Of a stretch of 64,000 bases of DNA, positions 1-64,000 are shown piece after piece. The notes beneath the pieces were generated by a model. It had not been told where the DNA came from. It did no database searches and saw nothing but the letters and a program-made list of their open reading frames with translations. The stretch's first letter is position 1. Every line of letters starts with the position of its first letter. The DNA is taken from the NCBI RefSeq assembly GCF_900215145.1, contig NZ_OBDO01000017.1:1-64000 (forward strand), read 5' to 3'. The position numbers were made by a program, and so were the translations under genes. The DNA comes from Geodermatophilus sabuli. GTDB taxonomy: Bacteria; Actinomycetota; Actinomycetes; Mycobacteriales; Geodermatophilaceae.

Positions 1-696
1 GTCGACGACGCCGGCGCCGCGATCCACGCCGCCCAGCAGGCCCTCGGTCATGCCCGGCGGCTGGTGCGCACCGCCCGCACCGCCGACGCCGCCGATGAGG
101 CCGCCTGGGCGGCCAGCCCGGCCGGGCGGGTGGCCGCCGCTCCCGACGCGCTGGCCGCGCTGGCGGCCGCCGCCGACGCCCAGCGCGCCGAACTCGCCCG
201 GCTGCTGGCCACGACCGGCGGTGGTGGGCTGGCCGACCGGCCCCGCCTCGCGCTCACAGACGCGCTCACCGGCGCCCTCGTGGCGCTCACCGACCTGCCC
301 GGGCTGCGGCGCGCTGCGCACTGCGGCGCTCCCGCCTGCCGCCGCCGGCCCCAGACCTGCCCCCACGACCTGACCGGCCGCCCCGGCCTGAGCGCACCCG
401 GGCCCACCGACGGCCACCGCCCCGGCGCCGCCCTGGACCGCTTCGTCCGCGCCCGCGACCGCCGCTGCCGCTTCCCCGGCTGCCGCCGCCGCATCCCCCG
501 CGGCGGCGAACTGGACCACTCCCGGCCCTGGCCCGCCGGACCCACCAGCGCCACCAACCTCACCGGCTACTGCACCCCCGACCACCGCGGCAGACACCAG
601 GCACCGGCCTGGCGACACACCCTCGCCCCCGACGGCACCCTCACCGTCACCACCCCCACCGGCCTGACCGCGACCACCACACCACCGCCGTACTGA
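1..696 (+). CDS. HNH endonuclease, DUF222/DUF13E12-type (5' truncated)
   Basis: The reading frame is open from base 1 to a TGA at 694-696, so only the last 231 residues are present. The C-terminal part (about residues 150-205) carries an HNH nuclease core: a CRFPGC cysteine pair, ELDHSRPW with the first His, an NL segment, and CTPDHRGRHQ with the last His. Upstream is an Ala-rich region as in the DUF222 proteins that occur in many copies in Geodermatophilaceae and other actinobacteria. Family members are often called HNH endonucleases of unknown biological role. The canonical first motif is CDIDH-like and here reads ELDH, keeping the key Asp-His. The family is sure; the function is not. Confidence 0.85.
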   Translation, partial: VDDAGAAIHAAQQALGHARRLVRTARTADAADEAAWAASPAGRVAAAPDALAALAAAADAQRAELARLLATTGGGGLADRPRLALTDALTGALVALTDLPGLRRAAHCGAPACRRRPQTCPHDLTGRPGLSAPGPTDGHRPGAALDRFVRARDRRCRFPGCRRRIPRGGELDHSRPWPAGPTSATNLTGYCTPDHRGRHQAPAWRHTLAPDGTLTVTTPTGLTATTTPPPY

Positions 697-774
697 GATC
701 ACGGCCGGACAGTCAGGCGTCGGCCAGTGCGCAGGGTCGGACCGCACCCGATGGTGCCGACGACGTCCTCGCCA

Positions 775-1051
775 TCAGCGCCAGCAGTAGGAGTCGGAGG
801 ACGCGTCGCCGCTCTGCAGGCGCTCCTGGTGCGGCCGGGCCGCCGGCCAGGGGCGCGCCCGGGGCGCGGGGTGCGCGGTCCGCCGGATGATGTCGCCGAG
901 GTGGACGGAGCCGACCTGTCGGTGACCAGCGGGGTCACCGCGGAGAAGGGCTCGAGCGGCGGCACGTCGTCGGGGTCGGCCCCGGCGCGGCGATCGCCTC
1001 GGCCGCGCTGCGGTAGAAGGTGGGGTCAGGGTCCGTCGGGGAGGCGCTCAT
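775..1051 (-). pseudogene. Relic of selenium-binding protein / methanethiol oxidase
   Basis: Three islands in order on the minus strand match the selenium-binding protein family (SELENBP1-like, methanethiol oxidase). Just after ATG 1051 comes an N-terminus with [16 protein letters not shown] middle piece follows with EPFS, then, in a shifted frame, RQVGSVHLGDIIRRTAHPAP. Last is a C-terminal tail RLQSGDASSDSYC ending at TGA 775-777. Intact members are roughly 450-470 residues; here only about 92 codons remain, and start and stop are not in the same frame. I infer a large internal deletion plus frameshift. Motif matches are from memory of the family, so a search should confirm them. From 1052 to 1207 I see nothing beyond the start-proximal region of the next gene. 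Confidence 0.7.
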
Positions 1052-1207
1052 CATCGGCCTCCGAGGTCGCGATGGGAGACCCGACGATCGCGCCGCCGCT
1101 CGCCCCGGGGGAGGGTATCCGGACCTCCCGACCCGGATGCGCCTGTCCCCGCCGCGCCAACGTCGGTAGCGTGCGCTCCCTGGTCCGGACGGCGCAGGGA
1201 GACGCAC

Positions 1208-1915
1208 GTGCCCCAGACGACGATCCCCGGCGCGCAGAGCGCCCCCGAGCTGCGCGCGCACCTGGGGGTCCCGCCGGTGGGAGAGGGGCCGTGGCCCGGC
1301 GTCGTGGTCGTCCACGAGGCGTTCGGCCTGACCGACGACGTCCGCGCGCACGCCGACCGGCTCGCCGCCGCGGGATACCTCGCCGTCGCCCCGGACCTGT
1401 TCACCGCCGGCGGGCTGCGCTGCCTCAAGCGCACCTTCGGTGACCTCCTCCGGCAGGACGGCCCTGCGCTCGGCGACCTGGAGGCCACCCGCCGGTGGCT
1501 GGCGGAGCGTCCGGACTGCACCGGCCGCATCGGGGTCGTCGGCTTCTGCATGGGCGGTGGCTTCGCGCTGCTGGCCGCGACCCGCGGCTTCGACGTCGCC
1601 GCCCCGAACTACGGACTGCTGCCCAGGGGCGCCGAGCAGGTGCTGGCCGGCGCCTGCCCCGTGGTGGCCAGCTACGGGCGCCGCGACCGGGGGCTGCGCG
1701 GGGCCGCCGAGCGGCTGGAGGGGGTCCTCACCCGGCACGGCGTGCCGCACGACGTGCACGAGTACCCCGACGCCGGTCACTCGTTCATGAACCGGCACAA
1801 CATCGGGCCGTTCGCCGTCCTCGAGCGGGTGGCCGGTCTGAGCTACCACCACCCGTCCGCGGAGGACGCCTGGGCGCGCATCCTGCGCTTCCTGCACCAG
1901 CACCTGCGCAGTTGA
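1208..1915 (+). CDS. Dienelactone hydrolase family protein
   Basis: An alpha/beta hydrolase of 235 residues, the usual length for dienelactone hydrolases. The family motifs are present: HEAFG with Glu37, the nucleophile elbow GFCMGG with Cys114, Asp160 in YGRRD, and His191 in DAGHSF, which together make the Cys-Asp-His triad. Known members hydrolyse 4-carboxymethylenebut-2-en-4-olide in chlorocatechol or hydroxyquinol catabolism, but many homologues have other or unknown esters. It starts at GTG 1208 with a purine-rich AGGGAGA about six bases upstream. It stands alone, convergent to the quinate/shikimate genes, so the substrate cannot be read from context. Confidence 0.88.
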
Positions 1916-1946
1916 CCTGCACGGCTGCGCCGCCCGGTCCGGCGAC

Positions 1947-3860
1947 TCAGCCGCCCGCGGGGAGGAGGGCGGCCTGCCGCAGCCGGCGGTGGGCGGCCAT
2001 CCGGACGGGCGCGTCGGTGGAGCCGTAGCCGTCGTAGCCGTCCAGTCGCTGCACCACCTCGAAGAACACCCGGTCGCCGAGCACCTCGGTGACCAGGTGC
2101 AGGTAGCTCCCGGACGCGTCCTCCTCGTACAGCAGCCCGTGCTCCCGGATCGCGGCGAGCAGCTCCGGGCCGAGGTCGAGGCGGGCGTCGAGGTCGTCGG
2201 CGTAGTTGGCCGGCACGGGCAGCAGGGGAGCGCCGGCCGCCCGCAGCGCCCGCGCCGTGGTGACGATGTCGTCGGTGGCGAAGGCGACGTACTGCGGCTC
2301 GGGGACGCCGGGGGCCCAGCCACCGCGTCGCAGGGTCGAGGCGCTCAGGGCCAGCCGCACCGCGCGATCCGCCCCGGTCACCGCCCGGGTGCGCACCAGG
2401 CCGAAGGGCGCGGCCAGCTCGGTGACCTCCTGCGGCTCCAGGCCCAGCACCGCCCGGTAGAACAGGCCGGCCTCGTCGAAGGCGTCGAAGGGCTGGGCCA
2501 GCCCCACGTGGTCCACCCGCGTGATCCCCCTGCCCGTGTCGGCGGTCGTGCCGGTCGGCAGGAAGTCGGCCGGCCAGCCGTCGGGGACGGTCCGGGTGAA
2601 GAAGACCTGCGTGCCGTCCGGGGCGGCCACCGCCGACAGCTCGGCTTCGGCCGCGCCTCGGGTCCGGGGGAGCACCGGGGCGCTCATGGCCTCGGCCCGT
2701 GCCGCCGAGCGGCCCGGGTCGGCGCTCTCCAGGCCCAGGGCCGCGACGGCGGCGACGCCCGTGGCGCCGGGCCGCACGACCGAGGCGTTGACCAGGACCC
2801 GCGCCCGGCCCTGCTCCCACAGCTGCACGGGCTTGGAGCGGTGCTGGCCGGTGTGGGTGAATCCCAGCGCGCCGAGCACCCCGGCGACCCGCGGACCGGA
2901 GACGCCGTCGACCTCCAGCTCGGTGAACGACCAGCCGGACAGCGCCGGCGCGGACGGGGCCGTGGGCAGGGGGGCGGGGAGACCGATCGCGGGACGGCGC
3001 AGCGCCAGCGCCTCCTCCAGCCACTGCAGCGAGCGCATCGCGTCGACCGCCGTCCGGGAGGGGTCGGACTGCCGGTAGACGTCGTTGAAGACCTCGAGGG
3101 ACAGCGGGCCGGTGTAGCCGGCGGCCAGCACCGCGTCCAGGAAGCCCGGCAGGTCGAAGGCGCCCTGGCCGGGGAAGAGCCGGTGGTGGCGACTCCACTG
3201 CAGGACGTCCATGCGCAGGGCGGGCGCGTCGGCCAGCTGCAGGAAGAACAGCTTGTCGCCGGGCACCTGCGCGAAACCGGCCGGGTCCCCGCCGCGGGAG
3301 AGGACGTGGAAGCTGTCCAGGCACAGCCCGAGCGCGGGGGAGTCCGCGCGGCGGACGGCGTCCCAGGACCGCTCCCATGTGGAGACGTGGGTGCCCCAGG
3401 CCAGCGCCTCGTACGCGATGCGCAGACCGCGCTCGCCGGCGCGGGCGGCCGCGGTGGCCAGCTGCTCGGCGAGCCGGTCGGTGTCGTCGACCGCGTCGGG
3501 GGCCACCGACGAGCAGACCAGCACGGTGTCGACGCCGAGGGCGGCCATGACGTCGAACTTGCGCTCGGCGCGGCGCAGGTTGCGGGCGAAGCGCGCCGGG
3601 TCGGTGGAGTCCAGGTCGCGGAAGGGCTGGTACAGGTCGATCGACAGGCCGAGGTCGGCGCAGCGGGTGGCGAGCTCGGCCGGCGACCAGGGGGCGGCGA
3701 CCAGGTCGGGCTCGAAGACCTCGACGCCGTCGAAGCCGGCGGCCGCCGCCGCGGTGAGCTTGTCCTCGAGGGTGCCTGACAGGCAGACCGTGGCGATCGC
3801 CCGCCGGCCCCGCTCCGAGCGGCGCGGAGGGCGGGGCCCGCCGTCAGCTGATGCGGACAT
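1947..3860 (-). CDS. qsuB: Two-domain 3-dehydroshikimate dehydratase (QsuB/QuiC1 type)
   Basis: 637 residues. Residues about 20-290 form a sugar-phosphate-isomerase-like TIM barrel with YEALAWG, CLDSFHVLSRGG, RHHRLFPGQG and LEVFND, typical of AsbF/QsuB 3-dehydroshikimate dehydratases, which make protocatechuate. Residues about 320-630 resemble 4-hydroxyphenylpyruvate dioxygenase (VOC fold: RVDHVGLAQP, FFEVVQRLDGYDGYG). This matches the two-domain architecture of Corynebacterium QsuB. In the dioxygenase-like half the second metal position, normally QH in HPPD, reads QYVAFATDD, so that ligand appears lost. The start ATG 3860 lies inside the upstream dehydrogenase gene (17-base overlap), implying translational coupling; conserved sequence begins near residue 19, so a later start is possible. 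Confidence 0.9.
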   Translation of the reverse strand: MSASADGGPRPPRRSERGRRAIATVCLSGTLEDKLTAAAAAGFDGVEVFEPDLVAAPWSPAELATRCADLGLSIDLYQPFRDLDSTDPARFARNLRRAERKFDVMAALGVDTVLVCSSVAPDAVDDTDRLAEQLATAAARAGERGLRIAYEALAWGTHVSTWERSWDAVRRADSPALGLCLDSFHVLSRGGDPAGFAQVPGDKLFFLQLADAPALRMDVLQWSRHHRLFPGQGAFDLPGFLDAVLAAGYTGPLSLEVFNDVYRQSDPSRTAVDAMRSLQWLEEALALRRPAIGLPAPLPTAPSAPALSGWSFTELEVDGVSGPRVAGVLGALGFTHTGQHRSKPVQLWEQGRARVLVNASVVRPGATGVAAVAALGLESADPGRSAARAEAMSAPVLPRTRGAAEAELSAVAAPDGTQVFFTRTVPDGWPADFLPTGTTADTGRGITRVDHVGLAQPFDAFDEAGLFYRAVLGLEPQEVTELAAPFGLVRTRAVTGADRAVRLALSASTLRRGGWAPGVPEPQYVAFATDDIVTTARALRAAGAPLLPVPANYADDLDARLDLGPELLAAIREHGLLYEEDASGSYLHLVTEVLGDRVFFEVVQRLDGYDGYGSTDAPVRMAAHRRLRQAALLPAGG

Positions 3861-4755
3861 CGGGACCCGGTCCGGCGACCAGCTCGGTGAAGTGGGCCAG
3901 CATGCGCTCGGCGTCCGGCTCCACCCCGGTGAACAGCCGGAAGGCGTCGACGGCCTGGAAGACCGCCATGCCGCCGCCGTCGAGCACGCGGCAGCCGAGG
4001 CGGCGGGCGGTGCGGACCAGCTCGGTCTCCAGGGGGCGGTAGACGATGTCGGCGACCCACAGGTCCGGGCGCAGCAGCGCGGCGTCGACCGGCAGGCCGG
4101 GGTGCGCGGCCATCCCGGTGGGGGTGGCGTGGACGAGTCCGTCGGCCTCGCGGAGCGTCGCGTCGAGGGTCGCCGGGGCGGCGCCGGTGGCGCGGTCGGC
4201 GCCGAAGCGGTCGCCCAGGGCGCCGGCGAGCTCGCCGGCCCGCGCGGCGTCGACGTCGACGATGGTGAGCCGGCGGGTGCCCAGGGTCAGCAGCGCGTGC
4301 GCCACCGCTGCGCCGGCGCCGCCCGCCCCGAGCAGCACGACCCGGTCGAGCGCGGCGTCGGGCAGGCCACGGTCGAAGGCCCGGGCGAAGCCCGACCAGT
4401 CGGTGTTGTGCCCGACCGCCCGGCCGTCCCGGAAGACGACGGTGTTGACCGCGCCCAGCGCCTCGGCGTCGGGGGAGAGCTCGTCCAGGTGTGGCAGGAC
4501 CAGCTGCTTGCACGGGTGGGTGACGTTGAGACCGTCGTAGCCGACCAGCCGGGCCGCGGCGAGGACGTCCCCGACGGCGGTGGCCGGCTGCCCCATGACG
4601 TCGAGGTCCAGGCGCCGGTAGAGGTACCGGAGACCGAGCTCGTCGGCCTCCCGCTCGTGCATCGGCGGGGTCAGCGAGGGGCCGATGCCGGTGCCGACCA
4701 GTCCGACGAGGACGCCGGGACGGTCGGCGGGGACGGGGAGCGCGTTCTCGGTCAG
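3844..4755 (-). CDS. qsuD: Quinate/shikimate dehydrogenase (AroE/QsuD family)
   Basis: About 303 residues. Substrate-site motif GPSLTPPMHE, catalytic Lys in NVTHPCKQ, Asp in GHNTDWSGF, and a Rossmann loop GAGGAGAAV identify the shikimate dehydrogenase family. The NVTHPCKQ form, instead of the usual NVTxPHK, and linkage to qsuB favour the catabolic quinate/shikimate dehydrogenase over biosynthetic AroE. It would oxidise shikimate or quinate to the 3-dehydro acids. No ATG, GTG or TTG lies just upstream of the conserved N-terminus. A CTG at 4755-4753 preceded by GGGAGG with six-base spacing is the best start; the TTG near 4857 belongs to the promoter. It is first gene of the operon with qsuB, read from the promoter and operator at 4829-4857. 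Confidence 0.85.
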   Translation of the reverse strand: MTENALPVPADRPGVLVGLVGTGIGPSLTPPMHEREADELGLRYLYRRLDLDVMGQPATAVGDVLAAARLVGYDGLNVTHPCKQLVLPHLDELSPDAEALGAVNTVVFRDGRAVGHNTDWSGFARAFDRGLPDAALDRVVLLGAGGAGAAVAHALLTLGTRRLTIVDVDAARAGELAGALGDRFGADRATGAAPATLDATLREADGLVHATPTGMAAHPGLPVDAALLRPDLWVADIVYRPLETELVRTARRLGCRVLDGGGMAVFQAVDAFRLFTGVEPDAERMLAHFTELVAGPGPDVRIS

Positions 4756-4828
4756 GGGGTGCCTCCCGGCGTTCGAGCTCGGAGGGACAGCGCTGGACGG
4801 GTGTGACCCGGTGCACCATCCCCGTGCC

Positions 4829-4857
4829 AGTCTGAAACACTCTGCAACCGGTGTCAA
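4829..4857 (-). promoter_or_regulatory. Promoter of the qsuD-qsuB operon
   Basis: On the minus strand a perfect -35 TTGACA (4857-4852) is followed after 17 bases by CAGACT (4834-4829) as a weak -10. It is oriented toward the dehydrogenase start at 4755. The operator at 4843-4856 covers the -35 box and most of the spacer, the expected place for a repressor. Confidence 0.6.
4843..4856. promoter_or_regulatory. LacI-type operator, site 1
   Basis: TGCAACCGGTGTCA matches the perfect palindrome TGCAACCGGTTGCA at 9441-9454 in 12 of 14 positions and has the central CG dinucleotide typical of LacI-family operators. It overlaps the -35 region of the qsuD promoter. The likely binder is the LacI protein at 6893-7870 (inference). 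Confidence 0.65.
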
Positions 4858-4897
4858 CGGACGTGCTCCACCGAAGTCCTGCGTGGGCGCGAGCGCG

Positions 4898-4927
4898 TTG
4901 ACAGTCGGATGACACCGGTTGCATAGT
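4898..4927 (+). promoter_or_regulatory. Promoter of the tandem esterase / LacI genes
   Basis: TTGACA (4898-4903), an 18-base spacer and CATAGT (4922-4927) form a plausible sigma70-like promoter. It reads toward the GTG at 5002. It is back to back with the qsuD promoter, and the second operator lies in its spacer and overlaps the -10. Confidence 0.6.
4910..4923. promoter_or_regulatory. LacI-type operator, site 2
   Basis: TGACACCGGTTGCA is the reverse complement of site 1 and again 12 of 14 matches to the perfect site at 9441. It lies between -35 and -10 of the rightward promoter. Its centre is 67 bp from that of site 1, so one repressor could control both promoters. Confidence 0.65.
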
Positions 4928-5001
4928 CGGCTTCCCGTCCGCCGGCCGTACCCGCGCCGGTGCCCCACCCCAGGGCCCCGCAACAGCCTCCAGGAGTCCC
5001 C

Positions 5002-6846
5002 GTGCCCGAGCCCGCCGACCTGCTCGACGTCGCCCGACCCGAGCCGGGTCCGCTCTCCGACGGCACGGCCGCCTTCCCGTTCGCGCCGCCCGTGCGCGGC
5101 GGCGACGGCGAGCTGCGCTGGGAGGCCCTCGTCTACGCCGTCGAGCCGGGCTACCGGCCGCTGATGCTGGACCTGTGGGTCCCCGAGGAGCGGCCGGCCG
5201 AGGGCGCCCCGGTGGTCGTGTGGGTGCACGGCGGCGGCTGGGTGCACGGCTCGCGCCGGCGCCGGGCGCCTCACCTGCACCAGAACCGCGTGGTCGAGCG
5301 GATCGTGGCCGCGGGCTTCGCCGTCGCACTGGTGGACTACCGGCTGGCCGCCGAGGCGCCGTTCCCGGCCGGGGTGCTCGACGTGCAGGCCGCCGTCCGG
5401 TGGCTGCGCGCCCAGGCCGACGTGTTCGGCCTCGACGGCTCCCGCGTCGCGCTCTGGGGCGAGTCGGCCGGCGCGCACCTGTCCCTCCTGGCCGGGTTGT
5501 GCCGCCGCCTGGAGGCCGAGCCGCCGGTCGGTGAGGCGACCGACGTCTCCGCCGAGGTGCAGGCCGTCGTCGACTGGTACGGCCCGTCCGACTTCGCCGC
5601 GATGTCCTCGCCGGTGGACGCCGAGTCGGAGGAGCTGGGGGAGGGGGATCCGTTCGCGATCCTGCTGCGCGACACCACCTGGTCCCGCGACGAGCTCTCG
5701 CCCGTCCGGTACGTCCGTCCCGACGGCCCGGCGGTGTTCGTCGCGCACGGCGAGGACGACCAGCTGGTCCCGGTCGAGCAGAGCCGCCTGCTGGCCGAGG
5801 CGCTGGTCGAGGCCCGTGTCGACACCGAGTACCTGGAGACCGCCGGGGACCACGTGTTCGTCGGCGCGACGGTCGTCCCCGAGGTCACCGACCGCTCGAT
5901 CGCCTTCCTGTGCCGGGTGCTCGCCGGGCGCCGGCTCGGCGACCCGCGGCCGCTGGACCCGCACACCGCCGACCTGGAGGAGCGGATGGCCGCCACCGGC
6001 ATGTGGCCGCTGCTGGACGCCCCGGCCCCGGTCGCCCGCGAGCGCGGGGTGGTCATGCGGCGCGACTTCTACCCGCCGCGGCCCTTCCCCGTGGCGTCGG
6101 TGACCGACGGCGTCCTCCCGGGGCCGGCCGGCGACGTCCGCATCCGCGTACAGCGGCCGGAGCAGCCGACCGACGTCACGGTGCTCTACGTCCACGGCGG
6201 CGGGTGGGTGATCGGCGACCTCGCCTCCCACCAGGGCAGCGCGGCGCGCCTGGCGGCGACCGCCGGGGCCGTCGTCGTCCAGGTGGACTACCGGCTCGCG
6301 CCCGAGGACCCGTACCCGGCCGGCCTGGACGACTGCCGCGCCGCCGCCGCGTGGGTGCTCGAGCACATCGACGAGTTCGGCGGGGACCCCGCTCGCCTCG
6401 TGATCGCCGGCGACAGCGCCGGCGGCAACCTGGCCGCGGTGCTCACCCAGGAGCTCGTCGACCGGGGCACCCCGGTGGCTGCGCTGTTCCTCATATACCC
6501 GGGCACAGACCTGCGTGGGGAGGCCAGCGCCGACGTCCGCCTGCAGTACCTGGGACCGGATGCCGACGGGTTGGCCGGTGATCCGCGGGTCTCGCCCGTC
6601 CTCGCCCCGACCCTGGCCGCCCTGCCGCCGACCGTCATCGGCATCGGCGCCCACGACTTCCTGTACGCCGACACAGTCGAGTACGCCGCTGCACTGCGCG
6701 CCGCCGGTGTCGCGGTCGTCCTGCGGGAGTTCCCGACGTTGAACCACGGGTTCTTCAGCTACGGCTCGGTCTCCCCGGCCGCGGAGGCCGCCGCGGACCT
6801 CATGTGCCGCGACCTGCACCGGTTGCTGCACCGCGCCACGGCATGA
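5002..6846 (+). CDS. Tandem alpha/beta hydrolase (two esterase domains in one chain)
   Basis: 614 residues made of two complete carboxylesterase/HSL-like units. Unit 1 (about 1-310) has the oxyanion motif HGGGW near residue 76, nucleophile elbow GESAG near 153-157 and a His in GDHVF near 284. Unit 2 (about 350-610) has HGGGW near 398, GDSAGG near 470 and a His in LNHGF near 582. Both triads look intact. The start GTG 5002 has CAGGAG five bases upstream. It is divergent from qsuD-qsuB, with a LacI gene directly downstream, and is controlled by a site shared with the quinate/shikimate genes. I infer a role in releasing quinate or shikimate from plant esters such as chlorogenate-like compounds; no substrate is proven. 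Confidence 0.85.
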   Translation: MPEPADLLDVARPEPGPLSDGTAAFPFAPPVRGGDGELRWEALVYAVEPGYRPLMLDLWVPEERPAEGAPVVVWVHGGGWVHGSRRRRAPHLHQNRVVERIVAAGFAVALVDYRLAAEAPFPAGVLDVQAAVRWLRAQADVFGLDGSRVALWGESAGAHLSLLAGLCRRLEAEPPVGEATDVSAEVQAVVDWYGPSDFAAMSSPVDAESEELGEGDPFAILLRDTTWSRDELSPVRYVRPDGPAVFVAHGEDDQLVPVEQSRLLAEALVEARVDTEYLETAGDHVFVGATVVPEVTDRSIAFLCRVLAGRRLGDPRPLDPHTADLEERMAATGMWPLLDAPAPVARERGVVMRRDFYPPRPFPVASVTDGVLPGPAGDVRIRVQRPEQPTDVTVLYVHGGGWVIGDLASHQGSAARLAATAGAVVVQVDYRLAPEDPYPAGLDDCRAAAAWVLEHIDEFGGDPARLVIAGDSAGGNLAAVLTQELVDRGTPVAALFLIYPGTDLRGEASADVRLQYLGPDADGLAGDPRVSPVLAPTLAALPPTVIGIGAHDFLYADTVEYAAALRAAGVAVVLREFPTLNHGFFSYGSVSPAAEAAADLMCRDLHRLLHRATA

Positions 6847-6892
6847 TCGGTGTCGCGGCGCCGCCCGGCGCCGGCGGCGGACGGGAGCAGGC

Positions 6893-7870
6893 GTGACGAA
6901 CATCCGGACGGTCGCGGCCCGTGCGGGGGTCTCGCCCTCGACGGTGTCGCGGGCCTTCGCCCGCCCCGAGGTGGTCGCGGAGGAGGCCCGCCGGCGGGTG
7001 TTCGCCGCCGCGGCCGAACTCGGCTACCAGCCCAACCCCGTCGCCCGCAGCCTGGCCATGGGTCGCACCGGCAACCTCGGCGTGATCGTCCCCGACATCG
7101 CCAACCCGTTCTTCACCCCGCTCATCAAGGAGGTGCAGCGGGAGGCGCGGCGGCGGGAGCGGTCGCTGTTCGTCGCCGACTCCGACGAGCACGTGCGCCA
7201 GGAGCTCGAGGTCGCCCTCGCCATGGCCCGCCAGGTGGACGGGCTGGTGCTCGCCTCCTCCCGGCTGCCCGAGGAGGACATCCGGGCCGTCGCCGCGCTG
7301 ACCCCGGTGGTCACGGTCAGCCGCGTGCTGGACGGCGTCCCCGCGGTCGCGACCCCCAGCGACCGGGGCATCGGCCAGGCCGTCGAGCACCTGCTCGCGC
7401 TGGGGCACCGGCGGCTGGCCTACCTCGGCGGGCCGGAGGAGTCCTACGTGACCCCCGAACGGCACGGTGCGCTGCACGACGCCGCAGCCCGCGGTGGCCT
7501 GGAGGTCGTCGACCTCGGCCACTTCCAGCCCCGGTACGAGCCGGGCGTCCGGGCGGCGGACCTGGTGCTGGCCGAGGACGTCACCGCGGTGCTGGCCTAC
7601 AACGACCAGATCGCCCTCGGGGTGGTCAACCGGCTCACCGAGCGCGGCGTGCGCGTCCCCGAGGAGATCAGCGTGGTCGGCGTGGACGACACCTGGATCG
7701 CCGGGCTCACCCGGCCGGCGCTGACCTCGGTGCGCGTTCCGGTCGGCCGGGCCGGGGCGGTCGCCGTCCGTATGCTCGCCGACCCGGCGCCCGGCGATGG
7801 GCACGCGGCCCGGGAGAGCCTGGCCACGGAGCTCATCGTCCGCGCGTCCACCGGACCCGCCCCGCGCTGA
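6893..7870 (+). CDS. LacI-family transcriptional regulator of the quinate/shikimate island
   Basis: 325 residues: an N-terminal LacI helix-turn-helix (TVAARAGVSPSTVSRAF) and hinge followed by a periplasmic-binding-protein-like sensor domain (VIVPDIANPFFTPL, LGHRRLAYLGGP, VVGVDDTWIAG). It starts at GTG 6893 with GGGAGCAGG upstream, 46 bases after the esterase, so the two are probably co-transcribed. Three copies of a TGCAACCGGTTGCA-like site lie upstream of the esterase, qsuD and transporter genes, and this is the only LacI gene in that block. Quinate pathways in corynebacteria use a LysR regulator (QsuR), so a LacI controller would differ. The effector is unknown, plausibly quinate, shikimate or an ester. 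Confidence 0.88.
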   Translation: MTNIRTVAARAGVSPSTVSRAFARPEVVAEEARRRVFAAAAELGYQPNPVARSLAMGRTGNLGVIVPDIANPFFTPLIKEVQREARRRERSLFVADSDEHVRQELEVALAMARQVDGLVLASSRLPEEDIRAVAALTPVVTVSRVLDGVPAVATPSDRGIGQAVEHLLALGHRRLAYLGGPEESYVTPERHGALHDAAARGGLEVVDLGHFQPRYEPGVRAADLVLAEDVTAVLAYNDQIALGVVNRLTERGVRVPEEISVVGVDDTWIAGLTRPALTSVRVPVGRAGAVAVRMLADPAPGDGHAARESLATELIVRASTGPAPR

Positions 7871-7937
7871 CCCGGGAGTCGACGGTCCGCCGCCCCGGAG
7901 GGGGTGGCGGAGCGTTCGCGTGTGCGGCCGTGGACGA

Positions 7938-7978
7938 CGGAGCGGGCGCCCCCGGGTGCACCGGGGACGCCCGCTCCG
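7938..7978. terminator. Bidirectional terminator-like hairpin
   Basis: An 11-bp perfect stem, CGGAGCGGGCG with CGCCCGCTCCG, closes a further CCCCGG/CCGGGG inner stem. It sits between the convergent LacI (ends 7870) and transporter (ends 7990) genes. There is no T-tract, as is common in high-GC actinobacteria. Confidence 0.6.
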
Positions 7979-7989
7979 CGGGGTGGGGA

Positions 7990-9348
7990 TCAGGCGGTGG
8001 TGGCGACTCCCGGGGTCTCCCGGGCCGAGGTCCTGCCCAGTTCGTGCATCGGCACCCGGTGGGTCTCCCGCATGGTCAGCACGGAGATCGTGGCGACGAC
8101 CGCCGCGGCGCAGCCGAAGACCGCGACGGGGACCCAGTTCTCCAGGTCCGGGCCGGCCAGCGCGGCGGCGATCGTCGGGGCGAACCCCCCGAGAGCGAAG
8201 CCGAACTGGGTGCCGACGGCGACACCGGACATGCGCACCTTGGTGTCGAACTGCTCGCTCCACAGCGCGTACCCGACGCCGCCGTAGGCGCTGTAGGCGA
8301 TGCCGCCGAGGGTGATGCCGAAGAGGAACACCAGCGGCAGGTTGGCCTGGCTGACCGACCAGATGAACGGCCAGATCAGCACCGCCGGGCCGAGCGCCCC
8401 GATGGCGAAGACCGGCTTGCGACCGATCCGGTCACCGATCATGCCCCACAGCGGGATCGCGCCGAGCGCGACGATGTTGGACAGGATCAGCATCCACAGC
8501 AGGCTGGTCCGGGGCAGGCCGATCGTGTTCACGCCGTAGGTCAGGCTGTAGATCGACAGGATCGTGCTGATGGTCGAGACCAGGGCGGCGATCATGACCT
8601 TGAGGACGTCGGGCGTGTAGTGCTTGAACAGCACCTTGAGCGGCGTCTTCGGAACGGCCTGCTTCTCCTGCTCCTCCTCGAACGCCGGGGTCTCGTGCAG
8701 CGTCCGCCGGATCCACCAGGCGACCAGCATGACCACGGCGCTGAGCAGGAACGGGATCCGCCAGCCCCACGAGAGCAGCGCGTCGGTGGGCAGCGCCGCG
8801 ATCGGGATGAAGACGGCGGTGGCCAGGATGAGGCCGAACTGGGTGCCGGCCAGGGTGAAGCTGGTGAAGAACGCCCGCCGGTGGGGCGGGGCGTGCTCCA
8901 GCGACATGGAACTGGCGCTGGACTGCTCACCGGCGACGGCCAGGCCCTGGCAGACGCGCAGGACCAGCAGCAGGATCGGCGCGGCATAGCCGATCTGGCC
9001 GTAGGTGGGCAGCACGCCGATTAGGAACGTCGCGATGCCCATGCCGAAGAGGGTGATCAGCAGGACGTTCTTGCGGCCGAGCGTGTCGCCAACGTGGCCG
9101 AGGATGAACGAGCCGACGGGGCGGGCCACGTAGGCGACGCCGAAGGTGGCCAGCGAGGCGATCGTGGCGGCGGCCGGGTCGCCCTCGGGGAAGAAGATCT
9201 GTGGGAAGACCAGCGCCGCGGCCGTCCCGTAGATGAAGAAGTCGTAGTACTCCAGCGCGCTGCCGATCCACGCGCTGATCGCGGCCTTCTTCGGGGTCCT
9301 GCGGCCGTGCGGTTCGTGGGCGCCGGGCTCAACCGAGACGTCGTGCAC
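7990..9348 (-). CDS. qsuA: MHS-family MFS transporter, probable shikimate/quinate uptake
   Basis: 452 residues with about 12 membrane segments. The metabolite:H+ symporter family signatures are present: WIGSALEYYDFFIYG in the first helix, GHVGDTLGRKN between helices 2 and 3, RVCQGLAVAGE in helix 4 and GMIGDRIGRKP between 8 and 9. The family includes ShiA (shikimate), KgtP and ProP. Context with a dehydroshikimate dehydratase, quinate/shikimate dehydrogenase and the shared perfect operator 93 bases upstream supports shikimate or quinate import. An acidic linker EEEQEKQ follows helix 6. The QsuA name is by analogy with corynebacteria and is not proven. Confidence 0.8.
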   Translation of the reverse strand: MHDVSVEPGAHEPHGRRTPKKAAISAWIGSALEYYDFFIYGTAAALVFPQIFFPEGDPAAATIASLATFGVAYVARPVGSFILGHVGDTLGRKNVLLITLFGMGIATFLIGVLPTYGQIGYAAPILLLVLRVCQGLAVAGEQSSASSMSLEHAPPHRRAFFTSFTLAGTQFGLILATAVFIPIAALPTDALLSWGWRIPFLLSAVVMLVAWWIRRTLHETPAFEEEQEKQAVPKTPLKVLFKHYTPDVLKVMIAALVSTISTILSIYSLTYGVNTIGLPRTSLLWMLILSNIVALGAIPLWGMIGDRIGRKPVFAIGALGPAVLIWPFIWSVSQANLPLVFLFGITLGGIAYSAYGGVGYALWSEQFDTKVRMSGVAVGTQFGFALGGFAPTIAAALAGPDLENWVPVAVFGCAAAVVATISVLTMRETHRVPMHELGRTSARETPGVATTA

Positions 9349-9440
9349 GGGTCCTCCTCGAGGCTGGGACGTCGGTGACGGGTGCGCCGGCGGGCCTGCG
9401 GGGGGAGCGGCAGGGGACCGGGATCCGGCTGGAGTGTTGC

Positions 9441-9454
9441 TGCAACCGGTTGCA
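9441..9454. promoter_or_regulatory. LacI-type operator, perfect palindrome (site 3)
   Basis: TGCAACCGGTTGCA is a perfect 14-bp palindrome with central CG, upstream of the transporter start at 9348. A minus-strand TTGACA lies at 9499-9494, but I see no good -10 at the proper distance. It is the best copy of the site found near qsuD and the esterase. The rest of 9349-9589 shows no gene. Confidence 0.7.
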
Positions 9455-9589
9455 GAACCGGTCCGCTAGATGGTGCTGGCCGTCACAGTGGCTTGTCAAG
9501 AGCCCGGCGGGAGTTCGGCGGGCCCGACCGACGTGCGACACCGCTGCGCCACTCGGCACCCCGGGTGGAGAGCGAGTGACGCGCGGCGA

Positions 9590-9937
9590 TCAGTGCAGGT
9601 GGGCCCGCCAGTCGGCGGGCACGCGGCCGCGAGGGCCCGGTGCGGGCTGGTCGGCCGGGTGGGCCAGCGGCGGGGCGAGGTCCGGGCCGGGGACCGCCCG
9701 CTCGCGGGAGAAGTCCCAGAACCAGGCCTCGCCGGGCTCGAAGCTGCGGACGACGGGGTGCCCGGACGTGGCGGCGTGCTCGCGCGCGTGCCGGGACGGT
9801 GAGGAGTCGCAGCAGCCGACGTGGCCGCACTGGGCGCACCGGCGGAGGTGGAACCACCAGCCCCCGGTGGCGTCGCACTCCACGCACCCGGTCCCGCTGG
9901 GCGGCACCGACGGGTCGATGGCTGTGGGAGCGCTCAT
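9590..9937 (-). CDS. UBP-type zinc finger protein
   Basis: 115 residues. The domain has CVECDATGGWWFHLRRC, CGHVGCCDSS and HAREHAATSGHPVVRSFEPGE, the zinc-binding Cys/His pattern of the ubiquitin-hydrolase-type (ZnF-UBP) finger, followed by the usual WFWDF. In eukaryotes this fold binds the ubiquitin C-terminus. Bacterial stand-alone copies have no ubiquitin partner and no assigned role. To my recollection they recur beside receiver- or cyclic-nucleotide-domain thioredoxin-reductase-like proteins and cyclic-nucleotide histidine kinases in actinobacteria, and both occur here 1-4 kb away. Start ATG 9937 is preceded by GGAGGGG. The gap 9938-10037 holds nothing else. Confidence 0.85.
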   Translation of the reverse strand: MSAPTAIDPSVPPSGTGCVECDATGGWWFHLRRCAQCGHVGCCDSSPSRHAREHAATSGHPVVRSFEPGEAWFWDFSRERAVPGPDLAPPLAHPADQPAPGPRGRVPADWRAHLH

Positions 9938-10037
9938 GGCGGACCCCTCCGGTCGTGGGTGGGCGGGCGGCCCACGGTAGGGACGGCGGGCCCTCCCCGG
10001 AAGCCGTCCCGCGCCCGCGGGACGTCCCCGCTCCCGG

Positions 10038-10814
10038 TCACCGCGGCCGGATGGTCACGCGCGGGGCGGTCAGCATGGCCTTCAGCGCGCCGAGCAGGCC
10101 CAGCACCGGGACGGCGACGGCGCACCACGTGCCGACGGCCAGCCGGGCCGGGTCCCAGCCGGCGTCGGCCAGCAGCACGAGGACACCGGTGGCCGGGGCG
10201 ACCGACACGAGCAGCGCCAGCACCCCGACGACCCGGTGCGTGCGGGCGCGACGGAACAGCAGCAGCCCGAGGAAGAACAGCACCGCGCCGCCCAGCACCA
10301 CCGCGAGCGGCTGCCACAGTCCGCTGCGGCTCAGCTCCCCGGAACCGGACGCCAGGGCGTCGACCCCTCGCCAGGCCAGCGCGAGGCCGGTGGTGTCCAG
10401 GCCCTGCCCCCAGGGCAGCCAGAGGCACGCGTTCGCGGCCAGGCCGGCGAGCAGCAGGGCGACGGCGCCGACCGGCTCGGGACGCCGCAGGACCACCAGC
10501 CGCCCGGGGGAGGCGGGTTCCTCCGGAAGCCGCTCCGCCAGCGCCACGGACTGCTGTTCCCCGCCGGCCGCGGCCCCGCCCTCGCCGGTGTCGGGGGGAG
10601 CGTCGGCGACGGGTCTCTCCGGCAGCCGGCCGGTCCCCTCGTCCTCCGGGGACTCGAGGGGGAACCCGAGGATCGTCGGCTCGACGTCCCCGGTGCCGTC
10701 CGGCCGGGCCGGGACGGCCGGCTCGCGCCGGTCGTCGACGGCCGGGGGGAGCGGGGCCTCCGCGCGCGGTGCCCGCGCGCGGGGACGGTCGGGGTGCGGC
10801 TGCGACTCGGTCAC
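10038..10814 (-). CDS. Predicted membrane protein with disordered N-terminus
   Basis: 258 residues from GTG 10814, chosen because GTCGGAGGA sits just upstream; the open frame continues to 10973 but lacks such a site. Residues about 1-115 are Pro/Glu/Arg-rich and probably disordered. The C-terminal half has four hydrophobic segments (around VGAVALLLAGLAANACL, AVVLGGAVLFFLGLLLF, VVGVLALLVSVAPATGVLVL and WCAVAVPVLGLLGALKAML). I do not recognise the family. It is divergent from the receiver/oxidoreductase gene. The 10815-11105 gap contains no further gene that I can support. Confidence 0.6.
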   Translation of the reverse strand: MTESQPHPDRPRARAPRAEAPLPPAVDDRREPAVPARPDGTGDVEPTILGFPLESPEDEGTGRLPERPVADAPPDTGEGGAAAGGEQQSVALAERLPEEPASPGRLVVLRRPEPVGAVALLLAGLAANACLWLPWGQGLDTTGLALAWRGVDALASGSGELSRSGLWQPLAVVLGGAVLFFLGLLLFRRARTHRVVGVLALLVSVAPATGVLVLLADAGWDPARLAVGTWCAVAVPVLGLLGALKAMLTAPRVTIRPR

Positions 10815-11105
10815 CGGTTCCTCCGACGGCACGGGCGGCGAGGAGTCGCCCGACGCCGCGAGGGTAGGACGACCCGGGCCGCCGCAGCAGGTGGAACGGG
10901 ACGGCCGCCCTCGGGGTCTCCGCGTGTCGCGGCGACGCGCCGGGCGGCAGGCTCGCGCCGCGTGCCCCTCCACGGGCCGGCGAGGGTGTTGCCGCGGCGG
11001 TCCCGGACGCTAGCGTGGTCGCGCTCGCGCCGCCGGGGTCCCGCACGTCGGCGACGCCGCCGCACCCCCATCCCCGCATCCGGCAGGGCCGGTCAGGAGG
11101 CCGTC

Positions 11106-12764
11106 GTGGGCAAACCGGTCCTGCTCAGCGTGGACGACGACCCCGGGGTCTCCCGCGCCGTCGCCCGCGACCTGCGCCGGCGCTACGGGGAGGAGTTCCG
11201 GGTCCTGCGCGCCGCCTCGGCCGACGAGGGCCTGTCGGCGCTGCGCGAGCTCAAGCTGCGCGGGGACCCGGTCGCGGTCCTGCTCGCCGACTACCGGATG
11301 CCGGAGATGAACGGCATCGAGTTCCTCGAGCAGGCGATGGACCTCTTCCCGCACGCGCGCCGGGCCCTGCTCACCGCCTACGCCGACACCGACGCCGCCA
11401 TCGCCGCGATCAACGTCGTCGACGTCGACTCCTACCTGCTCAAGCCGTGGGACCCGCCCGAGGAGAAGCTCTACCCGGTCGTCGACGCCATGATCGAGGC
11501 CTGGCGGGCGAGCGCGGACGGCGGGTTCGAGGGCGTCAAGCTGGTCGGTCACCGCTGGTCGGCGCCGTCCTTCCAGGCCCGGGACTTCCTCGCCCGCAAC
11601 GCCGTCCCCTACCGCTGGTACAGCGTCGACGAGCCGGAGGGGCAGCGGATCCTCGCCGCCGCGGGCGCCGGCCCGGACGACGTCCCGGTGGTGGTGACGT
11701 CGGACGCGCAGGTGCTGCGCCACCCGAGCGAGGCCGAGCTCGCCGCCGTGGCCGGGTTGGGCGTGGAGCCGCAGGCGGACTTCTACGACCTCGTGGTCGT
11801 CGGCGGCGGACCGGCGGGGCTGGGTGCGGCGGTGTACGGCGCCTCGGAGGGGTTGCGCACCGTGCTCGTCGAGCGGCAGGCCACCGGGGGCCAGGCCGGG
11901 CAGAGCAGCCGGATCGAGAACTACCTCGGCTTCCCCGACGGCGTCTCCGGAGGGCAGCTCGCCGACCGCGCCCGCCGGCAGGCGGTGAGGTTCGGCGCGG
12001 AGCTGCTGCTCGCCCGCGACGTGGTGGGCCTGGAGGAGCACGGGCCCAAACGGGTGCTGCACCTCGACGACGGCCGCCGCATCGGCGCGCACGCGGTGGT
12101 CCTGGCCACCGGGGTCTCCTACCGCAGCCTCGGCGTGGCCGGGGTCGACGACCTGACCGGGCGCGGGGTGTTCTACGGGTCGGCCATGACCGAGGCCGCC
12201 GAGTGCGCCGACCGGGACGTCTTCATCGTCGGCGGCGCCAACTCCGCCGGCCAGGCGGCGGTCTTCTTCTCCCGGTACGCGCGTTCGGTGTGCCTGCTGG
12301 TGCGCGGCGCGTCGCTGGAGGCGTCGATGTCGTCGTACCTCATCGAGCAGGTCGCCGGCATCCCGTCGATCAGCGTGCGCACCTGCACCACCGTGGCCGC
12401 CGCGCACGGCGACGGGCACCTGGAGGCGATCACCGTCGAGGACGCCCGCAGCGGGGAGCGGTCGACCCTGCCGGCCAGCCACCTGTTCGTCTTCATCGGG
12501 GGCGCGCCGCGGACGGCCTGGCTCGACGGCGCCGTCCTGCGGGACGAGCGCGGGTTCATCCCCACCGGGCCGGCGCTGCTGCGCGACGGCTGCCGGCCGC
12601 CGGGGTGGACGCTGGACCGCGACCCGTACTTCCTGGAGGCCAGCCTGCCCGGCGTCTTCGTGGCCGGCGACGTCCGGTCGGAGTCGGTGAAACGGGTCGC
12701 CTCCGCGGTCGGAGAGGGTGCCATGGCCGTCACGCTCGTGCACCGGTACCTGGAGAGCCGATGA
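11106..12764 (+). CDS. Response-regulator receiver fused to a thioredoxin-reductase-like flavoprotein
   Basis: 552 residues. Residues 1-130 are a CheY-like receiver with DDD, phospho-Asp in LLADYRMPEMNG, Thr in LLTAYADTD and Lys in YLLKPWD. A linker of about 80 residues (thioredoxin/glutaredoxin-like: FLARNAVPYRWYSVD, PVVVTSDAQVLRHPS) precedes a FAD/NAD(P) oxidoreductase from about residue 220 (VVGGGPAGLGAAVYGAS, IENYLGFP, FIVGGANSAGQAAVFF, GVFVAGDVRS). Where classic thioredoxin reductases have CATC, this protein reads GSAMTEAAEC, so the redox pair is absent. Start GTG 11106 has AGGAGG five bases upstream. The downstream kinase overlaps by ATGA, so the two are coexpressed. It may be a redox or nucleotide-sensing output rather than a thioredoxin reductase. 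Confidence 0.88.
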   Translation: MGKPVLLSVDDDPGVSRAVARDLRRRYGEEFRVLRAASADEGLSALRELKLRGDPVAVLLADYRMPEMNGIEFLEQAMDLFPHARRALLTAYADTDAAIAAINVVDVDSYLLKPWDPPEEKLYPVVDAMIEAWRASADGGFEGVKLVGHRWSAPSFQARDFLARNAVPYRWYSVDEPEGQRILAAAGAGPDDVPVVVTSDAQVLRHPSEAELAAVAGLGVEPQADFYDLVVVGGGPAGLGAAVYGASEGLRTVLVERQATGGQAGQSSRIENYLGFPDGVSGGQLADRARRQAVRFGAELLLARDVVGLEEHGPKRVLHLDDGRRIGAHAVVLATGVSYRSLGVAGVDDLTGRGVFYGSAMTEAAECADRDVFIVGGANSAGQAAVFFSRYARSVCLLVRGASLEASMSSYLIEQVAGIPSISVRTCTTVAAAHGDGHLEAITVEDARSGERSTLPASHLFVFIGGAPRTAWLDGAVLRDERGFIPTGPALLRDGCRPPGWTLDRDPYFLEASLPGVFVAGDVRSESVKRVASAVGEGAMAVTLVHRYLESR

Positions 12765-14194
12765 CCACGGCCGCGAGCCGGGTGACGCCGGCCGAGCTCC
12801 GCGGGCTGTTCCTCTTCGCCGACCTCGACGGCGCGCAGCTGCAGTGGGTGGCCGACAACGCCGACGTCGTCGTCTCCCCGGCCGGGACCACCGTCTCGAC
12901 GGAGGGCGAGCCGGCCGAGTGCTTCTTCGTCCTGCTCGACGGGACGATGAGCATGGTGCGGCTCGTCGGGGGCAGCGAGGTCGAGACCGTGCGGACGTCG
13001 CAGCGCGGCGTCTACTCCGGCGCCGTGCAGTTTTACATCGGCGACCGCATCCCCCAGGTCTACCCGGGCACGGTGCGGGCGGTGACCGACTGCCGCTTCC
13101 TGGCGCTGCCGGCCGCGGAGTTCGAGGCGGTCTTCCGGCGCTGGTACCCGATGGCGGTGCACCTGCTGGAGGGGCTGTTCTTCGGGCAGCGCGACATCGC
13201 CGAGCTGGTCAGCCAGCGGGAGCGGCTGCTGGCCCTGGGCAAGCTCACCGCGGGCCTCACCCACGAGCTCAACAACCCCGCCGCCGCGGCGTCCCGGGCG
13301 GCCGCCGCGCTGCGGGAGCGGTTCGCGGGCATGCGGCACAAGCTGGCCCTGCTCGCCGCCGGGAAGATCGACGGGTCGGTCCTGCGCTCCCTCACCGGGC
13401 TGCAGGAGGACCTCGTCGCCCGGATCGGCGTCGCGGGGGAGCTCACCGCGCTGGAGCGCTCCGACCGGGAGGACGAGCTGGGCGACTGGTTCGACGAGCA
13501 CGGCATCGGCGGCGCCTGGGAGCTCGCCGCCGTGTTCGTCCCGGCGGGTCTGGGGCCCGAGGACCTCGAGTGCGTCGTCGACGCCGTCGAGCCCGGCGCC
13601 CTGGAGGCGGCCCTGCGCTGGCTGGCCTACACGGTGGAGACCGAGACGCTGCTGTCCGAGATCGGCGAGAGCACCGCCCGCATCTCCGGTCTGGTGGACG
13701 CCGCGCGGCAGTACTCCCAGCTGGACCGGGCCCCGCACCAGCCCACCGACCTGCACGACGGGCTGGACGCCACCCTCGTCGTCCTCGGCGCCAAGATCCG
13801 GCCGGGGATCACCGTGGTGAAGGACTACGACCGCTCCCTGCCCAAGGTGCCGGCCTACGCCGGGGAGCTCAACCAGGTGTGGACCAACCTCATCCACAAC
13901 GCGCTGGACGCCATGGCGGGGGAGGGCACGCTCACCCTGCGCACCGCCCGGGACGGCGACTGCGCACTGGTGGAGGTGGCCGACACCGGGCCGGGCATCC
14001 CGGCCGAGCTGCGCCGGCGGGTGTTCGAGCCCTTCTTCACCACCAAGCCGGTCGGTCAGGGCACCGGCCTAGGCCTCGACGTCTCCTGGCGGATCGTGGT
14101 CAACCGGCACGGCGGGGACCTGCGCGTGCAGTCCCGCCCGGGCGACACCCGGTTCCAGGTGCTGCTGCCCCTGTCCGAGGGCCCGCGGGGCTGA
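12761..14194 (+). CDS. Cyclic-nucleotide-domain histidine kinase
   Basis: 477 residues, no membrane segments. Residues about 10-130 form a Crp-like cyclic nucleotide-binding (CNB) domain (LFLFADLDGAQL, GEPAECFFVLLDGTMSMV). The H-box GLTHELNNPAAAASRA follows near residue 170, then an inserted helical region of about 130 residues. The HATPase domain has N-box NLIHNALDAM, G1 DTGPGIP, F-box FEPFFTTKP and G2 GTGLGL. All catalytic boxes appear intact. The ATG overlaps the stop of the receiver-flavoprotein by four bases, which makes that receiver the obvious phosphoacceptor. The RxA-type cNMP pocket is not evident, so the ligand is open. Confidence 0.88.
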   Translation: MTTAASRVTPAELRGLFLFADLDGAQLQWVADNADVVVSPAGTTVSTEGEPAECFFVLLDGTMSMVRLVGGSEVETVRTSQRGVYSGAVQFYIGDRIPQVYPGTVRAVTDCRFLALPAAEFEAVFRRWYPMAVHLLEGLFFGQRDIAELVSQRERLLALGKLTAGLTHELNNPAAAASRAAAALRERFAGMRHKLALLAAGKIDGSVLRSLTGLQEDLVARIGVAGELTALERSDREDELGDWFDEHGIGGAWELAAVFVPAGLGPEDLECVVDAVEPGALEAALRWLAYTVETETLLSEIGESTARISGLVDAARQYSQLDRAPHQPTDLHDGLDATLVVLGAKIRPGITVVKDYDRSLPKVPAYAGELNQVWTNLIHNALDAMAGEGTLTLRTARDGDCALVEVADTGPGIPAELRRRVFEPFFTTKPVGQGTGLGLDVSWRIVVNRHGGDLRVQSRPGDTRFQVLLPLSEGPRG

Positions 14195-14284
14195 GGCCCC
14201 CGTCCGCGCGGTCGCCACCCGCGGCGGAGAATGGTCCGCGGGCGGGCACCCGGCCGCCTCCCTGAGCTCCCCGGAGGCGCCCGC

Positions 14285-15820
14285 GTGTCCCAGCCCGCCG
14301 TCCGCACGACGTCCGCCGACCCGGACAGCCCGGCGCCCTCGGGCGAGAGCGGCTACGAACCGGACCCGCGGCGGTGGCGGGCCCTGTGGGTGACCCTCGT
14401 CGCCGGCTTCATGAGCCTGCTCGACGTCAGCATCGTGTCGGTGGCCCTGCCGTCGCTGCAGCGGGATCTCGGCGCGTCACCGGCCACGGTGCAGTGGGTG
14501 GTCTCCGGTTACGCGCTGACCTTCGCGCTGATGCTGGTGCCCGCGGGACGGCTGGGGGACGCGCTGGGCCGGCGCCGGATGTTCCTGATCGGGCTGGCCC
14601 TGTTCGTGGCCTGCAGCGCCGCGGCCGGCGCGGCGCCCTCGGTGGAGCTGCTGATCGCGGCCCGGCTGGCGCAGGGGCTGGCCGCCGGCTGCCTGGCCCC
14701 GCAGAACTCCGGGCTGATCCAGCAGCTGTTCCGCGGCGGTGAGCGGGGGCGGGCCTTCGGGTTGTTCGGGGCCACGGTCGGCGTCTCCACCGCGGTGGGG
14801 CCGATCGTCGGCGGGCTGATCCTGGCGCTGGCCGACGGCTCCGGCGGGTGGCGGTGGATCTTCTACGTCAACGTCCCGATCGGCGTGGTCGCGATCGCCC
14901 TCGCCTGGCGGCTGCTGCCCCGGGGCGGCACCGGGCAGCGGGGCAGCATCGACGTCGGCGGGGTGCTGCTGCTCGGGATCGGCGCGCTGGCCGTCCTGCT
15001 GCCGCTGGTGCAGGCGGAGTCCGGCGGGCTGGCCCGGCTGTGGTGGCTGTTCCCCGTCGGCGTGCTGGTGCTGACGGCGTTCGTCGCCTGGGAGCGGCGC
15101 GTGGTCGGCCGCGGCGGTCAGCCGGTGTTCGACCCCCGGCTGGTGACGCAGACGCGCGGCTACGGGATCGGCGCCGCGCTGGCGACCCTGTACTTCGTCG
15201 GGTTCAGCGGCATCTGGATCGTCCTCGCCCTGCTGTTCCAGAACGGCCTGGGCTACACCCCGCTGCAGTCGGGGCTGGCGGTGACCCCGTTCGCGGTCGG
15301 GGCGGCGGTCTCCGCGGTGGTGGCCGGGCGGCTGGTCGAGCGCTTCGGCCGGGCGATCACCGTCGTGGGGCTGGTCCTGGTGCTGGCCGGCCTGGGCACC
15401 GTGGCGGTCCTGCTGCTCGTCGTCCCGGCGTCGGCGGTCGGCTGGGCGGTCGGGCCGGCCCTGCTCGTGGGCGGGATCGGCGGCGGCTGCGTCATCTCGC
15501 CCAACGTCACGATGACCCTGCGCGACGTGCCGGTACGGATGGCCGGCGCGGCCGGTGGCGGGCTGCAGACCGCGCAGCGTTTCGGCGCCGCGATCGGCAG
15601 CGCGGCCCTGCCGGGGCTGTTCTACGTCGTGCTCGCCGCCACGGGGGAGGACTTCCCGACGGCGGCGGCCGCGGGGCTCGGGGTCGCGGTGGCCGGGGTG
15701 CTCGGCGCGCTGGCCCTGGCCGTCGTCGACCTGCGCCGCAGCCGGGCACGGGACGCCGCCGAGGCCGCCGCGGAGGCCGAGCGCGACGACGCGGAGCGCC
15801 ACGGCCACGCCCACCCGTGA
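14285..15820 (+). CDS. DHA2-family MFS drug exporter (EmrB/QacA type)
   Basis: 511 residues, with the 14 membrane segments expected of the DHA2 family. Signatures: LDVSIVSVALPSLQRDLG in helix 1, GRLGDALGRRRMFL between helices 2 and 3, and GLFGATVGVSTAVGPIVGG (antiporter motif C) in helix 5. Start GTG 14285 has GGAGG seven bases upstream; the open frame runs further up but has no ribosome site. It ends in a charged cytoplasmic tail. It exports drugs or metabolites by proton antiport in characterised relatives. Its stop is one base from the stop of the convergent IclR gene. No substrate can be inferred. Confidence 0.87.
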   Translation: MSQPAVRTTSADPDSPAPSGESGYEPDPRRWRALWVTLVAGFMSLLDVSIVSVALPSLQRDLGASPATVQWVVSGYALTFALMLVPAGRLGDALGRRRMFLIGLALFVACSAAAGAAPSVELLIAARLAQGLAAGCLAPQNSGLIQQLFRGGERGRAFGLFGATVGVSTAVGPIVGGLILALADGSGGWRWIFYVNVPIGVVAIALAWRLLPRGGTGQRGSIDVGGVLLLGIGALAVLLPLVQAESGGLARLWWLFPVGVLVLTAFVAWERRVVGRGGQPVFDPRLVTQTRGYGIGAALATLYFVGFSGIWIVLALLFQNGLGYTPLQSGLAVTPFAVGAAVSAVVAGRLVERFGRAITVVGLVLVLAGLGTVAVLLLVVPASAVGWAVGPALLVGGIGGGCVISPNVTMTLRDVPVRMAGAAGGGLQTAQRFGAAIGSAALPGLFYVVLAATGEDFPTAAAAGLGVAVAGVLGALALAVVDLRRSRARDAAEAAAEAERDDAERHGHAHP

Positions 15821-15821
15821 G

Positions 15822-16505
15822 TCAGCGGAGGGCGGCGGCCACCCTCGCGGCGGCGGCGGTCACGGCCCGGCCGATGCGCTCGACGTCGGCGGTGTCGTCG
15901 ACGTAGACCACGGCAATCGCGGCGCGGGCGCCCCCGTCGGGGCCGGGGACCGGCGCGGCGACGGACCGCATGCCGGGGATGACCTCGCCGTGGGACGTCG
16001 CCCAGCCGGTCTCCCGCGCCGCTCGCAGCTCCGGCCGGTCGCCGGGGGACGGCGGCTCGGGGACGAGCAGCGCCAGGCCGGGCGCTCCGCGGCCGACGGG
16101 GTGACGGGTGCCGGGGCGGTAGACGACGTGCGCGGTCGTGTCGTGCGGCTCGACGCTGGTCACGGTCACCGCGTCGTCGCCGGCCCGGACGACCAGGAAC
16201 GCCGTCATCCCCAGCTCGGCGACCAGGTCGTCGAGACGGGGGAGGGCCGCGGCCTGCAGGCCTGCGCGGACGCCGCGGGAGAGCGCGACCAGACCCAGGC
16301 CGAGCGAGAAGTGACCGGCCCGGTCGCGCTCGACGAGCTGGTGGTCCTCCAGCGTGCGCAGGAGCCGGTAGGTGATCGACCGGTGCAGGCCGACGCCCTG
16401 GGCGATCTCCATGACCGGCTGCGGCGTCCCCACCGCGGCGAGGTGCTCGAGGATGCGCAGGCCGCGGTCGAGGGTCTGCGACTGCGGCGCCGGGCCCGCG
16501 CTCAC
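15822..16505 (-). CDS. IclR-family regulator of the homogentisate module
   Basis: 227 residues: an N-terminal winged helix (TLDRGLRILEHLAAVG, PVMEIAQGVGLHRSITYRLLRTLEDHQLVER) and a C-terminal IclR effector domain (LVAELGMTAFLVVRAGDDAVTV, AAPVPGPDGGARAAIAVVY). IclR proteins commonly control aromatic catabolism (PcaU, PobR and HmgR types). Start GTG 16505 lies 10 bases after the hmgA stop on the same strand, so it is probably the last gene of the hmg operon. The receptor domain is somewhat shorter than the usual 250-270 residue family members. I could not find a repeated operator for it near 20352-20570. Confidence 0.85.
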   Translation of the reverse strand: MSAGPAPQSQTLDRGLRILEHLAAVGTPQPVMEIAQGVGLHRSITYRLLRTLEDHQLVERDRAGHFSLGLGLVALSRGVRAGLQAAALPRLDDLVAELGMTAFLVVRAGDDAVTVTSVEPHDTTAHVVYRPGTRHPVGRGAPGLALLVPEPPSPGDRPELRAARETGWATSHGEVIPGMRSVAAPVPGPDGGARAAIAVVYVDDTADVERIGRAVTAAAARVAAALR

Positions 16506-16515
16506 CGGCGGTCTC

Positions 16516-17733
16516 TCACCGGGCCGGTCCCCGGCCCGACCAGGACCAGGCGTACTGCCCGTCGTCGGCGGCGACGCCGGCCTCGCCGAGGTCCAGCGGA
16601 CGGAAGGTGTCGACCATGACGGCGGTCTCGTCGAAGTACTCCACCCCGAGGGACCGTTCGACGGCGCCGGGCTGCGGGCCGTGGGAGTGCCCGCCGGGGT
16701 GCACGGAGATCGAGCCCTTGCCGATGCCCGAGCCCTTGCGCGCCTCGTAGTCGCCGTCGACGTAGAACATGATCTCGTCGGAGTCGACGTTGGAGTGGTA
16801 GTAGGGCACCGGCACCGCCAGCGGGTGGTAGTCGACCTTGCGCGGCACGAAGTTGCAGATCACGAAGTTGGTGCCCTCGAAGACTTGGTGCACCGGCGGG
16901 GGCTGGTGCACCCGGCCGGTGATCGGCTCGAAGTCGCGGATGTTGAACGCGTACGGGTACAGGTGCCCGTCCCAGCCGACCACGTCGAAGGGGTGCTCGG
17001 GCACGACGTGGACGGTGCCGGCCAGCCCGCCGGGCCCGCTGCCGCGGTGCTTGACGTACACCTCTGTGTCGCTGTCGCTGTCGGTGCCTTCCACCACCAG
17101 CGGCTCGGTGGGGCCGCGCAGGTCCCGCTCGCAGTAGGGCGCGTGCTCGAGGAACTGCCCGTACCTGCTCAGGTAGCGCTTGGGCGGGGCGATGTGGGAG
17201 TTGGCCTCGATGGCGTAGGTGCGCAGCGGCTCGCTCCCGGTGGGGATCCACCGGTGCGTGGTGGTCCGCGGGATGACGACGTAGTCGCCCTGCGCCACCT
17301 CCAGGACGCCGAACACCGTCTCGACGGTGGCCGCGCCGCGCTCGACGTAGACGCACTCGTCCCCGGTCGCGTTGCGGTAGTAGGGGCTGGGCAGGCTGGA
17401 CACCGCGTAGGAGATGCGGACGTCGGCGTTGCCGAGCACCAGCCGCCGCCCGGTGACCGGGTCGACGGCCTTGTGCTCCTCGCCGGGGAACAGGTCGTGC
17501 AGCTTCAGGTGACGGGGCACCAGCGGCGCGTTCGGGGTGAGCGACTGGTCGGGCAGCTGCCACGGGCGGGCGTCGACGATCGCCGACGGCACGCCGCGGT
17601 GGTACAGCAGCGAGGAGTCCGACGAGAAGCCCTCCTCACCGACCAGCTCCTCGTAGTAGAGACCGCCGTCGGGGCGGCGGTGCTGGGTGTGCCGCTTCGG
17701 CGGGACGCTGCCCACCTGCCGGTAGAACGCCAT
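16516..17733 (-). CDS. hmgA: Homogentisate 1,2-dioxygenase
   Basis: 405 residues, close to the 400-440 expected. It opens the aromatic ring of homogentisate to maleylacetoacetate using Fe(II). The cupin core shows the iron ligands: His and Glu in YYHSNVDSDEIMFY and the distal His in HPGGHSHGPQPG, and also GWDGHLYPYAFNI and EGTNFVICNFVPRK. Start ATG 17733 has AGGAGG upstream. It follows the flavin hydroxylase on the same strand, with a 28-bp palindrome in the gap. Neither maleylacetoacetate isomerase nor fumarylacetoacetase is adjacent; an FAH-family gene lies 27 kb away at 44369 in another operon. Confidence 0.93.
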   Translation of the reverse strand: MAFYRQVGSVPPKRHTQHRRPDGGLYYEELVGEEGFSSDSSLLYHRGVPSAIVDARPWQLPDQSLTPNAPLVPRHLKLHDLFPGEEHKAVDPVTGRRLVLGNADVRISYAVSSLPSPYYRNATGDECVYVERGAATVETVFGVLEVAQGDYVVIPRTTTHRWIPTGSEPLRTYAIEANSHIAPPKRYLSRYGQFLEHAPYCERDLRGPTEPLVVEGTDSDSDTEVYVKHRGSGPGGLAGTVHVVPEHPFDVVGWDGHLYPYAFNIRDFEPITGRVHQPPPVHQVFEGTNFVICNFVPRKVDYHPLAVPVPYYHSNVDSDEIMFYVDGDYEARKGSGIGKGSISVHPGGHSHGPQPGAVERSLGVEYFDETAVMVDTFRPLDLGEAGVAADDGQYAWSWSGRGPAR

Positions 17734-17752
17734 GGGAATGCCTCCTGCGGGG

Positions 17753-17780
17753 AGGGGCAGAAATGGCCATTTCTGCCCCT
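17753..17780. repeat. 28-bp perfect palindrome upstream of hmgA
   Basis: Every base pairs across the centre at 17766/17767. The core is AAATGGCCATTT, flanked by AGGGGCAG on the left and CTGCCCCT on the right. It occupies most of the 54-base gap between hydroxylase and hmgA, ending 20 bases before the hmgA start. It shares its core with the palindrome at 26546-26571. It could be an RNA hairpin, attenuator, mRNA processing site or REP-like element. Confidence 0.8.
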
Positions 17781-17787
17781 GGGTCGG

Positions 17788-19392
17788 TCAGGCGGGGACG
17801 GGGCTGGGGATCGCGCGGGTGAGCAGCCGGGCCACCGCCGGGGCGACGTCGGCGGCGCGGGTCAGGACGGCGGCGACGTGCGCGTCAGGGCGCAGCACCC
17901 AGAGCTCGTCCGTGCGGGTGCCGAGCGCCTCCCGCAGCACCGGCCCGGGGTCGAGGTCGCGGATGCGGTGCACCGCCACGGGCAGGTCGCCGAGAGCCGG
18001 GAGCACGGGGAGCTCCGCATCGTCCCCGACCAGCACGGTGACCCCCTCCCGAGCCAGCTGGCGCAGCCGGACGACGTCCGGACGGCCGGGCACGCTGACC
18101 GGGCAGTCGGGCACCAGGACGCCGGGCGCGGGGACGGGGACGTCGCCGCGGGCGGGCCGGCCCGGGAACGGACGGCGCTCGTCGCGGGTGGTCAGCGGCG
18201 AGTCGACGTACCAGAACGGTTCGGCCAGCCGGCCGGAGTCGACCTGCGCCCGCGCGGCCGGATCGGTCACCGCCCGCTCGAGGACGTCGCGACGGTGCCG
18301 GGCCTCGGCCTCGGTGCCCGGCACCAGGAACCGCATGGTGGCCCCGGTGACCTCGATGTTCTCCAGGGCAGCGGCGTGCCGCTCGTCGTGGTAGCTGTCC
18401 AGCAGCGACTCCGGCGCCCACCCGCGCCGGACGAAGGCGATCTTCCAGGCCGCGTTCTCGGCGTCGAGCACCCCGGAGTTCAGCCCGCGGGCGCCGAAGG
18501 GGGACACCAGGTGCGCGGCGTCACCGGCGACGAGCACCTTCCCGACCCGCATGCGGTCGACGACCCGGGAGTGGAAGCGGTAGACCGACTTCCACACGAC
18601 CTCGTAGGGCCGGTCGCCGATGACCTGGCGGATCCGGCGGTCCAGCCCGCCCGAGGCCTCCTCGGCGGCGAGGTCGAACTCCGGCGGTACCTGCCAGTCG
18701 ATGCGGAAGGTGGAGTCCGGGCAGGGGTGGATGAGCACCTGTCGGCCCGGGTTCCACTCGGGGTCGAAGTAGAACCGGCGCTCGGTCTCCCACCCGGGCA
18801 GGTCGGTGCGGATGTCGCAGATGAGGAAGTGGTCGTCGAAGGTCTCGCCCTCGAAGCGCAGCCCCAGGGCCGACCGCAGGTCGTCGCAGCGCGGCCCGGA
18901 ACAGGCCACCGCATAGCACCCCTGCACCTCGACGTCGCCGTCCCCGGTCGCGCAGGTCACGGTGACGCCTGCCTCGTCCTGGGCCAGGCCGGTGACCCGG
19001 GAGCCCCAGCGGACCTCGATCAGCGGCTGAGCGGCGATCGCGGCGTCCAGCAGCCGCTCGGTCTCGCACTGCGAGATGTTCACGAACGGCGGGAACGGCG
19101 AGCGGCCCCGGTCGGCGAACCGGAAGCTGAACAGCTCGCGGTCGCGGTGGAAGGTGCGCGCCGTCGTCCAGGTGACGCCGCGGCGGGCGACCTCGGCGCC
19201 GACGCCGACGGCGTCCCAGACGTCGAGGACGTCGCGCTGCTGGCAGATCGCCTTGCTGCCGACCGCGTCCCGTTCGGGGCGGCCGTCGAGGATGACCACG
19301 GGCAGGCCCCAGCGGGCCAGCAGCAGCGCGGTGGTCTGGCCGACCGGGCCGGCGCCCAGAACCAGCACGGGTGTGGTCCCGGAGACGCTCAT
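17788..19392 (-). CDS. FAD-dependent aromatic hydroxylase, probable homogentisate-forming
   Basis: 534 residues, a class A flavoprotein monooxygenase. The N-terminal dinucleotide loop LGAGPVGQTTALLLARWG, the CSGPRCDDLR segment and the GD motif GDAAHLVSPFGARGLNSG are present, with a C-terminal thioredoxin-like domain (about 420-534) as in the phenol-hydroxylase/MhpA group. Placement before hmgA suggests that it makes homogentisate, for example from 3-hydroxyphenylacetate, or acts on a related phenolic acid (inference). Its ATG overlaps the stop of the MBL gene by four bases (19389-19392), so the two are translationally coupled. Confidence 0.85.
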   Translation of the reverse strand: MSVSGTTPVLVLGAGPVGQTTALLLARWGLPVVILDGRPERDAVGSKAICQQRDVLDVWDAVGVGAEVARRGVTWTTARTFHRDRELFSFRFADRGRSPFPPFVNISQCETERLLDAAIAAQPLIEVRWGSRVTGLAQDEAGVTVTCATGDGDVEVQGCYAVACSGPRCDDLRSALGLRFEGETFDDHFLICDIRTDLPGWETERRFYFDPEWNPGRQVLIHPCPDSTFRIDWQVPPEFDLAAEEASGGLDRRIRQVIGDRPYEVVWKSVYRFHSRVVDRMRVGKVLVAGDAAHLVSPFGARGLNSGVLDAENAAWKIAFVRRGWAPESLLDSYHDERHAAALENIEVTGATMRFLVPGTEAEARHRRDVLERAVTDPAARAQVDSGRLAEPFWYVDSPLTTRDERRPFPGRPARGDVPVPAPGVLVPDCPVSVPGRPDVVRLRQLAREGVTVLVGDDAELPVLPALGDLPVAVHRIRDLDPGPVLREALGTRTDELWVLRPDAHVAAVLTRAADVAPAVARLLTRAIPSPVPA

Positions 19393-20351
19393 CCCTGCAG
19401 CTCGTCCCAGACCTGGCGGTCACGCTCGGCGGTCCAGATGACAGGGCGCTCGATGCCGGAGAGCTCGTCCCAGAGCCGCTGGACGTCGAAGGGCAGGCAG
19501 TGCTCGAAGATCGGCCACGAACCGTACTCCGGAGCCAGCGCGGCGTGCGTGGCCTCGAAAGCCTGCTTGAGGGTGCCGCCGGAGCGGTGCACGTCGCCGA
19601 CGGTGCGCTGCATGGTGAGCAGGAAGTCGCGGGTCTGCTCGATCGCGGCGTCCACCTCGTCGCGGCCGCGGGCGATCCTGCCGCGGCCGCCGACCAGCTG
19701 GCTGGCGCGCAGGGCCTTGATCCGGTCGAGCGTGCCGGCGGCCCAGTCGAAGTGGAACGCGTCGCCGGTGTAGAGGGCCGCCTGCGACTCGACGAGGTCG
19801 CCGGCGAAGACGATCTCCTGTTTGGGCAGCCAGGCGACGATGTCGCCCTCGGTGTGGCCGCGGCCGAGGAACTCCAGGACCAGCTCGCCGCGGTCCCCGC
19901 CCAGCTCGATGGTCAGCTTGTCGCGGAAGGTCATCGTCGGCCAGGTGAGCCCGGGGATGGACTCCGGCTCCTCGAACAGCCGCGGCATCCGCCCGTACTC
20001 GCTCTCCCAGTCCTGCTGGCCGCGCTCCTCGATGAGGTGCCTGGTCTGCTCGGAGCTGACGATCACCTCGGCGTCGAAGGCGCTGGCGCCCAGCACGCGG
20101 ACGGCGTGGTAGTGGCTGAGCACCAGGTACCGGACCGGCTTGTCGGTGTGCTCGCGCAGCTTGGCCAGCCAGCGGCGGGCGGCGACCGGGGTGGCCAGCG
20201 CCTCGAAGCAGACGAGGAAGTCCTCGCCCTCGATGGCGCCCAGGTTCGGGTCGCCCTCCGCGGTCAGCGCGTACACGCCGTCGGCGAGCACCTCGAGGGT
20301 CTGCTCCTTGACGCCGAGGTCGGCGGAGGAGGCGAAGGGCTTGGCTGCCAT
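19389..20351 (-). CDS. MBL-fold hydrolase with altered metal motif
   Basis: 320 residues from ATG 20351, which has GGGAGA upstream; the frame continues to 20441 without a better site. Metallo-beta-lactamase features: LSHYHAVRVLGASAF where HxHxDH is expected, GRGHTEGDIVAWLP for the third His region, and IVFAGDLVES for the bridging Asp. HYHAVR keeps two His but lacks the Asp-His that bind the second metal, so it is probably mononuclear or altered in chemistry. It is the first gene of the MBL-hydroxylase-hmgA-IclR operon. In aromatic pathways MBL proteins may open lactones or thioesters; the reaction here is unknown. Confidence 0.82.
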   Translation of the reverse strand: MAAKPFASSADLGVKEQTLEVLADGVYALTAEGDPNLGAIEGEDFLVCFEALATPVAARRWLAKLREHTDKPVRYLVLSHYHAVRVLGASAFDAEVIVSSEQTRHLIEERGQQDWESEYGRMPRLFEEPESIPGLTWPTMTFRDKLTIELGGDRGELVLEFLGRGHTEGDIVAWLPKQEIVFAGDLVESQAALYTGDAFHFDWAAGTLDRIKALRASQLVGGRGRIARGRDEVDAAIEQTRDFLLTMQRTVGDVHRSGGTLKQAFEATHAALAPEYGSWPIFEHCLPFDVQRLWDELSGIERPVIWTAERDRQVWDELQG

Positions 20352-20570
20352 GAGGGTCTCCCGGGCTGCGATGGTGTCCGATAAGAGAACTCGACGTTCG
20401 CTCAGCGACATCGACGGTACGGGGAGTGTGGTGGCGGACACAACCCTCGGGCGATGTCCCGCGGCGGGGGCGGCGGCCCGTCATGGACGGGGGGCCGAGG
20501 CGTCTGCACTGGTGTGACCACGACACCGATCCCGGACCCGAGGCCGGCCGGACCCGCGGGCGAGGCACCG

Positions 20571-20969
20571 ATGATCCGGATCCTGCTCGCCGACGACCAT
20601 CCCGTGCTGCGCCACGTGCTGGTGCCCCTCATCGCCGAGGCCGGTGACATGGCGGTCGTCGCCGAGTGCGAGTCCGGCGACGAGCTGCTCCACGAGGGGC
20701 TCCGGGTCCGCCCGGACGTGGTGCTGGTCGATCCGGAGTTGCCGGGGATGGACCCGCTGCAGGCGTCGTGCGAGCTGCACGAGCAGCTCCCGCGGGTGCG
20801 CGTCCTCGTGCACGCACGCTGCTTCAGCCTGGTCACGTTCTCCCGTGCGCAGCGCCTCGGTGCCGTGGGCTACCTGCTCAAGAGCGACGGCCTCGACGAC
20901 CTGCCCCGGCGCATCCGGGCGGTGGTGGGCGGGGCCACCGCGTGGACCCCTGGCGCCCCGGCGCGCTGA
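20571..20969 (+). CDS. Stand-alone response-regulator receiver protein
   Basis: 132 residues from ATG 20571 (GTG 20514 would add 19). A receiver with ADDHPVLRHVL, phospho-Asp in VLVDPELPGMDPL and Lys in YLLKSDGLDDLP. It resembles the receiver half of NarL/LuxR regulators, but the frame stops just where the helix-turn-helix would begin. The usual Ser/Thr after strand beta4 is replaced (LVHARC). It may be a truncated LuxR regulator or a single-domain receiver. No kinase is adjacent; the nearest is at 12761. It ends 13 bases from the convergent lutC stop. Confidence 0.75.
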   Translation: MIRILLADDHPVLRHVLVPLIAEAGDMAVVAECESGDELLHEGLRVRPDVVLVDPELPGMDPLQASCELHEQLPRVRVLVHARCFSLVTFSRAQRLGAVGYLLKSDGLDDLPRRIRAVVGGATAWTPGAPAR

Positions 20970-20982
20970 CCGGCCGGCGGCC

Positions 20983-21612
20983 TCACCCCATCAGCACGAC
21001 GACCAGCGTGCGGGGGCCGTGCACACCCTCGACCCGGGACAGCTCGATGTCGCTGGTCGCCGACGGGCCGCTCACCATGGTCAGGGGCGCGGTGGCGTCC
21101 AGCCGGGCCAGTGCCTCCGGCACGCCGCCCACCACCTGACCGGTCTCCACCACGCAGACCAGGCAGTCGGGCAGCAGCGACAGCGCCCGCCGCCCCGACC
21201 GCGCCCCGCCGTCGAGGACCAGCGTCCCGGTCTCGGCGACCGCGACGGCCACCCCCGTCACCGTGGCGGCGAACGCGGTGAGGCCGACCGCCGGGCGGCC
21301 GTCGTCCTCGCTGACGCCGTCGGGACGCCAGGCGGCGGGCAGCCCGGGCGCGACGACCACGCCGGCCGGCGCCCAGCCGACGCCGAGCCCGGCGTCCAGG
21401 GCCGCGGCGACCGTCGCGCCGACCGCCTCGGGGGAGCAGCGCAGGACGGTGGCCGCGTAGTCCTCGAGCCGGTCGGTGAGGACGTCGAGCAGCTCGGCGA
21501 CCGGCCGCCCGTCGGACCTCCGGTAGTGCCGGTGCACCTCCGGCGCCGGACGGCGGTCCGGCCCGAGCGCCGTCCGGATCCGGCCGAGCACCTCGTCGCG
21601 GGCGCCGGTCAT
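20983..21612 (-). CDS. lutC: Lactate utilization protein C (LUD domain)
   Basis: 209 residues. The LUD-domain signature VAVAVAETGTLVLDGG followed by LSLLPDCLVCVVETGQVV matches LutC/YkgG. With LutA and LutB it forms the iron-sulfur complex that oxidises L-lactate to pyruvate. The ATG overlaps the lutB stop (21609-21612), and it is the last gene of the LacI-lutA-lutB-lutC operon. Confidence 0.9.
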   Translation of the reverse strand: MTGARDEVLGRIRTALGPDRRPAPEVHRHYRRSDGRPVAELLDVLTDRLEDYAATVLRCSPEAVGATVAAALDAGLGVGWAPAGVVVAPGLPAAWRPDGVSEDDGRPAVGLTAFAATVTGVAVAVAETGTLVLDGGARSGRRALSLLPDCLVCVVETGQVVGGVPEALARLDATAPLTMVSGPSATSDIELSRVEGVHGPRTLVVVLMG

Positions 21613-23123
21613 CGTCCGTGCTCCCGCGCCCAGGCCTGCGTGAACGTCTCGCGGGGCGGCGTGGGCAGGTCGCGGCTGCGGGTCCACGCCGACGCCGGGG
21701 GCGGGAGCGCCACCGGCAGCGTGGGGCCTCCCCGGGAGAGGAACCGGCCGAGGCCCGCGGCCCGCTGGGCCAGCCGCCACAGCCACGGGGAGGACATCGC
21801 CCGGGACAGTGCGCGGAACGCCGCCGCCTCGGGCGTCGTCCGCTGCTGCGCCTCGACGTGCTCGGCGCGCAGGTGCACCAGGATCGACGGGATGTCGATG
21901 GCGACCGGGCAGGCGTCGTAGCAGGCGCCGCACAGCGACGAGGCGTACGGCAGCGATGCGTTGTCCTCCACCCCGGTCAGTTGTGGGGAGAGGACCGCGC
22001 CGATCGGTCCGGGGTACACCGACCCGTAGGCGTGCCCGCCGGCGCGCTCGTAGACCGGGCAGACGTTGAGGCACGCCGAGCAGCGGATGCAGTGCAGCGC
22101 CTCGCGGCCCACCTCGTCGGCGAGCACCGCCGTCCGCCCGTTGTCCAGCAGCACGAGGTGGAACTCCTGCGGGCCGTCGCCGGGCGTGACCCCCGTCCAC
22201 AGCGAGGTGTAGGGGTTCATCCGCTCGCCCGTGGAGGAGCGGGGGAGCAGCTGCAGGAACACCTCGAGGTCCTGCCAGGTCGGCACCAGCTTCTCGATGC
22301 CCATCACCGTGATCAGCGTCTGCGGGAGGGTGAGGCACATCCGCCCGTTCCCCTCGGACTCCACCACGGCGAGCGTCCCGGTCTCCGCGACGGCGAAGTT
22401 CGCCCCGCTGACCGCCACCCGCGCCCGCAGGAACCGCTCCCGCAGGTGCGCGCGGGCCGCCATGGCCAGCCGCCGCGGCTCGTCGGTGAGCTCGGCGGCG
22501 GCGCCGGGCTCGGCGAACTGCGGCATGGTGCGCAGGAAGATCTCCCGGATCTCGGCCCGGTTCTTGTGGATCGCCGGCACCAGGATGTGACTCGGCTCGT
22601 CCTCCCCGAGCTGGACGATGAGCTCCGCCAGGTCGGTCTCGTGCGCGGCGATGCCGGCCGCCTCCAGCGCCTCGTTGAGGCCGATCTCCTGGGTGGCCAT
22701 CGACTTGACCTTGACGACCTCGTCGGCGCCGGTCGCCCGGACCAGCCGGGTGACGATCTCGTTGGCCTCGGTGGCGTCCCGGGCCCAGTGCACGGTGCCG
22801 CCGCGCGCGGTGACCTGCTCCTCCAGCTGGACCAGCAGCTCGTCGAGGCGCGCCATCGTCGCCTGCTTGAGCGCCTTGCCGGCCTGCCGCAGCTCCTCCC
22901 AGTCGGGCACCTCGCCGACGACGGCGGCCCGCTTGGCGCGGATGGTCGACGTCGCGTGCCCGAGGTTGGCCCGCAGCTGACCGTCGCGCAGCGCGTCACG
23001 GGCGGCGTCGGGGAACGACCGGTCGCCGCGCAGGTGGCCCACTCCCCGGGGAGCCGTGGGGAGGCTGGGTCGTTGCGCCGTCGGGAGGCCGAGGAACGTC
23101 GGTGGGCGGGACGTGGCGGTCAT
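21609..23123 (-). CDS. lutB: Lactate utilization protein B (iron-sulfur, LUD domain)
   Basis: 504 residues. A LUD domain (about 60-300; VKVKSMATQEIGLNE, VAETGTLAVVESEGNGRMC) is followed by a two-cluster ferredoxin region: CIRCSACLNVCPVYERAGGH near 330 and CGACYDACPVAIDIP near 380, both with the CxxCxxCxxxCP pattern. This is the LutB/YkgF architecture and length. It overlaps lutA (ATGA, 23120-23123) and lutC by four bases each, a tightly coupled operon. Confidence 0.93.
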   Translation of the reverse strand: MTATSRPPTFLGLPTAQRPSLPTAPRGVGHLRGDRSFPDAARDALRDGQLRANLGHATSTIRAKRAAVVGEVPDWEELRQAGKALKQATMARLDELLVQLEEQVTARGGTVHWARDATEANEIVTRLVRATGADEVVKVKSMATQEIGLNEALEAAGIAAHETDLAELIVQLGEDEPSHILVPAIHKNRAEIREIFLRTMPQFAEPGAAAELTDEPRRLAMAARAHLRERFLRARVAVSGANFAVAETGTLAVVESEGNGRMCLTLPQTLITVMGIEKLVPTWQDLEVFLQLLPRSSTGERMNPYTSLWTGVTPGDGPQEFHLVLLDNGRTAVLADEVGREALHCIRCSACLNVCPVYERAGGHAYGSVYPGPIGAVLSPQLTGVEDNASLPYASSLCGACYDACPVAIDIPSILVHLRAEHVEAQQRTTPEAAAFRALSRAMSSPWLWRLAQRAAGLGRFLSRGGPTLPVALPPPASAWTRSRDLPTPPRETFTQAWAREHGR

Positions 23124-23893
23124 GCCGGCACCGCCGGGCGGGTGGCCTGGTGCGGGGTCACGGCCTGCTCCGTCGAGGCGAGGATCTCGGCCAGGTGCAC
23201 GGTGCGGGTGCCCGAGCGCAGCCGGGAGAGGCCGCCGCCGATGTGCATCAGGCAGGACGCGTCCCCGGCGGTGCACACCTCGGCGTGCGTGGACAGCACG
23301 TTGGCCATCTTGTCGGTGAGCATCGCGGTCGAGGTGTCGGCGTTCTTGACCGCGAACGTGCCGCCGAAGCCGCAGCACTGGTCGGCACCGGGCAGCTCCA
23401 CGAGCTCCAGCCCGCGGACGGCGCGCAGCAGCCGCAGTGGGCGGTCACCGACCCGCAGCAGGCGCAGCGAGTGGCAGGTCGGGTGGTAGGTGACCCGGTG
23501 CGGGTAGTAGGCGCCGACGTCGGTGACGCCGAGGACGTCGACCAGGAACTGCGACAGCTCGTACGTGCGCCCGGCCAGGGCCTCGGCGTCGGAGGCCAGC
23601 CCGTGCTCCCCGGCCCGCCGCAGCACCATGGCCTGCTGGTGGTGGATCGACGCCACGCAGGAGCCGGACGGCGCCACGACCGCCTCCGCACCGGCGAAGG
23701 CCCGCACGTGGTTGGCCACGACCGGCACCGCCTCGCGCCGGTAGCCGGTGTTGACGTGCATCTGCCCGCAGCAGGCCTGCCCCGGCGGGACGACGACCTC
23801 GTGGCCCAGCCGCTGCAGCAGCGTCGCCGTCGCGTGCGCGACCTGCGGCACCATCGTGTCGACCAGGCACGTCGCGAAGAGCGCGACCCTCAT
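23120..23893 (-). CDS. lutA: Lactate utilization protein A (Cys-rich CCG-domain)
   Basis: 257 residues. Two CCG domains, with motifs GQACCGQMHVNTGY and ADQCCGFGGTFAVKN plus YHPTCHS, match LutA/YkgE and the heterodisulfide-reductase-like cysteine-rich family that binds an iron-sulfur cluster. Its ATG overlaps the stop of the LacI gene by four bases. The location in a locus divergent from rhamnose genes fits use of L-lactate produced by the RhaW dehydrogenase domain. Confidence 0.92.
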   Translation of the reverse strand: MRVALFATCLVDTMVPQVAHATATLLQRLGHEVVVPPGQACCGQMHVNTGYRREAVPVVANHVRAFAGAEAVVAPSGSCVASIHHQQAMVLRRAGEHGLASDAEALAGRTYELSQFLVDVLGVTDVGAYYPHRVTYHPTCHSLRLLRVGDRPLRLLRAVRGLELVELPGADQCCGFGGTFAVKNADTSTAMLTDKMANVLSTHAEVCTAGDASCLMHIGGGLSRLRSGTRTVHLAEILASTEQAVTPHQATRPAVPA

Positions 23894-24921
23894 CTGTCCT
23901 CCCCGTCCCCGCCACCCGGGCGGCTGGTCCTGCTCGACTCGCGGACGACCAGGACCGGCTCGAACAGCGGCTGCTGGTGGTGGTGGCCCGCCCGGCTCTC
24001 GTCGAGCAGCAGCTCCGCGGCCCGCCGGCCGATCTCCTGACGCGGCTTGCGCACCGACGTCAGCGGGACGGCGGCGGCCGCGGCGAAGTCGATGTCGTCG
24101 TAGCCCACGATGGCGAACTCGCCGGGCACCCGGACGCCGCAGCGCACCATCTCCTGAAGCACGCCGAGCGCGATCAGGTCGTTCGCGCAGATCGCGGCCG
24201 TGGGACGCCGCGCCGCCGGGACCCCGAGGACCTGCGCGGCCGCCTCGCGCCCGCCGGCGACGGTGAGCTCCGCCGGGGACAGCACCGTCAGCTCGGCGTC
24301 CGGGGCCGCCCGGACCACCGCCTCGACGCCGGCGCGCCGCTCCTGGATCTGCGGCAGCCCCGACACGCCACCGACGAAGGCCAGCCGGCGGTGCCCCTCG
24401 GCCAGCAGGTGCTCGGCGGCCACGCGGCCACCCAGGACGTCGTCGGTCGCGACCGCGCACTGGTCGGCGTCCGGGGCCCGCCGGTCGACCAGCACCACCG
24501 GCACACCACGGGCGCGCAGCGCGTCCAGGCCGGGGCCGAGCTCGGCGGTGGGCGTGATGAGGACGCCCTGCACCCGCTGCTCGGCGAGCACGGCGAGATA
24601 CGCGGATTCCTTCTCCGGGCGGTCGTCGGAGTTGCACAGGATGAGTGCCAGCCCGGCGGCGTTGACGACGTCCTCCACCCCGCGGGCGACGTCGGTGAAG
24701 AACGGGTTGGCGATGTCGAGGACCACCAGCCCGACCGTGCGGCTGGAGCCGGCACGCAGCTGGCGGGCCGACTCGTTGCGCACGAAGCCGAGCTCGGCGA
24801 TCGCGTCGAGCACCCGCGTGCGGGTGGCGGAGCTGACCAGCTCCGGCCGGTTGAGGACGTTGCTGACCGTGCCCACCGACACACCCGCCCGCCCGGCGAC
24901 GTCCCGGATGCTGGCGGTCAG
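23890..24921 (-). CDS. LacI-family regulator of the rhamnose/lactate genes
   Basis: About 343 residues. Helix-turn-helix IRDVAGRAGVSVGTVSNVLNRP and a sugar-sensor domain (LVVLDIANPFFTDVARG, EGHRRLAFVGG, IVGYDDIDFAAA, LTSVRKPRQEIG). No ATG, GTG or TTG is well placed; a CTG at 24921 with GAGGAGG four bases upstream starts just before the conserved LTASIRDVAG. It heads the lut operon (ATGA overlap with lutA) and is divergent from the rha genes. The perfect operator at 25052-25069 suggests that it represses both directions until L-rhamnose or a metabolite binds (inference). Confidence 0.87.
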   Translation of the reverse strand: MTASIRDVAGRAGVSVGTVSNVLNRPELVSSATRTRVLDAIAELGFVRNESARQLRAGSSRTVGLVVLDIANPFFTDVARGVEDVVNAAGLALILCNSDDRPEKESAYLAVLAEQRVQGVLITPTAELGPGLDALRARGVPVVLVDRRAPDADQCAVATDDVLGGRVAAEHLLAEGHRRLAFVGGVSGLPQIQERRAGVEAVVRAAPDAELTVLSPAELTVAGGREAAAQVLGVPAARRPTAAICANDLIALGVLQEMVRCGVRVPGEFAIVGYDDIDFAAAAAVPLTSVRKPRQEIGRRAAELLLDESRAGHHHQQPLFEPVLVVRESSRTSRPGGGDGEDR

Positions 24922-25008
24922 CGGTCCTCCTCGGGCGCGGCGGACGGGCGCTGGTCGACGCGCGGTACGCGTCCGTCCCGCCGGCTGCGGAGCAGCCAGG
25001 ACCCGTCC

Positions 25009-25038
25009 TTGACGCATTCCTACCCCACGCCCTATGGT
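25009..25038 (+). promoter_or_regulatory. Promoter of the rhaM-rhaI-rhaEW-rhaB operon
   Basis: TTGACG (25009-25014), an 18-base spacer and TATGGT (25033-25038) form a plausible promoter. Transcription would start near 25045, just before the operator palindrome, so a bound repressor would block clearance. Confidence 0.6.
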
Positions 25039-25051
25039 GAGCGCCACACCC

Positions 25052-25069
25052 GGATGAAACGTTTCATCC
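25052..25069. promoter_or_regulatory. LacI-type operator of the rha/lut divergent region
   Basis: GGATGAAACGTTTCATCC is a perfect 18-bp palindrome with the central CG of LacI-family sites. It lies between the divergent LacI-lut and rha operons, just after the rha promoter. No other copy was noticed in the window. Confidence 0.75.
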
Positions 25070-25084
25070 ACTCCGGGAGGTCTC

Positions 25085-25369
25085 GTGCCACCTGCCTGTC
25101 CCACCTTCCGGCTCCGCCCCGATCGGCTGGCCGAGTACTCCGAGCGGCATCCCGCCGTCCGGCCGGACGTGCTGACCGACGACCTCGCCGCGGCGCAGGC
25201 GGCCGGCGAGGCCACCGGCATGAGCGCGCGCTGGGAGGCGGAGGCGGCGCCGTTCTCCGCGACCGGCGCCGGCCCGGGCGAGACCACGCTCGACTGCGTG
25301 TCCGACGTAGACACCCAGCTCGCCGCGGCCGGCGAGTCCACCTGCGTACAGATCGGAGACCGACCGTGA
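25085..25369 (+). pseudogene. rhaM: L-rhamnose mutarotase with internal in-frame deletion
   Basis: 94 residues from GTG 25085 (CGGGAGG upstream). The N-terminal RLRPDRLAEYSERHPAV and the later DDLAAAQAAGEAT, ARWEAEAAPF and DTQLAAAGE segments match RhaM/YiiL mutarotases. However, the roughly 25-30 residues that should sit between DVL and TDD, including the conserved GWxNYSLFL strand, are missing. The reading frame is intact and overlaps rhaI by GTGA, so it is still translated. The deletion removes an active-site Tyr region and would break the small dimeric barrel, so I call it non-functional; it may survive only for coupling to rhaI. Confidence 0.65.
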
Positions 25370-26532
25370 CCGACCTCCGTGCCGGGGCCCTCGAGGCCCT
25401 GGCCCAGCAGACCATCGAGCTGCCCTCGTGGGCGTTCGGCAACTCGGGCACGCGGTTCAAGGTGTTCGGGCAGCCGGGGGTGGCGCGCGACCCCTTCGAG
25501 AAGCTCGAGGACGCCGCCCAGGTGCACGCGCACACCGGCGTCGCGCCCCGGGTGTCGCTGCACATCCCGTGGGACCGGGTCGAGGACTACGGCACGCTCG
25601 CCAAGCACGCCGCCGACCTGGGGCTGCGGCTCGGCGCGATCAACTCCAACCTGTTCCAGGACGACGACTACCGGCTGGGCTCCCTGACCCACCCGGACGC
25701 CGCCGTCCGCCGCAAGGCGATCGCGCACCACGCCGAGTGCGTCGACGTCATGCGGGCCACCGGGTCCACCGACCTCAAGCTGTGGTTGCCCGACGGCACC
25801 AACTACGCCGGCCAGGACGACCTGCGCGCCCGGCAGGACCGGCTGGCCGAGTCGCTGCAGGAGATCTACGCGCTGCTCGACCCGGGCATGCGGCTGCTGG
25901 TGGAGTACAAGTTCTTCGAGCCGTACTTCTACGCGACCGACATCCCCGACTGGGGCACCTCGCTGCTGCACTGCCTGGCCCTCGGCGAGCAGGCGCAGGT
26001 CGTGCTCGACACCGGCCACCACGCGCCGGGCACCAACATCGAGTTCATCGTCATGCAGCTGCTGCGCGCCGGGCGGCTGGGCGCGTTCGACTTCAACTCG
26101 CGCAACTACGCCGACGACGACCTCATCGTCGGCTCGGCCGACCCGTTCCAGCTGTTCCGGATCATGAACGAGATCGTGCAGAACGGCGCCCTGCTCGACG
26201 CCGGCGTGAACTTCATGCTCGACCAGTGCCACAACATCGAGCCGAAGATCCCCGGCCAGATCCGCTCGGTCATGAACGTGCAGGAGGCCACCGCCAAGGC
26301 GCTGCTGGTCGACCGCGACGCGCTGCGGGAGGCTCAGACCGCCGGGGACGTGCTGGGCGCCAACGCCGTCCTGATGGACGCCTACGGCACCGACGTCCGC
26401 CCGCTGCTGGCCGAGCTGCGCGAGGGCCGGGGTCTGGACGCCGACCCGTACGCGGCCTACGCGCGGTCGGGGTACCAGGAGCGCATCGCCCGCGAACGCG
26501 TCGGCGGCCGGCAGGCCGGCTGGGGCGCCTGA
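25366..26532 (+). CDS. rhaI: L-rhamnose isomerase
   Basis: 388 residues, matching the RhaI (Pseudomonas stutzeri-like) class of xylose-isomerase-fold L-rhamnose isomerases. It converts L-rhamnose to L-rhamnulose. Visible motifs: RVSLHIPWDRVEDY, INSNLFQDDDYRLGSLTHPD, DLKLWLPDGTNYAGQDD, the metal-site VEYKFFEPYFY, LDTGHHAPGTNIE, FDFNSRNYADDDL and DQCHNIEPKIPGQIRS. The GTG start overlaps the stop of the degenerate mutarotase. It is the first catalytic step of the operon. Confidence 0.93.
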   Translation: MTDLRAGALEALAQQTIELPSWAFGNSGTRFKVFGQPGVARDPFEKLEDAAQVHAHTGVAPRVSLHIPWDRVEDYGTLAKHAADLGLRLGAINSNLFQDDDYRLGSLTHPDAAVRRKAIAHHAECVDVMRATGSTDLKLWLPDGTNYAGQDDLRARQDRLAESLQEIYALLDPGMRLLVEYKFFEPYFYATDIPDWGTSLLHCLALGEQAQVVLDTGHHAPGTNIEFIVMQLLRAGRLGAFDFNSRNYADDDLIVGSADPFQLFRIMNEIVQNGALLDAGVNFMLDQCHNIEPKIPGQIRSVMNVQEATAKALLVDRDALREAQTAGDVLGANAVLMDAYGTDVRPLLAELREGRGLDADPYAAYARSGYQERIARERVGGRQAGWGA

Positions 26533-26545
26533 AGACTTCCCCAGG

Positions 26546-26571
26546 AGGGCCAAAATGGCCATTTTGGCCCT
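26546..26571. repeat. 26-bp perfect palindrome between rhaI and rhaEW
   Basis: It pairs perfectly about 26558/26559. The core is AAAATGGCCATTTT, flanked by AGGGCC and GGCCCT. It starts 14 bases after the rhaI stop and ends 27 bases before the rhaEW start, just ahead of its ribosome site. It shares the ATGGCCAT core with the hmgA palindrome, and the flanks differ in matched pairs, so the structure rather than the sequence is kept. Confidence 0.8.
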
Positions 26572-26598
26572 TCCGACCCTCCCGGAAGGAACCAAGCC

Positions 26599-28635
26599 AT
26601 GACGAACCCCGTGGTCAATGACCTGATCGCGCGCAGCAACCGGCTGGGCGCCGACCCGCGCAACACCAACTACGCCGGCGGCAACACCTCGGCCAAGGGC
26701 AGCGAGACCGACCCGGTCACCGGGCAGCCGGTCGAGCTGCTGTGGGTCAAGGGCTCCGGCGGCGACCTCGGCACGCTGCGGGAGGCCGGCCTCGCCGTCC
26801 TCCGGCTGGACCGGCTGCGCTCGCTGGTCGACGTCTACCCCGGCGTCGAGCGCGAGGACGAGATGGTCGCCGCCTTCGACTACTGCCTGCACGGCCGGGG
26901 GGGTGCCGCGCCCTCGATCGACACCGCGATGCACGGGCTGGTCCGCAGCGCCCACGTCGACCACCTGCACCCCGACTCCGGCATCGCCCTGGCCACCGCG
27001 GCCGACGGGGAGGCCCTGACCCGCGAGTGCTTCGGCGACCGAGTCGTCTGGGTGCCGTGGCGCCGTCCCGGCTTCCAGCTCGGCCTGGACATCGCCGCCA
27101 TCGCGGAGGCCGACCCGCAGGCGATCGGCTGCATCCTCGGCGGGCACGGGATCACCGCCTGGGGCGAGACCGGCGAGCAGTGCGAGGCCAACAGCCTGGA
27201 GATCATCCGGACGGCGGAGCGGTTCCTCGCCGAGCGCGGCAAGCCCGAGCCCTTCGGCCCCGCCCTGCCCGGATACGAGGCGCTGCCGGAGACCGAGCGC
27301 CGGCACCGTGCCGCCGCCCTCGCGCCGGTCATCCGGGGCCTGGCGTCGACGGACAAGCCGCAGGTCGGTCACTTCACCGACGCCGACGTCGTGCTGGAGT
27401 TCCTCGCCGGGACCGAGCACCCGCGGCTGGCCGCGCTGGGCACCTCCTGCCCGGACCACTTCCTGCGCACCAAGGTGCGCCCGCTGGTGGTCGACCTGCC
27501 GGGGACCGCGCCGGTGCAGGACGTCGTCGCGCGGCTGCGGGAGCTGCACGAGGAGTACCGCGCCGAGTACGCCGCCTACTACTCCCGGCACGCCACCCCG
27601 GACTCCCCGCCGATGCGCGGCGCCGACCCGGCGATCGTGCTGGTACCGGGGGTGGGCATGTTCAGCTTCGGCAAGGACAAGCAGACCGCCCGGGTCGCCG
27701 GTGAGTTCTACGTCAACGCGATCAACGTGATGCGCGGTGCCGAGGCGGTCTCCACCTACGCGCCGATCGACGAGGCCGAGAAGTTCCGCATCGAGTACTG
27801 GGCGCTGGAGGAGGCGAAGCTCCGGCGGATGCCGGAGCCCCAGCCACTGGCCACCCGCGTCGCGCTGGTGACCGGTGCGGCGTCGGGCATCGGCAAGGCG
27901 ATCGCCCACCGGCTGGCCCGCGAGGGCGCCTGCGTCGTCGTCGCCGACCTCGACCTGCAGAAGGCCACCGACGCCGCCGCGGAGCTCGGCTCCACCGACG
28001 TGGCCGTCGGCGTGGCCGCCGACGTGTCCGACGGCGAGGCGGTGGCCGAGGCGTTCCGCACGGCGGTGCTCGCCTTCGGCGGGGTCGACCTGGTCGTGAA
28101 CAACGCCGGCCTGTCGATCTCCAAACCGCTGCTGGAGACCACCGAGCAGGACTGGGACCTCCAGCACGACGTCATGGCCAAGGGCAGCTTCCTCGTCTCG
28201 CGCGAGGCGGCCCGCATCATGGTCGAGCAGGGGATGGGCGGCGACGTCGTCTACATCTCGTCCAAGAACTCGCTGTTCGCCGGGCCGAACAACATCGCCT
28301 ACGGCGCCACCAAGGCCGACCAGGCGCACCAGGTCCGGCTGCTGGCCGCCGAGCTCGGCCCGCACCAGATCCGGGTCAACGGCATCAACCCCGACGGCGT
28401 CGTCCGCGGGTCGGGCATCTTCGCCGGCGGCTGGGGCGCGTCGCGGGCCGCCGTCTACGGCGTGAAGGAGGAGGACCTCGGCGAGTTCTACGCCCAGCGG
28501 ACCCTGCTCAAGCGCGAGGTGCTGCCCGACCACGTCGCCGACGCCGTCTTCGCGCTCACCGGCGGCGACCTGACCCGCACGACGGGCCTGCACGTGCCGG
28601 TCGACTCCGGCGTGGCCGCCGCCTTCCTGCGATGA
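26599..28635 (+). CDS. rhaEW: Bifunctional rhamnulose-1-phosphate aldolase / L-lactaldehyde dehydrogenase
   Basis: 678 residues. Residues about 1-410 are a class II aldolase: NYAGGNTSAKG, WVKGSGGDLGT, zinc-type HVDHLHPDSG and GGHGITAWG. From about 415 there is a short-chain dehydrogenase: TGAASGIGKA, NNAGLS, a Ser in YISSKNS and the Tyr-Lys pair in AYGATKADQ. Known RhaEW/RhaD-type fusions cleave L-rhamnulose-1-phosphate to DHAP and L-lactaldehyde, then oxidise the aldehyde to L-lactate. Start ATG 26599 has GGAAGGA upstream. L-lactate is the substrate of the divergent lut operon. Confidence 0.93.
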   Translation: MTNPVVNDLIARSNRLGADPRNTNYAGGNTSAKGSETDPVTGQPVELLWVKGSGGDLGTLREAGLAVLRLDRLRSLVDVYPGVEREDEMVAAFDYCLHGRGGAAPSIDTAMHGLVRSAHVDHLHPDSGIALATAADGEALTRECFGDRVVWVPWRRPGFQLGLDIAAIAEADPQAIGCILGGHGITAWGETGEQCEANSLEIIRTAERFLAERGKPEPFGPALPGYEALPETERRHRAAALAPVIRGLASTDKPQVGHFTDADVVLEFLAGTEHPRLAALGTSCPDHFLRTKVRPLVVDLPGTAPVQDVVARLRELHEEYRAEYAAYYSRHATPDSPPMRGADPAIVLVPGVGMFSFGKDKQTARVAGEFYVNAINVMRGAEAVSTYAPIDEAEKFRIEYWALEEAKLRRMPEPQPLATRVALVTGAASGIGKAIAHRLAREGACVVVADLDLQKATDAAAELGSTDVAVGVAADVSDGEAVAEAFRTAVLAFGGVDLVVNNAGLSISKPLLETTEQDWDLQHDVMAKGSFLVSREAARIMVEQGMGGDVVYISSKNSLFAGPNNIAYGATKADQAHQVRLLAAELGPHQIRVNGINPDGVVRGSGIFAGGWGASRAAVYGVKEEDLGEFYAQRTLLKREVLPDHVADAVFALTGGDLTRTTGLHVPVDSGVAAAFLR

Positions 28636-28702
28636 CGACGGGCGAGCGAGCATCGCGGCGAGCGCCAGTGAGCGAGGAGCGGAACGAGCCCGGAGTCGAG
28701 CC
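28636..28702 (+). other. Purine-rich spacer with GAGC/GCGA repeats
   Basis: The 67 bases between rhaEW and rhaB are built of GAGCGAGC-like units (GCGAGCGAGC, GCGAGCGCC, GAGCGAGGAGCGGAACGAGC). They contain several GGAG-like segments. It looks like a short repetitive linker, not a coding part. I cannot assign a function. Confidence 0.4.
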
Positions 28703-30184
28703 ATGGGCACTGCGGTGAGCTCGACCTTCGCGGCCGTGGACCTGGGGGCATCGAGCGGCCGGGTGATCGCCGCGCGGGTCGGCCCCGGTCGGCTCGAGCT
28801 GACCGAGGCGTACCGGTTCCCCAACCGGCCGGTGCGCACCGGAGGCACGCTGCACTGGGACGTGCTGGGCCTGTACGCCGGCGTGCTCGACGGGCTGCGC
28901 GCCGCCGGCCGGGCGGCCGGGCGGCTGGCCGGCGTCGGCATCGACAGCTGGGCGGTGGACGTCGGCCTGCTGGACGCCGACGGTGCGCTGCTGGGCAACC
29001 CCCTGCACTACCGGGACGCCCGGCACGCCACCGCGGTCCCGGCCGTGCACGCCGTCGTCCCGCCCGAGCAGCTGTACCGGACCACCGGGCTGCAGCACCT
29101 GCCGTTCAACACCGTCTTCCAGCTCGCGGCGGCGCGGGGCACCGCGCAGCTGGCGGCGGCCCGGACGGCGCTGCTCGTGCCCGACCTGCTCGCGTACTGG
29201 CTCACCGGCAGCGTCGGGGCGGAGGTCACCAACGCCTCCACCACCGGCCTGCTCGACGCCACGAGCCGCGAGTGGGCCGGCGAGCTGATCGACCGGCTCG
29301 GCTTCGACCGGGGCCTGTTCCCGCCGCTGCGGTGGCCGGGGGACCGGGTGGGCGAGCTGACCGCCGACGTGCTGGCCGAGACCGGGCTGACCGGGCCGGT
29401 GCCGGTCACGGCGGTCGGGTCGCACGACACCGCCTCCGCCGTCGTCGGGGTGCCGGCGACCTCCGACCGGTTCGCCTACGTCTCCTGCGGCACCTGGTCC
29501 CTGGTCGGCGTCGAGCTGGACCGGCCGGTGCTCAGCGACGCCAGCCGCGCCGCGGGGTTCACCAACGAGCTCGGCGTCGACGGGACGGTCCGCTACCTGC
29601 GTAACGTCATGGGGCTGTGGCTGCTGCAGGAGTCGCTGCGGACGTGGGCCGCGCACGGTCTCCCGGCCGAGCTGCCGGAGGTGCTGGCCGCCGCCGCGCG
29701 GGTGCCGGCGTTCACCGCGCTCGTCGACCCCGACGACCCCCGGTTCCTCCCGCCCGGTGACATGCCGGCCCGCATCGCGGCGGTCTGCGCGGAGACCGGC
29801 CAGACGCCGCCGAAGGACCAGGCGGAGACCGTGCGCTGCATCCTCGACAGCCTGGCGCTGGCCTACCGCCGCAGCGTCCGGCGGGCCGTGCAGCTCGCCG
29901 GCCGCGACGTCGAGGTCGTCCACCTCGTCGGCGGGGGAGCGCGCAACGCCCTGCTGTGCCAGCTGACCGCGGATGCCTGCGGGCTGCCGGTCGTCGCCGG
30001 CCCGGTCGAGGCGGCTGCGCTGGGCAACGCGCTGGTCCAGGCCCGCGCGGCCGGGGTGCTGGACGGGGGGTTGCCCGGGCTGCGGGCGCTGCTGCGGGAG
30101 ACGTCGGAGCTGCACACCTACACGCCGTCCGGCTCGGGGCGGGCGTGGGACGCCGCCGAGGCCCGGCTCGACCGCCGGCACTGA
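28703..30184 (+). CDS. rhaB: Rhamnulokinase (FGGY family)
   Basis: 493 residues, usual for RhaB. ATP-binding sugar-kinase motifs: AVDLGASSGRVIAARV at the N-terminus, GIDSWAVDVGLLD, YRTTGLQHLPFNTVFQL, GSHDTASAVVGVP, YVSCGTWSLVGVELD and VHLVGGGARNALLCQLTAD. It phosphorylates L-rhamnulose before the aldolase step. It is the last gene of the rhaM-rhaI-rhaEW-rhaB operon. A paralogue lies at 40569-42071 in the DeoR operon. Confidence 0.93.
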   Translation: MGTAVSSTFAAVDLGASSGRVIAARVGPGRLELTEAYRFPNRPVRTGGTLHWDVLGLYAGVLDGLRAAGRAAGRLAGVGIDSWAVDVGLLDADGALLGNPLHYRDARHATAVPAVHAVVPPEQLYRTTGLQHLPFNTVFQLAAARGTAQLAAARTALLVPDLLAYWLTGSVGAEVTNASTTGLLDATSREWAGELIDRLGFDRGLFPPLRWPGDRVGELTADVLAETGLTGPVPVTAVGSHDTASAVVGVPATSDRFAYVSCGTWSLVGVELDRPVLSDASRAAGFTNELGVDGTVRYLRNVMGLWLLQESLRTWAAHGLPAELPEVLAAAARVPAFTALVDPDDPRFLPPGDMPARIAAVCAETGQTPPKDQAETVRCILDSLALAYRRSVRRAVQLAGRDVEVVHLVGGGARNALLCQLTADACGLPVVAGPVEAAALGNALVQARAAGVLDGGLPGLRALLRETSELHTYTPSGSGRAWDAAEARLDRRH

Positions 30185-30192
30185 GCCGGGCG

Positions 30193-31083
30193 CTACCGCG
30201 GGGGAGCCTGGTCCAGTTCGCGGGCAGCGGCGGCCAGCACGGCGGCGCGGACGCGGTCCAGGGTGGGGGAGCGCAGCCGCCACTGCTGCCAGTACAGGAC
30301 GACGTCCACCGCGCCGGCCGGGTCGAGCTCGACCAGGTCCGCTGTCACGCCCCGCGCCTGCTGGTCCGGGACCATGCCCCAGCCCAGGCCGAGCGTGACG
30401 GCGGCGACGAAGTCCGCCGAGGCCGGCACGTGGTGCACCGGGGGGTGGACGTCGGCGCCGGCCCGGGCGGACAGGTAGCGGTGCTGCAGGTCGTCGTCGC
30501 GGTCGAAGACGACGACCGGGGCCCGGGCGAGGGCCTCGGCGGTGGCGCCGGCGGGGAACCAGCGGTGAGCGAATCCGGGTGCGGCCATCGGCCGGTAGTG
30601 CATGCCGCCCAGGCGGGTGGAGGTGCAGCCGGGCACCGGCTCGGCGTCCGCGGTCACGGCCGCCATGACCGTGCCGGTGCGCAGCAGCGCGCTGGTGTGG
30701 TGCTGGTCCGCCCGGTGCAGGTCGAAGCAGGCGTCGCCGGACAGCGGCGTCAGCGCGGGCAGCACCCAGGTCGCCATCGAGTCGGCGTTGACCGCGATCG
30801 CCAGCGTCGGCACCGCCTCGGGCGCCTCGTCGTCGAGCTCCCGGGTGACGTCGGCGGTGAGCAGCTGCACCTGCCGGGCCAGGCGCAGCACCGCCTGCCC
30901 GGACTCGGTGACCTGCACCGGCTTGGTGCGCACCAGCAGGATCCGGCCGGTCGCCGTCTCCAGCGCGCGCAATCGCTGGCTGATCGCCGACGGCGTGACG
31001 TGCAGCGCCCGGGCGGCGGCCTCCAGCGTGCCTGCGCGGACGGTCGCGTCCAGTGCCCGCAGCTGGGCCAGGTCGAGGTCCAT
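30193..31083 (-). CDS. lysG: LysR-family regulator, LysG/ArgP type
   Basis: 296 residues. The N-terminal helix-turn-helix MDLDLAQLRALDATVRAG, GTLEAAARALHVTPSAISQRLRALE, and a LysR effector domain. It is divergent from a LysE-family exporter, the classic lysG-lysE arrangement in which the regulator senses cytosolic basic amino acids and turns on export. Start ATG 31083. The 73-base intergenic gap carries GATGCTAATGATGCT-like repeats that could be part of its binding site (low confidence). Confidence 0.87.
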   Translation of the reverse strand: MDLDLAQLRALDATVRAGTLEAAARALHVTPSAISQRLRALETATGRILLVRTKPVQVTESGQAVLRLARQVQLLTADVTRELDDEAPEAVPTLAIAVNADSMATWVLPALTPLSGDACFDLHRADQHHTSALLRTGTVMAAVTADAEPVPGCTSTRLGGMHYRPMAAPGFAHRWFPAGATAEALARAPVVVFDRDDDLQHRYLSARAGADVHPPVHHVPASADFVAAVTLGLGWGMVPDQQARGVTADLVELDPAGAVDVVLYWQQWRLRSPTLDRVRAAVLAAAARELDQAPPR

Positions 31084-31156
31084 GAACAGCGATGCTAATG
31101 ATGCTGAAGAATCCTGAGCTGGACCGGCCGTCGGTCCGCTCCTTACCGTCGTCGGC

Positions 31157-31789
31157 GTGCTGACTCCTCCTGCGCTGCTCGCCGTCGCCTCCGGGCTCGC
31201 GCTGGGGCTGGGGCTGATCGTCGCCATCGGCGCCCAGAACGCCTTCGTCCTGCGGCAGGGGCTGCGCCTGGAGCACGTGGCCGCGGTCGTGGCGGTGTGC
31301 GCCCTCTCCGACCTCGCGCTGATCGGCGCCGGGGTGCTGGGGGCCGGCGCGGCGCTGTCGCGGGTGCCGTGGCTGATCCCGGTGGTGTGCCTCGCCGGGG
31401 CGGCGTTCCTGCTCGGCTACGGCGTGCTGGCCGCGCGACGCGCGCTGCGTCCCGCCGCGCTGCTGCCGGACGCCGCCGGAGCCCGCGCCGGTCTGGCGGT
31501 CACCGTCGGCACCTGCCTGGCCCTGACCTGGCTGAACCCGCACGTGTACCTGGACACGGTGGTGCTGCTCGGCTCGATGGCCTCGACGTACGGCGAGCAC
31601 CGGTGGCAGTTCGCCGCCGGTGCCGGTCTCGGCAGCCTGCTCTGGTTCGTCGGCCTCGGCTACGGCGCCCGGCTGCTCCGCCCGGTGTTCGCCCGCCCCG
31701 CGGCGTGGCGGGTCCTCGACGGAGGCATCGCCGTCGTCATGACCGCCCTCGCCGTCTCCCTGGCCGTCCGCGGCGCCGGCGGCGCGTGA
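31157..31789 (+). CDS. lysE: LysE/ArgO-family amino-acid exporter
   Basis: 210 residues with about six membrane segments. The family signature GLIVAIGAQNAFVLRQGL is in the first segment, followed by CALSDLALIGAGVLG and CLALTWLNPHVYLDTVVLLGS. It exports L-lysine and/or L-arginine in characterised relatives, protecting from peptide-derived excess. Start GTG 31157, divergent from lysG. Confidence 0.9.
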   Translation: MLTPPALLAVASGLALGLGLIVAIGAQNAFVLRQGLRLEHVAAVVAVCALSDLALIGAGVLGAGAALSRVPWLIPVVCLAGAAFLLGYGVLAARRALRPAALLPDAAGARAGLAVTVGTCLALTWLNPHVYLDTVVLLGSMASTYGEHRWQFAAGAGLGSLLWFVGLGYGARLLRPVFARPAAWRVLDGGIAVVMTALAVSLAVRGAGGA

Positions 31790-31843
31790 GGCCGGACCTG
31801 CAGCCGGCAGGGCGGCGGAGGACGTCGGGTGGATCCGCTCCGG

Positions 31844-32719
31844 TCAGGCGCGCCCGCCCGCCGCGGCCAGGCCCTCCTTGACGAAGGCGAGCGCGTCGCG
31901 GGCCAGCGCGTCGTTGTCGGTCCAGAGATTCCGCCAGATCGCCAGGTCGTTGCTGAGCGTGCGGTGCACGACCTCGGAGGAGAACGACTCGAAGGTCACG
32001 ATGCCCTCGTAGCCGACCTCGGTGAGGGCGCCGAAGAACTCCGTCCACGGGATCGACCCGGTGCCCAGCGCCCCGCGGTGGGACTCGCCGACGTGCACGT
32101 AGCCCAGCCGCCCGGCGGCGGCTGCCGCCCGCACCGCCTCGCGGAACGAGTGCTCCTCGATGTTCATGTGGTACGTGTCGAGGTGCGCCATGACGTTGGG
32201 CCGGTCGACGGCGGCGATGAAGTCCAGTGTCTCCTGCGTCGTGTTGATGACGTTGGTCTCGTAGCGGTTGCAGAACTCCAGGGCCAGCGTGATGCCCGAG
32301 GCCGCCGCCTCGTCGGCGAGCCAGGCGATCGCCTCCTGCGAGTTGGCCCGGCCGCGCTCGGTCGCCGGGCCCGAGTACTTGCCGAGCTTGGAGTAGAGGA
32401 CGCCGCACAGCGTCGTCCCCCCGCTGTCCCGGAGCACGCGCAGCGCCTGGCCGAGCCGCTCCCGGCCGCGGGCCACCACCTCCGGGTCCTCGCTCGAGAC
32501 GTCGGTGTCGGCGCTGAGCCCGAGCGAGGCGCTGACCTGCAGGCCGTGCTCCTGCAGCAGGCGGGCGGTCATGCCGGCGTCGAAGCCGGTGGGGTCGATC
32601 GGCGCGATCTCGATCAGGTCGTAGCCGGCCTCGGCGGTGGCCGAGACGGCCCGGCGGGCCTCGTCGGGGCTCCAGCCCCCGGTCCAGACCAGCGCGTGGA
32701 CGCCGTGGGTGATCGGCAT
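31844..32719 (-). CDS. Sugar-phosphate isomerase/epimerase, ketose 3-epimerase-like
   Basis: 291 residues, a TIM-barrel enzyme of the AP endonuclease family 2. The divalent-metal ligands of D-tagatose/D-psicose 3-epimerases are seen: Glu in LALEFCNRYETNVINT, Asp in HLDTYHMNIEE, His in VHVGESHRG and Glu in TFESFSSE. It probably epimerises a ketose at C3 before or after the FGGY kinase 28 bases upstream. It is the last gene of the ten-gene minus-strand operon that begins with DeoR. The substrate is unknown. Confidence 0.82.
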   Translation of the reverse strand: MPITHGVHALVWTGGWSPDEARRAVSATAEAGYDLIEIAPIDPTGFDAGMTARLLQEHGLQVSASLGLSADTDVSSEDPEVVARGRERLGQALRVLRDSGGTTLCGVLYSKLGKYSGPATERGRANSQEAIAWLADEAAASGITLALEFCNRYETNVINTTQETLDFIAAVDRPNVMAHLDTYHMNIEEHSFREAVRAAAAAGRLGYVHVGESHRGALGTGSIPWTEFFGALTEVGYEGIVTFESFSSEVVHRTLSNDLAIWRNLWTDNDALARDALAFVKEGLAAAGGRA

Positions 32720-32747
32720 GGGGCTCTCCTGTCGTGGGTGGGACGGG

Positions 32748-34190
32748 TCAGGTCTCGTCGTCGAGCCAGCCGCGCCGGCGCAACTCGCCGGCCAGCCGCC
32801 GGTAGCCCTCCTCGAGGGGGCCGACCTGGGCGGGGTCGGGGTCGACCACCGCGGCGCGACGCACCATCGCGTCCGCGGCGTCCACCGGCGGGGTGCCGGT
32901 CACCGCGGCGGCGGCCAGGACAGCGGCGCCGAACGCGCTCGACGGCTCCGCGGGGCGGCTCACCGGACGGTTCAGGGCGCTGGCCCGGATCGTCGTCCAC
33001 ACCGCCGATCGGGTGCCGCCGCCCACGACCCGGTGGTCGGCGGAGGCGATCCCGAGGGCGGCCAGCCGCTCCAGGCCGAGCCGCTCGACGAGGGCGACGC
33101 CGTCCAGCCGGGCGCGGTGCAGCTCCGCCGGGGACGGCGAGCCCCCGCCCACCAGGAAGCCGGTCGCGTCCGGCCGGGCGAACGGGAAGCGCTCGCCGGT
33201 GCCGGGCAGCGGGTAGACGGTCCACGGCGAGGGGCCGAGCCGGGCGGCGTCGGCGTCCGCGGCGGCGAGGTCCGGCGGCCCGCCGTCCCCGGTGAGGACG
33301 CCGGCGCCGGCGTTCGAGGCGCCGCCGGGCCACCACCGGCCGTCGGGGGCGAGGTGGGAGTAGACGGCTCCGCCGAACCCGGTGACCTCGGCGTCGGCCA
33401 CCCCTTTGAGCACCAGCGTCGTGCCCAGCACCCCGGCGGTCCGTCCCGGCGCGACCGCCCCTGCGGCCAGCTGCGCCGTGCAGCCGTCCGTCATGCCGGC
33501 CACCACCCGCACGCCCGGGGGCAGGCCGAGGTCCGCGGCGACCGCCGGGCGCACCTCGCCGACCACCGTGCCGGGGTGCACCAGCTCCGGCAGCGCGGCG
33601 ACCGGCACGCCCGCGGCGGCCAGCTGGGCCGCCGGCCAGCGAGCGGCGACCGGGTCGATCCCGGCCTTCAGCGCGTGCGAGGTGTCGGTGACCAGCCGCC
33701 CGGTCAGGTCCGCGACCACCACGTCGGGGACGTGCAGGTACCGCCGCCCCCCGGCGCCCCCGCCGCCCGCGTCCTGCGCGGCCAGCCAGGCCAGCCGCAG
33801 CAGGGTGGACGCCGCGCCGACCGGGCGGCCCGTCGCCGCCGCGACCCGCTCGGCGGCCGCCGCGCCCCGCCGGTCGGCGTACAGCAGCGCGGCGCCCACG
33901 GGCGTCCCGTCGGGGCCGGTGGGGACGACGCTGCCCGAGGTGGCCGTCACCGCCAGCGCGCCGACCGCGGCCGCGCGCGGGCCGAGGTCGGCGGTCACCG
34001 CTCGGACGGCCGCGCGCACGACGTCGGCGTGGACCGGCGGCTGCTCCTGCTCCCCGGGGCGCGGCGACGCGGGCGCCGGCAGCGGGGCCTGTGCGGTCGC
34101 GACGACGTCCCCGGTGCCGACGGCGACGGCCAGCACCCGCACGGCGGCGGTCGCGACGTCGACGCCGAGCACCAGGCCGTCCCCGGTCAC
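32748..34190 (-). CDS. FGGY-family carbohydrate kinase (xylulokinase-like)
   Basis: 480 residues from GTG 34190, which overlaps the HAD stop by GTGA. Sugar-kinase signatures: LGVDVATAAVRVLAV, LAVTATSGSVVPTG, GMTDGCTAQLAAGA, GVLGTTLVLKG and RVVGGGTRSAVW. It is distinct from the rhamnulokinases in this window and closer to xylulokinase/gluconokinase-like members. With the epimerase, aldolase and HAD it suggests phosphorylation of a second sugar or pathway intermediate. I cannot assign the substrate. Confidence 0.83.
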   Translation of the reverse strand: MTGDGLVLGVDVATAAVRVLAVAVGTGDVVATAQAPLPAPASPRPGEQEQPPVHADVVRAAVRAVTADLGPRAAAVGALAVTATSGSVVPTGPDGTPVGAALLYADRRGAAAAERVAAATGRPVGAASTLLRLAWLAAQDAGGGGAGGRRYLHVPDVVVADLTGRLVTDTSHALKAGIDPVAARWPAAQLAAAGVPVAALPELVHPGTVVGEVRPAVAADLGLPPGVRVVAGMTDGCTAQLAAGAVAPGRTAGVLGTTLVLKGVADAEVTGFGGAVYSHLAPDGRWWPGGASNAGAGVLTGDGGPPDLAAADADAARLGPSPWTVYPLPGTGERFPFARPDATGFLVGGGSPSPAELHRARLDGVALVERLGLERLAALGIASADHRVVGGGTRSAVWTTIRASALNRPVSRPAEPSSAFGAAVLAAAAVTGTPPVDAADAMVRRAAVVDPDPAQVGPLEEGYRRLAGELRRRGWLDDET

Positions 34191-34897
34191 GGGCGCCCGG
34201 CTCGCGGCGCGGTGCGCGGCAGCAGCGCCCCGGCCAGCCCGGTGAGGTCCGGCACGGCGAGGTCCGGCTCGGCGAGCTGCTCCGGCGTCGGCTCGTCCGG
34301 GGCCTCCCCGCGCAGCACCCACACCGTCCCCAGGCCCAGCGCGGCGGCCGGCCGGACGTCGGTGTCGAGCCGGTTGCCCACGTGCACCGCCTGCGCGGGA
34401 CCGCACCCGGCCCGCTGCAGGCACCAGGTGAACAGCTCCGGGCTCGGCTTCTCGTGCCCGACCAGCGCCGAGACGCCCCAGACGTCGACGAACGGGGCGA
34501 CGCCGTCGCGGGTCAGCGCGTCGACGACGGTCGCCTCCTGGTTGGCCAGCACGCCGATGCGGACCCGACCGGACAACGCCCGCAGCAGCGGCAGCACGTC
34601 GGGGTACAGGGTCCCGGGCGGGTGCGTCCAGTGCCGCCGGGTGCGCTCGTGCAGCCGCCCGCGCAGCCCGGCGTCGCCGAGCAGCTCGGTGGCCAGCGCG
34701 GTGCGCAGCGAGCCGCCCTGGCGGGCCCGGACGCCGTCGTAGACCCGCTGCACCGCCGCGCGGTCGACCGGACCGCGGCCCTGCTCGGCGCGCAGCTCGT
34801 CGAGCGCGGTGACCACGGCGGCGAGGAAGTTCGCGTCGTCGTAGACCGGTCCGCCGACGTCGAGGAAGACCGCGCGGAGCTCCACCGGCAGCGTCAT
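34187..34897 (-). CDS. HAD-superfamily hydrolase
   Basis: 236 residues. Motif I FLDVGGPVYDD (nucleophile Asp), motif II Asn/Ser in GVLANQE, motif III Lys in VGHEKPSPELF and motif IV HVGNRLDTDVRPAAALG. It is a subfamily IA phosphatase by architecture, with the helical cap between about residues 20 and 90. It overlaps the neighbouring kinase and aldolase genes by four bases on both sides, so it belongs to the sugar operon, perhaps removing phosphate from a stalled intermediate (inference). Confidence 0.82.
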   Translation of the reverse strand: MTLPVELRAVFLDVGGPVYDDANFLAAVVTALDELRAEQGRGPVDRAAVQRVYDGVRARQGGSLRTALATELLGDAGLRGRLHERTRRHWTHPPGTLYPDVLPLLRALSGRVRIGVLANQEATVVDALTRDGVAPFVDVWGVSALVGHEKPSPELFTWCLQRAGCGPAQAVHVGNRLDTDVRPAAALGLGTVWVLRGEAPDEPTPEQLAEPDLAVPDLTGLAGALLPRTAPRAGRP

Positions 34898-35670
34898 GCC
34901 CCGGTGCCGCCCAGCCGGGCGCGGCGCTCGATGACGTCCTCCCGGGCGAAGAACTCCTCGACCTTGGCGGTGTCCAGGGGCGCCACGCCGCCGGCGGCGT
35001 AGGCGGCCACCCGCACCCGCGCGCCCTTGACCGCCATCTCCGACGCGGCCTCGATGCCGGCGGGGCTCGGCGCGTTGACGACGATGCCGTGGTTGCCGAG
35101 CAGGACGAGTGTGGGCAGCTCGCCGTGGATGTCCACGTGCCGGCGCAGTGCCTCCAGGTAGACCCGGCCCAGGTCGATGCCCGGGGTCGCGTACGGCACG
35201 AACAGCGGGCGGCCGATCACCACCGCCTCGTCGGAGTAGACGTGCCGCTCCCAGGCGGTGGCGGCGTGCACGCTGGCCAGCAGCCCCACGACGTCGGTCG
35301 GGTGGGTGTGGCCGACGTACGCGGTCGGCGCGAAGGCCCGCGCGGCCACGTGCACGAGCGTCTCGATGGAGGCCCGCCGGCGCCGGCCGCCGTGCTCGCC
35401 GGCGTCGAGCGCCGCGGTGAGGTCGGCCTGCGTCGCGGTGGGCCCGGCCATCAGCTCCACGAGCGGGTCGACGTCGACGACGACGAAGTCCTCCGCGGTG
35501 GCCGTGCGCATGTTCGACCCCGAGGCCTTGACCACCACCCGCCCGTCGGGCAGCAGCTGGGAGGTGTTGCCCTCCGCGAGGACGACGAGGTCCCGGGAAC
35601 GCTCGCCCAGGGAGCGGGTGAGCGCGACGAGCTCCGCGCTCACCAGCCCCGGGTCCCAGACGGCGGTCAC
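34894..35670 (-). CDS. Class II aldolase/adducin-family protein
   Basis: 258 residues from GTG 35670. Motifs: LVVLAEGNTSQLL, VVVKASGSNM, zinc His pair in VGHTHPTDVVGLL, Glu-type ERHVYSDEAVV and LLGNHGIVV. It resembles the aldolase half of RhaEW and L-fuculose-phosphate/ribulose-phosphate enzymes, so it may cleave or epimerise a phosphorylated ketose. Overlap with permease (GTGA) and HAD (ATGA). The operon therefore has an aldolase separate from the RhaEW fusion at 26599. Confidence 0.84.
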   Translation of the reverse strand: MTAVWDPGLVSAELVALTRSLGERSRDLVVLAEGNTSQLLPDGRVVVKASGSNMRTATAEDFVVVDVDPLVELMAGPTATQADLTAALDAGEHGGRRRRASIETLVHVAARAFAPTAYVGHTHPTDVVGLLASVHAATAWERHVYSDEAVVIGRPLFVPYATPGIDLGRVYLEALRRHVDIHGELPTLVLLGNHGIVVNAPSPAGIEAASEMAVKGARVRVAAYAAGGVAPLDTAKVEEFFAREDVIERRARLGGTGA

Positions 35671-36782
35671 CCGGTTCTCCCGTACCTGCGGCTGGCGTAG
35701 CCGTTGAGCAGCGCGGCGAAGACCAGCACGATCCCCAGGGCGGCCAGCTGCCACTGGGAGCCGGCGTTGCCCGGCACGGCCAGCAGGATGCCGGCGTTGA
35801 GCCAGACGATCAGCAGCGTCGCGAGGACGACGCCGGCCACCCGGCCGATGCCGCCGGTGATCGCCACGCCGCCGAGGACGGCGATGGTGATGGCCGGCAG
35901 CGCCATGCCGCTGCCCGCGACCCCGGCGTCGGGCCGCGCGGAGGCGAACTGTGCCACGGTCACGACCGCGACCAGCCCGGAGATCACCCCGGCGGTGAAG
36001 TAGGCGGTGAACCGGGTGCGCCGCACGTCGATGCCGGTCCACTCCGCGGCCACGTCGTTGGTGCCGATGGCGTAGAGCCGCCGTCCGTACGTGGTGCGGT
36101 TGAGCAGCAGCCAGATGACCACGGCGGTCGGCAGCAGGAAGGTGAGGATGCCCAGCGGCACCTGCAGCGGGTCCTCGCCCCCGCCGATCGGAACCGAGCG
36201 GGCGGCGGAGAAGAAGGCCTGGATCGGGTCGGTGCTGATCGGCTGCTGGTCGTTGATGACGATCGCGATCGAGGAGAACGCGTAGTAGGTCGCCAGCGTG
36301 GTGATCAGCGCCGGGTAGCCGATGTAGGCGATCAGGAACCCGTTGAGCGCGCCGCACAGGCCGCCGAACGCCGCGGCCAGCACGATCGACCCCCACAGCG
36401 GCCAGCCCCACTCCCCGTAGGCGAAGCCGAACACCATGCTGGTCAGGGACACGATGGCGCCGACCGACAGGTCGATCCCGCCGCGGCCGGAGGTGATCAC
36501 CAGCAGCTCGGCCAGCCCGAGCATGACCAGCGGGACGGCGCTGATCAGCGTCGCCGACAGGTAGGACGCGTCGTACGGCGCGGTCAGGTAGTTGCGTGCC
36601 GACAGGGTCAGGAACGTGACGACGACGGCGACGAGCAGGACCAGCAGCAGCACGATCCGCTGGGTGAGCAGCGCCCGGAGCAGCAGCTCGGGCAGCTGCC
36701 GGGCGCGGGACTGCCGGGCGCCGTTCTCGTCGTCCGGGCGCGGGGCCGGCGCCGGGGCCTCGGGGGAGACCGTGGTGCTCAC
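35667..36782 (-). CDS. rhaQ: Sugar ABC transporter permease, RhaQ/RbsC type
   Basis: 371 residues with 8-10 hydrophobic segments and the BPD_transp_2 signature (ELLVITSGRGGIDLSVGAIVSLTSMVFG; GGVAITGGIGRVAGVVLATLLI). A Pro/acid-rich N-terminal tail precedes the first helix. Start GTG 36782 overlaps the other permease by GTGA. It is paired with a second permease, as in RhaPQ systems. The symbol follows the rhizobial rhaSTPQ arrangement and is tentative. Confidence 0.85.
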   Translation of the reverse strand: MSTTVSPEAPAPAPRPDDENGARQSRARQLPELLLRALLTQRIVLLLVLLVAVVVTFLTLSARNYLTAPYDASYLSATLISAVPLVMLGLAELLVITSGRGGIDLSVGAIVSLTSMVFGFAYGEWGWPLWGSIVLAAAFGGLCGALNGFLIAYIGYPALITTLATYYAFSSIAIVINDQQPISTDPIQAFFSAARSVPIGGGEDPLQVPLGILTFLLPTAVVIWLLLNRTTYGRRLYAIGTNDVAAEWTGIDVRRTRFTAYFTAGVISGLVAVVTVAQFASARPDAGVAGSGMALPAITIAVLGGVAITGGIGRVAGVVLATLLIVWLNAGILLAVPGNAGSQWQLAALGIVLVFAALLNGYASRRYGRTG

Positions 36783-37816
36783 GTCGTCCTCCTCGCCCGC
36801 TGCCGGAGCAGGTCGGCCCCGACGGCGATCAGGATGAAGATGCCGATGAACAGGCTGGACAGCTGCGAGCGCCAGCCCAGCTGCGTCACCCCGGAGGTGA
36901 CCGTCTGCACGAGCAGGGCCCCGAGGACGGTGCCCAGCACCGAGCCGCGGCCGCCCATGATCGAGGTGCCGCCGATGACCACCGCGGCGATCGCGGCCAG
37001 CTCCATGCCGGCGCCCACGTTCGGCGCCAGCGTGGAGGTGCCGCGGGCGATGACGAAGCAGGCGGCCAGCCCGGTGAGCAGCCCGGTGAGGACGTAGGCC
37101 GACATCACCCGCCGCTGCACCTTCACCCCGGCCAGCCGGGCGGCGTCGGCGTCCCCGCCGATCGCGTACAGGTGCCGCCCGCCGGGGGTGTGCCGCAGGT
37201 AGTACCAGGCCGCCGCCGCGATGAGCAGCATGACCAGGAAGCTGTGCGGGACGCCGAGGGTGCGGCCGGCCTCGCCCCGGCCGAAGAAGGCCAGCGTGCC
37301 GGGGATGTTGTCGACCGTGGTGCCGCCGAACAGCTGCAGTCCGAGGAACTTGAACAGGTTCGCGGTGCCGAAGGTGATGATGATCGCGTGCACCCGCCCG
37401 TAGGCGATGAGCACGCCGTTGACCAGCCCCAGCAGGCCGCCGATCACGACCGAGAGCGCGACGGCGACCGGCAGGGAGGCCCCCGAGTCGACCATCGCCT
37501 TGGCCACGACGACCGCGCAGACCATGACGATGCCGGCCACCGAGACGTCGATGCCGCCGGTGATGATGATGACCGTCATCCCGATGCCGATGAGCGCGAC
37601 CGGCGCCATGGCCACGAACAGCGGCACGATCGAGCCCTCGGTCAGGAAGGCCGGGGTGGCCAGGGCCAGCGCCACCCAGAGGGCGACGATGACCACGATC
37701 AGCACGATCTCCTGACCGGTGATCGGGAACGGTAGGACCCGGCCCCGCTCCTTCGCGGTGTGGGCCTGCTGCCCGGCCGGGGCGCCGCCGGGGGGCGTGA
37801 GGGTGGACGAGCTCAT
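36779..37816 (-). CDS. rhaP: Sugar ABC transporter permease, RhaP/RbsC type
   Basis: 345 residues. Hydrophobic segments and family motifs VIIITGGIDVSVAGIVMVCAVV, LLGLVNGVLIAYGRVHAIIITFGTANL, GGRHLYAIGGDADAARLAGV and GGTSIMGGRGSVLGTVLGALL. ATG 37816 overlaps the ATPase gene by ATGA. It forms the membrane heterodimer with the permease at 35667. Confidence 0.86.
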   Translation of the reverse strand: MSSSTLTPPGGAPAGQQAHTAKERGRVLPFPITGQEIVLIVVIVALWVALALATPAFLTEGSIVPLFVAMAPVALIGIGMTVIIITGGIDVSVAGIVMVCAVVVAKAMVDSGASLPVAVALSVVIGGLLGLVNGVLIAYGRVHAIIITFGTANLFKFLGLQLFGGTTVDNIPGTLAFFGRGEAGRTLGVPHSFLVMLLIAAAAWYYLRHTPGGRHLYAIGGDADAARLAGVKVQRRVMSAYVLTGLLTGLAACFVIARGTSTLAPNVGAGMELAAIAAVVIGGTSIMGGRGSVLGTVLGALLVQTVTSGVTQLGWRSQLSSLFIGIFILIAVGADLLRQRARRTT

Positions 37817-39369
37817 GCCGCCTCCTCCTGGTCGACCGCGCCGGCGGCGGCGGCCAGGACGTCGGCCTGGCTCGCCCCGGGGCCGAACTCGACCGTCGTG
37901 GTCCCGGCCCGGACGACCTGCAGCCGGTCGGAGATGCGGATGGCCTCGGGCAGGTCCGAGGTGACGATGAGGACGGCGGTGCCCTCCTCGGCGAGGGAGC
38001 GGACGATCCGGTGGATCTCCTCCTTGGCGCCGACGTCGACGCCCTGGGTGGGCTCGGCGAGCACCAGCACCTTCGGCCGCTCCACCAGCTGGCGGGCGAG
38101 GACGACCTTCTGCGCGTTGCCGCCGGACATGGCCGACACCGGCTGCCGCTCGTGCGGCGTCTTGACCGACAGCCGCGCGATGAAGTCCCGCGCCACCTGC
38201 CGCTCGCGCCGCCGGTCCATCCAGGTGCCGAGCTTGGACAGCATCGGCAGGTGCCCGGCGGAGATGTTGAAGGCGATGGACTGGAAGCTGAACAGGCCCT
38301 GCAGCTTCCGGTTGGCCGGCAGCAGGGCGATCCCGAGCCTCTTGGCCGCGCGGGGGGAGTGCGGGGCGATCGGCTTGCCGTCGAGCAGGATCCGGCCGGA
38401 GGTGGCCCGGCGCATGCCGTACACGGTCTCGGCGATCTCCGCGGCCCCCGAGCCGATCAGGCCGTAGAGGGTGACGATCTCGCCCGGGCGGACGGCGACG
38501 TCGACGTCGGAGTACTCGCCCTCGCAGGACAGGCCCTCCAGGACCAGGCGCGGCGGGGCGTCGGGGACGGTGTGCTCGGGCGGGGTGTCCTCGAGGATCC
38601 CGCCGACCATCAGCTCGACGACCCGCCGGACCGAGAGCTCCTCGATGGGCCAGGTGCCCAGGGTCTGGCCGTCGCGCATGACGGTGACCTCGTCGGCGAT
38701 GACGAACAGCTCGTCGAGCCGGTGGGAGATGTAGATGATCGCGACGCCGGTGGAGGCCAGCCGACGGACGACGCCGAAGAGCACCTCGATCTCGGCGTCG
38801 GTCAGGATCGCCGAGGGCTCGTCGAGGATCAGCACCTTCGCGTTGCCGACCAGCGCCTTGGCGATGGACACCTGCTGCTGCTCGGCGATGGACAGCTCGC
38901 TGACCGGGACGGTGGCGTAGCGGGCGGGCAGCCCGATCAGCTCCAGCAGCTCCACCACGCGGGCGTTCTGCGCCGCCCAGTCCACCCGGCCGCGGCGGGT
39001 GATCTCCCGGCCGGTGAAGACGTTCTCGGCGACGGTGAGGTCGGGGAACAGCTGCGGTTCCTGGTAGACGGTCGCGATGCCCAGGGCGATGGCGTCCGCG
39101 GTGCTGGAGATGTTCACCGGTCGTCCCTCGAAGGTGATCCGGCCGGTGTCGGCGGTCGCCGCCCCCGAGAGGATCTTGATCAGGGTGGACTTGCCGGCGC
39201 CGTTCTCGCCGACCAGGGCGTGCACGCTGCCCGCCCGCACGGTCATGTCCGCGTTGCGGATCGCCCGCACGGCCCCGTACCGCTTGGACACGCCTGTCAC
39301 GGACAGCCGCTCGGCGCCGGGGTCGGGCGGTGGGGAGGGCGCCGGCTCGGTCGTTCGGGTCTCGCTCAT
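37813..39369 (-). CDS. rhaT: Sugar ABC transporter ATP-binding protein (two ABC domains)
   Basis: 518 residues, the tandem-ABC form used by ribose, xylose and rhamnose importers. First domain: Walker A GENGAGKSTLIK, signature LSIAEQQQVSIAKAL, Walker B VLILDEPSA. Second domain: a degenerate Walker A region (LIGSGAAEIAETVYG), signature MSGGNAQKVVLARQL and LVLAEPTQGVD. A degenerate second site is normal for the family. Start ATG 39369 has GAGGAGA upstream. It energises uptake with the two permeases and the binding protein. Confidence 0.9.
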   Translation of the reverse strand: MSETRTTEPAPSPPPDPGAERLSVTGVSKRYGAVRAIRNADMTVRAGSVHALVGENGAGKSTLIKILSGAATADTGRITFEGRPVNISSTADAIALGIATVYQEPQLFPDLTVAENVFTGREITRRGRVDWAAQNARVVELLELIGLPARYATVPVSELSIAEQQQVSIAKALVGNAKVLILDEPSAILTDAEIEVLFGVVRRLASTGVAIIYISHRLDELFVIADEVTVMRDGQTLGTWPIEELSVRRVVELMVGGILEDTPPEHTVPDAPPRLVLEGLSCEGEYSDVDVAVRPGEIVTLYGLIGSGAAEIAETVYGMRRATSGRILLDGKPIAPHSPRAAKRLGIALLPANRKLQGLFSFQSIAFNISAGHLPMLSKLGTWMDRRRERQVARDFIARLSVKTPHERQPVSAMSGGNAQKVVLARQLVERPKVLVLAEPTQGVDVGAKEEIHRIVRSLAEEGTAVLIVTSDLPEAIRISDRLQVVRAGTTTVEFGPGASQADVLAAAAGAVDQEEAA

Positions 39370-39432
39370 CGTCTCCTCGCTGCGGCCGGGAGGCCGGGGA
39401 GGGCCGGCGGGCGCCGGCCCTCCCCGGGCGGA

Positions 39433-40485
39433 TCAGTAGTCGAACTGGCCGGCGTTGTCCTTGGTGATGCGCAGCGGCGGTCCGAGCAGCAGCACCTTGG
39501 TGCTCTCGTCGAACGTCACCTCGGGCATGTCCGGGCTCACGTCGTTCGTCGCCTGCAGCTCCTCGCCGTTGGCCAGCTGGACGCCGGTCCACGCGGTCAG
39601 GTAGCCGAGGTTCTCGACGTCCCAGAGGATGCTGGCGCTCGACGAGCCGTCCTCGAGGTAGGGCAGCATCGACTGCGGCGTCCCCAGGCCGACGGTGAAG
39701 ACCTGGCCGATCTTCCCGGCGTCCCGGACGGCCTGGGCCACGCCCGGCGCCGACGAGGTGCACTCGCCGACCAGCCCGGTGAGGTCCGGGTGGGCGTTCA
39801 TGAGGTCGGTCGCCATCTGGGTGGCCGCCGCCTGGTCCTCACCGGCGTAGACGATGTCGACGATCTCGGCGTCCGGGTACTGCTCGGCGGTGTAGGCCTC
39901 CTGCACCTCGATCCAGGCGTTGAGGTTCTCCGCCGTCTGGCCGCAGGAGACGATGGCGTACCGCCCGGAGCCGCCCATGGCCTCCAGGAGCGCGTCGGTG
40001 AGCGCCTGCCCGATGCCCTCGGTCGAGGCCTGGCTGACGAACACCTCGCGCACCGAGTTCGGCGCGTCGGTGTCGGAGGTGGCCACCGCGATGCCGGCGT
40101 CGGCGGCCTGCTGCAGCAGCGGGGCCATGGAGTCGGGGTCGTTGGGCGCCACGATGAGCGCGTCCACGCCCTGCTGGATGTAGGAGCGGACGATGTCGGC
40201 CTGCGCGGCCGGGTCGGCCTCGACCGGACCCTGGTAGAGCCACTCGCAGCCCAGCTCCTCGCAGGCCGCCTGTCCGCCGGTGTTCATCGCCTCGAAGTAC
40301 GGGATGCCCTGCAGCTTCGGGACGAAGGCCACCGTGACCCCGCCGCCGCCCTCGGAGCCGCCGCCCCCGCCGCCGCCTCCGCCGTCAGAGGCGGATCCAC
40401 CGCTGCCCTCGCCGCAGGCGGCCAGCGTCAGGGTCGCGGCCAGGCCCAGGACGGCAGCCGCACTCGTCTTCGTCGTCATCCTCAT
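39433..40485 (-). CDS. rhaS: Rhamnose-type ABC substrate-binding lipoprotein
   Basis: 350 residues. A lipoprotein signal peptide ends in the lipobox LTLAAC; a Gly/Ser-rich tether of about 25 residues follows, then a type I periplasmic-binding fold (VAFVPKLQGIPYFEAMNTGGQ, ALIVAPNDPDSMAPLLQQA, ATSDTDAPNSVREVFVSQA, GLGTPQSMLPYL). The VPKLxGIPYF start and DTDAP motif are typical of RhaS/LsrB-like binders. Start ATG 40485 (or 40479) follows GAGGTG. Between 40486 and 40568 I see no gene. Confidence 0.88.
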   Translation of the reverse strand: MRMTTKTSAAAVLGLAATLTLAACGEGSGGSASDGGGGGGGGGSEGGGGVTVAFVPKLQGIPYFEAMNTGGQAACEELGCEWLYQGPVEADPAAQADIVRSYIQQGVDALIVAPNDPDSMAPLLQQAADAGIAVATSDTDAPNSVREVFVSQASTEGIGQALTDALLEAMGGSGRYAIVSCGQTAENLNAWIEVQEAYTAEQYPDAEIVDIVYAGEDQAAATQMATDLMNAHPDLTGLVGECTSSAPGVAQAVRDAGKIGQVFTVGLGTPQSMLPYLEDGSSSASILWDVENLGYLTAWTGVQLANGEELQATNDVSPDMPEVTFDESTKVLLLGPPLRITKDNAGQFDY

Positions 40486-40568
40486 CGGTCACCTCATCGG
40501 AGTGGGGGTGTGGTTGCCCCGTGGTGCCGTCCAGCTCGGCGAGCCGGCGGTCCCAGGTCGTCGGCTCA

Positions 40569-42071
40569 TCAGGTCGGGATGAGCCCCCGCTGGCGGTCGT
40601 CGTCCTGAGTTCTCTCCCGCAGCAGCGCTGCGGCCTGCTCCCAGCGCGCATCCGGGCGCGGGGAGCACGTGTGGAGGTCGGCGGTCCGGGCGACGACCGC
40701 GCGGGTGTCCGTGACGCCGCCCAGCTCGCCGAGGGCCACCAGCTGGGCGGCGGCGTTGCCCAGGGAGGTCGCCTCGACCGGGCCGCAGTGCACGGGCAGC
40801 CCGGTCGCGTCGGCGGTGGCCTGGGCGAGCAGCGCGCTGCGGGCGCCGCCGCCGGTCACGCAAACCGCGGTGGGCGCGGTGCCGGTGACCGCGGCGATGT
40901 CCTCGGCGGTCACCCGGTAGGAGACGGCCAGGGAGTCCACGACGCACCGCGCGATCGCCCCCGGGCTCTCGGGGACGGGCTGCCCGGTGCGCCGGCAGTA
41001 CTCCTGCACCCGGGCCGGCATGTCGCCGCGGGCGAGGAAGTCGCGGGCGTTGGGGTTGACCAGGCAGCGCAGCGCCGGCTCCCGGCCGGCGAGCTCGGTC
41101 AGCTCGGCGTAGCTGAACTCCCGCCCCTGCGCGGCCCAGGCGCGGCGGCACTCCTGCAGCAGCCACAGCCCCATCACGTTGCGCAGCAGGCGGGTGGTGC
41201 CGGCGTACCCGCCCTCGTTGGTGAGGTTGGCCGCCAGCGAGGCCGGGGTCACGACCGGCCGGGGCAGCTCGACACCCACCAGCGACCAGGTGCCGGAGGA
41301 GATGAACAGCGCACCCGGCTCGGGGAACGGGGTCGCGACCACGGCGCTGGCGGTGTCGTGCCCGGCCGGCGCGATCACCCGGGTGCCGGCCAGCGGGCCG
41401 TCGCCGAGCGGGCCGAGGAGCGGCCCGAGGTCGGTGCCCGGGGGCACGACCTCGGGCAGCAGGCGGGTCGGGATGCCGAGGTCGTCGGCGAGCTCGGTCA
41501 CCCAGCGCCCGGCGGCGACGTCGTAGAGCCCGGAGGTGGACGCGGCGGTGGCCTCGGTGACCCGCGAACCGGCGAGGAGGGAGTGGACGACGTCGGGCAG
41601 CATCAGCAGGGTGGCCGCCCGGTCCAGCCGGGTCGTCGTCCGCGCGTCCGACATCAGCGCGAACACGGTGTTGATCTCGTTGAGCTGGACGCCGGTGGCC
41701 CGGTACAACCGCTCACGGCCGACCATGGCCAGCGCCTCGTCCATCGCCGCGAGCTGACGCGGGTCGCGGTAGCACGTCGGGAGGTCCACCAGGGTCCCGT
41801 CGGCGGCCAGGAGCCCGTAGTCCACGCCCCACGCGTCGACCCCCACGGAGGCGACGGGCGATCCCTCGGCGGCGAGCGTGCCCAGCCCGTCGGTGATCGC
41901 CCGGGTGAGGAGGTCGAGGTCCCAGCGCAGGATGCCGTCGACGACGAAGGGCGTGTGCGGGAAGCGGCTGACCTCCCGGACGGCGAGGCGCTCGCCGTCG
42001 AAGTCGGCCCGCACGACCCGGCCGCTCTCCGCGCCGAGGTCGACCGCGGCCACGGTCGCGACGGCGCTCAC
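40569..42071 (-). CDS. Rhamnulokinase-like FGGY kinase (second copy)
   Basis: 500 residues. The same motif set as RhaB: AVDLGAESGRVVRADF, GVDAWGVDYGLLAADG, YRATGVQLNEINTVFAL, GHDTASAVVATPF, FISSGTWSLVGVELPRP and CVTGGGARSALLAQATAD. It is clearly paralogous to the kinase at 28703 but divergent enough to suggest a different substrate, or the same sugar under other control. Start GTG 42071 overlaps the DeoR gene by GTGA. In rhizobia a kinase of this group (RhaK) is needed for both transport and catabolism of rhamnose. Confidence 0.87.
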   Translation of the reverse strand: MSAVATVAAVDLGAESGRVVRADFDGERLAVREVSRFPHTPFVVDGILRWDLDLLTRAITDGLGTLAAEGSPVASVGVDAWGVDYGLLAADGTLVDLPTCYRDPRQLAAMDEALAMVGRERLYRATGVQLNEINTVFALMSDARTTTRLDRAATLLMLPDVVHSLLAGSRVTEATAASTSGLYDVAAGRWVTELADDLGIPTRLLPEVVPPGTDLGPLLGPLGDGPLAGTRVIAPAGHDTASAVVATPFPEPGALFISSGTWSLVGVELPRPVVTPASLAANLTNEGGYAGTTRLLRNVMGLWLLQECRRAWAAQGREFSYAELTELAGREPALRCLVNPNARDFLARGDMPARVQEYCRRTGQPVPESPGAIARCVVDSLAVSYRVTAEDIAAVTGTAPTAVCVTGGGARSALLAQATADATGLPVHCGPVEATSLGNAAAQLVALGELGGVTDTRAVVARTADLHTCSPRPDARWEQAAALLRERTQDDDRQRGLIPT

Positions 42072-42883
42072 CGGTGCTCCTCGGCGACGTCGACCCGGTG
42101 CACGCGGGTGCCGGCCTGCTCCAGCTCGGCCACGACGGCGGGGTCGGCGGCGCTGTCGGTGTAGAGGGCGGTGATCTGCGAGACCGGGGTCGCGGTGTGC
42201 AGGGAGAAGTTGCCGAACTTGCTGGAGTCGACCAGCCCGAAGAGCTGGGCGCAGTGGGCGGCGAGGTACTGCTTGGCCTGCGCCTCCTCCAGGGTCATGT
42301 CCAGCAGGCCGCGCTCGGCCGAGACGGAGTGGGCTCCGATGAAGCCCTTGCCGATGCGCCCGCGACCGGCCAGGACGTCGCCGAGCAGGCCCACGACCGA
42401 CCGCGCGGACCGCCGCACGATGCCCCCGGGCACCAGGACGGTGGCCTCCGATCGCTCCGAGAACAGCGTGGCGGTCGGCATGCTGTTGGTGATCACGACC
42501 AGGGACCGGCGGTCCAGCAGCTCCCGCGCCAGGAAGTGGCAGCTGGTGGAGGAGTCCAGGGCGATGACGTCACCGTCGCCGACCAGCGGCGCGACGGCGC
42601 GGGCGATGGCGGTCTTCTCCGCCCGGCGCACCTGCAGCCGGGTCTCGAAGGAGCCCTCGTCGACGACGGGGGCGGCGACCGCGCCACCCCGGACCCGGCG
42701 CAGCACGGCCCGCTGCTCCAGTGCGTCGAGGTCCTTGCGGATGGTGACGGTGGAGACCTCGAGCCGCTGGGCGAGGTCGTTGACCTCCACGCGGCCGGTC
42801 GCCCCGAGCTCGGAGAGGATGACCTGCGACCGCGCGTGCTCGTCGAGTGACGGCACGGGGACCACCCCCCTCGCGGACTCCAC
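42068..42883 (-). CDS. DeoR-family transcriptional regulator
   Basis: 271 residues from GTG 42883; GTG 42856, with an AGGGGGG stretch before it, is an attractive alternative. The N-terminal DeoR helix-turn-helix reads ATGRVEVNDLAQRLEVSTVTIRKDLDALE and RRVRGGAV; the C-terminal sugar-phosphate-sensing domain has GDVIALDSSTSCHFLARE, VITNSMPTATLF and GFIGAHSVSAERGL. It is the first gene of the ten-gene operon and probably represses it until a phosphorylated sugar binds. Three CGAAAGC-type boxes lie upstream at 42938-43008. Confidence 0.88.
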   Translation of the reverse strand: MESARGVVPVPSLDEHARSQVILSELGATGRVEVNDLAQRLEVSTVTIRKDLDALEQRAVLRRVRGGAVAAPVVDEGSFETRLQVRRAEKTAIARAVAPLVGDGDVIALDSSTSCHFLARELLDRRSLVVITNSMPTATLFSERSEATVLVPGGIVRRSARSVVGLLGDVLAGRGRIGKGFIGAHSVSAERGLLDMTLEEAQAKQYLAAHCAQLFGLVDSSKFGNFSLHTATPVSQITALYTDSAADPAVVAELEQAGTRVHRVDVAEEHR

Positions 42884-42937
42884 CGGGGTGTGACGGTCGC
42901 CACACCGAAGGCGTGCGCGGGCGAACGTAGGGCCGCG

Positions 42938-43008
42938 CGAAAGCCAGCGTCAAGGAGTCGGAGCCGGACGAAAGCGGACTGCCTCCGAATGGAGGCGACC
43001 GGCTTTCG
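42938..43008. promoter_or_regulatory. Candidate DeoR operator boxes
   Basis: CGAAAGC occurs at 42938-42944 and 42969-42975 and, inverted as GCTTTCG, at 43002-43008. DeoR-family proteins often bind repeated GAAAG-like boxes. A GCCTCC-GAAT-GGAGGC hairpin (42981-42996) sits between boxes two and three. Apart from this, 42884-43118 holds no gene. Confidence 0.45.
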
Positions 43009-43118
43009 AACGGTGTGCGGGGCGACCGGTGACGGTCAGGCGGGCAGGCGGCCCCCGCCCGCAGGCGGGCGGGGAGCCGGGCCGGCGAGCACCGCCCCGG
43101 CCCGCCGGCTCGGGTCCG

Positions 43119-44366
43119 TCAGGCGTCGCGTTCCCGCCACTGCCGCACCCAGGCGCGGCCGTAGTCGTTGCCGTGCGGCGTGCGCAGCACGGTGTGGATG
43201 TGGAAGGTCTTGGGGGTGTCGTAGTCGAGGAAGACCCCGCAGTGGTGGTCCAGCTCGGCGATCAGGACGGGGGACTGCACCCGGTAGTAGAAGACGTCGC
43301 CCGGCTCGTGCCCGCCGATCCAGGCGAACCACGTCCCGTCCAGGTGCTCCTCGACCTCGCGCAGGCGGGCGGCGCGCGGGCCCTCGGGCAGCAGGCCCAC
43401 GAAGGTGGCGACGACGTCGAGGACCCGTTGCCGGGCCGTGGCGCCCAGGTCGGCCAGCCGGACCCCCTCGAACGGGATCACCCGGTTGTCCTGGAACGCG
43501 CCGGCCAGGTGCCGTTCGTCGCCGGGGTGCACGCGGCCGGGCGGCATGGCCGGGTCGACCATCTGGGCGTAGACGGTGGCCTGCGCACGCTGCCGCTCGG
43601 TGAGCTCCGCCATGACGGCCAGGCCGGCGTCGATGCGGTCGGCGAACAGGCCGGAGATCCCGGCGTGCGGGCCCTCGTCGATCTCGTCGGGCTCGGCGCC
43701 CAGGAAGACCGGCGAGACCACCATGCGGCCCTCGACCACCAGGCAGTTGACCGCGCAGTGGTGGCCGTAGAGCTGCCAGCCCCAGGGGGCGCGCAGGTCC
43801 GGGGTGCCGTAGAGGGCGATGTTGTAGCTCCACTCGCCGAGCACGGTCGGCAGGTCGACGACCTCGCCCAGGAAGCCGTTGACCAGCATCATCGCGTGCA
43901 CGGCGGCGGCCCCCTCCGGGGAGAGGGAGGCCCGCACGAGCCCGAGCGCCTTCTCCCGGACCTCCGGGCGCTGGAACTCCAGGCGCAGGCCGGTGTCGAA
44001 CTGCATGAACTCCGGGTTGGCCCAGGTCTGCCACTCGACGGCGTCGACGGCGAAGGAGATCCGCTCCCGGCCCTCGTCGTCCAGGGCCGCCAGGAGGTCA
44101 TGCGCCGCGGCGACCATCGCGGGGACCGGCGCCTCCTCGCCCGGGCGGGCCGGCTCCAGCGGGTACAGGCCCTCCCGCAGGACGCCGTCCTCGGTGACGC
44201 CCCGGAACTCGCTGCGGTACAGCGGCGTCCAGCCCTCCACCAGGCCGCCGGTGAAGGTGCCCGGCGTCCGGGCGTGCTCGCGGTAGGCGTAGGGGTCCAT
44301 GCCCCGGACCCCGGCCAGGCGCGGGTGCTCGTGCGGGAACAGGTACTGGCGGAACTCGCCGGCCAC
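43119..44366 (-). CDS. DUF3500 domain-containing protein
   Basis: 415 residues from GTG 44366 with AAGGAGG upstream. The whole length matches the DUF3500 family as I remember it: ISFAVDAVEWQTWANPEF, YNIALYGTP, WGWQLYGHHCAVNC, PVFLGAEPDEI, YYRVQSPVLIAELDHHCGVFL, HIHTVLRTPHGNDYG. The enzymatic role is unknown; conserved His and Asp in the C-terminal part could bind a metal. It follows an FAH-family gene by two bases, in an operon with a flavin hydroxylase and an aromatic-acid transporter, so a catabolic role is likely. Confidence 0.8.
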   Translation of the reverse strand: MAGEFRQYLFPHEHPRLAGVRGMDPYAYREHARTPGTFTGGLVEGWTPLYRSEFRGVTEDGVLREGLYPLEPARPGEEAPVPAMVAAAHDLLAALDDEGRERISFAVDAVEWQTWANPEFMQFDTGLRLEFQRPEVREKALGLVRASLSPEGAAAVHAMMLVNGFLGEVVDLPTVLGEWSYNIALYGTPDLRAPWGWQLYGHHCAVNCLVVEGRMVVSPVFLGAEPDEIDEGPHAGISGLFADRIDAGLAVMAELTERQRAQATVYAQMVDPAMPPGRVHPGDERHLAGAFQDNRVIPFEGVRLADLGATARQRVLDVVATFVGLLPEGPRAARLREVEEHLDGTWFAWIGGHEPGDVFYYRVQSPVLIAELDHHCGVFLDYDTPKTFHIHTVLRTPHGNDYGRAWVRQWRERDA

Positions 44367-44368
44367 GC

Positions 44369-45223
44369 TCAGACCTCCTTGCGGCGGATGTCGTTTCCCA
44401 CCACCGGGTTGCGCAGGACGCCGAGGCGCTCGACCTCGACCTCGACGACGTCGCCGGGCTGCAGCAGCCACGGGGGCGTCCGGGCGTAGCCGACACCGGA
44501 CGGCGTGCCGGTGGCCAGCAGGTCGCCCGGCCGCAGCGTGAACGTGTGCGAGATCAGCGACAGCGTGTCGCCGACGGTGTAGACCATCTCGTCGGTCCGC
44601 CCGTCCTGGACCACCTCGCCGTTGACCCGGGTCCGTACCCGCAGGCCGTCGCGCAGGTCGCCGACCTCGGCGGCGGGGACCATCGGACCGAGCGGGCCGG
44701 ACCGGTCGCCGTTCTTGCCGAGGATCCACTGGCTGGTGAGCTTCTGCGCCCGCCGCGAGGTGAGGTCGTTGAAGGTGGAGTAGCCGACGACGGCGGCCAG
44801 CGCCTCGTCCGGGGTGGCGTCGACCAGCGTCGCGCCGACGTAGGCCACCACCTCGCCCTCCCAGTCCAGGCCGTCCTCGTTGGACGGCACCGGCACCTCG
44901 GCGCCGTCCACGGTCAGGGACTGCGTCCAGCGGGCGAACAGGGTGGGGTGCGGCGGGAGCTCCTGGTCGCGGAAGCTGCCCTCGGCCACGTGCTTGAGGT
45001 AGTTCAGCCCGATGCAGACCACCCGCGCGCCGGGCAGGACCGGCGGCACCCGCTCCACCTCGGCGGCGGGCAGCGTCGGGCCGGCCGGCTCCGCGGCCAG
45101 GTGACCGGCGGGGTCGGCCCAGAAGCCCTCGAGCGGGGCCACCACGGTGACCTCGGTGCCGTCGTCGGACAGCGACGCCACCTCGACGTCGCCGCCGGTG
45201 CGGCGGATGCCCACGATCCTCAT
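44369..45223 (-). CDS. Fumarylacetoacetate hydrolase family protein
   Basis: 284 residues. Family core: VVCIGLNYLKHVAEG, metal-binding DWEGEVVAYVG, GYSTFNDLTSRRAQ, ILGKNGDRSGPLGPMV, TGTPSGVGYAR and GDVVEVEVERLGVLRNPV. Members hydrolyse C-C bonds in fumarylpyruvate or acylpyruvates, or decarboxylate/hydrate 2-oxo acids. Being next to a flavin hydroxylase and far from hmgA, it more likely serves a gentisate- or catechol-type ring-fission product than homogentisate (inference). The ATG overlaps the hydroxylase stop by four bases. Confidence 0.87.
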   Translation of the reverse strand: MRIVGIRRTGGDVEVASLSDDGTEVTVVAPLEGFWADPAGHLAAEPAGPTLPAAEVERVPPVLPGARVVCIGLNYLKHVAEGSFRDQELPPHPTLFARWTQSLTVDGAEVPVPSNEDGLDWEGEVVAYVGATLVDATPDEALAAVVGYSTFNDLTSRRAQKLTSQWILGKNGDRSGPLGPMVPAAEVGDLRDGLRVRTRVNGEVVQDGRTDEMVYTVGDTLSLISHTFTLRPGDLLATGTPSGVGYARTPPWLLQPGDVVEVEVERLGVLRNPVVGNDIRRKEV

Positions 45224-46914
45224 GCGTGCAGTCCTCTCGTTCGGGTCGGTGCTCGGTGCGCGTCCTCGGGCCACCCGCAGGCTCGCACCAGGGCGGCGCC
45301 CGCGGCGCACGGGTCCCCGCCGCGCCAGGCGACGTGCTGGTCCGGGCGCACCAGGAGCAGCGGGGCCCCCCAGGACCCCTCCAGCGGGGCGCTCCCCGCC
45401 GGGACGTCGTCGTCCCCCAGGCGGACCACCGACAGCGGGATGCCGCGGTCGGCGGCCGCCTGCTGGACCGGCGCCGCGTCGGCGTCCCCGAGGACCAGCA
45501 GGGTGAAGCCGCGGCCCAGGAGGTCGTAGACGGAGCGGTCCGCCGTCAGCCAGCGGTGCGGCAGCAGGCAGCCGGGACGGGCCGACGGCGTGTAGTGCAC
45601 GGGGTCGTCGGCCGGCCGGTCGCTGCCGTCGTCGGAGACGATCGGTGACCCGGCGTACTGGTACCCCAGGACCAGGCCGAGCGAGTGGAACTCGCTCTCC
45701 TTGACCTGCAGTGCCTCCGCGGTCTGCTTGCGCAGGACCTCGGCCTCCGGGCCGTCCTCGCCCAGCAGCGGATCGGCGAAGTGGTGCGCCAGGGCGCGGT
45801 CGTTGGCGCCGGCGTCGGCGATGGTGCGCGCGGCGACCGGCCGGCGCTCGGCCTCGTAACTGGCGAGCAGGCCGGGCCCGCCCCAGCCCTGCAGGACGGC
45901 GGCGGCCTTCCACCCGGCGTTGACGGCGTCGCCGACGCAGGTGTTGAAGCCGTGCCCGCCCCACGGCGGGTTGAGGTGCGCGGCGTCGCCGACGAGCAGG
46001 ACGCGGCCGGTCCCGTAGGAGTCGGCCAGCAGCATCCGGGCCACCCAGGGGTCGGTGGCGATCACCTCGACGTCGACCGGCTCGCCGACGAGGGCCTGCA
46101 CCAGCGCCACCGGGTCGACGTCGCCGGCGGTGCGGACGTCGACGCCCTGGACGATCGCCCACCAGGTGTCGTCGAGGTCGAGCCGGCCGACGATGCCGGC
46201 GGCGCCGGGGGCCATCACCCAGGAGTGGACGGCGCCGTCGTGGGGCACCCGCCCGGCCAGGCCGGGCGCGCGGAACAGGATGCTGAGGTTCGGCTTCTCC
46301 CCGGAGGAGCCCTCGTAGGCGGCGCCGACCGCGCCGCGCACCACGCTCCCGCCGCCGTCCGCGCCGAGCACGAGGTCGGCGCGGACCGTGCGGGTGCGGC
46401 CGTCCGCGGTGGCGACGGTGACGTCGGCCCCGTCGTCGTCCTGCCGGATGCCGGTGACCCGCGAACCGGTCTCCAGCCGGGCGTGCGCCGAGCCGGTCAC
46501 CGCCTCGCGCAGGACCTCCTCGATCACCGGCTGGGGCACCTGCTGGCCCACCTCGGGGGACCACTCCTGGGGCTCGCCGTAGAGCTGGAAGGCGTGCTCG
46601 AAGCGGCGCACCTCGTGGCCGAGCAGGGTGGAGCAGAAGACGACGTCCTGGGCCCAGTCCACGGGCAGGGGGGCGGCGGCCCGCAGCCGGTCGGCCAGCC
46701 CCCACCGCCGCAGGTGGGTCATGGTGCGGGCGTTGGTCGTCTTCGCCCGGGGACGGAGCGGGTCGACCGTGACGCGGGGCTCGACGACGAGGCTGGGGAC
46801 GCCGTGGGCGTCGAGTTCGAGCGCGGCGGCGAGGCCGGCGGGGCCGCCGCCGACCACGACGACGGGCACGTGCTCGACGGTTGCCGGGTCGCGCGGGGTC
46901 TGCGGGGCGGTCAT
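45220..46914 (-). CDS. FAD-dependent aromatic-ring hydroxylase (PheA/TfdB-like)
   Basis: 564 residues. N-terminal FAD loop VVVGGGPAGLAAALELDAHG, ADLVLGADGGGSVVRGAVG, and the GD motif LLVGDAAHLNPPWGGHGFNTCVGDAVNAGWK. The C-terminal about 150 residues form the thioredoxin-like domain of the phenol-hydroxylase group. It would add one oxygen to a phenolic ring with NAD(P)H. Operon: transporter, hydroxylase, FAH-family, DUF3500, all coupled by four-base overlaps or small gaps. The substrate is unknown. Confidence 0.87.
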   Translation of the reverse strand: MTAPQTPRDPATVEHVPVVVVGGGPAGLAAALELDAHGVPSLVVEPRVTVDPLRPRAKTTNARTMTHLRRWGLADRLRAAAPLPVDWAQDVVFCSTLLGHEVRRFEHAFQLYGEPQEWSPEVGQQVPQPVIEEVLREAVTGSAHARLETGSRVTGIRQDDDGADVTVATADGRTRTVRADLVLGADGGGSVVRGAVGAAYEGSSGEKPNLSILFRAPGLAGRVPHDGAVHSWVMAPGAAGIVGRLDLDDTWWAIVQGVDVRTAGDVDPVALVQALVGEPVDVEVIATDPWVARMLLADSYGTGRVLLVGDAAHLNPPWGGHGFNTCVGDAVNAGWKAAAVLQGWGGPGLLASYEAERRPVAARTIADAGANDRALAHHFADPLLGEDGPEAEVLRKQTAEALQVKESEFHSLGLVLGYQYAGSPIVSDDGSDRPADDPVHYTPSARPGCLLPHRWLTADRSVYDLLGRGFTLLVLGDADAAPVQQAAADRGIPLSVVRLGDDDVPAGSAPLEGSWGAPLLLVRPDQHVAWRGGDPCAAGAALVRACGWPEDAHRAPTRTRGLHA

Positions 46915-48242
46915 GCGGCACCTTCCAGCTGTGCGGGGGTCGGCGTGGCCTGCGGCGCGCTGCCGGGGGTGGTGGCGCGGTCGCGGCGGGGGAGCGGGGC
47001 CATGACCAGGGCGCCCAGGAGGGCCGGGCCCGCGAACGCCAGGCAGCCGGCCGCCACGGCGCTCCCGGCACCCACGAAGGCGGCGCCGTAGGTGGGGCCG
47101 GCGATCGCCCCGAGCCGGCCGATGCCCAGCGCCCAGCCCAGCCCCGTCGCGCGGGCGGCCGCGGGGTAGTAGCCGGACACGTGGTCGTTGAGCATGTTCT
47201 GGGTGCCGAGACCCCCGAAGCCGGCGAGGGCGACCAGTGCCATCGCCAGACCGGTGGGCGGCGTGGTCGCGATGGCGAGCAGGGCCGCCGCCGCGGCGGC
47301 GAAACCGGTGAGCACCATCGCCTTGGCGCCGATCCGCTCGGCCAGCGTGGCGGCGATCAGGGTGCCCACCACGGCACCGGCGCTGTAGAGCAGGAGGAAC
47401 CCGATCGCGGAACTGACGCCGTAGCCGGCGGTGCGCATGATCTGCGGCAGCCAGGTGCTGACGCCGAAGACGGTGAGCAGGCTGCACACGTTGACCAGCC
47501 AGATGCCGACGGTCACCGGACCGCGGCCGCCGGCGAACAGGGCGCCGACGGGGGAGTGGCGGCCCACCGTTCCGACAGCGGCCGGGGCGGGCAGCCCGAA
47601 CCGCGCGGCGATGCGGTCGGCCTCCTCGGTCCGCCCGCGGGCGCGCAGGAACGCCGGGGACTCGGGGAGCAGCCACAGCGCGACGGGCACGAGGAGGAGG
47701 GGCAGCACGCCCAGCCCGTAGACCCAGCGGAACCCGCCGTCGGCCACGGTGGCGACCGCGACACCGGAGGCCAGCAGGCCGCCCAGCGGCGGCCCGGTGA
47801 GGACCGCGCCGAGGATCCGCGAGCGCCGTCCCGGCGCGGCGAACTCGCTGGTCAGCGCCACGGCGGTCGGCAGCAGGCCGCCGATGCCCAGGCCGGCGAC
47901 GAACCGGCAGACGGCGAAGGTGCCGAACGACGGGGCCAGCGCGCAGGCGAGCATGGCCAGGGAGAAGACCGCGATCGACGTCACGAACAGCCGGCGCCGG
48001 CCGAGCAGGTCGGTGAGGGTGCCGGCGACCAGGGAGCCGCACAGCACGCCGACCAGGGCCAGGCTGGCGACCGCGCCGGCGCTGCCCGGCGTCACGCCCC
48101 AGGACGGCTCGGCGAGCAGTCCGGGGACGGTCGCGCCGTAGGAGAACAGGTCGTAACCGTCGGCGATCAGCGCGAGCCAGCACAACACTGGGACGAGGAG
48201 CGCGGCGCGCGAGGCGGGGCGCGCGGGGGCGGGATGGTCCAT
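46911..48242 (-). CDS. AAHS-type MFS transporter (aromatic acid:H+ symporter)
   Basis: 443 residues with 12 predicted membrane segments. The aromatic-acid symporter pattern DGYDLFSYGATVPGLL in helix 1, GTLTDLLGRRRLFV between helices 2 and 3, FVAGLGIGGLLPTAVALTSEFA in helix 4, and a late GLGTQNMLNDHVSGYYP. It probably imports the aromatic acid degraded by the downstream enzymes. Start ATG 48242 with GGAGA upstream. The IclR-like site 48364-48379 lies about 120 bases upstream of the start. Confidence 0.85.
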   Translation of the reverse strand: MDHPAPARPASRAALLVPVLCWLALIADGYDLFSYGATVPGLLAEPSWGVTPGSAGAVASLALVGVLCGSLVAGTLTDLLGRRRLFVTSIAVFSLAMLACALAPSFGTFAVCRFVAGLGIGGLLPTAVALTSEFAAPGRRSRILGAVLTGPPLGGLLASGVAVATVADGGFRWVYGLGVLPLLLVPVALWLLPESPAFLRARGRTEEADRIAARFGLPAPAAVGTVGRHSPVGALFAGGRGPVTVGIWLVNVCSLLTVFGVSTWLPQIMRTAGYGVSSAIGFLLLYSAGAVVGTLIAATLAERIGAKAMVLTGFAAAAAALLAIATTPPTGLAMALVALAGFGGLGTQNMLNDHVSGYYPAAARATGLGWALGIGRLGAIAGPTYGAAFVGAGSAVAAGCLAFAGPALLGALVMAPLPRRDRATTPGSAPQATPTPAQLEGAA

Positions 48243-48363
48243 GCGGGTCTCCGGATCTGGTGGGGCCGGGATCAGGGCGGGCGGCGGCCCGGTGCGGGCG
48301 GTGTCCCGGGGCTCGGTCGGCCTCCTCCAGCGTGGGTGACCCCCGTCACGCCGTCCGAGGGCC

Positions 48364-48379
48364 TTGCCGCTCAATGGCA
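48364..48379. promoter_or_regulatory. IclR-like operator upstream of the transporter operon
   Basis: TTGCCGCTCAATGGCA is the exact reverse complement of the site at 50080-50095. The ends TGCC/GGCA are palindromic, as in IclR-family operators. It lies between the esterase end (48414) and the start of the transporter gene (48242). The rest of 48243-48413 shows no gene. Confidence 0.65.
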
Positions 48380-48413
48380 GAGAACCGGCGGGAACTCCCG
48401 GGATCGGGCCGGC

Positions 48414-49319
48414 TCACGCGGCCAGGCGCGCCCGGAGGAAGGCGGTGGTCCGGGTGAGCGCGTCCGCCGCGGCCCCCGGGGCGCCGAGCCACATGTGGTT
48501 GGCGTCCGCGTAGGTGTGCAGGGTGGCCTCCGCCCCGGCGGCGGTCAGCGCCGCGGCCAGCCGCTCGCTCTGCACGCACGGGACGAACCGGTCGGCCACC
48601 CCGTGCAGGAGCAGGGCCGGCGGCGCGGCGGGGGAGACGTGGGTGAGCGGGCTGGCCTGCGCGGCGCGGTCGGGCACCGTGGCGACCGGGGCGCCCAGCA
48701 GCTGCGCCTCGCGGGTGTCCGGGTCGGCCGGGTCGGCGCCGGTGTCGGCCGCCACCGTGGCGATGTCGCTGGGCGCGTACCAGGCGGCGACGGCGATGAC
48801 CGCGCTCGACGGCCCGGTCACCCCGACGTCCCCCTCGAGCGACGGGTCGTCACCCGTCAGGCCGAGCAGCGCGGCGAGGTGACCGCCGGCCGACTCGCCC
48901 CAGGCGGCGGTGCGGGCGGCGTCGACGCCGAGCTCGCCGGCGCGGGCGCGCAGCCAGCGGACGGCGGCCTTGGCGTCGTGCAGCTGGGCGGGCCAGGCCG
49001 CCTCGCCGGAGAGCCGGTAGTCGATGCTGGCGACGGCGATCCCGGCCTGCGCCACCGCCTCGAACGCGCTGCTGCCCGGGTAGGCCGGGCCCGCGGAACG
49101 GCGGCTGCCCAGGCGCCAGCCGCCGCCGTGCAGGAAGACGGCGACCGGCGCCGGGCCGTCCCCGGCCGGCAGGTACAGGTCCAGCTCCAGGGGACGCACG
49201 CCGGGGACGGCGGCGTACGGGAGGCCGAGCAGCACGCGGGTGCCGCCGGGACCCGGCCGGGGCGGCGGCAGCGGAGCGGCGTGCGCGGGCGGCGGCAGCG
49301 GCAGGGCGGGAGTGGGCAC
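48414..49319 (-). CDS. Alpha/beta hydrolase (BD-FAE/HSL-like esterase)
   Basis: 301 residues from GTG 49319 (CGAGGAGATCC upstream). Oxyanion motif HGGGWRLGSRRS near residue 64, elbow GESAGGHLAAL near residue 141, Asp in HGVADRFVP and His in DANHMWLG complete a Ser-Asp-His triad. The Pro-rich N-terminus lacks a signal peptide. It follows the cupin gene on the same strand; together they might process esters feeding the downstream aromatic operon. The substrate is unknown. The gap 49320-49444 is empty. Confidence 0.83.
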   Translation of the reverse strand: MPTPALPLPPPAHAAPLPPPRPGPGGTRVLLGLPYAAVPGVRPLELDLYLPAGDGPAPVAVFLHGGGWRLGSRRSAGPAYPGSSAFEAVAQAGIAVASIDYRLSGEAAWPAQLHDAKAAVRWLRARAGELGVDAARTAAWGESAGGHLAALLGLTGDDPSLEGDVGVTGPSSAVIAVAAWYAPSDIATVAADTGADPADPDTREAQLLGAPVATVPDRAAQASPLTHVSPAAPPALLLHGVADRFVPCVQSERLAAALTAAGAEATLHTYADANHMWLGAPGAAADALTRTTAFLRARLAA

Positions 49320-49444
49320 GGATCTCCTCGACGACGGGCCGGGCGGCGGGGACCGACCGACCCGGCGGGGAGTGGAGCTCCGGGAGCTCTGCCCTCGGCT
49401 CAGGGGCGGCGACGTGGGCTGAGCTCCCTGTACCTCGGGACGGC

Positions 49445-50008
49445 TCAGGCGCCGTGCGCGTCGTCCCACCGGTGGTCGGGCAGGAACTGCATGTCGTGGC
49501 GCTGGGCCGCGGCCTGCATGCGCGGGACGGCGGGGACGAACGGCGGCTGCTGCGCGGTCGCGTGGTCGGTCTCGGCACCCATGTGCTGGAAGAACCGCTC
49601 GAACCCGCCGCTGAGCGTGCCCATCATCCGGGCGTCCTCGACGATCTGGTACGCGTGGGCGAAGCCGGCCGGCACGAACCCGAAGTCGCCCGGGGTGAGC
49701 AGCCGCGACTGCTTCTGCCCCTCGGTGTCCTGGAAGAACAGCCGCACCCTGCCCTCGATGACGTAGAAGGTCTCGTGGGTCCGGTTGTGCGAGTGCGTGG
49801 GGATCACGTCGCCGGCGGGGGACTCGCTGACGACGACGCCGAACTGCCCCTCGGTCTCGTCGCCGGACAGCAGCACGGTGAACAGGTCGGTGAAGAGCAT
49901 CGAGTGCTCGCCCTCGCCGCGCTCGAGCACGTAGGGCTGGGGCCTGCCCGGGAGCACGCCCTTCCACTGCGGGCCCTCGGCGGGGTCGATCAGGTACTCG
50001 AAGCTCAT
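49445..50008 (-). CDS. Cupin-domain protein, quercetin-dioxygenase-like
   Basis: 187 residues. One cupin domain: HSHNRTHETFYVIEGRVRLFF with the His-His-Glu metal motif and PGDFGFVPAGFAHAYQI with the last His. It resembles a single-cupin quercetin 2,3-dioxygenase or related ring-cleaving or sensing cupins. Start ATG 50008 with GGGAGT upstream. It is divergent from the DapA-like gene, with an IclR-like site between them, and belongs to the same regulon by position. Whether it is catalytic is not known. Confidence 0.8.
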   Translation of the reverse strand: MSFEYLIDPAEGPQWKGVLPGRPQPYVLERGEGEHSMLFTDLFTVLLSGDETEGQFGVVVSESPAGDVIPTHSHNRTHETFYVIEGRVRLFFQDTEGQKQSRLLTPGDFGFVPAGFAHAYQIVEDARMMGTLSGGFERFFQHMGAETDHATAQQPPFVPAVPRMQAAAQRHDMQFLPDHRWDDAHGA

Positions 50009-50079
50009 GCGGACTCCCGGGTCGGTTCGGCGGTGACCTCCCGAGGATGCGTGGCGCCGGTTCCCGCGCCGAAGGACCG

Positions 50080-50095
50080 TGCCATTGAGCGGCAA
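50080..50095. promoter_or_regulatory. IclR-like operator between cupin and DapA-like genes
   Basis: TGCCATTGAGCGGCAA is identical, in the other orientation, to 48364-48379. It lies in the 122-base divergent gap 72 bases upstream of the cupin start and 36 bases upstream of the DapA-like ATG, so it can serve both. Confidence 0.68.
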
Positions 50096-50130
50096 CGATC
50101 CTGGCCGCGCATCGGGGGCAGGATGGGACC

Positions 50131-50895
50131 ATGCCCGCTCTCTTCTCCGGCGTCGGTGTCGCCCTGGTGACGCTCTTCCGTCCCGACGGCGCCCTCGACG
50201 CGCCGTCCACCGCCGAGCTCGCCGCCCGGCTGGTCGATCGGGGCGTGCGCGCCGTCCTCGTGGCGGGGACCACGGGGGAGGCGGCCACGCTGGCCGCCGA
50301 GGAACGTGACCTGCTGGTGGGCGCGGTCCGCGCGGCGGTGCCCGCCGGGGTGCCGGTGCTCGCCGGCACCGGGGCACCCACCGGGCGCCAGGCCGCCGAG
50401 CTCACCGAGCGCGCGTTCGGCGCGGGCGCCGACGCGGTGCTGGCGCTCTCCCCGTCGGGGGTCGCCGACCCGCGGCGGTACTACGACCGGGTCGCCGCGG
50501 CCGCCGCGGGGCCGCTGCTGGCCTACCACTTCCCGGCGGCGTCGGGCCCCGGCATCCCCGTGCACCTGCTGCCCGAGCTGCCGGTGTCCGGGCTCAAGGA
50601 CTCCTCGGGGGACGCCGGCCGGCTGCTGCACGAGGTCGAGGTGTTCGACGGCGACCTGTACACCGGCTCGCCCGCCCTGCTGAGCCTGTGCGGGACGACC
50701 GGCGCGGCCGGCGCGCTGCTCGCGGTGGCCAACGTCGTCCCCGAGGAGTGCATCGCGGCCCTCGCCGGCGACGGCGCCGCCCAGGTGCGCCTCGCGGCCG
50801 TGGAGCGCGCCGCGTCGGCCGACTTCCCGGCCGGCGTCAAGCGGCTGGTCGCCGAGCGCCACGGGGTCTCCGCCATGACCCGGGTCGGCAGCTGA
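50131..50895 (+). CDS. DapA-family lyase/aldolase (short form)
   Basis: 254 residues, about 40 shorter than typical DapA/NanA proteins. TIM-barrel motifs: GTTGEAATLAAEER, the Tyr of LLAYHFPAA and the Schiff-base Lys in VSGLKDSSGD. The C-terminal helices appear reduced. The family covers dihydrodipicolinate synthase, N-acetylneuraminate lyase, KDG aldolase and hydratase-aldolases of aromatic pathways. Placed between an IclR-like site and the IclR gene, it is more likely a catabolic pyruvate-dependent aldolase than a lysine enzyme (inference). Confidence 0.83.
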   Translation: MPALFSGVGVALVTLFRPDGALDAPSTAELAARLVDRGVRAVLVAGTTGEAATLAAEERDLLVGAVRAAVPAGVPVLAGTGAPTGRQAAELTERAFGAGADAVLALSPSGVADPRRYYDRVAAAAAGPLLAYHFPAASGPGIPVHLLPELPVSGLKDSSGDAGRLLHEVEVFDGDLYTGSPALLSLCGTTGAAGALLAVANVVPEECIAALAGDGAAQVRLAAVERAASADFPAGVKRLVAERHGVSAMTRVGS

Positions 50896-50923
50896 CTGCG
50901 CCAGGGGTGCGCCGGCGCGCGGG

Positions 50924-51748
50924 TCACGGAGCGGACGGCCCGGCCGGCTGGCCGATGGATCGCCGTGCACCGAGACCACGGGAGATCGAGCGTGCCGCCG
51001 TGCGCACCGCGGGGCCGAGCAGTCGCGGCTCGGCGTTCTCCTGGGGCACCACGACGGAGAGCGCCGCGGCGACCCGGTCGTCGGCACCGAAGACCGGTGC
51101 GGCCACGCTGACCAGGGGCTGCGGCGTCCGGCGGTCGATCGTGGCCATCCCCTCCCGGCGGATCCCCGCGAGCGTCCGGCGGAGGGCGGCCGGGGACAGC
51201 GGGACGTTCTCGGGCTGGTGCACCAGCGGCTGGGCGAGCACCTCCTCCTGGAACTCCGGCTCCGCGAACGCCAGCAGCACCAGGCCCACGCCGGTCGAGT
51301 GCAGCGGCAGCCGCCCCCCGACGCGGTAGAGCACCTCCATCGACTGGTGGGCCGACAGCCGCTCGACCAGCAGGCCGTCGAAGCCGTCCCGGACGGCGAG
51401 CAGCACGTGCTGGCGGGTGACCTCCGCCAGGTCGCCCATGAACGGCAGCGCCACCTGCTTGAGCCCCTGCCCTCGCGGCGCGAGGGAGGCCACCTCCCAC
51501 AGCCGCAGCCCGACGGTGAAGCGACCGTCCTCCCCGCGCTCGAGCGCGCCCCAGGCGAGCAGCCGGCCGGCCAGGCGCAGCGTGGAACTGGTCGGGATGC
51601 CGCTGCGCCGGCTCAGCTCGCCGAGGGTCAGCGAGCGGTGCCCGGCGTCGAACGCGGCCAGCAGGGACAGCGCCCGGTCGACGACCGGGTCGCCCTGCGG
51701 GGGCCGGTGCCCACGGGCGCGGGACGGAGGGGGAGGGGCGTCGGTCAC
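50924..51748 (-). CDS. IclR-family regulator of the DUF3500/FAH cluster
   Basis: About 274 residues from GTG 51748; the frame is open to 51874, so the start is uncertain. Winged helix VVDRALSLLAAF, LTLGELSRRSGIPTSSTLRLAGRLLAWGALER; effector domain GLLVERLSAHQSMEVLYRVGGRLPLHSTGVGLVLLAF. The consensus TGCCAT(T/C)GAGCGGCA appears upstream of this gene, of the cupin/DapA-like pair and of the transporter operon. This is therefore the best candidate to bind all three, autoregulating as is common for IclR proteins. Confidence 0.85.
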   Translation of the reverse strand: MTDAPPPPSRARGHRPPQGDPVVDRALSLLAAFDAGHRSLTLGELSRRSGIPTSSTLRLAGRLLAWGALERGEDGRFTVGLRLWEVASLAPRGQGLKQVALPFMGDLAEVTRQHVLLAVRDGFDGLLVERLSAHQSMEVLYRVGGRLPLHSTGVGLVLLAFAEPEFQEEVLAQPLVHQPENVPLSPAALRRTLAGIRREGMATIDRRTPQPLVSVAAPVFGADDRVAAALSVVVPQENAEPRLLGPAVRTAARSISRGLGARRSIGQPAGPSAP

Positions 51749-51795
51749 CAGGAGCACGTCCGTTCGGGACGGTGGAGGCGCGGGACGGACTCGTC

Positions 51796-51811
51796 TGCCA
51801 TCGAGCGGCAT
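51796..51811. promoter_or_regulatory. IclR-like operator upstream of the IclR gene
   Basis: TGCCATCGAGCGGCAT differs by one base in the 15-base core from the copies at 48364 and 50080. It lies about 50 bases upstream of the chosen IclR start, consistent with autoregulation. If the longer reading frame (start 51874) were real it would be inside the gene. Confidence 0.6.
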
Positions 51812-51927
51812 CCTGCCCGACGGCGCCGCCGGCGGCCGGTGGTCAGGGCGGACCACGCCCCCCGGCCGCCCCAAGATGGTCAGATCCGGTCATGCGCCGG
51901 CGGGCCCCGTGGCCGCACCCTCGGTCC

Positions 51928-52896
51928 ATGAACTCCGCAGTCGACCGCGTTCGGTCGTCTCAGCAGGCGGCGGCCGGCCCGCACGAGCCGGATGAGGGGA
52001 TCCGGCCGGGGACCCGGCTGCTGCTGCGCGCCTTCGTGTGCCTCACCCTGCTCGCCGTCGGCCAGCTGCTGCTGCGCCCCGGGCAGACGCGGGAGGCCTT
52101 CGCGTGGCACATCCACGCCGAGGTCACCGCGGCCTTCATCGGCGCGGCCTACGCGGCGGGGGCGGTGCTCTCCCTGGTGGCCCTGCGGCAGCGGGTGTGG
52201 AGCCGGGTGCGCATCCCCGTCCTCACCGTCGGCGTCTTCACCACGCTGACCCTCGGCGCGACCATGCTGCACACGCACAAGCTGCAGCTGACCGACGGCG
52301 TCCCGACGGCGCGCGGAGCCGCCTGGTTGTGGCTGGTCGTCTACCTGGTGGTCCCCTTCGCCTGCTTCGCCGTCGTGGGCCGGCAGGGGTGGCGCCGTCG
52401 TCCGGCGCCGGGCGCGCGCCGGCCGATGCCGGGCTGGCTGGCCGTGCTGGTCGGTGTCCAGGGTGCGGTGCTGACGGCGGCGGGTGTGCTGCTCTACCTG
52501 GGCGGCGTCGCGGTGCACCACCACGCGGACGCCATCACCCGCTTCTGGCCGTGGGATCTGATGCCCCTCAGTGCCCAGGTGGTCGGCGCCTGGCTGATCG
52601 CCTTCGGGGTCGCCGCCGCGCTGGTGATCCGGGAGGGCGACCTGGCGCGCCTGGTCGGGCCGTCGCTCGCCTACGCCGTCTTCGGGGGCCTGCAGCTGCT
52701 GGTGCTCCTCCGGTACCGGGAGTCGGTCAGCACCGGCGACCCGTGGGTGTGGGCCTACGTGGGGTTGCTGCTGAGCGTCGTCCTGGCCGGCGGCCACGGC
52801 TGGTGGACGGCCCGGCGGGACGCCGCGGTCGCCGTCCCGTCCCCGGCGGAAGCGCGGCGCAGCACCGGGGAGCGCGTCGCGGAACCCGTCGGCTGA
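51928..52896 (+). CDS. Multi-pass membrane protein of unknown function
   Basis: 322 residues from ATG 51928. About eight hydrophobic segments, among them LLLRAFVCLTLLAVGQLLL, AFIGAAYAAGAVLSLVAL, LWLVVYLVVPFACFAVVG, LAVLVGVQGAVLTAAGVLLYL and VVGAWLIAFGVAAALVI. A loop with HHHADAITRFWPWDLMPLS sits between helices, and the C-terminal tail is charged. I do not recognise a named family. It is upstream of the GH3 gene on the same strand, but an operon is not clear from the 86-base gap. Confidence 0.7.
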   Translation: MNSAVDRVRSSQQAAAGPHEPDEGIRPGTRLLLRAFVCLTLLAVGQLLLRPGQTREAFAWHIHAEVTAAFIGAAYAAGAVLSLVALRQRVWSRVRIPVLTVGVFTTLTLGATMLHTHKLQLTDGVPTARGAAWLWLVVYLVVPFACFAVVGRQGWRRRPAPGARRPMPGWLAVLVGVQGAVLTAAGVLLYLGGVAVHHHADAITRFWPWDLMPLSAQVVGAWLIAFGVAAALVIREGDLARLVGPSLAYAVFGGLQLLVLLRYRESVSTGDPWVWAYVGLLLSVVLAGGHGWWTARRDAAVAVPSPAEARRSTGERVAEPVG

Positions 52897-52982
52897 GCAC
52901 CGCCGAACCACCGGCCGGGGAACCGTGCCGCGGGTCGGCTGCCCCCGCGCGCGACTCGCGTCCCGTGGGCATGCTCGCGGGC

Positions 52983-55262
52983 GTGACGGACACCCACCCC
53001 CTCCCCGCCGGGCTCTCCCTCGAGCAGCGCGCCTCCCTGCTGTCCGGGCAGGACTTCTGGACGACGACGGCGCTGGACGAGGCCGGGCTGCCGGCGGTGG
53101 TGCTCACCGACGGGCCGCACGGCGTCCGCCGGCAGGAGGGCCCCTTCGACACGATCGGCATCCACCGCAACGTCCCGGCCACCTGCTTCCCGCCGGCGGT
53201 GGCGGTGGGGAGCAGCTGGGATCCGTCGGTCGCCGAGCGCATCGGGACGGCGATCGGCCGGGAGGCCCGGGCGCTGGGGGTGCACGTCGTCCTCGGGCCG
53301 GGCGTGAACATGAAGCGGTCCCCGCTGTGCGGGCGCAACTTCGAGTACTACGCGGAGGACCCGCTGCTGGCCGGGGTGCTCGGCGCGGCCCACGTGCGGG
53401 GTCAGCAGGCCGAGGGGGTCGGCGCGTCGGTGAAGCACTTCGCGGCCAACAACCAGGAGACCGACCGGATGCGGGTCAGCGCCGACGTCGACGAGCGCAC
53501 CCTCCGCGAGGTCTACCTGCCGGCCTTCGAGCGGGTCGTCACCGAGGCGCGGCCGGCCACGGTCATGTGCGCCTACAACAAGGTCAACGGCGTCTACGCC
53601 TCGCAGCACCGCTGGCTGCTCACCGAGGTGCTCCGCGACGAGTGGGGCTTCGACGGGGTCGTCGTCTCCGACTGGGGTGCCGTCGACGACCGCGTCGCCG
53701 CCCTCGCTGCCGGGCTGGACCTGCAGATGCCCGGGAACCGCGGCGTCGGTGACCGCCGCGTGGTGGCGGCCGTCCGTGCCGGGGAGCTGGACGAGGCGTT
53801 CGTCGACGTCAGCGCCGCCCGGGTCGCGGGACTGGCCAGGTTCGTCGGCGCGGCGGCCGGGTCGTCCGGTGTGGCAGGCGGGTTCGACGTCGACGCGCAC
53901 CACGCGCTGGCCCGCGAGCTGGCCGCGCAGTGCGCCGTCCTGCTGCGCAACGAGCGCGGCACGCTGCCCCTGCTGCGCGACGCGCGGGTCGTCGTCGTCG
54001 GCGAGTTCGCCCGGACGCCGCGCTTCCAGGGCGGCGGCAGCTCCAACGTCCACGCCACCCGGGTCGAGTCGGCGCTCGACGCGGTGCGGGCGCTGGCCGC
54101 GGCCGACGTGCCGTTCACCCCCGGGTTCCCCCTCGACGGGGCGGGGGACGCCGCCGCGCTGCGGGAGGAGGCGGTCGCGCTGGCGCGGTCGGCCCAGGTG
54201 GCGGTGGTCTTCGCCGGGCAGGGGGAGGCCGAGGAGTCCGAGGGCTCCGACCGGGAGACGCTGGACCTGCCCGCCGTCCAGGTGGAGCTCATCCGCGCCG
54301 TCGCCGCGGTTGCGCCGCGCACGGTCGTGGTGCTCTCGAACGGCGGGATGGTCTCGCTGGAGGGGTGGCACGACGAGGTCGACGCCGTCCTGGAGGGCTT
54401 CCTGCTCGGTCAGGCCGGCGGCGGTGCCCTCGCCGACCTGCTGTACGGGGTCGCCAACCCGTCGGGTCACCTCGCCGAGACGATCCCGCTGCGGCTGGGC
54501 GACGTCCCCAGCTCGGTGGACTTCCCCGGGGAGCAGGGGCACGTCCGCTACGGGGAGGGCGTGCTGATGGGCTACCGCGGGTTCACCACCCTCGACCGCC
54601 CGGTGCGGTACGCCTTCGGGCACGGCCTGAGCTACACGACGTTCACGACGTCGGACCTGCAGGTCGTGGCCACCGGTGAGGACACCGCCCGGCTGTCGGT
54701 GACCGTGGCCAACACCGGCGACCGCGCCGGCAAGCACGTGGTGCAGGTGTACGTGGCGACGTCGGCCGGGCCGGTCCGCCGTCCGGCGCGTGAGCTCCGC
54801 GCGTTCACCCCGGTGGTCCTGGAGCCCGGCGAGCGGCGCACGGTGACCGTCGACCTGGACCGGCGGGCCTTCGCGTACTGGGACGTCCGCGAGGGCGGCT
54901 GGGTCGTGCCGCCCGGTTCGTACACGGTGCAGATCGGGGCCAGCGCCGTGGACGTCGTCGCCTCGGCGACGGTGACCCTGGTCGGTGACGACCTGCTGCC
55001 CGCGCTGACGCTCGACTCGTCGGTCGAGGACTGGCTCGGCCATCCGGTCGTCGGCCCGGACCTGCTGGAGGGGTTCGCCGGGTGGCTGCCGGACCTGCCG
55101 CCGCCCACGACCGCCGAGGGGCTCGGGATGCTCCGGATGGTCGGGTCGATGCCGATGCGCCGCTTCGTCGCCGACATGGGGGCCTCCGTCCCGGCCGACG
55201 AGCTGGATCGGATGGTGGCGCGGGCGGCCACGGCGCGCGCCGAGCGGGTGGCCCGGCCGTGA
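52983..55262 (+). CDS. Glycoside hydrolase family 3 beta-glycosidase
   Basis: 759 residues from GTG 52983 (ATG 52971 is an alternative). GH3 N-terminal barrel: TDGPHGVRRQ, VHVVLGPGVNMKRSPLCGRNFEYYAEDPLLAG, VKHFAANNQE, and nucleophile Asp230 in VVVSDWG. The second alpha/beta sandwich domain has LLRNERGTLPLL and GGGSSNVHATRV; a fibronectin III-like domain follows (VQVYVATSAGPVRRPARELRAF) and a C-terminal extension of about 90 residues. No signal peptide is seen, so it is cytoplasmic and acts on imported glucosides or oligosaccharides. Confidence 0.9.
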   Translation: MTDTHPLPAGLSLEQRASLLSGQDFWTTTALDEAGLPAVVLTDGPHGVRRQEGPFDTIGIHRNVPATCFPPAVAVGSSWDPSVAERIGTAIGREARALGVHVVLGPGVNMKRSPLCGRNFEYYAEDPLLAGVLGAAHVRGQQAEGVGASVKHFAANNQETDRMRVSADVDERTLREVYLPAFERVVTEARPATVMCAYNKVNGVYASQHRWLLTEVLRDEWGFDGVVVSDWGAVDDRVAALAAGLDLQMPGNRGVGDRRVVAAVRAGELDEAFVDVSAARVAGLARFVGAAAGSSGVAGGFDVDAHHALARELAAQCAVLLRNERGTLPLLRDARVVVVGEFARTPRFQGGGSSNVHATRVESALDAVRALAAADVPFTPGFPLDGAGDAAALREEAVALARSAQVAVVFAGQGEAEESEGSDRETLDLPAVQVELIRAVAAVAPRTVVVLSNGGMVSLEGWHDEVDAVLEGFLLGQAGGGALADLLYGVANPSGHLAETIPLRLGDVPSSVDFPGEQGHVRYGEGVLMGYRGFTTLDRPVRYAFGHGLSYTTFTTSDLQVVATGEDTARLSVTVANTGDRAGKHVVQVYVATSAGPVRRPARELRAFTPVVLEPGERRTVTVDLDRRAFAYWDVREGGWVVPPGSYTVQIGASAVDVVASATVTLVGDDLLPALTLDSSVEDWLGHPVVGPDLLEGFAGWLPDLPPPTTAEGLGMLRMVGSMPMRRFVADMGASVPADELDRMVARAATARAERVARP

Positions 55263-55348
55263 CCCGGTACCTCGCGCCGTACCACCCCGACGCCGCCGGG
55301 ATGCGCGCCGTCGTGGACGCCGTGGTCGAGCACCTGCGTCGCCCCTGA
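55259..55348 (+). CDS. Short ORF coupled to the GH3 gene
   Basis: A 29-residue frame beginning at GTG 55259, which overlaps the GH3 stop (GTGA), and ending at TGA 55346-55348. It reads TRYLAPYHPDAAG followed by an amphipathic helix and RRP. It could be a real tiny protein or the last remnant of a deleted downstream gene. I recognise no family; support is only the coupling and a clean stop. Confidence 0.25.
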   Translation: MTRYLAPYHPDAAGMRAVVDAVVEHLRRP

Positions 55349-55395
55349 CTCCGGTCCGGCTGCCCCGGCGGTGCTCGGTGGGGCGCCGGGCACGG

Positions 55396-56199
55396 TCACG
55401 AGGTCGCGATGGCCTCGGCGTCGCGCGTGGACTCCCCGGGCCGACCGCCGTACTCGTCGTGGCGGCGCAACCAGTGCATCAGAGGCCCGTCGGAGCGCCC
55501 GGGCGGCTCCTCCCAGTCCTCCTGGCGGCCGAGCACCGTCAGGTCCAGCCAGTTGTAGGTGCTGACCATGGCGTCCAGACCGCGGGCGTAGGTCGAGTAC
55601 GTGTGGAACACCCGGTCCCCGTCGCGCAGGAACGTGCTGGCGCCGGGCAGGTCACCGGCCCAGTCCCGCCACGCCTCGCCCTCGGTCTCCAGGAGCTGCT
55701 GCTCGTCGCGGAAGTTGTACTCGACCGGTGCGACGGATGGGTCCACGGTGACGTGGAAGTCGTAGTTGAACGACGTCCCTGCCGACGAGTACCACGGCAC
55801 CGTCCAGCCCATCCGCGCGCGGTAGGCGGCGAGCTGGGCGTAGGGCGCCCGGGAGACGAGCGCGAGCGTGGTGTCGCGGGCGTGCAGGTGCGCCAGGTGC
55901 CCCGTGCTGTCGACGACGAAGGAGCACGAGGGACAGCCGGCCTCCCACTCCGGCTGGAACATGAAGTGGTAGACGACGAGCTGCCGGCGGCCCTCGAAGA
56001 CGTCGATCAGCGAGACCTCGCCGTCCGGGCCGGTGAACCGGTAGTCCGCCGTCACCTCTCGCATCGGCAGCTGTCGCCGGGCGGCGCTCACCGCATCCCG
56101 CTGGCGGGTGAACTCCTTCTCACGGGCCAGGAGTTCGACGCGGGCGGCGCGCCACTCCTCGTCGGACACCACGGGCGGTAGGGACGTCGAGCGAGACAC
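55396..56199 (-). CDS. DUF899 family thioredoxin-like protein
   Basis: 267 residues. The DUF899 pattern is clear: LLAREKEFTRQRDAVSAARR, GPDGEVSLIDVFEGRRQLVVYHFMF, GCPSCSFVVDS, ARDTTLALVSRAPYAQLAAYRARMGW, NYDFHV, HTYSTYARGLD and YNWLDLTVLGR. It has a thioredoxin fold with CPSC in the place of an active motif. The function is unknown; homologues have been called AhpC/TSA-like. Start GTG 56199 with GGAGA upstream. It is divergent from the DUF3237 gene. Confidence 0.88.
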   Translation of the reverse strand: MSRSTSLPPVVSDEEWRAARVELLAREKEFTRQRDAVSAARRQLPMREVTADYRFTGPDGEVSLIDVFEGRRQLVVYHFMFQPEWEAGCPSCSFVVDSTGHLAHLHARDTTLALVSRAPYAQLAAYRARMGWTVPWYSSAGTSFNYDFHVTVDPSVAPVEYNFRDEQQLLETEGEAWRDWAGDLPGASTFLRDGDRVFHTYSTYARGLDAMVSTYNWLDLTVLGRQEDWEEPPGRSDGPLMHWLRRHDEYGGRPGESTRDAEAIATS

Positions 56200-56359
56200 G
56201 GTCTTCTCCTCTCGCTGTGCACAGCTCCTGGGAGTGGTGACGCCTCGGCTGCACCGAAGTCATCGGCCGACGCGTACTCCTGCGGGTCCACCGGCTGTGC
56301 GGATGGGTGCTCGGCGGCGAGACGGACCTGGAGGAACGCGACACTGGCAGGGTGACGGG

Positions 56360-56824
56360 ATGACCGTCACGCCGCCGCCGCTGGACCACGTGCTGCACCT
56401 CGAGGTCACCGTCGGCCCGCCGACCGAGATCGGGCCGACCCCGGCCGGGCAGCGGCGGGTCATCCCGATCACCGGCGGGACGGTGTCCGGCCCGCTGTGC
56501 ACCGGGCGGGTGCTGCCGGGCGGCGCGGACTTCCAGCTGATCCGCACCGAGACCCAGACGGTCGCCGAGGCCCGCTACGTCATCGAGACCGACGAGGGCG
56601 AGCGGGTCTACGTCGAGAACATCGGCCTGCGCACCGGCTCGGCCGAGGACATCGCCCGCCTCCGTCAGGACCTGCCCGTCGACCCGTCCCGGATCTACTT
56701 CCGCTCCACCCCGCGGTTCGAGACGACGGCGCCGCGGCTGGCGACGCTCACCTCGCACGTCTTCGTCGGCTCCGGCGTGCGGCGTCCGGCAGCGGTGGTG
56801 TTCGACTTCTTCCGCGTCGGTTGA
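56360..56824 (+). CDS. DUF3237 domain-containing protein
   Basis: 154 residues. Family-like features: LEVTVGPPTEIGPTPAGQRRVIPITGGTVSGP, GRVLPGGADFQLIR, ARYVIETDEGERVYVENIGLRTGS, and YFRSTPRFETTAPRLATLTSHVFVGSG. It is a small beta-barrel of unknown function often near oxidoreductases. Start ATG 56360; no strong ribosome site. The 56200-56359 gap between the divergent genes shows nothing else. Confidence 0.82.
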   Translation: MTVTPPPLDHVLHLEVTVGPPTEIGPTPAGQRRVIPITGGTVSGPLCTGRVLPGGADFQLIRTETQTVAEARYVIETDEGERVYVENIGLRTGSAEDIARLRQDLPVDPSRIYFRSTPRFETTAPRLATLTSHVFVGSGVRRPAAVVFDFFRVG

Positions 56825-56868
56825 GGCCGCACCGCGGCTGCCGGGGCCGGGCAGCTGCGGTGGCCGCG
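56825..56868. terminator. Imperfect GC-rich hairpin between convergent genes
   Basis: GCCGCACCGCGGCTGCC can pair with GGCAGCTGCGGTGGC with one mismatch and a small bulge. It sits between the DUF3237 stop and the convergent NTF2-like stop. A terminator function is plausible but weakly supported. Confidence 0.35.
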
Positions 56869-56886
56869 GCGGCGGGGGCGGGGAAC

Positions 56887-57279
56887 TCAGCGCGGCAGCG
56901 ACGTGGGGGCGTAGGCCAGCAGCTGCCACCGGCCCCCGGCCCGGGTCCACACGGCCAGCGCGAGGTTGTCGATGGTCTTCGGCACGCCGTCGACGTCGAC
57001 GTCGGCGGTCATCCGCCCCACGACGATCGCGGCGTCGCCGGTGACCTCCACCCGCTCGACCGGGTGCTCGGCGCGCCGGTAGACGTAGTAGCGGGACCGC
57101 AGCTTGGCGAGGTACTCGTCCTTGGTGTCCCGGACCCCGCTGGAGTGCGCGTAGCTGGCCCCGGGTGCGAGCAGCTCGTCCAGCGCGGCGAGGTCGCCGT
57201 CCAGCATCGCCCGGTAGCGGCGGTCCTCCGCCGCGAGCACCGCCTGCACGTCGTCGTCCCGGCTCGTCATGGTCCCCAT
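56887..57279 (-). CDS. NTF2-like (SnoaL/DUF4440) family protein
   Basis: 130 residues (or 127 from the inner ATG). An alpha-beta cone fold pattern: VLAAEDRRYRAMLDGDLAALDELLAPGASYAHSSG, DTKDEYLAKLRSRYY, VEVTGDAAIVVGRMT, and WTRAGGRWQLLAYAPTSLP. Such proteins range from steroid isomerase-like enzymes to binding proteins; the role here is unknown. Divergent from the AI-2E gene. Confidence 0.8.
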   Translation of the reverse strand: MGTMTSRDDDVQAVLAAEDRRYRAMLDGDLAALDELLAPGASYAHSSGVRDTKDEYLAKLRSRYYVYRRAEHPVERVEVTGDAAIVVGRMTADVDVDGVPKTIDNLALAVWTRAGGRWQLLAYAPTSLPR

Positions 57280-57308
57280 CCTGGCCGGAGGGCGCTAGCT
57301 TGCGCCGC

Positions 57309-58421
57309 GTGGACGGCGACCCGCGCGCGCGACCCCGGCGGGTCGACGGCGGGCGGGAGCCGGCGTGGCTGCGCCGCGGCGTGCTCGTCGTCCTGGTCGC
57401 GGTGGCCGGCTACCAGGTCGTGTCGTGGGCGTTCAGCAACCTCCGCGGCTTCCTGGGGCTGGTCTTCCTCGCCTGGCTGTTCTCGGTCAGCGTCGAACCG
57501 CTGGTGGAGCGGCTCGAGCGCCTCGGCCTCCGGCGCGGCGCGGCCACCGGCCTGGTGCTGTCCGCCCTCGTCGCCGCGCTGGCCGGCTTCGTCGCCGCCT
57601 TCGGGAGCCTGCTGGTCGAGCAGCTCACCTCGTTGTTCACCGCGCTCCCCGACGTCGCCCGGGAGGTCGTCACCTGGGTCAACCGGACGTTCGACACCAC
57701 CCTCGACCCCACCGACGTCGTCTCGTCGCTGCAGCTGTCGTCGGCCCGGATCCAGCAGATCGTCGCCGACCTCACCCCGGGCGTCGTCGGCCTCGTCACC
57801 ACCCTGGTCGGGCTGCTCTTCCAGTTGCTGACGTTCCTGTTGTTCGCCTTCTACATGTCCGCGGAGGGCCCGTCGCTGCGCGCCTCCGTCGCCCGGCGCT
57901 TCCCGCCCCGGCAGCAGCGCGTCGTCGCCACCGTCTGGGCCATCGCCGTGGAGAAGACCGGCGGCTTCGTCGTCTCGCGCCTGGTGCTGGCGGCGGTCAG
58001 CGCCGTCGTCACCGGCCTGTTCCTCCTGCTGCTGGGCGTCCCGTACTGGCTGCCCCTGGCGCTGTGGACCGGTGTCATCTCGCAGTTCATCCCGACCATC
58101 GGCACGTACCTGGCGATCGGGGTCCCGGCGCTCATCGCGCTGTCCGGGCAACCGGTGGACGCCCTCTGGGTGGTGCTCTTCGGCGTGGTCTACCAGCAGG
58201 TGGAGAACTACCTGCTCGCCCCGCGGATCACCGCCCGCACGGTGGCGATCCACCCCGCGGTCGCCTTCGGCTCGGTGGTCGTCGGCGCCGCCCTGTTCGG
58301 CCCGATGGGCGCCCTGGTCTCCATCCCGGTCGTGGCGGCGGTCCAGGCCGTCGTGGAGACCTACGGGCACCGCTACGAGCTCGTGGCCGACGACGACGAC
58401 CCCGACCCCGCGCCGGGTTGA
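57309..58421 (+). CDS. AI-2E family transporter
   Basis: 370 residues from GTG 57309. About eight membrane segments: VLVVLVAVAGYQVV, FLGLVFLAWLFSVSVEPLVERLE, GAATGLVLSALVAALAGFVAAFG, LLFQLLTFLLFAFYMSAEG, VLAAVSAVVTGLFLLLLGVPYWLPLALWTGVISQFIPTIGTYLA. The family motif LVSIPVVAAVQAVVE is near the end. Members include TqsA (autoinducer-2) and sodium/proton antiporters; many are uncharacterised. No luxS or quorum gene is adjacent, so the substrate is unknown. Confidence 0.87.
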   Translation: MDGDPRARPRRVDGGREPAWLRRGVLVVLVAVAGYQVVSWAFSNLRGFLGLVFLAWLFSVSVEPLVERLERLGLRRGAATGLVLSALVAALAGFVAAFGSLLVEQLTSLFTALPDVAREVVTWVNRTFDTTLDPTDVVSSLQLSSARIQQIVADLTPGVVGLVTTLVGLLFQLLTFLLFAFYMSAEGPSLRASVARRFPPRQQRVVATVWAIAVEKTGGFVVSRLVLAAVSAVVTGLFLLLLGVPYWLPLALWTGVISQFIPTIGTYLAIGVPALIALSGQPVDALWVVLFGVVYQQVENYLLAPRITARTVAIHPAVAFGSVVVGAALFGPMGALVSIPVVAAVQAVVETYGHRYELVADDDDPDPAPG

Positions 58422-58423
58422 GC

Positions 58424-58467
58424 CCCGTCGGCCGCCGCCCCGGGTGGACGGGGCGGCGGCCGACGGG
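58424..58467. terminator. 19-bp perfect-stem convergent terminator
   Basis: Arms at 58424-58442 and 58449-58467 are perfect inverse complements, with a six-base loop GGTGGA. It fills the gap between the AI-2E stop (58421) and the convergent LLM stop (58476). There is no T-tract, as expected in this GC range. Confidence 0.75.
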
Positions 58468-58475
58468 CCGACGGT

Positions 58476-59651
58476 TCAGCCCCCGGCCTTCTCCTTCTCG
58501 TAGCGCTCGGTCATCGTCGCGACCGCCTGCATCTGCTGGGCCGCGTAGTCCTCGCGCTTGCCGCTGGCGAACGCCTTCCAGTCCAGCGTCTGCTGGGCGT
58601 GGCTGATCTCCCCGCCCTGGAAGTGCGGCATGACGTGCTGGGCGATCAGCTCCCACGAGCGCTTCGTCGCCTGCGGGTTGGCCCACTCGTGGCCGAGCAG
58701 CAGCATGCAGCCGAAGCCACCGGACTGGTCCCACAGCCGCTGCACCTGGGCGCGGGCGTCCTCGACGGTGCCGATCGCCCCGATGCCCGCCTCGTTGATG
58801 AAGTCGATCATCTCCTTGGCGTCGCCGCCCGAGACGGCCATCTGCGGGAACGCGGCGGTCTTCTGGAAGTAGCGGAACCACGTCTCGATGCCGTACTGGA
58901 CCTCGGCGTAGGCCTGCTCGCGGGTCTCGGCGATGTGCATGAGCCCGACCAGTCGCCAGTCCCGGCGGGACACCGTCTGGCCGAAGTGCGCCGCCCGTTC
59001 CTGGACGACGTTCCAGTGGTGGGCCAGCGCGTCGAAGCCCTCCTGGGTGAGGGTGGCGCCGATGGACAGCAGACCGACCCCGTGCCGGCCGGCCAGCCGC
59101 GGCCCGGTCGGGGAGGCCACCGCGGCGACGGCGATGTCGAAGCACGGCTGGGTGTAGGGCCGCAGGTGCAGCCGCGCGTTCACCAGCTCGTGGGTGCGGG
59201 TCTTCTCCGTGACCGTCTCGCCGCGGAGCAGCCGCATGATGATGTCGAGGTCGACCTCCATCAGCTCGCGGGTGTCGGTGGGGTTGAGGCCCAGCATCAT
59301 CGAGTCCGTCGGCAGCGAGCCGGGGCCGCAGCCGAGCATCGCCCGGCCGCGGGTGAGGTGGTCCAACAGCACCATGCGCTCGGCCACCCACAGCGGGTTG
59401 TGGTAGGCGATCGAGGTGACGCCGGTGCCGAGCTTGATGTGGCGGGTCCGCTCGGCGGCCGCGGCGATGAAGATCTCCGGGGAGGCGATGATCTCGGTGC
59501 CGGCCGAGTGGTGCTCACCGATCCACGCCTCGTCGTAGCCCAGCCGGTCCAGGTGCTCGACCAGCTCCAGGTCCCGCTGCAGGGCCAGGGTGGGGTTCTC
59601 GCCGGCGGGGTGGAACGGGGCGAGGAACGTGCCGAAACGCAACCTGTCCAT
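58476..59651 (-). CDS. LLM-class (luciferase-like) flavin-dependent monooxygenase
   Basis: 391 residues. Luciferase-like barrel: FGTFLAPFHPAGENPTLALQRDLELVEHLDRLGYDEAWIGEHHSAGTEIIASPEIFIAAAAERT, IKLGTGVTSIAYHNPLWVAERMVLLDHLTRGRAMLGCGPGS, and a later GGFGCMLLLGHEWANPQATKRSWELIAQHVMPHF. It binds FMN and oxidises an aldehyde, ketone or sulfur compound. The long C-terminal part and close sequence pattern resemble LimB/limonene-monooxygenase-like members (inference). Start ATG 59651 has AGGAGGACCC upstream. Confidence 0.86.
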   Translation of the reverse strand: MDRLRFGTFLAPFHPAGENPTLALQRDLELVEHLDRLGYDEAWIGEHHSAGTEIIASPEIFIAAAAERTRHIKLGTGVTSIAYHNPLWVAERMVLLDHLTRGRAMLGCGPGSLPTDSMMLGLNPTDTRELMEVDLDIIMRLLRGETVTEKTRTHELVNARLHLRPYTQPCFDIAVAAVASPTGPRLAGRHGVGLLSIGATLTQEGFDALAHHWNVVQERAAHFGQTVSRRDWRLVGLMHIAETREQAYAEVQYGIETWFRYFQKTAAFPQMAVSGGDAKEMIDFINEAGIGAIGTVEDARAQVQRLWDQSGGFGCMLLLGHEWANPQATKRSWELIAQHVMPHFQGGEISHAQQTLDWKAFASGKREDYAAQQMQAVATMTERYEKEKAGG

Positions 59652-59778
59652 GGGTCCTCCTGGGTCTCCGGGTCTGACCAGAACGTAACGTGGGTCACAC
59701 GTCCCGCGGCACCCTCGCGAACGGGCCGATCCGGTTCCGCGGGCGTACCGTTCCGGGACCACCGTTCGAGGGATGCCG

Positions 59779-62700
59779 ATGGCGCTGCTCCGCCGGATCC
59801 GGGCACTACGTGGCGCGGCGGACACGGCCGCCCGTCTCGCCGCTGCTGGCGCGGTGCTGGCCGCCGTCCCGGCGGTGGCCACTGCCGGCCTGCTGACCGA
59901 GCCGGCGCGCGCGACCGCCCGGGTCGCCCGGGCCGCCGCGGGCGCCGGGGCGGCGGTCGCCGACGGGTCGCTGCACCTGGCCCGGGCCGCGGCGGTCACC
60001 GGCACCCGGGCGGTCGGAACGCTGCTGACCGGCGCCGACCCGATCCCCGACGGGCACCTGCACTCCCTGGTCGACGTCGCGAGGGGCATGGTCGAGCCGC
60101 CGGCCAAGCGGCACACCCGCCGCGTGTGGGCCGATCACGGCCACGTCCAGGTCGAGGTCGCCGCCCCCGCGGCCGAGGACCGGCCGGAGGTCCGGCGGGC
60201 CCTGCGCCGCCAGCTGGAACGGCTGGAGGGCGTCCAGTGGGCCACGGTCAACGACGTCGTCGGCCGGGTGCTGGTGGCCGTCGACGACCGGCGGGTGCGG
60301 GTGGAGGACGTCGTCGGGGCCGTCACCGCCATCGAGCAGGCCCGCGGCGGCCGGCAGGTCTTCCCGCAGTCGGTCGAGCACCCCGCCGACCTCGAGCCGC
60401 TGCTGGCCGCCGTGGTCGCCGCCGCGGTCGACACCGCGGCGGTCGGTGTCGCCTACCTCGGCAAGGCCCTGCCCGTGCCGGCGCTGTCCCGGCACGCCAC
60501 GCTGGCCATCGGACTGCTCGACAGCCAGCGGTGGATCCGCTCCGGGCTCGAGGCCCGCATCGGCGTCATCGGCACCGACCTGCTCTTCAACGGCACCAGC
60601 GCTCTCCTGCACGCGCTGACGCAGAGTCCCACGATCCCCGCGCTCAACGCGGCCGCCGCGGTGCAGCAGGCCGTGGAGATGCGGGCCCGGCGGCAGGTCT
60701 GGCGGCGCCGCGAGCCGGAGCTGTGCGGCCCCGAGCCGGAGGACGACGACGAGTCGCTGACGCCCCCCGGACCGCGCCCGACCCCGTTGCCGGCCGGTCC
60801 GGTGGAGACCTACCGCGCCCGCGTGGAGCAGGTCGCGCTCGCCGCCACCCTGTCGGTGCTCCCGCTCACCGGCCGGCCCGGCCGCGCGGCGGACATGCTC
60901 AAGTCGCAGAACCCGAAGGCCGCCGGGCTGGGCCGGGAGTCCTTCGCCGCCACCCTCGACCTGCTGATGTGCCGGCGCGGGGTGCTCCCCATGAACGGCG
61001 GCGCCTACCGCCGACTGGACCGGGTCGACACCGTCGTCGTCGACGGCGCGACGCTGTGCACCGGCCCGCCGGTCGTCATCGAGGCGAGGGCGACCGCGGA
61101 CGGGTGGGACGACGCCGCCGTGTGGACCGCCGCGGTCCGGCTCCTGGCCGCCCGCGGGAACGGGGACGGCGGGCTGCGGCTCGGACCGCCGCGCCGCGCT
61201 CCCGGCGCCGAGGGCGGGGAGGTGCGCAGCCTGGTCCGGGGTCGCCGCCGGGTGGGCGTCGTGACCCTGGCGCCGGAGCCCGACCCGCACGCGGAGGCGC
61301 TGCTGTCGGCCGCCGCCGGGGCCGGCCACCGGCTGGTCCTCCCCACCCACGTCGGCACCCGCGACCTGGCCGGCGCGGCCGACGAGGTCGCCCCCGCCGA
61401 CGAACCGCTGGTGGAGACGGTGCGCCGGCTGCAGTCCGACGGGCGCGCGGTGCTGCTCGTGTCGGCCACCGACGGTCCCGCGCTCATGGCCGCCGACGTC
61501 GCCGTCGCCCCCGTCCTCCCCGGCCGTGCCCCCGCGTGGGGCGCTGACCTCGTCACCCGGCCCGGCCTGGTCGACGCCTGTGCGCTCGTGGACGCGACCG
61601 TCCCGGCCCGCGCGCTGAGCCGCCGGGCGGTGACCACCGCGGTCACCGGCAACGTGCTCGGCGGCCTGCTCGCCGCCGTCGGCAGCGCGCGGTACGGGCA
61701 GGCCAAGGCCACCACCCCTGGCAAGTCGGCCAGCACCGCCGCCCTGGTCGACGGCGCGTGGAGCGCCGTCCGGGTCGCGCGCCGTCCCGAGCCGCCGCCG
61801 ACGGTGCACACCCCCTGGCACGCCCTCGACCCCGACGACGTGCTGGCCCGCGTGGCCGAGCTGCCCCGGCCGGACGACGCACCACCGGGCCGCCTCGCGG
61901 TCGCCGCCCGCGTCGTGGGGGAGCTGCCCGTCGTCCGGCTGCCCGCCCGCTTCGTGCGCACCGTCGCCGCGGAGCTGGCCGACCCGCTCACCCCGGTCCT
62001 CGCCACCGGGGCGGCCGCGACCGCCGTGCTCGGGGAGAACACCGACGCGCTGCTGGTCGGCGGCGTCACCGTGATGAACGCCCTGGTGAGCGGGTTGCAG
62101 CGGCTGCGTGCGGAGTCCGCGCTGGAGTCGCTGCTGCTCGAGCAGGACGTCACCGTGCACCGGGAGACCGACGACGGCAGCGAGGACGTTCCCGGCGGGG
62201 CGCTGCGGGTCGGCGACGTCGTCCGCGTCGGCGCCGGGGACGTCGTGGCCGCCGACGCCCGACTGCTGGAGGCCGCCGACCTCGAGGTGGACGAGTCCAA
62301 CCTGACCGGGGAGTCGGTGCCCGTGGCCAAGTCGGTGCCGGCCACGCCCGGCGCGGAGGTGACCGACCGCACCTGCATGCTCTTCGACGGCACCACGGTG
62401 GTGGCCGGCAGCGGCCGCGCGGTCGTCGTCGCCGTCGGGTCGGCCACGCAGGCCGGGCGCGCCGCCCGCGCCGCCGGAGGCGCGGCACCCCCGGCCGGCG
62501 TGCAGGCCCGGCTCGCCGAGCTCACCGGCGCGGTGCTGCCGCTGACCCTCGCCGGCGGTGCCGCGGTCACCGCGCTCGGGGTGCTGTGGCGGCGCCCGCT
62601 GCGGGAGGCCGTCGCCGCGGGCGTCGCCATCGCGGTCGCCGCCGTCCCCGAGGGCCTGCCGCTGGTCGCCACGGTGGCGCAGCAGGCCGCCGCCCGCCGG

Positions 62701-64000
62701 CTGTCCCGCCGGGGTGCCGTCGTCCGCAGCGCCCGGGTGCTGGAGGCCCTCGGCCGGGTCGACACCGTCTGCTTCGACAAGACCGGCACGCTCACGGAGA
62801 ACCGGCTGCGGGTCGCCCGGCTGCTGTCGCTGGACGACGGCGCCGGTGAGGACGACGTGCTGCGGCTGGCCGCGGCGGGCGTGGCCAACGGCGACGCACG
62901 GGCGCACGAGACCGATCGCGCGGTGGTCGACGCGGCGGCCGAGCGTGGGCTGGACACCGAGGGGGAGTGCGAGGCGTGCCTGCCGTTCGCCGCCGAGCGC
63001 GGGTTGTCGGTGGGGGTGCGCGACGGGCGGCTGGTGGTCAAGGGCGCGCCCGAGGTGGTCGCCGCCCGCTGCGCTGGGACGCCGGACCTCCGGCAGGCGG
63101 TGCAGGAGCTCGCCGCCGACGGCCTGCGGGTGCTCGCCGTCGCCGACCGGGCGGTCGACGGCGCGCCCGAGGACCTCGAGGCGGCCGCGCGGGACCTGCG
63201 GCTGCGCGGGCTGGTCGGCCTGGCCGACACCCTGCGCGCGTCGTCGGTGGCCGCGATCGAGCAGTTGTGGGCCGCGGGGGTCCGCGTGGTGCTCGCGACC
63301 GGTGACCACCCGGAGACCGCGGGGGCGATCGCGGCGCAGGCCGGTGTCCCCGATGCGGACCGCGTCGTCACCGGCGCCCAGCTGGCCCGTGCCTCGGACG
63401 CCGAGCGGGCCCGCATGGTGCGCGAGGGCACCGTCTTCGCCCGGCTGTCCCCGGAGCAGAAGGTGTCGCTGGTCGGCGCGCTCCGCCGGGCAGGGGCCAC
63501 GCTCGCCATGACCGGCGACGGCGTGAACGACGCCGCCGCGATCCGGCTGGCCGACGTCGGGGTCGGCGTCTCGGGCGCGGAGTCCCCGGCCGCCCGCGCC
63601 GCCGCGGACCTCGTCCTCACCGACCTGGACCTGACCCGGCTCGTCGACGCCATCGGCGAGGGGCGGGCCATGTGGCTGCGGGTGCGCGACGCCGTGTCGA
63701 TCCTCGTGGGCGGGAACGCCGGCGAGGTCGCCTTCACCGTGCTGGGCACCGCGTTCGGCGGCCGGGCACCGCTGCGCACCCGCCAGCTGCTGCTGGTCAA
63801 CCTGCTCACCGACATGTTCCCGGCGCTGGCGGTCGCCGTCGCCGCCCCGCGGGCGGCCGTCCTCGAGCAGTCCGACGGGCCGCTGGCCGGGCACCCGCTG
63901 GAGGCGGTGCTGCGCGCGGGGCCGCAGCGCGGCTTCTCGACCGGCGTGCGGCGGATGGTGTTGGTGCGGGGCGCGGCAACCGCCGCCGGGGCCACCGGCG
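59779..64000 (+). CDS. ctpI: CtpI-like P-type cation ATPase with degenerate extra ATPase module (3' cut by window)
   Basis: At least 1407 residues, open to the window end. Start ATG 59779 has GAGGG six bases upstream (ATG 59773 possible). An HMA-like domain (about 115-195) and hydrophobic segments come first. A decayed P1-type phosphorylation region follows, RLDRVDTVVVDGATLCTG (about 415-430), in which DKTGT has become DGATL, and a later SATDGPALMAADVAVAP where GDGxNDxPAL is expected. A complete P2-like pump follows: TGES near 844, PEGLP, active DKTGTLT with Asp1000, and TGDGVNDAAA near 1245. Mycobacterial CtpI is about 1630 residues; the missing end should hold the last membrane segments. 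The transported ion is unknown. Confidence 0.85.
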   Translation, partial: MALLRRIRALRGAADTAARLAAAGAVLAAVPAVATAGLLTEPARATARVARAAAGAGAAVADGSLHLARAAAVTGTRAVGTLLTGADPIPDGHLHSLVDVARGMVEPPAKRHTRRVWADHGHVQVEVAAPAAEDRPEVRRALRRQLERLEGVQWATVNDVVGRVLVAVDDRRVRVEDVVGAVTAIEQARGGRQVFPQSVEHPADLEPLLAAVVAAAVDTAAVGVAYLGKALPVPALSRHATLAIGLLDSQRWIRSGLEARIGVIGTDLLFNGTSALLHALTQSPTIPALNAAAAVQQAVEMRARRQVWRRREPELCGPEPEDDDESLTPPGPRPTPLPAGPVETYRARVEQVALAATLSVLPLTGRPGRAADMLKSQNPKAAGLGRESFAATLDLLMCRRGVLPMNGGAYRRLDRVDTVVVDGATLCTGPPVVIEARATADGWDDAAVWTAAVRLLAARGNGDGGLRLGPPRRAPGAEGGEVRSLVRGRRRVGVVTLAPEPDPHAEALLSAAAGAGHRLVLPTHVGTRDLAGAADEVAPADEPLVETVRRLQSDGRAVLLVSATDGPALMAADVAVAPVLPGRAPAWGADLVTRPGLVDACALVDATVPARALSRRAVTTAVTGNVLGGLLAAVGSARYGQAKATTPGKSASTAALVDGAWSAVRVARRPEPPPTVHTPWHALDPDDVLARVAELPRPDDAPPGRLAVAARVVGELPVVRLPARFVRTVAAELADPLTPVLATGAAATAVLGENTDALLVGGVTVMNALVSGLQRLRAESALESLLLEQDVTVHRETDDGSEDVPGGALRVGDVVRVGAGDVVAADARLLEAADLEVDESNLTGESVPVAKSVPATPGAEVTDRTCMLFDGTTVVAGSGRAVVVAVGSATQAGRAARAAGGAAPPAGVQARLAELTGAVLPLTLAGGAAVTALGVLWRRPLREAVAAGVAIAVAAVPEGLPLVATVAQQAAARRLSRRGAVVRSARVLEALGRVDTVCFDKTGTLTENRLRVARLLSLDDGAGEDDVLRLAAAGVANGDARAHETDRAVVDAAAERGLDTEGECEACLPFAAERGLSVGVRDGRLVVKGAPEVVAARCAGTPDLRQAVQELAADGLRVLAVADRAVDGAPEDLEAAARDLRLRGLVGLADTLRASSVAAIEQLWAAGVRVVLATGDHPETAGAIAAQAGVPDADRVVTGAQLARASDAERARMVREGTVFARLSPEQKVSLVGALRRAGATLAMTGDGVNDAAAIRLADVGVGVSGAESPAARAAADLVLTDLDLTRLVDAIGEGRAMWLRVRDAVSILVGGNAGEVAFTVLGTAFGGRAPLRTRQLLLVNLLTDMFPALAVAVAAPRAAVLEQSDGPLAGHPLEAVLRAGPQRGFSTGVRRMVLVRGAATAAGATG

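Follow-up and report, generated by a model that had tools for sequence, protein, structure and literature searches.

Most well-studied receiver domains drive DNA binding or second-messenger enzymes. AhpF carries a thioredoxin-fold domain in front, as does the flavoprotein described here, the Kef potassium/proton antiporters have flavoprotein subunits (KefF/KefG), and the arginine with which the zf-UBP finger of USP5 reads the ubiquitin C-terminus is R221; bacteria of the kind studied here are not known to have ubiquitin. A passage of a response-regulator census names the fusion of a receiver (REC) to thioredoxin reductase (TrxR) as a 'Mycobacterium-like combination' (PMC5847659), so that the term 'undescribed', used of the present system in a preliminary description of the locus, was too strong. 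Our literature search, which covered open-licence papers without preprints, returned no functional study of these REC–TrxR regulators, and a full-text search of the same coverage returned no study of the pairing of UBP fingers with such flavoproteins, which is a weak negative. The module is conserved but apparently unstudied.

Organization of the locus

The window analysed is a stretch of 64,000 nucleotides of Geodermatophilus sabuli (assembly GCF_900215145.1, contig NZ_OBDO01000017.1, positions 1-64,000, forward strand). The three genes proposed to form a signalling system are real by their Pfam matches: Response_reg (1e-12) and Pyr_redox_2 (1.8e-29) in P0001, cNMP_binding (4.9e-11) and HATPase_c (1.4e-23) in P0002, and zf-UBP (7.7e-15; 55.3 bits against a cut-off of 22.7) in P0003, the sole zf-UBP match in the genome. 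HisKA in P0002 (0.00013, 22.4 bits) was below its cut-off of 26.9. The features are as follows.

9590..9937, minus strand: zf-UBP zinc-finger protein, 115 aa (P0003), finger at 9686-9886
9593..9685, minus strand: conserved C-terminal tail PGPxxRVPxxW of the UBP protein, common in kinase-linked UBP proteins
11106..12764, plus strand: REC–glutaredoxin-like–TrxR-like flavoprotein, 552 aa (P0001)
11106..11480, plus strand: receiver domain (Response_reg), with D10/D11, the phosphoacceptor D62 (codon 11289-11291), T90 and K113
11529..11753, plus strand: glutaredoxin-like domain (from Pfam in relatives and the model), CxxC replaced by S-A-P-S (residues 152-155)
11778..12761, plus strand: TrxR-like FAD/NAD(P)H domain, YGSAM for CATC (12174-12188), signature GGANSAGQAA
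12761..14194, plus strand: histidine kinase with a CNB domain, 477 aa (P0002), its start codon overlapping the end of the flavoprotein gene (ATGA)
12788..13150, plus strand: input domain of the CNB type (cyclic-nucleotide-binding fold), lacking the GE...R-x-A pocket
13262..13264, plus strand: phospho-acceptor histidine H168 of the kinase
13367..13591, plus strand: helical insertion of ~75 aa that separates the two kinase DHp helices (AlphaFold model)

The flavoprotein gene starts with GTG at 11106, with AGGAGG ahead at 11095-11100, and its TGA overlaps the ATG of the kinase gene (12761) by 4 bp (ATGA, 12761-12764), an arrangement first described as translational coupling. The UBP gene had been described as lying close by and is indeed 1.2 kb upstream of the flavoprotein gene; since it is on the opposite strand and a 265-aa open reading frame (10038-10835, minus strand) intervenes, it is near the operon but outside it. 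This reading frame was rejected as a fourth component, as it had no Pfam match and the nearest relative, L240, has a different gene there (149 aa, other strand).

Receiver-flavoprotein

The best folds for P0001 were AhpF and low-Mr thioredoxin reductase, and its structure model was of moderate confidence (pLDDT 72, pTM 0.47). As first stated, the domain downstream of the receiver is a flavoprotein fold (Pyr_redox_2) and not a DNA-binding one, and the TrxR-like part lacks CxxC, with YGSAM at residues 357-361. A glutaredoxin-like domain between the two (residues ~142-216), likewise without its active-site cysteines, had been overlooked; Pfam Glutaredoxin matched two of the four flavoproteins scanned, not P0001 itself, and the structure model has a thioredoxin-like beta-alpha order in this region. 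Neither domain has CxxC in 80 of 81 alignment rows (76 of 77 distinct relatives), one of the original 82 rows, L006_x, having been left out as wrongly called. In the alignment, the TrxR NADPH motif has lost two of its three arginines, and the score against the TIGR01292 equivalog model was 208.7 bits, below the cut-off of 343.45. Because both CxxC motifs are absent and the score falls short, we rejected an identity as thioredoxin reductase. The FAD and NAD(P)H folds appear to be retained, and electron transfer through a dithiol would be impossible. Both disulfide centres are lost, yet the flavoprotein is kept across several bacterial phyla, and it must therefore do different chemistry.

Kinase and probable phosphotransfer

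The H, N and G boxes of the kinase (H168, N376/N380, D408-G410-G412 and G434-G436-G438) were invariant in 33 kinases (alignment A3). In the AlphaFold model, helices 130-202 and 278-322 are separated by four short helices, with pLDDT of 67-73 at the start of this insertion and 82-90 in the rest. Cyclic-nucleotide-binding domains have a phosphate-binding cassette of the form GE...R-x-A, while the corresponding pocket of the window kinase reads GAVQF...YPGTVRAV; cyclic-nucleotide sensing by this kinase was rejected because the pocket residues are missing. Read by eye at aligned positions, the cassette was intact in 6 of 54 distinct kinases (L029, L050, L062, L065, L066, L071) and in 0 of 17 CNB-flavoproteins, and an unaligned pattern search yields a few more intact cases.

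The receiver residues D10/D11, D62, T90 and K113 were invariant in 36 sequences (alignment A2). A tree from which the receiver had been left out separates a kinase clade from a sister clade: a CNB-kinase was nearby for 31 of the 33 distinct kinase-clade receivers and for 0 of the 21 in the sister clade. Among the 48 distinct receivers that fall outside the sister clade, 47 have Asp62, the single miss being a gap at a contig end, against 7 of the 21 inside it (Fisher p 9e-10); the corresponding counts were 48/48 and 2/21 for Thr90 (p 5e-15) and 48/48 and 10/21 for Lys113 (p 2e-7), all three p values ignoring kinship. This decay of the phosphorylation residues in the kinase-less clade indicates, at the level of sequence, that kinase and receiver are paired, and phosphotransfer between them is very probable.

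Co-occurrence across genomes

We counted neighbours in 396 genomes drawn from the phylum. Each genome contributed no more than 3 flavoprotein, 4 kinase and 15 UBP candidates to the scoring; split genes are counted twice and the counts are free of hand choice. A UBP gene lay within 5 kb of 27 of 141 flavoprotein places (15 with the kinase, 12 without), whereas random placement would give 0.38 pairs, a rough figure that takes some genome sizes as 4 Mb and ignores gene lengths. UBP goes with the flavoprotein at genome level too: both were present in 68 of the 396 genomes, only one in 29 and 27, and neither in 272 (p 3e-31). The recurring neighbourhood claimed originally is thus substantiated, and the objection that the genes might not co-occur in other genomes, one half of the refutation foreseen for the proposal, falls away. 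In the same draw, 63 of 74 kinase places had a flavoprotein gene no more than 5 kb away, and this kinase was nearby at only 55 of the 141 flavoprotein places.

The 80 named loci, the best 80 of at least 591 stretches matching a kinase-clade query, had the kinase directly downstream of the flavoprotein in 78 cases; in the remaining two, it came one and four called genes later. A UBP gene was close in 41 of these best 80 and not close in 39, only two of which end too early to show one. Universal stress protein was found in 13 of the 80 and a CPA1 antiporter in one; CPA2 antiporters, LtrA, ClpB and DHA2-type transporters were found in none, nor was TrxA, for which one query at E 1e-20 is strict for a small protein. 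Neighbourhood clustering gave no other protein cluster as frequent as the flavoprotein, kinase or UBP. A set of 120 regions was hand-picked from the matches, partly for UBP proximity. UBP was within 2 kb of the flavoprotein in 18 of 40 plasmid records among the matches listed, and 50 of 93 sampled UBP frames were near neither flavoprotein nor antiporter. Four apparent TrxR neighbours of UBP were not counted, three being amine-oxidase-like (L125, L130, L153) and one a pyridine nucleotide disulfide reductase with a dimerisation domain (L137).

UBP finger

The expected zinc ligands of the finger, at five cysteine and three histidine positions, were kept in all 93 rows; cysteines occur at six positions, the sixth being kept in 92 of 93. 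The closest solved chain to P0003 was 2ida, a hypothetical protein. By sequence alignment, P0003 has His where the ubiquitin-reading Arg of USP5 stands, and 88 of 93 UBP rows have Asp at the position that we take as the equivalent of HDAC6 R1155. A ubiquitin-like or Pup tail as ligand was not supported, as the arginine is absent. The flavoprotein C-termini (..HRYLE..) looked alike by eye with and without a UBP neighbour, in up to 30 sequences per group. Of the 54 UBP proteins with kinase and flavoprotein nearby, 44 have the PGPxxRVPxxW tail, compared with 11 of 80 others.

Variants and spread

We also found a kinase-free version with CNB fused to the flavoprotein, which UBP accompanies too and which is new relative to the preliminary description. 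UBP genes overlap module genes in Streptomyces and Tsukamurella, and L062 has a CNB-HK-UBP gene fusion. Fusions of UBP fingers with cation/proton antiporters also occur, and in L063 a Kef-like antiporter fused to UBP adjoins one operon of this system. Rhodococcus pyridinivorans has a TrxA-UBP-CNB-TrxR gene row behind dnaJ/cbpM/clpB, and TrxA and ClpB occur in three further flavoprotein loci (L054-L056). Parts of the module were found in Deinococcus, cyanobacteria, Burkholderiaceae and Rhizobiaceae, and the supposed restriction to actinobacteria is not supported. In Paraburkholderia, a flavoprotein-UBP pair of this family is in a setting like that of the tLST island, to which KefB belongs according to a passage of PMC8290217. 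Around the window, where an MFS gene was scanned and the other called genes were read by eye, none of the tLST genes Hsp20, ClpG and HdeD was seen.

Proposed mechanism and alternatives

The observations of the preliminary description were confirmed and its interpretation was partly supported. We propose a two-component stress-signalling module with a flavoprotein output, and give this proposal as a whole a probability of about 0.5. The kinase CNB domain would sense a signal, probably not cAMP or cGMP; the kinase would autophosphorylate on H168 and then phosphorylate receiver D62, a step that is indirectly supported; and phosphorylation would switch the glutaredoxin-like/TrxR-like part. Since no electrons could pass through a dithiol, this part would work as a flavin oxidoreductase dependent on NAD(P)H, or as a switch that reads redox state, and not as a thioredoxin reductase. 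The flavoprotein would have the UBP protein as its partner, most likely in the role of an adaptor that relays the flavoprotein state to targets; these would include the monovalent cation/proton antiporters fused to UBP elsewhere. Kinase-free relatives, which have CNB straight on the flavoprotein, would run this pathway with a single component. That the flavoprotein is the controlled output is the likelier reading, a direct partnership with UBP is put forward tentatively, and the antiporter link is doubtful; for UBP, neighbourhood cannot tell adaptor from target. It is a bolder and improbable generalization that bacterial UBP fingers are adaptors from cysteine-less TrxR-like flavoproteins to cation/proton antiporters and other membrane proteins. 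If true, the module would gate ion transport by redox state, with either one component (CNB-flavoprotein) or two (CNB-kinase to REC-flavoprotein), and the old ubiquitin-tail pocket of the finger would serve another ligand.

The near-universal cysteines at six finger positions, the Rhodococcus gene row and the TrxA and ClpB of L054-L056 would also suit a thiol switch, in which the finger is a redox substrate whose oxidised cysteines are reduced by the reduced flavin or by a thioredoxin fed by it. However, a TrxR-like flavoprotein needs a dithiol to reduce thiols directly, and this is missing here; the finger cysteines are expected to be zinc ligands, and TrxA was in none of the best 80 loci under the strict query, and we consider such a switch unlikely. 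Similarly unlikely is a TrxR-like part that senses NAD(P)H/NAD(P)+ or an oxidant and acts back on the kinase, the receiver being for docking and the output elsewhere: this agrees with the absence of the two redox-active cysteine pairs, with the two arginines lost from the NADPH motif and with the persistence of the receiver domain in the 14 of 21 sister-clade members whose Asp62 is gone, but kinase-clade receivers retain the phosphotransfer residues and the direct CNB-flavoprotein fusion suggests signal flow towards the flavoprotein.

We give still less weight to the reading that the finger, though often nearby, has a separate function and does not contact the kinase-flavoprotein pair. The window UBP gene is on the other strand behind an unrelated reading frame, and UBP is often absent from the best 80 loci and often found elsewhere, as counted above; against this stand the overlapping genes in Streptomyces and Tsukamurella, the L062 fusion, the genome-level co-occurrence and the tail shared by UBP proteins near kinase and flavoprotein. 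Under the proposed module with a flavoprotein output, bacterial ubiquitin-type fingers gain a partner that can be tested, and because a single output exists in one-component, two-component and pseudo-receiver forms, signal flow becomes readable from evolution.

Comparison with known systems

The REC–TrxR regulators of the census share with P0001 a receiver fused to a TrxR-like domain, but the passage on them makes no mention of a glutaredoxin-like domain, CxxC loss, a UBP or kinase partner, a kinase-free CNB form or a function (PMC5847659). AhpF and low-Mr thioredoxin reductase have similar FAD and NAD(P)H domains, whereas the window flavoprotein is without both redox-active cysteine pairs. 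Ubiquitin readers of the USP5/HDAC6 type share the zinc-ligand pattern and aromatic residues with P0003 and differ in the ubiquitin-reading arginine, which is His in P0003. Kef antiporters are alike in combining a flavoprotein with a cation/proton antiporter in redox stress; they are linked to the module by gene fusion and neighbourhood only and are absent from the window. Proteins named 'cyclic nucleotide-binding domain-containing thioredoxin-disulfide reductase' by NCBI lacked the active-site CxxC in all three cases checked (L173, L174 and L176; L173 has CECC elsewhere), and they have the same glutaredoxin-like/TrxR-like part as P0001, with a UBP neighbour in L176, but with CNB in place of REC and no kinase.

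Gene organization in the window and its genome

The three genes of interest in the window are as follows.

11106-12764, plus strand: P0001, a 552-aa flavoprotein with a receiver (REC; Pfam 1e-12), a glutaredoxin (Grx)-like domain and a thioredoxin reductase (TrxR)-like FAD/NAD(P)H domain (Pyr_redox_2, 1.8e-29)
12761-14194, plus strand: P0002, a CNB-domain histidine kinase whose start codon lies within the final codons of P0001
9590-9937, minus strand: P0003, a zf-UBP protein whose gene runs opposite to the flavoprotein gene and lies 1.2 kb upstream of it

P0003 was the sole zf-UBP match in the 5.5-Mb genome, where at least two more REC-flavoproteins were found (G000:C3:31252-32895 and G000:C9:173935-175551), with no P0002-family kinase within 5 kb. 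The nearest named relative was Blastococcus litoris, with an 85% identical flavoprotein. An MFS transporter gene (14231-15820) lies 3' of the kinase gene and resembles the one following the kinase in Deinococcus aetherius; similar transporters were found at 10 of 66 flavoprotein loci, the window counted, and at 0/80 of the best-matching named loci. By eye, the region 15822-23893 putatively encodes an IclR regulator, a homogentisate-type dioxygenase, an FAD monooxygenase and LutCBA-like genes.

Flavoprotein and kinase sequences

Judged from its sequence, P0001 does not belong among the thioredoxin reductases. In P0001, the TrxR CATC is replaced by YGSAM and the Grx-like CxxC by SAPS, and among 81 aligned rows (77 distinct) a CxxC was found in either domain of a single protein (L083), which has both and carries no N-terminal control domain. 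Pfam Glutaredoxin matched L083 and a CNB form (L057), and was not found in P0001 or four relatives (L047, L048, L176 and L240) at scan cut-offs of 1, 0.001 and 0.01. Where TrxR has GGGDSA, the family carries the signature GG[AG]NSAGQA, and we infer that the protein binds FAD. One of the three arginines with which TrxR binds the NADPH 2'-phosphate is kept (R400, retained in 80/81 rows). The AlphaFold model of P0001 (pLDDT 72, pTM 0.47) had its best fold matches in AhpF and thioredoxin reductases.

In the kinase model, about 75 helical residues separate the two DHp helices, an insertion shared by 33 aligned kinases that would explain the low HisKA score. The CNB GE...R-x-A cassette is missing at the aligned positions in the window kinase and 17 CNB-flavoproteins, and was judged intact by eye in 6 of 54 distinct kinases.

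Receiver residues and the neighboring kinase

The Grx-like/TrxR-like part was found behind either REC or CNB. A FastTree built from this part alone (73 rows, 72 distinct, from loci picked by hand; 25 of 69 inner branches weak) gave one group of 15 CNB proteins, a second of 34 REC proteins (33 distinct, 31 of these with a CNB-kinase nearby) and a third of 21 REC proteins, none with such a kinase; two plasmid CNB proteins fell outside all three. Counted over distinct genes, Asp62 of the receiver was kept in 47/48 receivers outside the kinase-free group (the one gap being a gene cut at a contig end) versus 7/21 inside, Thr90 in 48/48 versus 2/21 and Lys113 in 48/48 versus 10/21, with P values, which ignore kinship, of 9e-10, 5e-15 and 2e-7, respectively. 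This pattern of retention and decay is the best evidence in our analysis that the kinase may phosphorylate the receiver. UBP neighbors occurred in all three groups, and their distribution over the tree takes a minimum of 16 changes, which argues that the UBP finger goes with the flavoprotein and not with the kinase.

Co-occurrence and gene order

Across 396 genomes drawn evenly from the phylum (E <= 1e-60 for the flavoprotein, E <= 1e-40 for the kinase), the flavoprotein, zf-UBP and the kinase were found in 97, 95 and 52 genomes, respectively. Flavoprotein and UBP occurred together in 68 genomes, one alone in 29 and 27, and neither in 272 (Fisher P = 3e-31, kinship ignored). Within 5 kb of 141 flavoprotein places there was a kinase at 55 and a UBP finger at 27; conversely, a flavoprotein was near 63/74 kinase places and 28/129 UBP places. 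Random placement would roughly give 0.38 UBP-flavoprotein pairs. The kinase was also present at 15 of the 27 UBP-paired flavoprotein places, and of the other 12, 8 align to the query only from residue 126-144 onward and 4 have a receiver.

Among the 80 named loci best matching the kinase-clade query, out of at least 591 matched stretches, the kinase gene directly followed the flavoprotein gene in 78. A UBP gene was close in 41, downstream on the same strand in 39 and upstream on the opposite strand in 2 (L218 and L240), the arrangement also seen in the window; among the 39 loci lacking one, 2 stop too early to judge. In Streptomyces fungicidicus and Tsukamurella tyrosinosolvens, 4-bp overlaps join all three genes. 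One gene (L062:5774-7441) encodes CNB-HK-UBP as a single frame beside REC-Grx-TrxR. Three CNB-kinases in series follow one REC-flavoprotein at L108 and L164, and two at L111, each with a DHA2-type transporter and a UBP finger within several kb.

Kinase-flavoprotein pairs were also found on Deinococcus, Nostoc, Gloeothece and Caballeronia plasmids. Among the 40 plasmid records in the matches listed (90 matched), 18, Burkholderia and Paraburkholderia included, had a UBP finger within 2 kb of the flavoprotein and one further record had it 6 Mb away. UBP-flavoprotein pairs of Paraburkholderia dioscoreae, Rhizobium leguminosarum and Agrobacterium all retain the active-site motif of the flavoprotein family, and the R. 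leguminosarum pair adjoins two response regulator genes and one annotated as encoding an ATP-binding protein.

The UBP finger, its fusions and its neighbors

Five Cys and three His positions were invariant among 93 distinct fingers, and the bacterial family is marked by LR, GCCDSS and EPGExW. A His occupies the position aligned to USP5 Arg221, a ubiquitin-reading residue. A PGPxxRVPxxW tail was found in 44/54 UBP proteins near both kinase and flavoprotein, and a looser form in 11/80 others. Several fingers are fused to membrane proteins.

L063:9042-11111 and L099:3252-5123: Kef-type and NhaP-type cation/proton antiporters, each ending in a UBP finger
L161:2683-4185: LtrA membrane protein-zf-UBP fusion

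Eight of 93 sampled UBP frames were joined to Na+/H+ or Kef-type antiporters (Pfam scan on two), 25 more had a flavoprotein nearby, 10 had an antiporter no more than 1.5 kb away and the other 50 had neither in their vicinity. One of the eight (L063) is also near a flavoprotein, its gene overlapping the end of a flavoprotein-kinase operon tail to tail. A Deinococcus cation:proton antiporter likewise ends in a UBP finger, and in Deinococcus and Nostoc LtrA lies in the vicinity of flavoprotein genes. Against such a link, antiporters were found in 1/80 and LtrA in 0/80 best-matching named loci. Gating of an antiporter by a flavoprotein has a precedent in KefC, which is regulated by the flavoprotein KefF.

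A DUF5996 gene was found near UBP finger genes (L121, L261, L262 and others) in actinobacteria and one cyanobacterium, with seven members among the UBP loci clustered. At L109, L112, L133 and L134, UBP finger genes lie near a gene cluster identified as peroxidase by Pfam (L109 scanned), which we read from its length as catalase-peroxidase.

Proposed mechanism and comparison with known systems

Gene structure, recurrence and residue patterns were observed; the biochemical steps are all inferred, our preferred reading being a chain in which a signal would reach the CNB domain and pass through H168 of the kinase to D62 of the receiver, and the resulting change in the flavoprotein would act through a UBP partner on a target. 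REC-TrxR fusions are already known as a regulator class (PMC5847659), and NCBI product names for such proteins also pre-existed; our searches of open-licence papers turned up no study recognizable as functional.

Certain neighbors point to stress physiology. A Rhodococcus gene row reads dnaJ-cbpM-clpB-trxA-UBP-CNB-flavoprotein, an S-(hydroxymethyl)mycothiol dehydrogenase gene lies 3' of the Tsukamurella operon, and among the best-matching named loci 13/80 had universal stress proteins and 4/80 genes like this dehydrogenase, which may be other members of its superfamily. On the P. dioscoreae plasmid (L257), PsiE, Hsp20, HdeD and Clp ATPase genes surround the flavoprotein-UBP pair, whose flavoprotein gene, as annotated, lacks its front part. 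In its surrounding genes this setting is like the stress-tolerance island tLST, which, according to PMC8290217, has thioredoxin and KefB and confers heat and chlorine tolerance.
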